Virus record (IMG/VR): IMGVR_UViG_3300013094_000317
Coordinates: 1 to 21,737 of that record
Origin: a virus
Reading direction: 5' to 3' (one strand)
DNA: 21,737 nucleotides
Shown here: one piece after another, positions 1-21,737 of the stretch
Position numbering within the stretch: position 1 is the first letter of the stretch
Layout of the letters: every line of letters begins with the position of its first letter
Program-made: the position numbers and the translations under genes
Notes under the pieces: generated by a model
What the model saw: only the letters and a program-made list of their open reading frames with translations
Told to the model about the DNA's origin: nothing
The model's database searches: none

Positions 1-2
1 GT

Positions 3-173
3 GATTCAGTAGTAAACACTAATCAAGCAAATAATGAAACAATAAATGCTGCACAAGGCAATAATCCAGCGATTACTGGAAGCCCACCTTCCACAGGCAC
101 AGGCGGTCAAACTGGTGCACAAAGTACACCAGGTGGCAGTTCAAGTACTGGCGCTGGCGGAAAGAGTTGTTAA
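3..173 (+). CDS. C-terminal end of an upstream phage structural protein (partial)
   Basis: The frame is open from the left edge to a TAA at 171-173 and gives about 56 residues. They are rich in Gly, Ser, Thr, Asn and Gln, contain the stretch TGAQSTPGGSSSTGAGG and end in GKSC. This looks like a flexible low-complexity tail with no recognisable fold. It stops 8 bases before the ATG of the gp25-like gene, so it probably belongs to the same transcription unit. In T4-like phages of this type the genes next to gp25 encode baseplate hub or spike proteins (gp5, PAAR-type tip, gp53), so this could be one of those. That is inference from position only, because the diagnostic part of the protein lies outside the window. 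Confidence 0.7.
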   Translation, partial: DSVVNTNQANNETINAAQGNNPAITGSPPSTGTGGQTGAQSTPGGSSSTGAGGKSC

Positions 174-181
174 ATACTGTT

Positions 182-568
182 ATGGCATTATATAAAGGTT
201 ATAGCAGCGTAAATCGTGATTTTGGACCGTTTAATATCACTGACAATGATTTAATCGTTCAAGACCTATTGAACTATTTGAGTATACGCAAAGGCGAGAA
301 ACTTCACAATCCCGCCTTTGGTACAATTATCTGGAATAGATTGTTTGATCCGCTTACTCCTGCGTTAAAAACTGAGATAAAACAAGATATTGACCGTATT
401 ATTGCTTATGACCCACGTTTTAATGTAGTGACACAAACAGTTGTACAAGAATCGCCTGATGGTCGTGGATTATTATTAAATTTTAGTTTGAGTTTTGCAA
501 CAGATAACAAGATATCTGATCTTCAAGTATTATTTGACAAGTCTAGTAATCGGCTTTATGTGATATAA
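182..568 (+). CDS. 25: Baseplate wedge protein, gp25-like (gp25/TssE family)
   Basis: The product is 128 residues, close to T4 gp25 (132). The family forms part of the inner baseplate wedge with gp6 and gp53 and helps start sheath assembly; it is shared with type VI secretion (TssE). Family hallmarks visible here are an N-terminal DFGPF, a helix DLIVQDLLNYLSIRKGE at about 23-39, then NPAFGT at 43-48, WNRLFDP at 51-57 and a second helix ending in AYDPRF. The G-E-x(4)-P-x-F-G pattern is the conserved core, corresponding to the region called the EPR motif in the family. I chose ATG at 182: a TTG in frame at 167 would overlap the upstream stop and add five residues not expected in the family. A purine-rich GGAAAGAG lies at 159-166, a longer spacing than usual. 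The gp6-like gene follows 45 bases downstream. Confidence 0.9.
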   Translation: MALYKGYSSVNRDFGPFNITDNDLIVQDLLNYLSIRKGEKLHNPAFGTIIWNRLFDPLTPALKTEIKQDIDRIIAYDPRFNVVTQTVVQESPDGRGLLLNFSLSFATDNKISDLQVLFDKSSNRLYVI

Positions 569-591
569 TAATAGTCGCATATTATTTTTAA

Positions 592-599
592 AATAAATA
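592..599 (+). promoter_or_regulatory. Candidate T4-type late promoter ahead of the gp6-like gene
   Basis: The octamer AATAAATA matches the T4 late promoter element TATAAATA at seven of eight positions. It lies in the short AT-rich gap between the gp25-like and gp6-like genes, 14 bases before the gp6 ATG. In T4-like phages this element is read by the phage late sigma factor gp55 and needs no -35 box. The same octamer recurs ahead of two other starts in this window, which supports a real signal, but the DNA is AT-rich and chance matches are possible. Confidence 0.45.
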
Positions 600-603
600 C
601 TTT

Positions 604-607
604 GAGG
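604..607 (+). promoter_or_regulatory. Ribosome binding site fixing the gp6-like start
   Basis: GAGG sits six bases before ATG 614 and gives a clean Shine-Dalgarno arrangement. It rules out the in-frame TTG at 602, which would place the ribosome binding site inside the gene and add the non-family residues MRFK. Confidence 0.7.
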
Positions 608-613
608 TTTAAA

Positions 614-3600
614 ATGGCTACTAACACTCGTCAAACAAATATTTTTTCTGCGGAAGATTGGAAAAAAGTTTATACAACTTTCTCCAATGCAGATTTCCAA
701 TCCTATGACTTTGAAACTCTTCGCAAAGTCATGGTTGACTATATTAAAACATATTATGCAGAAGATTTCAATGATTTCATTGAAAGCAGTGAATATGTAG
801 CATTATTAGACTTAATTGCGTTCATGGGGCAAAGTGTTGCGTTCCGCAGCGATCTTAATGCTCGTGAAAACTTTCTTGACACCGCAGAACGCCGTGATAG
901 CGTCCTGAAACTAGTAAAACAATTAAATTATGTTCCTAACCGCAATGTTGCGGCAAGTGGATTATTAAAAATTGTCAATGTCAATACTACTGAAAACATT
1001 TTTGATATCAATGGTAATAATCTAAGCCGAGTCACGGTTAATTGGAATGATGCCAACAACGCAAGTTGGGTTAGCCAGTTTACACAAATTCTTAATGCAG
1101 CTATTAGCAGCAGCACAAAGATTGGCAAGCCATTCGCAAGCAAAACGATTAATGGTATTAGAACTGAGCAATATAATATTGCTATTCCAAATACTATTTT
1201 ACCAATTCTTGCGTTTAGTAGCACTATCAATGATGTCAACACAGATTTTGAAATTGTAAGTGCCAACATTACTAATACTGATACGATAAGTGAATATGAT
1301 CCAGGCACTCGTGGTCAATTTGGCATGGTCTATCAAAATGATAGTCGTGGTAACGCAAGTGCAAATACTGGTTTCTTCTTGTATTTCAAGCAAGGCACTC
1401 TAAACTCAACTGATTTTATCATTACTGAAAAAGTTGCCAACCGTGTATTTCCTATTAATACTACAAATATTAATAATAAAGATGTATGGTTATATGAAAT
1501 TACTAGTGGAAATATTGGAAATCAATGGACACAAGTTCCAGCAACTAGTGGCAGCAGTGCCATTTATAATAGTGTTGCTCGTGGTATCCGTACCCTATTC
1601 AGTGTTGACACTCGCATAAATGACCAAATTGATTTAATTTTTGGTGATGGAAGTTTTAGTGATATTCCGCTTGGCACATATCGTTCTTATTATCGTGTAT
1701 CTAATGGTTTAACTTATCGTATTACCCCAAGTGATATGAGCAGCATTTCTGTCGCAATTCCTTATATTGATGTTACTGGCAAACCACAGACCCTAACAAT
1801 CAGTGCAAGTCTACAATATACTGTAAGCAATTCTTCTCGTCGTGACTTGACAAGTGAAATTAAACAAAAGGCTCCACAAGCCTATTATGCGCAAAATCGC
1901 ATGGTTAACGGCGAAGATTATAATACATTTCCTTATACCTCGTATAGCGATATTGTTAAGGTAAAGAGTGTAAATCGTTATGCTAGCGGTGTGTCTCGTG
2001 GACTTGACATTACTGATCCAACTGGAAAATATACATCAACCGATCTTTATGGACGTGATGGTGTATTATACAAGAATACCTATAATCAAGCATTTGACTT
2101 TACTTTTAATAGCCGCAATGATGTTATTGATATTATCAATAAGAAAGTTCTGCCTGCTATTCAAGATTATCCAATGCGTCATTTCTATTTTGAAAACTAT
2201 ACGCCATTGGATTTTACTGTTCTATATCCAACTGTATGGTCACGCAGCACAGACGATACAACCACATCAACTGGTTTCTTTTTAGATGCTAATAATATTG
2301 CAAACGGTCCACAACAGATTGCAAATTCATCTACCAGTTATCTTAAATTTTTACAAGTAAACAGTTTAATTAAATTTGTTGCTCCTACTGGACAATATTT
2401 TGATGCAACTAATACATTAATTACTGGCACACCAGTGCTGTCAACTGATAGAACTTATATTTGGGCAAGTATTCAAAGTATTACTGGCAGTGGCGCATCT
2501 ACTGTATTGGTGGCTGGTCGTAATATTGGTGCAGTTACGCTAAGCGAAAGTATTCCAAGCAATGCTATCGTAAGTCAAGTGTATGTTTCTTTTGCAACTA
2601 CTTTCCAATATTCAACTATTAACACAATTGTAACTTATATCTTGAACAAAACTCAATTTGGTTTGATTTATGATTATAATAAGACTGCTGGACCAAATGA
2701 TCCTTGGACCATTATTCCATATGTTGATGTTAATACGACAAATCCATTCAATCTTGCTAGTCAGTATACAAATAATGATAGCAGTTGGTTATTACTATTT
2801 ACGACAGATGGGCAGAAATATACAGTTAAATATCGTCAATTAGATTTTGTATTCGGCAGTGCTAAGCAAGTTAGCTTTATCAGCACTAATCCAGTAGCAG
2901 TATATGATGCTGCAACTAATACATTAGTTCGTGATAACATCAGATTAACAACTGTAAACAGCGGTATTAGCAAAGATGTTAATATGAATGTTTATAAAAA
3001 TTATTTGACTACGGATGGTTATAGTGACAGTAGTCGTATATATGTAACATATCCTATTAGTTCAACAAGTGGCTTGCCTACTGATCCAAATATTTTTAGT
3101 GAAACAAATACAACTAACAGCTTGGCATTTTATCAAAAGTATATTGATAGCAACAATCTTGTTCGTTTTCAATTGATGCCAACTGGTGCAGTTGTTGCAA
3201 TTTACAATACGATTACTGATATTACCTATGTTCGCAATAATTTTCCAGTTGGAACTGTATTTTATGCATTGATAGATCAAAAGTTCTATCAAATTCAAAG
3301 TGTTAATGATGTAAACACTGTTGTTAGCGTTGACAATTCTTATCTAGTATTTTCTGGTCGTCAAGATTTAGTATTTGAGTATGAGCATAATGCTGAGAAT
3401 ACTCGTCGTCTTGATCCAGCAGCAACTAACTTAATTGATACCTATATTTTAACTCGTGCATATGATGAAAGCTATCGTAACTATGTTTATGATAATACCA
3501 ATACTGTTGCAAAACCTGCTGATTTAGATAGCGTTCAACTTAATAGCAGTTATAGTGGATTGTTTAACTATAAAATGCTTAGCGATGAAATGGTTTTAAA

Positions 3601-4003
3601 CCCAGGCATTTATAAACTTCTATTTGGTGCAAAAGCTGATGTTACTCTTCAAGCTAATTTCCAAATTATTAAAAATGCAAATACTACATTAAGTGATACT
3701 GAAATTAAAAGTCGTGTAGTTGACGGTATCAATTCATATTTTAGTTTGGACAATTGGGATTTCGGCAATACCTTCTATTTCAGTGAATTGGCAGCTTATC
3801 TACATCAGCAACTAAGCAGCTTTATTAGTAGTGTAGTATTGATTCCAATTGGAAGTAATAATTATTTTGGCAGTCTCTATGAAATTCGTTGTGAACCTAA
3901 TGAAATCTTTTTAAGTGCAGCAACAGTCGATAATATACAAATAGTTCAAAGTGTTCTCAGCGGTATCAATTCTGCTGGCGTTCAGTTATATCAGGGATAT
4001 TAA
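614..4003 (+). CDS. 6: Baseplate wedge protein, gp6-like (baseplate J family), enlarged
   Basis: The product is 1,129 residues; T4 gp6 is about 660. In T4, gp6 dimers join the wedges into the ring of the central baseplate. The N-terminal 120 residues carry the typical gp6 signature: FETLRKVMVDYIKTYYAEDFNDF, then LIAFMGQSVAFRSDLNARE and LKLVKQLNYVP. The baseplate J core is visible as LIFGDGSFSDIPLGT (about 341-355) and APQAYYAQNRMVNGEDY (about 420-436), with DLYGRDGVLY near 477. The C-terminal block from about 1000, with LLFGAKADVTLQANF and a last helix-rich segment, matches the conserved end of the family. Between about 510 and 1000 lies a Ser/Thr/Asn-rich beta-type region that explains the extra length. 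The gene ends in tandem TAA TAA, directly followed by the ATG of the giant gene. Confidence 0.92.
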   Translation: MATNTRQTNIFSAEDWKKVYTTFSNADFQSYDFETLRKVMVDYIKTYYAEDFNDFIESSEYVALLDLIAFMGQSVAFRSDLNARENFLDTAERRDSVLKLVKQLNYVPNRNVAASGLLKIVNVNTTENIFDINGNNLSRVTVNWNDANNASWVSQFTQILNAAISSSTKIGKPFASKTINGIRTEQYNIAIPNTILPILAFSSTINDVNTDFEIVSANITNTDTISEYDPGTRGQFGMVYQNDSRGNASANTGFFLYFKQGTLNSTDFIITEKVANRVFPINTTNINNKDVWLYEITSGNIGNQWTQVPATSGSSAIYNSVARGIRTLFSVDTRINDQIDLIFGDGSFSDIPLGTYRSYYRVSNGLTYRITPSDMSSISVAIPYIDVTGKPQTLTISASLQYTVSNSSRRDLTSEIKQKAPQAYYAQNRMVNGEDYNTFPYTSYSDIVKVKSVNRYASGVSRGLDITDPTGKYTSTDLYGRDGVLYKNTYNQAFDFTFNSRNDVIDIINKKVLPAIQDYPMRHFYFENYTPLDFTVLYPTVWSRSTDDTTTSTGFFLDANNIANGPQQIANSSTSYLKFLQVNSLIKFVAPTGQYFDATNTLITGTPVLSTDRTYIWASIQSITGSGASTVLVAGRNIGAVTLSESIPSNAIVSQVYVSFATTFQYSTINTIVTYILNKTQFGLIYDYNKTAGPNDPWTIIPYVDVNTTNPFNLASQYTNNDSSWLLLFTTDGQKYTVKYRQLDFVFGSAKQVSFISTNPVAVYDAATNTLVRDNIRLTTVNSGISKDVNMNVYKNYLTTDGYSDSSRIYVTYPISSTSGLPTDPNIFSETNTTNSLAFYQKYIDSNNLVRFQLMPTGAVVAIYNTITDITYVRNNFPVGTVFYALIDQKFYQIQSVNDVNTVVSVDNSYLVFSGRQDLVFEYEHNAENTRRLDPAATNLIDTYILTRAYDESYRNYVYDNTNTVAKPADLDSVQLNSSYSGLFNYKMLSDEMVLNPGIYKLLFGAKADVTLQANFQIIKNANTTLSDTEIKSRVVDGINSYFSLDNWDFGNTFYFSELAAYLHQQLSSFISSVVLIPIGSNNYFGSLYEIRCEPNEIFLSAATVDNIQIVQSVLSGINSAGVQLYQGY

Positions 4004-4006
4004 TAA

Positions 4007-7000
4007 ATGGCAAAGCGTAAAAGTGTAAACTTTTTACCACAGGTTTTTAACACTCTTTCTAATAAAAGATTTTTAAATGCTACTATGGACCCACTAATTC
4101 AGGAACCAAGCCTGAAAAAGATGTATGGTTATATTGGTCAGCAAGATCAAAGCCCTGTTTATACTACTGGTGACTATTATATTAATGAAGGCGACAGTTA
4201 CAGCCAGTTCTATCAGTTAGAACCAGGCGTTGTTATTAATAAGCGTCAGTTGGGAACAAATACCTATAAAGTAAACAATGTTTATAGCTATGTTGATATC
4301 CTAAATCAGATTAGTGCTGATGGTGGCATTAACAATAATCATGATCGTCTTTTTACTAATCGTTATTATAGCTATAACGGATTCGTAGACCTTGATAAGC
4401 TAACAAATTATCGTCAATATTATTGGGTTCCTGGTGGACCGTTGACTGTTGATGTTACTGCCGATACTGTAACAACTCAACAAGATTTCTATATTCATCG
4501 TAATAGTTATATCGCCAATAATGAAACAGAATTGCAAAGTGCCGCACTTGGTGAAACTGGTTATAGCGTAGATGGATATAATAATGTCATCAATCCTACT
4601 TTAACATTAATTCGTGGTGGAAGTTATAATTTCCATGTTAATCAAGGCACACAGTTTTGGATTCAAACTGAAACTGGAACAAGTGGCGAAAGCAGTGTTC
4701 AGAACAATATTTCTACTCGTGATGTTATGGGTGTTTCTAATAATGGTGATGAAAGTGGTATTGTAACATTTACTGTTCCACTAAGCACTGCACAAGATTA
4801 TTTGATTAACTATCCAGCAATAACACAACAAGTAGATATTATTGTTGATGGAATTACATATGACCAACTTCAAGGTCAAAATTATGATACTTTTGTTCAA
4901 TCAAATAGTTTGGATGGCGTTCGTTCATTTGATGGCAAGTTTATAGTCTTTACAAGTTTAACTGGATTTACTGGCGTAGATAGTTCACAGTTTGGCGGTG
5001 TTTGGCAAATCAATGTTGATAATAATTCAACCTTGCCTGATATGGTTACTCCAAATCCAAATTACAGAAATATGAATTTAACTTATATCGCTCCTTGGGC
5101 AAACCTTTATAAAGTGTTTGTTGGGCAAGGCGATGTATACGGACATGTGTATGCTTACAAAAATAATGTTGGCGTAATCACAAAGTTCCCAACCCTAAGT
5201 GCTGCTCAAAGCGTTCTTTATTATGTTGATGCGACAAATCCACTTGTTTATGGTGAGATTCGTCTTGTTGATCCAACTCCCAATAGTTTGCTAAATGTAA
5301 CTGATATTATTGGTCGTGTAAATTATACTAGTCCAAATGGCGTTAAATTTTCAAGTGGATTAAAAGTTAAATTTACTGGTTTGGTTTTTCCTAGCGAATA
5401 TCAAAACAATGAATATATTGTTGAAGGCGTTGGCACTAGTATTAGTCTCATAAAATACAGTGATCTTGTTACGCCAGAAATTATCAACACTAATCTTGGA
5501 AGTTCGTTTGGCAACGGTCAAGGCTATGATGCTAATGGTTCAGGTTTTGATGGAACTTCCAATAGTCCAGAAGAAAAAGATTATGTTACTATCAATCGCG
5601 CAAGTGTTGATGGAAATGCATGGAGCCGTAACAATCGTTGGTTCCATCATGATGTTCTTCAATATGCTGCTGATTTTAACAATACTAATTATAGTTTTGA
5701 TTCTAATCAGCAAGCAAAGCGTCCTATTGTTGAATTTTTGCCTAATTTAAAACTTTTTAATTATGGTGTAAATTATCGTGGACCTGTTACTGTTATTGAT
5801 ACTACAACAACTGATGCTTTTTCACAAATTGAAGGTCAAAGTCCACAAGCAACATCAAAATATTATACTGATGGCATTCCACTGTTGAATAATAGCACTG
5901 TTGTGTTTACACAGGATACAAATCCAACAGTAAGAAATACTATCTATAAAGTTCAAAACAATAAAATTCATAGTTACAATAATTTTAATGTTAGAATTGT
6001 AGCATTTAGTGCCGCTGGCACAAATATCATTTATGTAAATGATTTAACTAATCTATATGTTGGATTAAAAGTTACTGCTGGTAGCAGTTGGACACAAAGT
6101 GCTATTCCTAACAATACCTATATTACAGCGATTGACGATATAACTGGTGCTATAACTTTAAGCAAAAATTTAACAGATAATATATCTCCATCTAGACTTA
6201 TTCCTGCTACAACTGCAATTGGTTCAACAGTAACTAATACACCATATTATAATGCGCAAAAATTAGTAACTGTTCCACTAAGCATTGGAATTAATACTTT
6301 TACTGTATATGATATAAGTTATCTTTCTGTTGGTCAATTAGTAACTGGAACTGGTGTTCCCAATAATACAACTATCACAAGTATCGTTGCACAATCTGAT
6401 CCATCAGGTGCTACTACTCCTTGGCAAATTACTGTTAGTAATAATTTCACTGTCAACGCAACAGAAACATTAACTATTGCTTCGGCTGGCGTTACTGGTA
6501 TAAGCACTGGTCAAATAGTAAACGATACAAATACTATTAATCCAGCTATTCCTGCTGGCACTGCCGTAGGCACAATCGTTGGTGGAAATATTCATCTTGG
6601 CGCAAATGCTACCTTAACTGAAAACAATGTTGTGTTTGCATTTAATAATCCTGTTGATACAACAGATTATACTGTATTGACATTTAGCAGCGACAGTTAC
6701 CAAATACATTTGGTTCCTTCTGGAACGGTAAACAATGGCGATACAGTCATTCCTATGGAAGGTGTTTCAAATCAAGGTAATATGTTCTATTATATTGATG
6801 GAACATGGAATCTAGCACAAGTTCGCAATAGTCGTCCGCAGTTCCCGCTATTTGATGTTATTGATAGCAATAGTTATAGTCTCGGTGACCATTCAGTATA
6901 TCCAAGCAGTAACTTCAAAGGCAGCAAGCTATTTGGCTATGCTATTGGAACTGGCACTCGTGATAGTGAGTTAGGTTTTCCACTAGTTTATAAGAGCATT

Positions 7001-10000
7001 GGTAATCTTGGCGATATTGTATTTCAAAATTACTATCAAACTGACTCATTTGATTATAACTTGAATCAAGTTGATACAATTAAGAATGTCAATATTGGTT
7101 ATGGCGCAATCATCAATAGCTATGATAATTATAATTTTGCCAATGGATGGTATAAAGTAGCTGATAAAAGCAAGCAATATATCACAAAAACTTTTAATGC
7201 AACAGATATATCCTTAAACAATTTTGATTTAAAAATTAAGTATGAGAACAGCTATTATGAAAACAATGTGTTTGTTTACATTAATGGCAAACTTCAAAAT
7301 CAAGACACTTATACTTTAAAAACTAATTCAACTACAAGCGTTGTTGTTCTTAATCAAGATTTAAATATTGGTGATCGTTTATTTGTTAAAATTTTCGGCA
7401 CAACTCCTCAGTATAAGCAAACTTATACTATGCCTAGAAATCTTACAAACAACAGTGATAATACTGAGTTTACCAGTATTACTCTTGGTCAATTACGCAA
7501 CCATCTTATTGAGATTGGCGATAATCTATTGAACCTTGTTGGTGAACCTGCTGGTTCTAACAACTTCCGTGACTTAAACTTCAATGATGTTGGCGGTAAA
7601 CTGCTGCAACATAGTGCAAGTTTAAGACCAGCCTCATTATTGTTAGCTAACAATGATGTTGATCCAGTTCAAATTATTCGTTATGCTGCGGATAGTTATA
7701 CAAACTTTAAGAGTCAACTTCTTGACTATATTAGCAATACTCAGTTCCCTGATCCTAACAATTATCGTGCAAGTTTAGATTTAATTCTATCACAATTTAC
7801 CGCAGTTGCAAATGGCGGTTCTCCATATTATTACACTGATATGGCTCCTAGTGGCACAAACTTTATCAAGAGCACTTATACTGTTCAGAATACAACTTAT
7901 CGCAGCTTTAACTTTACGCAAAGTTTTGCCGATAATATTAAGCAATATACTGCTGCAATGATTTATTTGAATGGCATTTTGCTTATCAAGAATCATGATT
8001 ATACTATCAATGACAAGGTTGTTACAATCTCGTCAACTGTTGCATTAAGTCGCGGCGATGTTATTGAAATCAATGAATATGCTAGCACTGTTGGATGTAA
8101 TATACCTGCAACTCCAACTAAGCTTGGTATCTATCCAAAATATGAACCACAAATTGTTACTGACGATACATATGTAACGCCAACCACTGGTATTATTGGG
8201 CATGATGGCAGCTTTACTGCTGCGTGGGGCGATTATCGTGATCATATTCTTCTTGAATTTGAAAAGCGTGTTTATAATAATATTACAACGACCTATGCTA
8301 ACAGCAGCGATACTGGCTTAAACAGTGTTATTCCTGGTGCTTTCCGTAAGACTGATTATTCAATTGATGAGTGGACTCAGCTACTTGCGCCAGCATTTCT
8401 TCGTTGGAGCAATATCAACAATGTTGATATCTTTACAAATAATACTGTAACAAACAATGAATTTACTTGGAATTATAGCAGCGGCACTGATAAACTATTC
8501 TTTAATAGTGTGCCTGGCAATTGGCGCGGTATCTACAATTATTTTTATGATACTGATAAGCCTCATACAAATCCTTGGGAAATGCTTGGCTTTGCTGAGC
8601 AACCATCTTGGTGGGAATTGCGTTATGGTCCAGCACCCTATACAAGTGCAAACAATGTTCTATGGTCTGATCTTGAATTAGGATTTATCTATGGCGGCAA
8701 TCCAAATGCAAGCTATATTGACAGTCGTTATAGCCGTCTTGGTCTAAGTCAAATCATTCCAGTTGATGAGCATGGCAATTTGCTATCTCCTAATTTCAGT
8801 GTAATTGGAAGCTTTGATGCTAATCTTGCAACACAAAATTGGCGAGTTGGTGATCAAGGTCCAGCAGAAACTGCATGGCGTCGTAGTGTAGATTATCCAT
8901 TCGCTGTTCAGATTGCATGGTTCCTTGCTCGTCCAGCAGAATGGGCTGCGTTAAACTATAATACTCGTGATTTAACTTATAACAGTACACTTGGTCAAAT
9001 TATTAACAGTAAATCAAATAGTCGTGTATTTGATTTCTCTGTGACATCTCCAAGTGATTATATTCCAGGTTACAATGTATGGTTAAGAGATTATCTTACA
9101 AGCAATAACTTAGATGTAACTGAAAACTGGCTTAATGTAGTTAATAACAGCACATTCAATCTTGTTTATAAGATGGGTGCATATACAGACAAGAGTTATC
9201 TAACTATTGTTGCTGACCAAGTTAGCCCACAAAGCACTAATAGTAGTGTGATTATTCCACAAGAAAACTATCGTGTTAAGGTTACTAAAAGTGCTCCTGT
9301 TGCTCGTGCAATTTATAGTGCAGTTGTTGTTCAAAAAACAACAGATGGTTATCAAATTACTGGTTTTGACAAAGAACGCCCATATTTCTTGACGATTCCA
9401 AGTCTTGTTAGCAGTAACAATTATGGTATCACTGTTGGAATTGATACTGCTGTTATCTATTTGGATGCGGCAGCAGGAATTGTTAGCTATCCATATGGAA
9501 CTATCTTTAATACAAAGCAACAAGTTGTTGACTTCTTAGTAAGTTATGGTCGTTATCTTGAATCACAAGGTTTCTCATTCCAAGAATTTTTGGGTGATAA
9601 CAATACTAAGCAAGATTGGACTCTTGCTGCAAAAGAATTTTTATTCTGGGATCAACAAGATTGGGGCAATAGCACAATTATTAGTTTAACTCCAACTGGA
9701 ACAAATATTAATTTTAATAGTTTATTTGGTTTAGTTGATACTATTTCTAATACCAATAACTATACTAAAATTATCAATAGTGATAATGTTACCCTAACTG
9801 GTCGTGATTATCGTGTATATCGTGAAGATAATAACTTCTCTGTAACATTGAAGAACGCTCAAAAAGGTATTCATTTATTAGATATTGCTGTTGTTCAATA
9901 TGAACATACTCTTATTTTTGATAATACTACTGTGTTCAATGATATTCTTTATGATGAACAAACTGGCAGTCGTCAGTTCCGTCTGCGCATTGACGGCAGC

Positions 10001-13000
10001 AAAACACAAGATTGGGATGGTTCACTTTATGCACCAGGTTTCTTTGTCAATATAAGCGATATTCCTGAATGGTCTGCTTATACAGATTATTATACTGGTG
10101 ATATTGTGCTATTCAAAACTCAGTATTTTGCTGCACAGAATTTTATTCCAGGCAGTGCTACATTCAAAAGCAGTGATTGGTATACAATTAATGGCAATTT
10201 GCTAGGTAAAGACCTTATTCCAAATATGGCAAGTGGGGCTGCTCAGTTTATTAATTTCCATGATCCAGATGCAACTGATCTTAACAGTGCCGCTGATGCA
10301 TTAAGCAAAAGCGAAACTGGATTTAGTCCTCGCCAATACTTTACTGATCTTGGTTTAGATACAACTACTCAATATAAGTTCTATCTTGGAATGATTGCGC
10401 AAAAAGGAACACAAGCTGTTCTTAATGCTTATCTTCGTAACAAACAGAAGCGTATTGACAGTGATATTACATTAAATGAACAGTGGGCAATTAAACTTGA
10501 CAACTATGGTGGAAATAATGATACTGACAAGTTAGAATTTAATATTGGTAATGCAATAGCTATCAATAGCCAATATCTATTTCAACTTATCAATGAAACT
10601 GATTCTCGTCCATTAGATTATAATGGCGTTAAACCAAGTGACTTGCTTTATAAGCCAAGAAAGTATAATACTGATATTTTCTCACTTGATTCTCCTCATA
10701 AGCAGATTATACCAACTGCTGGTCCAGTTAACACAAATGATGTTTCTGCAACAGTATTTGATATTTCTAAAATCTTTAATATTAGTGCACTTAACACTAT
10801 ATTGGGTGAAGGAAGTAAAATTTGGATTGCAGCAGATAGCAGCAATCAATGGGGAGTATATCGTTTAAGTCAAACTAACATTTTGGCAGTAACATATGTA
10901 AATCCAATAAGTCCAACTGAATTACAATTTACTACCAGCGCACCACATGGTTTAGCAAAGTATGATTATGTCATGCTTAAAAATGGACAATTGCTTAGTG
11001 CACAAAGCACAAGTGGCGTTGTTGACATGAGCGGATTTTATAGAGTATCCAGTGTTAGTGGCAATACATTTAATGTAAAGATTACTAATAATGTTAAAGT
11101 TGGAACTGGTAATCTAAAAGCATCTCTATTCAAACTTATCAATGTTCGTTATGCAACAAGCAATGATTTTGCTAACTTCACTCCTGTTCGCGGATGGAAT
11201 AGTAACGAAATTGTTTATATTGACAACGGACCAGATGGATATAATGTTCTACAAAATACAAATAATTGGGTATACAATCAAACTAAGAGTCCAGTGTTTA
11301 CCTCTCCAAGCGACAATTATGGCAGCAGTGTAAAGATTAATCACACTCAAGGTTTTGCCTTAGTTGGAGCAAATCAAAAAAATACTAGTGGTACTGCATT
11401 TGTTTATGGTAAAAACCAAGATAATACTTGGCAAGAATTTGGTGTATTGACACCAGATAGCCGTATTCGTGGTTTTGGTAGCAATGTAGATATCAATGTA
11501 AACAATATTGCCTTTATTAGTGCTCCAACTGGACAAAAAGGCGTTGTATATACAGCCAATGTTAATAGTCAACAGATTGCACTAAGCCAAGCTATTCACT
11601 ATGATAATCTTTATGCTATTAGTGCAGGATTCTCACAGTCAAACAATAATATACTTTTATCAACAGTCTTTAACTTTGACAGCACTGCTAATATTGCTGT
11701 TCAAGCAAGCTATAACTTAAGTAACTTTGCTGTTGGAATGGGCGTCGGTGGTGCTGGTATACCAAGTGGAACATATATTACTAGTATTACTCCAGTAGCA
11801 GCTACTAACACTATTGTTGTTAATAAGACTAACAGTGTTCATATTGGTGACACTGCTACAATCTTGCAATCTAACAGCAGTATTTTTACTACACTGTATG
11901 CAAATATTGCAAGTAGCAATGCTAATGTTTATATTGGCAATGTTGGACAATCTATTACTGGTGTTCTAGTAAACACCATGCCTGTATTGGGCAATGGTAT
12001 TCCAGTTGGAACATATATTACGAATATTAGTAATATTACTGGCTATAAAGTTCTTACACTAAGCAGCAATGTAACTATTCCAAGCGGAAATCTGCTCACT
12101 ATTGTTAATAACAATTCAAGTGTTATCCAAAGCGGCGTTACGAGTGTAACAACTACTGGTAACAATTACTTTATTATCAGTGGCGCTCAAAGCACTTATC
12201 TTATAGCAAATGGACAACCGATTGTTGGTTCTAACCTTGCTAATGGCACTGTTATTTCTAACCTTGCAATTGGACCAGCATTTAACATTCTTGGTGTTAA
12301 CAGCAATGTTAATTTAAGCAACAGTGAAAAGATTGCAATCTATCCAAATGTTCAACCAACAAGTAATTTTGGTTATAGCATTAGTGCAAGTGGCGATGGA
12401 AAATGGTTATATGTTGGTGAACCAGTTACTAACAGTGTTTATGTTTACGAGTATGCAAATCTTGCAACAAGCACATCAACTCGCATAGGCGATGGACATA
12501 CAACAAGTTTCTCATATCCAATCGGCGCTCCTTCAACTGCTAGTGCAAATGATATTAAAGTTTATGTTAGTGGAGTCTTAAAGGTTCCAAACCTAGATTA
12601 TATCAAGACGCCAGGTCAAACTGTTATTACATTTGATAATCCACCAGCAGCCAATGCAGCAATCTTAATAAGCTATGAAAGTCATTATGTTGAAACAAAT
12701 CGCATTGTGACCGATGATCCACAAGCTAGCATGTTTGGTGCAAGTGTAAGCACAAACTATGATGGCAGTGTGGTTGTAATTGGTGCCGCAAACAGTGCAG
12801 CAACATTCAGCACAACTTTCAGCAATGCAGGCAAAACTTATATCTATGACCGCACTGCTGAAATCTTTACTGCTGATGGCTCAACATCAACATTCCAATT
12901 AAGTAATGCGTTTGCTAACCTAACAACTATCACTACTCCTACTTTGGTGACCAATCCTGCTGTTACAGTTGATGGAATTGACGATACTGCAAATGCAACT

Positions 13001-16000
13001 TTCAATTTAGTTGCTAATCAAGTGACATTGGCAACTGCGCCACAAAGTGGCAGCATTGTTCGTGTTGAAACAAATCAGTTTATCAATACAAAAATTGCTA
13101 CAACTGATGTTGGTCAGCAAAATAGTAACTATGGAACTGCTGTTAAAGTATCTAATGATGGCAGCAGCGCATTTTCATCTGCAACTGGTTATGGATTAAC
13201 AAGCAGTCAAAATGGTGTGATATTCTATCTAAAAAATATCCCACAGCAATATGGTACCGCTATTGGAACACAGTCAAACTTTACAATGATTGCCAATAAT
13301 GCTGTTCGTATTAATGATTATCTTGTTACCTTTACTGGTGGCAGTGTTCAGCAAACCGTAACAGATATTAACAATGTTAATATTCCATATGTAACCGCAA
13401 GTGTTCTTGCTAATAATGCCATTTCTATTTCATCAAGCGATACTGTAAGTGCAGTAAAACTTCGCTTGCGCAATGAAGTAGGTAACCCATTGACCTTAAT
13501 GGGCATTACTCAGTGGCAAACTATTCAACGCTTGAATAATCCACTTGCACAAGATACTGCGCACTTTGGTGAAATTTTAAGTCTAAGTGCAGATAGCAAT
13601 ACTCTTGTTGTTGGAAGCACTCTAAGCAATACCAAGACACGAGTAACATTTGATAAGGCAATAACAACTTTTGATGGTGCTGGTCTGCGATTTATTGACA
13701 CAGTTTATCAAAGCGGTGCCGCTCATGTTTATGAATATCAAGCTGTTACTGATGAAAACTATGCAAGCTATGGCAATTTTGCTTATGCAACTCTCTTAAA
13801 TGATCAGTTTGCTAAGAGTTATGATCGCTATGGAAGCGGCATTGATATCAGTGATAACTTTATCATGGTTGGTGCTCCTCATGCAAATATTCTTAATAAT
13901 GCTACTGGCGCAATGTATGTTTATTATAATCAAAATGCTCAACCAGTATGGCAAAGTATTCGCAGCGGCGGCGTAGATTATGATAGTCGTAAGGTTAATC
14001 GTGTATATCTATACAATAGCACTACTGCAAAACTTATCGCTGACTTGCCAGTATATGATTTAATCAATGGATTCTTGCCTAATGAAAGCGAAAGTTATAT
14101 TGATTTTGTCATTAACTATGATCCAGCAGTTTATAACAAAGTGCCTACTAATGTTAGCTTCTCTTATGATCGTAAAAACGCATGGGGCAAAGAAAAATTA
14201 GGAAAACTTTGGTGGGATACTAATAGTATAAAGTATTATGATAATACTCAGGGCAAAATCATTGATAGATTTAACTATTGGGGACTTGCTTTCCCAGGCA
14301 GTAAAGTAAATGTTTATGAATGGATTGAAAGTCTTGTTCCTCCAAGTCAATATGTTGGAAGCAATGCTAACAATGTTCCGCTTTATACTATCAATGATGT
14401 TTATACTAGCGCCGTTGAAATCGACAGTGGAACTGGACAAGCTGTTACGAAATATTATTTCTGGGTCAAGAATAGTACTTTAACTAATGCTATTCGTCCA
14501 AGTGCACTAGAAATTCAAGGCTATCTAACTGTGCCTCGCGCAAGCAGCGAACCATTTGCTGCTGTTATTAGCCAGGATTCTATTGCTGTATTTGGTGCTT
14601 CAAACTTAATAAGCGTTGATACAAATCTTGCGATTGAATACAAAGATGTGTTAAAGCCACAGTTAGTTCATAGTGAATGGACTATGTTTGATGATGGCAG
14701 CGATCTTGGTGTTGCAGATGAGTTCTTGAATAAACTAAGTGACAGTTTAACAGGTCAAGATGTCAGCGGAAGAATTGTTCCAGACCCAGCATTGCCAATA
14801 GGACAAAAATATGGCATGAGTGTTATGCCTCGTCAAAGCCTATTCAATAAACAATTTACTGGTCGTAAATTGTTTATTGAAAATATCAATCAAGTATGCC
14901 AAACATTTCCTATGGCGTTGACTCGTGGAGATGTAGTAGCTGCATTGAATCATTTTGATCCACTGCCTAATTCATCACAATATAAAAAATCAGTTGCCAA
15001 TATAACTGAGTTAGGTTATCTTGACAAGAATGTATATCAAGCTGGCGATGTTGTTTTAGTTATAAACGATAGCAATAATTATACAAATGGTTGGAGTCTA
15101 TATCAACTTAATGTAGTGTTTCCAAATACAAGAACTTGGGAACTTGTGCAAGTTCAAACTTACAATGTAAACAGCTATTGGACTTATACTAATTGGTATA
15201 GCACAAAGTATAATGCTTCAATTCAGCCAACTCATACAGTGTCAACTGAAAATGACATTGCCAATCTAACGCTTAATGTTAATGATATTATCTATGTCAC
15301 TAATAGCACTGCTGGCGGTTGGAAGTTGGTATTGGTCAACTCAAATAACTTAGAATTGCTTGCACAAGAAAATGCTACGATTCAATTTACTAACAGCTTA
15401 TATGATCTTGTGGCTGCAAATCAAGGTTTTCAAACTAGCAGCTTCCAAAATGTAGGATTTGATGCTGATAGTAATCTTGAATTTAGCTATATCTTTGGTG
15501 TGATCAAAGACAAAATGTTGATCAATGAATATCGTCCTAACTTTAAAGCAGCGATCAAGTTGATGATTGATACTATTGCAACTCAACATCAGCAAACAGA
15601 TTGGATGATGAAGACTTCATTTGTTGATATCTATCATCGTGTTCGTGGACTAGATCAACTACCAGTTTATCTGCCACAGCCAGAATCTACTGTTACTAGT
15701 TTCTTTGCAGAAGTTAAACCTTATCATACAAAACTTAAACAGTATATTGCTATCTATGATAATAACAATGCAATTGATTATGCTTATGCAAGTGCAACTG
15801 ACTTTGATTTGCAACCATATAAGAACAGCATCATTAACAAATATCGCAGTCCACAACTTGGCAATAGCCTTGATACAACTGCATTGAGTTCACAGGCAGT
15901 TTATCAGCCATGGGTTAACAATCATACATATAGCGTTAAGTTCGTTGGTATAACCAATGGTGGCACTGGATATGATGGCACTACAACTGTTACTATTATT

Positions 16001-19000
16001 GGTGACGGAACTGGTGCAACTGCAACAGCATATATTGTTAATGGTTCAGTTAATAATATCCTAGTTACAAATCCAGGCACTGGATATACATATGCAACAG
16101 CATATATCTATGGAATTGGAACTGGCGCAAGCGCAACTGTTATTGTAGGCAATGGACTTGCTCGTAATTTCAATACATATATTAAGTATGATCGTTATAC
16201 ATACTTCAATAATATTCAAGATTGGTCTTCAAATACTGTTTATACAACAGATACAGTTGTAGTATATAAAACAGAACCATATCGTGTAACTGTTGCTCAC
16301 ACTAGCGGAACCACATTTGATGCAACTAAGTTTGTTGCGCTTGCGGTAAAAGTTTGGTATCCAGAAACAAGCTATGCAATCAATGATATTGTAATTTATC
16401 AAAATACCAGTTATGTTGCAACTCAAAACTTTACAAGTGGTGTCAATTTTGATAGCACTGTAAACAATTATAGTTTACAATATTGGAATCCAAATACAAG
16501 TTATACTACTAATAATATAGTGTTTAATTCCAATAATTACTATTCTCCTCGTGCAAATTACACAAGTAATAGTGATATCAATGGAGACATTTATAACAGT
16601 TTATTCGTAACTGTTTCTACAACTGCATCTAATTATGTTATAACTGTTACCAATATAAATGGTATAGCAGTTGGACAGTATGTAACTGGTGCGGGTGTAG
16701 TCGGCGGAAGCCAAGTAACTGCCATAAGCGGTAATAGCGTAACTTTAAGTGCGCCAGCTACTTCAACAGGAACAAATGTTATCATATTCTATACTGGTAA
16801 TCTACAACTTACTACTGTTAATCTTGTGCCATATACTGGCATGTGGCTTGACAATGCATGTGATCGTGTATGGGCATATTATTCTCCAATGTCTGGTATG
16901 GTTGGTCGCGATCTTGCTCAGGTTATGACAGGTATTGAATATAGTGGCAACCAAGTTGTTGGTCCAACATTTACACAAACACCTGGCTATGATGTTAACA
17001 ACTATGATTATATTGCATATGATTATGAAACATTCGATGCTGAAAATGTTGCTGATACCTATGGACCACAAGCAGAAGATACATATATTCAAAGTTTCTT
17101 TACCGATAGTGGATTAGGATTACGCCCACAAGATATCAATATTGTTGGCGGAGACTTCTATGATGTATACAGCAGCCATGCCCCAGAAGAGTTTATTCCT
17201 GGTCAAGTATTGGATACTGTGGATATTAAGGTTAAAACCCTACCAATTACTAATGGCGGTCCAGATATTAAAATCTTTACAGTAAATTATATTGGATCAC
17301 AAACATTTAGCTTTGATCCTAATGTTACCAATGTTTCTTATCCAGTTGGTGGCATAGAAAAGTTCTATATTGTTGATTCAACTATCGGTCCTATTGCTGA
17401 AACATTGAATTACACTGTAAATTATCAAACAAAAACAATTACTGTAAACTATATTCCACAAAACGGTACATATTTTTATGTTATGATGATTGGTGCCAAT
17501 GGCGTGAATCCAGTATATGACCAAGATTTTTATGCCGATGGCGTTCAAACTGATTTCGATATACCTGACTTTACAACATCAACTGTTGGACAAGCATATG
17601 TCAAGGTCAATGGTGCAGTTGTAACTAATTGGAGTTTGGTAAACAAATTGGAAAATGGTAATACTGTATTGGCTGTAAGATTTACAGTTGCTCCTGCTGC
17701 AAATGCATTTGTTCAGGTTCATCTTTTCAATGTTGCAGTCGGAACTCGTGCGTATAGCGAATGGTATGAACAATCATTCTCTATTCCAGTTGCAAGTTAT
17801 CCAACTGGTTACACCTTCACTCTTACAAATCCAGAAATCTACAATGAACCTATTAGCAGTTATGCAATTGTAAGATTGAATGGCAGTGATTTGTTGCCTC
17901 CGCAACAAAGCTATTATATTGGCGATGGAACTACTGCAAACTTCAGTATGACCAATACTTGGGTAGAAACTATTGCCAATATTGTTGATCCTGAAACTAT
18001 TGTATTGGTCAATGGAGTAGTTAAAACAAATAATATTGATTATACCATTTATCATGATCCATTAAACATGGCAATGCCTGTTGTTCAATTTACAGTTGCT
18101 CCGCCAAGCGGAAGCACTATTGTAATCAGTGACAGCAGTCAAAGCGATTTCAAGATTTATAATGGTAATCAACTTGTGCTAAGACCAAATGTTGTTATTG
18201 CTAACAATAGCACACTAACTGTATTAACACAAGGCAATCATAACTCAAATAATCAATATACTAAGTTGTTCAGTGGCAGCACAAGCAATACTAGTGTTGT
18301 TGATAACGGTCTTGATACAACTGGATTTGATGCAGTTGGTCTTGATGCTGAGTATAGTAACTTTATCAGTGGTGTTTATTATACATTACCAAATGCTGTA
18401 ACTAATATCAATGAAATATATATTACACTAAGAAATACTGGAATGACTGGCGGTATCACCCTATTGCCATATCGTGACTTTATTCTTGGCACACCAACTA
18501 CTATATTGCTTAATTCGTTGTTGAATGTAAGTGCGACCAGTGTTATTACAGTTCGTATATTTGGAACACCAGTGCGTGAACATACAGTAGAGTTCCGCAT
18601 ATTCAAGGATATGCGTGATAATACTCGTTACTATGCTCTTCGTTCTATCCAAACTTCTCTCACAGCTAACTTGGCTCCAAGTGATCAATGGATATATGTT
18701 GGGGATGCAAGTGTTCTACAAAGTCCACAATTGAATACAAATAATGCTGGCATTATCTTTATCAATGGTGAGCGTATTGCTTATGGCGTAGTTGATTCAA
18801 TTAACAATCGTTTAGGTCAACTGCGTCGTGGTATTAGTGGAACAGGAACACCAACCCTTCATCAGAAGGGAACTCTTGTTAGCGACAATGGAAGCACACT
18901 AGAAATTCCAAATAGTCGAGATACATATAATACAGTTTCTGCAAATACCTATATAACTGGTGCGCCAAGCATTAAGTTTATTACCGCTAACTCATATAGT

Positions 19001-19327
19001 GGTTCTAGCGTTATTTCAGTGACCGATGTTAACAATATCGCAGTAAATCAGCTAGTATTTGCTGGTATTAGTGGAGTAATTCCTGCTAATACAACAGTAA
19101 CTAACATATATAAAGGTAATAATGCAGTTAGCCTAAGTGCAAATCTAACAGCTAATCTAACTACTAATTCAGTTGGAAACTTGTTGATAAGCAATAGTGT
19201 ATCATTCGTTACTAATATTCTAGTAACTGCTAATAGCACTATTAAACAAGGCATAGTGTTTACTAATCCAGGTGAAAGTATACAGACTAGTTCAACAAGT
19301 TATGCACAATTTATTAGGGCGCAGTAA
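4007..19327 (+). CDS. Giant modular baseplate/tail structural protein (5,106 aa), in the gp7 position
   Basis: This is one uninterrupted frame with a good AGGGA site at 3993-3997. I recognise the backbone as an uncharacterised family of giant structural proteins in environmental T4-like phages. Conserved blocks: 1-145 (starts MAKRKSVNFLPQVFNT; YYSYNGFVDLDKL, QYYWVPGGP), 890-1010 (GFPLVYKSIGNLGDIVF), 1146-1240, 1378-1646 (PGNWRGIYNYFYDT, PSWWELRYGPAPYT, YPFAVQIAWFLARPAEW), 2095-2168, 3400-3452 (KLWWD, EWIESLVPPSQY), 3545-3617 (EWTMFDDG, MPRQSLF), 3800-3915 (VKPYHTKLKQY) and 4275-4413 (CDRVWAYY, SHAPEEFIPGQ). Inserted modules: cupredoxin-like at 196-275; G-I-P modules at 680-880, 2577-2780, 4221-4260 and near 5013; CBM5/12-like at 2022, 4073, 4117 and 4160; an FG-GAP-like propeller at 2436-3310; GGTGY repeats at 3985-4045; an INGERIAYG module near 4919. 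There is no signal peptide or membrane segment. The position after gp6 suggests a gp7-like wedge role, but I see no direct gp7 similarity. Confidence 0.9.
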   Translation: MAKRKSVNFLPQVFNTLSNKRFLNATMDPLIQEPSLKKMYGYIGQQDQSPVYTTGDYYINEGDSYSQFYQLEPGVVINKRQLGTNTYKVNNVYSYVDILNQISADGGINNNHDRLFTNRYYSYNGFVDLDKLTNYRQYYWVPGGPLTVDVTADTVTTQQDFYIHRNSYIANNETELQSAALGETGYSVDGYNNVINPTLTLIRGGSYNFHVNQGTQFWIQTETGTSGESSVQNNISTRDVMGVSNNGDESGIVTFTVPLSTAQDYLINYPAITQQVDIIVDGITYDQLQGQNYDTFVQSNSLDGVRSFDGKFIVFTSLTGFTGVDSSQFGGVWQINVDNNSTLPDMVTPNPNYRNMNLTYIAPWANLYKVFVGQGDVYGHVYAYKNNVGVITKFPTLSAAQSVLYYVDATNPLVYGEIRLVDPTPNSLLNVTDIIGRVNYTSPNGVKFSSGLKVKFTGLVFPSEYQNNEYIVEGVGTSISLIKYSDLVTPEIINTNLGSSFGNGQGYDANGSGFDGTSNSPEEKDYVTINRASVDGNAWSRNNRWFHHDVLQYAADFNNTNYSFDSNQQAKRPIVEFLPNLKLFNYGVNYRGPVTVIDTTTTDAFSQIEGQSPQATSKYYTDGIPLLNNSTVVFTQDTNPTVRNTIYKVQNNKIHSYNNFNVRIVAFSAAGTNIIYVNDLTNLYVGLKVTAGSSWTQSAIPNNTYITAIDDITGAITLSKNLTDNISPSRLIPATTAIGSTVTNTPYYNAQKLVTVPLSIGINTFTVYDISYLSVGQLVTGTGVPNNTTITSIVAQSDPSGATTPWQITVSNNFTVNATETLTIASAGVTGISTGQIVNDTNTINPAIPAGTAVGTIVGGNIHLGANATLTENNVVFAFNNPVDTTDYTVLTFSSDSYQIHLVPSGTVNNGDTVIPMEGVSNQGNMFYYIDGTWNLAQVRNSRPQFPLFDVIDSNSYSLGDHSVYPSSNFKGSKLFGYAIGTGTRDSELGFPLVYKSIGNLGDIVFQNYYQTDSFDYNLNQVDTIKNVNIGYGAIINSYDNYNFANGWYKVADKSKQYITKTFNATDISLNNFDLKIKYENSYYENNVFVYINGKLQNQDTYTLKTNSTTSVVVLNQDLNIGDRLFVKIFGTTPQYKQTYTMPRNLTNNSDNTEFTSITLGQLRNHLIEIGDNLLNLVGEPAGSNNFRDLNFNDVGGKLLQHSASLRPASLLLANNDVDPVQIIRYAADSYTNFKSQLLDYISNTQFPDPNNYRASLDLILSQFTAVANGGSPYYYTDMAPSGTNFIKSTYTVQNTTYRSFNFTQSFADNIKQYTAAMIYLNGILLIKNHDYTINDKVVTISSTVALSRGDVIEINEYASTVGCNIPATPTKLGIYPKYEPQIVTDDTYVTPTTGIIGHDGSFTAAWGDYRDHILLEFEKRVYNNITTTYANSSDTGLNSVIPGAFRKTDYSIDEWTQLLAPAFLRWSNINNVDIFTNNTVTNNEFTWNYSSGTDKLFFNSVPGNWRGIYNYFYDTDKPHTNPWEMLGFAEQPSWWELRYGPAPYTSANNVLWSDLELGFIYGGNPNASYIDSRYSRLGLSQIIPVDEHGNLLSPNFSVIGSFDANLATQNWRVGDQGPAETAWRRSVDYPFAVQIAWFLARPAEWAALNYNTRDLTYNSTLGQIINSKSNSRVFDFSVTSPSDYIPGYNVWLRDYLTSNNLDVTENWLNVVNNSTFNLVYKMGAYTDKSYLTIVADQVSPQSTNSSVIIPQENYRVKVTKSAPVARAIYSAVVVQKTTDGYQITGFDKERPYFLTIPSLVSSNNYGITVGIDTAVIYLDAAAGIVSYPYGTIFNTKQQVVDFLVSYGRYLESQGFSFQEFLGDNNTKQDWTLAAKEFLFWDQQDWGNSTIISLTPTGTNINFNSLFGLVDTISNTNNYTKIINSDNVTLTGRDYRVYREDNNFSVTLKNAQKGIHLLDIAVVQYEHTLIFDNTTVFNDILYDEQTGSRQFRLRIDGSKTQDWDGSLYAPGFFVNISDIPEWSAYTDYYTGDIVLFKTQYFAAQNFIPGSATFKSSDWYTINGNLLGKDLIPNMASGAAQFINFHDPDATDLNSAADALSKSETGFSPRQYFTDLGLDTTTQYKFYLGMIAQKGTQAVLNAYLRNKQKRIDSDITLNEQWAIKLDNYGGNNDTDKLEFNIGNAIAINSQYLFQLINETDSRPLDYNGVKPSDLLYKPRKYNTDIFSLDSPHKQIIPTAGPVNTNDVSATVFDISKIFNISALNTILGEGSKIWIAADSSNQWGVYRLSQTNILAVTYVNPISPTELQFTTSAPHGLAKYDYVMLKNGQLLSAQSTSGVVDMSGFYRVSSVSGNTFNVKITNNVKVGTGNLKASLFKLINVRYATSNDFANFTPVRGWNSNEIVYIDNGPDGYNVLQNTNNWVYNQTKSPVFTSPSDNYGSSVKINHTQGFALVGANQKNTSGTAFVYGKNQDNTWQEFGVLTPDSRIRGFGSNVDINVNNIAFISAPTGQKGVVYTANVNSQQIALSQAIHYDNLYAISAGFSQSNNNILLSTVFNFDSTANIAVQASYNLSNFAVGMGVGGAGIPSGTYITSITPVAATNTIVVNKTNSVHIGDTATILQSNSSIFTTLYANIASSNANVYIGNVGQSITGVLVNTMPVLGNGIPVGTYITNISNITGYKVLTLSSNVTIPSGNLLTIVNNNSSVIQSGVTSVTTTGNNYFIISGAQSTYLIANGQPIVGSNLANGTVISNLAIGPAFNILGVNSNVNLSNSEKIAIYPNVQPTSNFGYSISASGDGKWLYVGEPVTNSVYVYEYANLATSTSTRIGDGHTTSFSYPIGAPSTASANDIKVYVSGVLKVPNLDYIKTPGQTVITFDNPPAANAAILISYESHYVETNRIVTDDPQASMFGASVSTNYDGSVVVIGAANSAATFSTTFSNAGKTYIYDRTAEIFTADGSTSTFQLSNAFANLTTITTPTLVTNPAVTVDGIDDTANATFNLVANQVTLATAPQSGSIVRVETNQFINTKIATTDVGQQNSNYGTAVKVSNDGSSAFSSATGYGLTSSQNGVIFYLKNIPQQYGTAIGTQSNFTMIANNAVRINDYLVTFTGGSVQQTVTDINNVNIPYVTASVLANNAISISSSDTVSAVKLRLRNEVGNPLTLMGITQWQTIQRLNNPLAQDTAHFGEILSLSADSNTLVVGSTLSNTKTRVTFDKAITTFDGAGLRFIDTVYQSGAAHVYEYQAVTDENYASYGNFAYATLLNDQFAKSYDRYGSGIDISDNFIMVGAPHANILNNATGAMYVYYNQNAQPVWQSIRSGGVDYDSRKVNRVYLYNSTTAKLIADLPVYDLINGFLPNESESYIDFVINYDPAVYNKVPTNVSFSYDRKNAWGKEKLGKLWWDTNSIKYYDNTQGKIIDRFNYWGLAFPGSKVNVYEWIESLVPPSQYVGSNANNVPLYTINDVYTSAVEIDSGTGQAVTKYYFWVKNSTLTNAIRPSALEIQGYLTVPRASSEPFAAVISQDSIAVFGASNLISVDTNLAIEYKDVLKPQLVHSEWTMFDDGSDLGVADEFLNKLSDSLTGQDVSGRIVPDPALPIGQKYGMSVMPRQSLFNKQFTGRKLFIENINQVCQTFPMALTRGDVVAALNHFDPLPNSSQYKKSVANITELGYLDKNVYQAGDVVLVINDSNNYTNGWSLYQLNVVFPNTRTWELVQVQTYNVNSYWTYTNWYSTKYNASIQPTHTVSTENDIANLTLNVNDIIYVTNSTAGGWKLVLVNSNNLELLAQENATIQFTNSLYDLVAANQGFQTSSFQNVGFDADSNLEFSYIFGVIKDKMLINEYRPNFKAAIKLMIDTIATQHQQTDWMMKTSFVDIYHRVRGLDQLPVYLPQPESTVTSFFAEVKPYHTKLKQYIAIYDNNNAIDYAYASATDFDLQPYKNSIINKYRSPQLGNSLDTTALSSQAVYQPWVNNHTYSVKFVGITNGGTGYDGTTTVTIIGDGTGATATAYIVNGSVNNILVTNPGTGYTYATAYIYGIGTGASATVIVGNGLARNFNTYIKYDRYTYFNNIQDWSSNTVYTTDTVVVYKTEPYRVTVAHTSGTTFDATKFVALAVKVWYPETSYAINDIVIYQNTSYVATQNFTSGVNFDSTVNNYSLQYWNPNTSYTTNNIVFNSNNYYSPRANYTSNSDINGDIYNSLFVTVSTTASNYVITVTNINGIAVGQYVTGAGVVGGSQVTAISGNSVTLSAPATSTGTNVIIFYTGNLQLTTVNLVPYTGMWLDNACDRVWAYYSPMSGMVGRDLAQVMTGIEYSGNQVVGPTFTQTPGYDVNNYDYIAYDYETFDAENVADTYGPQAEDTYIQSFFTDSGLGLRPQDINIVGGDFYDVYSSHAPEEFIPGQVLDTVDIKVKTLPITNGGPDIKIFTVNYIGSQTFSFDPNVTNVSYPVGGIEKFYIVDSTIGPIAETLNYTVNYQTKTITVNYIPQNGTYFYVMMIGANGVNPVYDQDFYADGVQTDFDIPDFTTSTVGQAYVKVNGAVVTNWSLVNKLENGNTVLAVRFTVAPAANAFVQVHLFNVAVGTRAYSEWYEQSFSIPVASYPTGYTFTLTNPEIYNEPISSYAIVRLNGSDLLPPQQSYYIGDGTTANFSMTNTWVETIANIVDPETIVLVNGVVKTNNIDYTIYHDPLNMAMPVVQFTVAPPSGSTIVISDSSQSDFKIYNGNQLVLRPNVVIANNSTLTVLTQGNHNSNNQYTKLFSGSTSNTSVVDNGLDTTGFDAVGLDAEYSNFISGVYYTLPNAVTNINEIYITLRNTGMTGGITLLPYRDFILGTPTTILLNSLLNVSATSVITVRIFGTPVREHTVEFRIFKDMRDNTRYYALRSIQTSLTANLAPSDQWIYVGDASVLQSPQLNTNNAGIIFINGERIAYGVVDSINNRLGQLRRGISGTGTPTLHQKGTLVSDNGSTLEIPNSRDTYNTVSANTYITGAPSIKFITANSYSGSSVISVTDVNNIAVNQLVFAGISGVIPANTTVTNIYKGNNAVSLSANLTANLTTNSVGNLLISNSVSFVTNILVTANSTIKQGIVFTNPGESIQTSSTSYAQFIRAQ
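4592..4831 (+). other. Cupredoxin-like beta domain without copper ligands (inside the giant protein)
   Basis: Residues about 196-275 run NPTLTLIRGGSYNFHVNQG, then FWIQTE, a Ser/Gly-rich loop, GVSNNGDESGIVTFTVP and finally LINYPAI. The order (Leu/Arg strand, FWIQ strand, a G-V-x-N-N-G turn and a TFTVP strand) is the pattern of cupredoxin-like domains often found in environmental phage structural proteins. The usual terminal Cys/His cluster is absent, so a structural rather than copper-binding role is likely. The call is by pattern only. Confidence 0.45.
6049..6650 (+). repeat. Three adjacent G-I-P-x-x-T beta modules (inside the giant protein)
   Basis: Residues about 681-881 hold three degenerate copies of one module. 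The markers are VGLKVTAG with IPNNTYITAI and ITLSKNLT; VGQLVTGTGVPNNTTITSI; and TGQIVNDT with IPAGTAVGTI. Each copy has a Gly-x-x-Val strand, a G-x-G-I/V-P turn, a T-x-I-T-x-I strand and a Leu-Ser or similar closing strand. The repetition is at protein level; I see no long DNA identity between copies. Confidence 0.6.
11312..13936 (+). repeat. Seven FG-GAP-like repeats, candidate seven-bladed beta-propeller (inside the giant protein)
   Basis: Residues about 2436-3310 contain seven repeats that start with an aromatic-Gly pair and continue into a hydrophobic strand, often S-x-D-G or equivalent, an L-x-V-G-x-x strand and a closing strand with an aromatic-V/I-Y type ending. Starts: YG at 2438 (closing TAFVYGKN), FG at 2490 (GVVYTANV), FG at 2788 (GKWLYVGEP, SVYVYEY), FG at 2910 (SVVVIGAAN, KTYIYDR), YG at 3042 (GVIFYL), FG at 3187 (NTLVVGST, AHVYEYQ) and YG at 3275 (FIMVGAPH, AMYVYYN). 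Seven is the number needed to close an integrin-type propeller. Long insertions separate several blades, especially blades 2 and 3. Confidence 0.65.
11730..12345 (+). repeat. Three G-I-P modules inserted between propeller blades 2 and 3
   Basis: Residues about 2575-2780 carry three copies of the same module seen at 681-881 of this protein: GAGIPSGTYITSI, GNGIPVGTYITNI with LTLSSNVTIPSGN, and ANGQPIVGSNLANGTVISNL. The first two share the DNA string GGAACATATATTAC, so part of the array may be a relatively recent duplication. Confidence 0.6.
15940..16160 (+). repeat. Paired GGTGY beta module (inside the giant protein)
   Basis: Residues 3985-4045 contain GGTGYDGTTTVTIIGDGTGA followed by ATAYIVNGSVNNILVTNPG, then TGYTYATAYIYGIGTGASA. 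This is the two-part G-x-G-Y, V-x-I-x-G-x-G-x-G-A, V-x-x-I-x-V-T-N-x-G pattern common in phage fibre and adhesin-like proteins. The function is unknown. It sits directly before the CBM-like segments. Confidence 0.55.
16205..16600 (+). repeat. Three tandem CBM5/12-like segments (inside the giant protein)
   Basis: Three consecutive segments follow the plan W-x(4)-Tyr-x(3)-Asp/Asn-x-Val-x-Tyr/Phe-x(3)-Tyr. They begin at W4073 (WSSNTVYTTDTVVVYKTEPY), W4117 (WYPETSYAINDIVIYQNTSY) and W4160 (WNPNTSYTTNNIVFNSNNYY). A fourth, isolated copy is at W2022 (WSAYTDYYTGDIVLFKTQYF). The pattern is that of small chitin/cellulose-binding type modules (CBM5/12) often used in phage tails. Sugar binding is inference. 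Confidence 0.6.
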
Positions 19328-20007
19328 TGAAAAAACCAGAGATAATTAAACCAATAAATACTAATAACAATAAAAGTGGAAATGAAAAGATGAGTCGTCC
19401 TAATGAGACAGGTGGAATTGCCCTAAGTGGTCATATTAAGATTTTTGATCCTAATAGTGGAGAAGTATTTGTAAACAAGCGCAACGCCATTCATTATGAA
19501 AATTTCTCACTTGGTCTTGCGCAAAGTATTAGTAATAGCCAACAGGGTTGGATTAGTGAAATGGCATTTGGTAACGGCGGAACATCCGTTGATCCAACTG
19601 GTGTTATCACATATCTACCAACAAATACAACTGGTAGTAACAGTTCTCTTTATAATCAAACCTATTACAAGGTTGTAGACAATTATAGTAACTATAATAC
19701 TGATCCAACTCGTAACAATATTAGTATTCGTCATACCGCTGGTACTGTTTATAGTGATATCTTTGTTACTTGTACGCTAGATTATGGCGAACCAAGTGGT
19801 CAGCAAGCATTTGATAATAGCACAAATATTAATGATACATTTGTATTTGACGAACTTGGTCTCAAAGCATGGAACGGCACCGTTGATACTGGTAACTTGT
19901 TAACTCATGTTATCTTCCATCCGATCCAGAAAAGTCTTAATCGTTTGATTCAAATTGATTATACTATTCGTGTTCAGACTTTAACTAACTTAACATCACA
20001 GGTATAA
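19327..20007 (+). CDS. Small conserved virion-type structural protein of unknown function
   Basis: The product is 226 residues from ATG 19327, whose A is the last base of the giant gene's TAA stop (TAATG overlap). AGGG lies seven bases upstream. A second in-frame ATG at 19390 gives a 205-residue protein starting MSRPNETGG. That start may be the native one: the 21 residues before it are Lys/Asn-rich, relatives I recall begin near the ETGG motif, and a late-promoter-like octamer lies between the two starts. Conserved-looking parts are SGHIKIFDPNSGEVFVNKRN, AIHYENFS, MAFGNGGTSVDPTG, CTLDYGEPSGQ, FVFDELGLKAW and THVIFHPIQKSLNRLIQIDY. I know this pattern from uncharacterised T4-like environmental phage proteins. 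Its place between the giant baseplate protein and the fibres suggests a baseplate or fibre-attachment role, but no fold can be named. Confidence 0.85.
   Translation: MKKPEIIKPINTNNNKSGNEKMSRPNETGGIALSGHIKIFDPNSGEVFVNKRNAIHYENFSLGLAQSISNSQQGWISEMAFGNGGTSVDPTGVITYLPTNTTGSNSSLYNQTYYKVVDNYSNYNTDPTRNNISIRHTAGTVYSDIFVTCTLDYGEPSGQQAFDNSTNINDTFVFDELGLKAWNGTVDTGNLLTHVIFHPIQKSLNRLIQIDYTIRVQTLTNLTSQV
19353..19360 (+). promoter_or_regulatory. Candidate T4-type late promoter inside the 5' end of the small structural gene
   Basis: AATAAATA (7/8 to TATAAATA) sits in the ten-base string CCAATAAATA, which recurs exactly at 20968-20977. It is 29 bases before the alternative ATG 19390 and downstream of ATG 19327. 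If it is active, its transcripts could only use the later start. Confidence 0.4.
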
Positions 20008-20010
20008 CCA

Positions 20011-20967
20011 ATGACATTTTATATTAACTATACCAACGGTGCAAATTTAACAGCTATCAGTGATGGTACAATCAATAATACTAGCACTAGTCTTACTCTT
20101 ATTGGAAAGAACTTTCCAACATATGGACAGTTGCTAAACCAAGACCTTGTTAGTATGTTAGAAAATTTTTCTAATATAACAAGTCCAAGCAATCCACTTG
20201 TTGGACAACTTTGGTATGATAGCGGCAATAATCTGCTAAAATATTATCGTGCGGGTGCTTCAAGTAATTATTGGCAAACTATTACTAATTTAATTTATAA
20301 TGCTACAACTCCAACTAGTCCACAACAAAGTGATTTCTGGTGGGATGCCACTAATCAACAGTTAAAATTCTTTGACCAATTAAACTGGATTACTGTTGGT
20401 CCACAAACTGCCAATGATGGGTTAAATCGTGTTAGTGGAACAAACAGTTTCATCGTTCAGATTGGCGGTAACAATGTATTCACTGTTGATGCCTATGGTC
20501 GAGTAAATGCAGCTTATAATCCTGTTGTTCAAATGATTGGAGCAACAAGTTCTTTTTCTAGCAGTGGTATTGGATCACCAACTACATTTGCTAGCAGCAC
20601 ACCTGCTACTATTAATATTGGAAGTTATTTTAACACAGCAACTGGTATTTTCACATGCCCAGTGGCGGGAATTTACCAAGTAGGCGCAAGTGTTTCAACT
20701 ATTGGTAATCCAAGTAGTCCAAACAGTCAGCTTAACACAAAGATAAGTTGGTGGAAAAACCAAAGTGACAGCGGTATTCTAAGTGCAGCGATTACTGAAA
20801 ATGTTGTAACAAGCGGCGGCGGAAGCGTTAGCACAAAAATTCCGCTTAATGCATCTGGATATCTACAATGTAATGCGGGTGATATCTTGCAATGTGTATG
20901 GTATGGTGATGTTGGTGACCAAGTTGATAATTCTACTGTAAACCTGAGTATCAGATTAGTTGGATAA
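20011..20967 (+). CDS. Tail fibre protein with WWD-type N-terminus and C1q-like C-terminal domain
   Basis: The product is 318 residues, with AGG eight bases before the ATG and the upstream stop only three bases away. Residues 1-95 form a domain common in T4-like environmental phage fibres: LIGKNFPTYGQLLNQDL, MLENFSN, NPLVGQLWYDSGNNLLKYY. A second short copy of its hairpin follows at about 108-132 (DFWWDATNQQLKFFDQLNW). The C-terminal part, about 172-318, reads like a C1q/TNF-type jelly roll: YFNTATGIFTCPVAGIYQVG (206-225), a SWWKNQ strand, then LNASGYLQCNAGDILQCVWY and a final strand NLSIRLVG at the very end. C1q-like domains are usually trimeric and bind ligands, so this could be a receptor-binding tip. 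The N-terminal domain is related to that of the next gene. Fibre assignment is by homology pattern; the host receptor is unknown. Confidence 0.85.
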   Translation: MTFYINYTNGANLTAISDGTINNTSTSLTLIGKNFPTYGQLLNQDLVSMLENFSNITSPSNPLVGQLWYDSGNNLLKYYRAGASSNYWQTITNLIYNATTPTSPQQSDFWWDATNQQLKFFDQLNWITVGPQTANDGLNRVSGTNSFIVQIGGNNVFTVDAYGRVNAAYNPVVQMIGATSSFSSSGIGSPTTFASSTPATINIGSYFNTATGIFTCPVAGIYQVGASVSTIGNPSSPNSQLNTKISWWKNQSDSGILSAAITENVVTSGGGSVSTKIPLNASGYLQCNAGDILQCVWYGDVGDQVDNSTVNLSIRLVG

Positions 20968-20969
20968 CC

Positions 20970-20977
20970 AATAAATA
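20970..20977 (+). promoter_or_regulatory. Candidate T4-type late promoter ahead of the second fibre gene
   Basis: AATAAATA lies in the 29-base gap between the two fibre genes, 19 bases before ATG 20997, and matches TATAAATA at seven of eight positions. The surrounding CCAATAAATA is identical to 19351-19360. This is the best placed of the three candidates because it is fully intergenic and followed by a good GGGA ribosome site at 20986-20989. Confidence 0.5.
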
Positions 20978-20996
20978 ATAGTGTTGGGAATCAGCT

Positions 20997-21737
20997 ATGA
21001 CTTATAGTGTTAAAAATAGTGCAGGTACAGTTACATATACAGTTGCCGATGGAGCAGCTAATATCAATGCTATAAGTTTGACTTTTATGGGCAAGGGTGA
21101 AACCAATTATGGCACATACCTTAACCAGAACTTTCTTTGGCTTTTAGAAAATTTCAGTAATAACAGCAGCAATCCCCCTGCATTTCCTGTGCAAGGTCAG
21201 TTATGGTGGGATAGCACCTATAAATTTTTAAATGTTTATGATGGAACAAAGTGGAACACTGTTTATGGCAATCTTGCTACGCTAACTGTTAACGGTGCAG
21301 TATCATTTAGTTCAGTAAGTGCTGGCACAATTGGTAATACTGGTGCTAAACTAACTGGTCTTATAACAACAAATGCACAACCTTATATCACAAGTGTTGG
21401 AACACTCACTGGATTAACAAGTGCTGGTTTATCAAGTAGTGCTACAATTACTGCGCCTGTGTTAGGCAATACAGGTGCCAACCTTATTGGCACAATCAAT
21501 ACAAATGCACAGCCATATGTTACAAGCGTTGGCACATTATCTTCACTAACAGCAAGTGGAACCACTAATTTACAAGGCACAACTAATGGTGCCACTATTA
21601 ATGCAACTAATCTTTATGCTACAACTATTGGTAATAGCGGTTCGACATATACTGGTTCAAGTATTACTCTTACTGGTAATACTAGTATTCAGGTCAATGC
21701 AGGTTCACTTGGAACTACAAGTGGCAATCAATTGGTA
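20997..21737 (+). CDS. Repeat-containing tail fibre protein, N-terminal part (runs off the window)
   Basis: The ATG at 20997 has GGGA seven bases upstream, and the frame is open for 247 codons to the window edge. Residues 1-90 match the N-terminal domain of the preceding fibre: SLTFMGKGETNYGTYLNQNF, LLENFSN and PVQGQLWWDSTYKFLNVYDG, ending KWNTVYG. They are followed by a Ser/Thr/Gly/Asn-rich shaft with two 44-residue repeats containing NAQPYITSVGTLTGLT and NAQPYVTSVGTLSSLT. The repeat is a familiar element of marine phage fibre shafts and usually precedes a receptor-binding or chaperone domain, here beyond the window. This is likely a distal or short tail fibre. The end of the gene cannot be seen, so length and tip are unknown. 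Confidence 0.85.
   Translation, partial: MTYSVKNSAGTVTYTVADGAANINAISLTFMGKGETNYGTYLNQNFLWLLENFSNNSSNPPAFPVQGQLWWDSTYKFLNVYDGTKWNTVYGNLATLTVNGAVSFSSVSAGTIGNTGAKLTGLITTNAQPYITSVGTLTGLTSAGLSSSATITAPVLGNTGANLIGTINTNAQPYVTSVGTLSSLTASGTTNLQGTTNGATINATNLYATTIGNSGSTYTGSSITLTGNTSIQVNAGSLGTTSGNQLV
21333..21596 (+). repeat. Two tandem 132-base (44-residue) fibre repeats
   Basis: Unit 1 is 21333-21464 and unit 2 is 21465-21596. Both begin with a G-N-T-G-A-x-L sequence and carry NAQPY(I/V)TSVGTL at the same offset (AATGCACA at 21372 and 21504). The period is exactly 132 bases. DNA identity is partial, with many third-base changes, so the protein repeat is what is conserved. Confidence 0.8.

Follow-up and report, generated by a model that had tools for sequence, protein, structure and literature searches.

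The alpha head of integrins is a seven-bladed beta-propeller built of FG-GAP-like repeats, and the integrin alpha-I domain can be inserted between blades 2 and 3. Propellers are also known in the receptor-binding proteins of phages. The closest precedent is gp131C of phage phiKZ (PDB 4GBF), a seven-bladed propeller at the periphery of the baseplate with an unproven function, for which a receptor-binding or enzymatic role has been proposed (PMC4901313). The receptor-binding protein (RBP) of S. aureus phage phi11 is trimeric, and its platform is five-bladed and has a putative pocket for GlcNAc (PMC4901313).

The window analysed here, the whole stretch of 21,737 nucleotides, is a 21.7-kb fragment from an uncultured virus record, and all features given below are on the + strand. 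Its gene order is a gp25-like baseplate wedge protein (167..568; PF04965, E=1.9e-8; PHROG 261), a gp6-like baseplate wedge protein (602..4003; PHROG 10646, E=1.8e-279; PHROG 219, E=2.7e-16), a giant structural protein ORF of 5106 aa (4007..19327) and fibre-like genes (19327-21737). To either side of the propeller, the giant ORF is similar to PHROG 10938, a 'virion structural protein' family (E=1.2e-73, 8.3e-165 and 4.3e-44); the match skips the propeller region, with profile positions up to 1461 and then from 1876. The ORF directly follows the gp25-like and gp6-like genes, which is the gp7 position in the T4-like baseplate order. A PDB search (E<=5) with a profile of the N flank found neither T4 gp7 nor another baseplate protein; therefore, the term "gp7 position" refers to gene order. 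No significant internal repeats emerged when the giant protein was compared with itself by BLAST. The giant proteins of this family gather repeated beta modules, and this one has two CBM_5_12 carbohydrate-binding-like modules further along than the propeller (the better at 16223..16312; PF02839, E=4.1e-7).

The original prediction had placed this protein in the baseplate. That location is probable, based on the gene order, the synteny with RaK2 and the mass spectrometry of phAPEC6 virions; what the PHROG name, the RaK2 synteny and the phAPEC6 data together suggest is membership of the virion. In phAPEC6, a 381.88-kDa protein encoded beside the wedge gene was found by virion mass spectrometry (PMC7247149), and its homology to the giant protein is judged from size and position.

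Residues 2436-3325 of the giant protein (11312..13981) are an integrin-alpha (FG-GAP) type seven-bladed beta-propeller with inserts, as indicated by FG-GAP_2 matches, an AF2 model, the family alignment and profile comparisons. The seven F/Y-G starts originally predicted at residues 2438, 2490, 2788, 2910, 3042, 3187 and 3275 are exactly where they had been placed. After each start comes a hydrophobic-G-[ASTE] strand and, later, an aromatic/V-Y strand (FVYGK, VVYTAN, VYVYEY, TYIYDR, IFYLKN, HVYEY and MYVYY). A composite pattern, [FY]Gxx[VILM] followed after 6-14 residues by [GS][AEST][PANT], finds these seven sites and zero others in the 5106 aa. The mean count is 0.145 in shuffles of the segment (2000 shuffles) and 0.53 in shuffles of the whole protein, with a maximum of 3 in both. 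Since the pattern was composed after the motifs were seen, the independent evidence for seven comes from the family.

The Pfam search that had been proposed as a check gave a match of the region to PF14312 (FG-GAP_2) at 50 bits (E=3.5e-13), above the gathering cut-off of 23 bits. Three stretches are significant individually, and one repeat scores 28.4 bits by itself. NCBIfam gave no match. With an HMM built from distant relatives only, just three of the seven window sites score above 0 bits, and nothing outside the segment does; the single motifs in the window are therefore weak, and it is the conservation of the motif number across relatives that makes seven convincing. Calcium loops of the integrin type (DxDxDG; D-x-[DN]-x-[DN]-G) do not occur anywhere in the giant protein.

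Structure prediction with and without the inserts had also been proposed. For the version without inserts, a natural insert-free relative (L163) was folded with AF2 instead of deleting the inserts of the window. The model has 28 main strands, which form seven blades with four strands each (pLDDT 81.5, pTM 0.85). Foldseek returned 1377 PDB matches to it at E<=0.001, the best being integrin alphaM (7usm, E=1.9e-11). Next come WD40 rings with seven blades, whose TM on target length reaches 0.79. The model thus supports a closed seven-bladed ring in the compact relative. The AF2 model of 952 residues of the window, inserts included, has a pLDDT of 74 and a pTM of 0.75, and in it each FG is followed by a unit of four strands. 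Its blades are confident, and parts of a 253-aa insert are poor. The whole model superposes poorly on PDB propellers (TM <= 0.23) because of the inserts, so ring closure is seen directly only in the compact relative. Among viral proteins, the window model best matches one from uncultured Caudovirales (E=1.5e-26). Together with the fold and profile matches to integrins, these models bear out the predicted propeller.

The window and the compact family are also joined by sequence profiles. Blades 4-7 (E=8.7e-36) and blades 1-2 (P=97.7%) of the window group's profile match that of the compact family, and inserted relatives align with the compact family from end to end (E=3e-44, 459 columns). In turn, the compact propeller profile finds integrin alpha-4 (E=9.5e-8) and integrin alpha-M (E=5e-6). 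PDB searches with the window region as a single sequence, or with the profile of its close group alone, found nothing; the integrin link appears only through the more distant relatives. The first alignment (A1) misaligned blade 3 because of the large insert of the window, which was corrected in alignment A2 with intermediate relatives.

Blade 1 (YG at 2438; 11312..11458) has four strands at AF2 model residues 54-97, and blade 2 (FG at 2490; 11468..11599) has its strands at model residues 109-147. Both have a profile match to the compact propellers. They are followed by the 253-aa insert (11600..12358), which is delimited by motif spacing and low-confidence stretches of the model and contains recurring segments of the 'G-x-GIP-x-GT-x-I' type. 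The spacing between the motifs of blades 2 and 3 is 297 in the window vs 54-71 in most other relatives; the insert is present in the close group of the window and is shorter or missing in more distant relatives. Blade 3 (FG at 2788; 12359..12724; AF2 model and Pfam) includes a C-D loop insert at 12458-12682 with a sub-threshold, DUF2460-like match. The AF2 model and profile alignment place blade 4 (FG at 2910) at 12725..13102, including a C-D loop insert at 12875-13054, blade 5 (YG at 3042) at 13121..13546, including a C-D loop insert at 13238-13513, and blade 6 (FG at 3187) at 13556..13813. Blade 7 (YG at 3275; 13820..13981; Pfam and AF2 model) is the strongest FG-GAP_2 match.

The core of the window is therefore broken by four insert domains, the first between blades 2 and 3 and the other three within blades 3, 4 and 5, one in each. 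By the strand order of the model, the 253-aa insert comes after strand 4 of blade 2 and ahead of blade 3, and the inserts of blades 3, 4 and 5 fall between strands 3 and 4. In propellers, the inter-blade loops and the strand 3-4 loops lie on opposite faces. An FD-x(n)-FD element (13628..13711), identified by its recurrence in the family, lies in the strand 2-3 (B-C) loop of blade 6 and is the sole loop recurring across the family. It occurs in 149 of 171 distinct propeller-bearing relatives by a loose pattern, and alignment A2 has two invariant Asp in it. This loop is poorly modelled in the compact relative (residues 329-353).

Four scans of viral contigs gave 276 loci with flanks, some contigs being recovered more than once. 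The contigs of the relatives reach 364 kb; therefore, this is a jumbo-phage family. At ~25-30% identity, the relatives have seven motifs at corresponding places. A deliberately narrow HMM, whose model included these sites, counted exactly seven motifs in 51 of 124 distinct segments between conserved anchors, fewer in the remainder and more than seven in none. The length from anchor to anchor ranges from ~100 aa in a relative with no propeller (L020), through 382-389 aa for the bare propeller (L163, L153 and L155), to 1230 aa. The blade core of the window without its inserts is 382 residues, the same as in the natural bare version.

No FG motif occurs in RaK2 gp70 (3326 aa) or in Salicola SCTP-2 gp140 (3807 aa), although both retain the anchor downstream. 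Among the best 80 loci of a survey anchored on RaK2, which do not give an unbiased frequency, the propeller is present in 48 of 72 distinct relatives and missing in 24. In several relatives the site is nearly empty, with 3-17 aa between the anchors. Two of those without the propeller have a GDSL hydrolase domain slightly upstream (L020, E=1.1e-14; L166, E=3.5e-11), and Pfam gave no clear replacement domain in other propeller-less relatives. A LamG-like domain was suspected at this site in Salicola SCTP-2 and was not supported by Pfam and PDB searches. With the propeller alone as query, the cultured phages searched had no hit at E<=0.01, and relaxing the limit brought up only FG-GAP proteins that are distant; a match to an S-CAM1 'tail protein' at the relaxed limit was spurious for FG-GAP. 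No relative was found in the cellular genome contigs scanned. There is strong support for the propeller being optional, a domain set within a giant virion protein.

Pairwise dN/dS in three comparisons was 0.12, 0.09 and 0.18 for the blade core vs 0.06, 0.14 and 0.16 for the N flank, and that of the inserts was similar or slightly higher. There is no sign of diversifying selection in the propeller core, which is under purifying selection like the flanks. This argues against a variable tip for receptor specificity. The constraint fits a conserved platform more readily than a hypervariable tip for recognition, and contact with a conserved receptor would be compatible with it.

The preferred reading, with a probability of roughly 0.6, is that residues ~2436-3325 form a closed integrin-alpha/FG-GAP propeller, optional in the giant virion protein at the gp7 position, which acts as a rigid platform of the baseplate. 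The minimal core of ~382 aa, the inserts at a few inter-strand loops, the presence in many of the relatives and absence from others and the constrained evolution are shown or strongly supported; the platform role is suggested by constraint and anatomy only. Several copies of the giant protein would sit on the baseplate, perhaps one per wedge and thus six. In each, the propeller would be a rigid, disc-shaped platform; one face would bear the large insert between blades 2 and 3 as well as the conserved FD-FD loop, and the opposite face the beta-rich insert domains from blades 3-5. The platform may brace or present neighbouring parts of the baseplate or fibres, and its inserts could possibly touch the cell envelope.

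The original prediction had proposed a host-contact or carbohydrate-contact role. It is possible, but less probable than a rigid platform, that the propeller or its inserts bind a glycan or protein of the cell surface as a putative secondary receptor-binding element of the baseplate. The propellers of phi11 and phiKZ (PMC4901313), the GDSL hydrolase domain just upstream in two propeller-less relatives and the variation in insert size between lineages are consistent with such a role, and carbohydrate contact is plausible given the CBM_5_12 modules that the giant protein carries elsewhere. However, the core and inserts are under purifying selection near that of the flanks, no binding residue was identified, the integrin-type Ca motif is missing and many relatives do not have the domain. 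A closer parallel to the integrin head, in which a ligand-binding face made up of the insert between blades 2 and 3 together with the conserved blade 6 FD-FD loop holds a specific host or virion partner, is unlikely. If true, inserts swapped between lineages would set the specificity, and the protein would be a phage baseplate adhesin built like an integrin, whose acquisition or evolution was independent of the animal proteins.

The nearly empty site in several relatives and the repeated beta modules of these giant proteins could also suggest a neutral insertion, acquired once at a permissive loop and persisting without a specific role. The conserved number of seven, the conserved FD-FD loop and a dN/dS of ~0.1 indicate a maintained function, however, and most of the sampled relatives carry the propeller; a neutral insertion seems improbable. 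It is very improbable that the region is not a propeller at all and consists of unrelated beta repeats that start with FG by chance. Only three repeats pass Pfam individually and the inserts are large, but the AF2 models, the Foldseek and integrin profile matches and the conserved seven speak against chance, and the compact homologue already contradicts it.

The propeller resembles several known systems in part. The integrin alpha head is alike in its seven FG-GAP-like repeats, seven-bladed fold and profile similarity, and is the best PDB fold match. Both can carry a domain between blades 2 and 3, here the 253-aa insert; since distant relatives do not have this insert, the shared position is regarded as a coincidence. 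Unlike the integrin head, this is a phage virion protein without DxDxDG loops, with additional domains inside blades 3-5 and an insert unrelated to the I domain. The phiKZ gp131 propeller is also seven-bladed and belongs to a jumbo-phage baseplate, as is probable for that of the window, but it is C-terminal whereas that of the window is a nested insertion. The compact profile did not match the phiKZ structure, 4GBF, at E<=1, and the phiKZ propeller is therefore apparently of a different family. The phi11 RBP uses propellers as a platform in a phage baseplate, as is proposed here, but is five-bladed, trimeric and of a different family.

Pfam FG-GAP_2 also matches a 'hemagglutinin' of Agrobacterium phage Atu_ph07 (E=5.3e-18) and a 3693-aa protein of Sinorhizobium phage Phosso (E=3.9e-175). 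Unlike the propeller of the window, these are free-standing and outside the baseplate giant protein, and their similarity to a compact propeller is marginal (E 3e-4 to 4e-4). RaK2 gp70 (PHROG 10938) has the homologous backbone on both sides and the same position after the wedge protein, but has no propeller at the site. Since the laboratory relatives do not have the propeller, RaK2-like structures will not reveal it. The natural alleles (empty site, bare propeller and propeller with inserts) are a ready series for testing the roles of baseplate propellers.

The open-access literature, which was the part searched, gave no paper joining FG-GAP, beta-propeller, phage and baseplate. The integrin-type FG-GAP propeller is seen as a widespread, optional and modifiable domain in a giant protein of the baseplate region of uncultured jumbo phages.

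The insert between blades 2 and 3 of the propeller (window 11600-12358) contains a segment of about 75 aa, with the pattern VG-x(2,4)-V-x-G-x-GIP-x-GT-x-I-x-I, which is repeated approximately three times. The same GIP-x-GT segment can be seen by eye elsewhere in the giant ORF, at residues ~665-830, 4275-4330 and 5010-5060. Self-BLAST of the giant ORF did not detect this segment.

The family's open frame in L148 (ORF from 56) is 5720 aa from stop to stop, which exceeds that of the window. In L002 (~7692-9624), a relative with 97% identity, the giant gene is present as two overlapping frames of 644 and 4484 aa. The split falls near window residue 620 and is either a frameshift or an assembly error.

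Two relatives encode a giant protein that has no propeller and carries a GDSL lipase/acylhydrolase domain shortly upstream of the propeller site (L020:12503-14635, Pfam E=1.1e-14; L166:8003-10153, E=3.5e-11). Downstream of the giant ORF, the window encodes a fibre-like protein (20011-20964) with a C-terminal C1q-like match (PF00386) that is barely over the cut-off (E=3.9e-5).

The 3693-aa 'tail protein' of the cyanophage S-CAM1 of Synechococcus (L283:9867-20948) has a match to a phycobilisome-family domain (PF00502) at residues 229-327 (E=2.6e-14). Agrobacterium phage Atu_ph07 has a gene annotated as a 'streptococcal hemagglutinin protein' (L280:3905-5086) which encodes an FG-GAP_2 protein (E=5.3e-18); its 393 aa correspond roughly to one propeller in length. 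The 3693-aa 'hypothetical protein' of Sinorhizobium phage Phosso (L284:4015-12882) has at least 19 FG-GAP_2 stretches (E=3.9e-175), counted over 2956 of its residues; these stretches probably represent several propellers in tandem.
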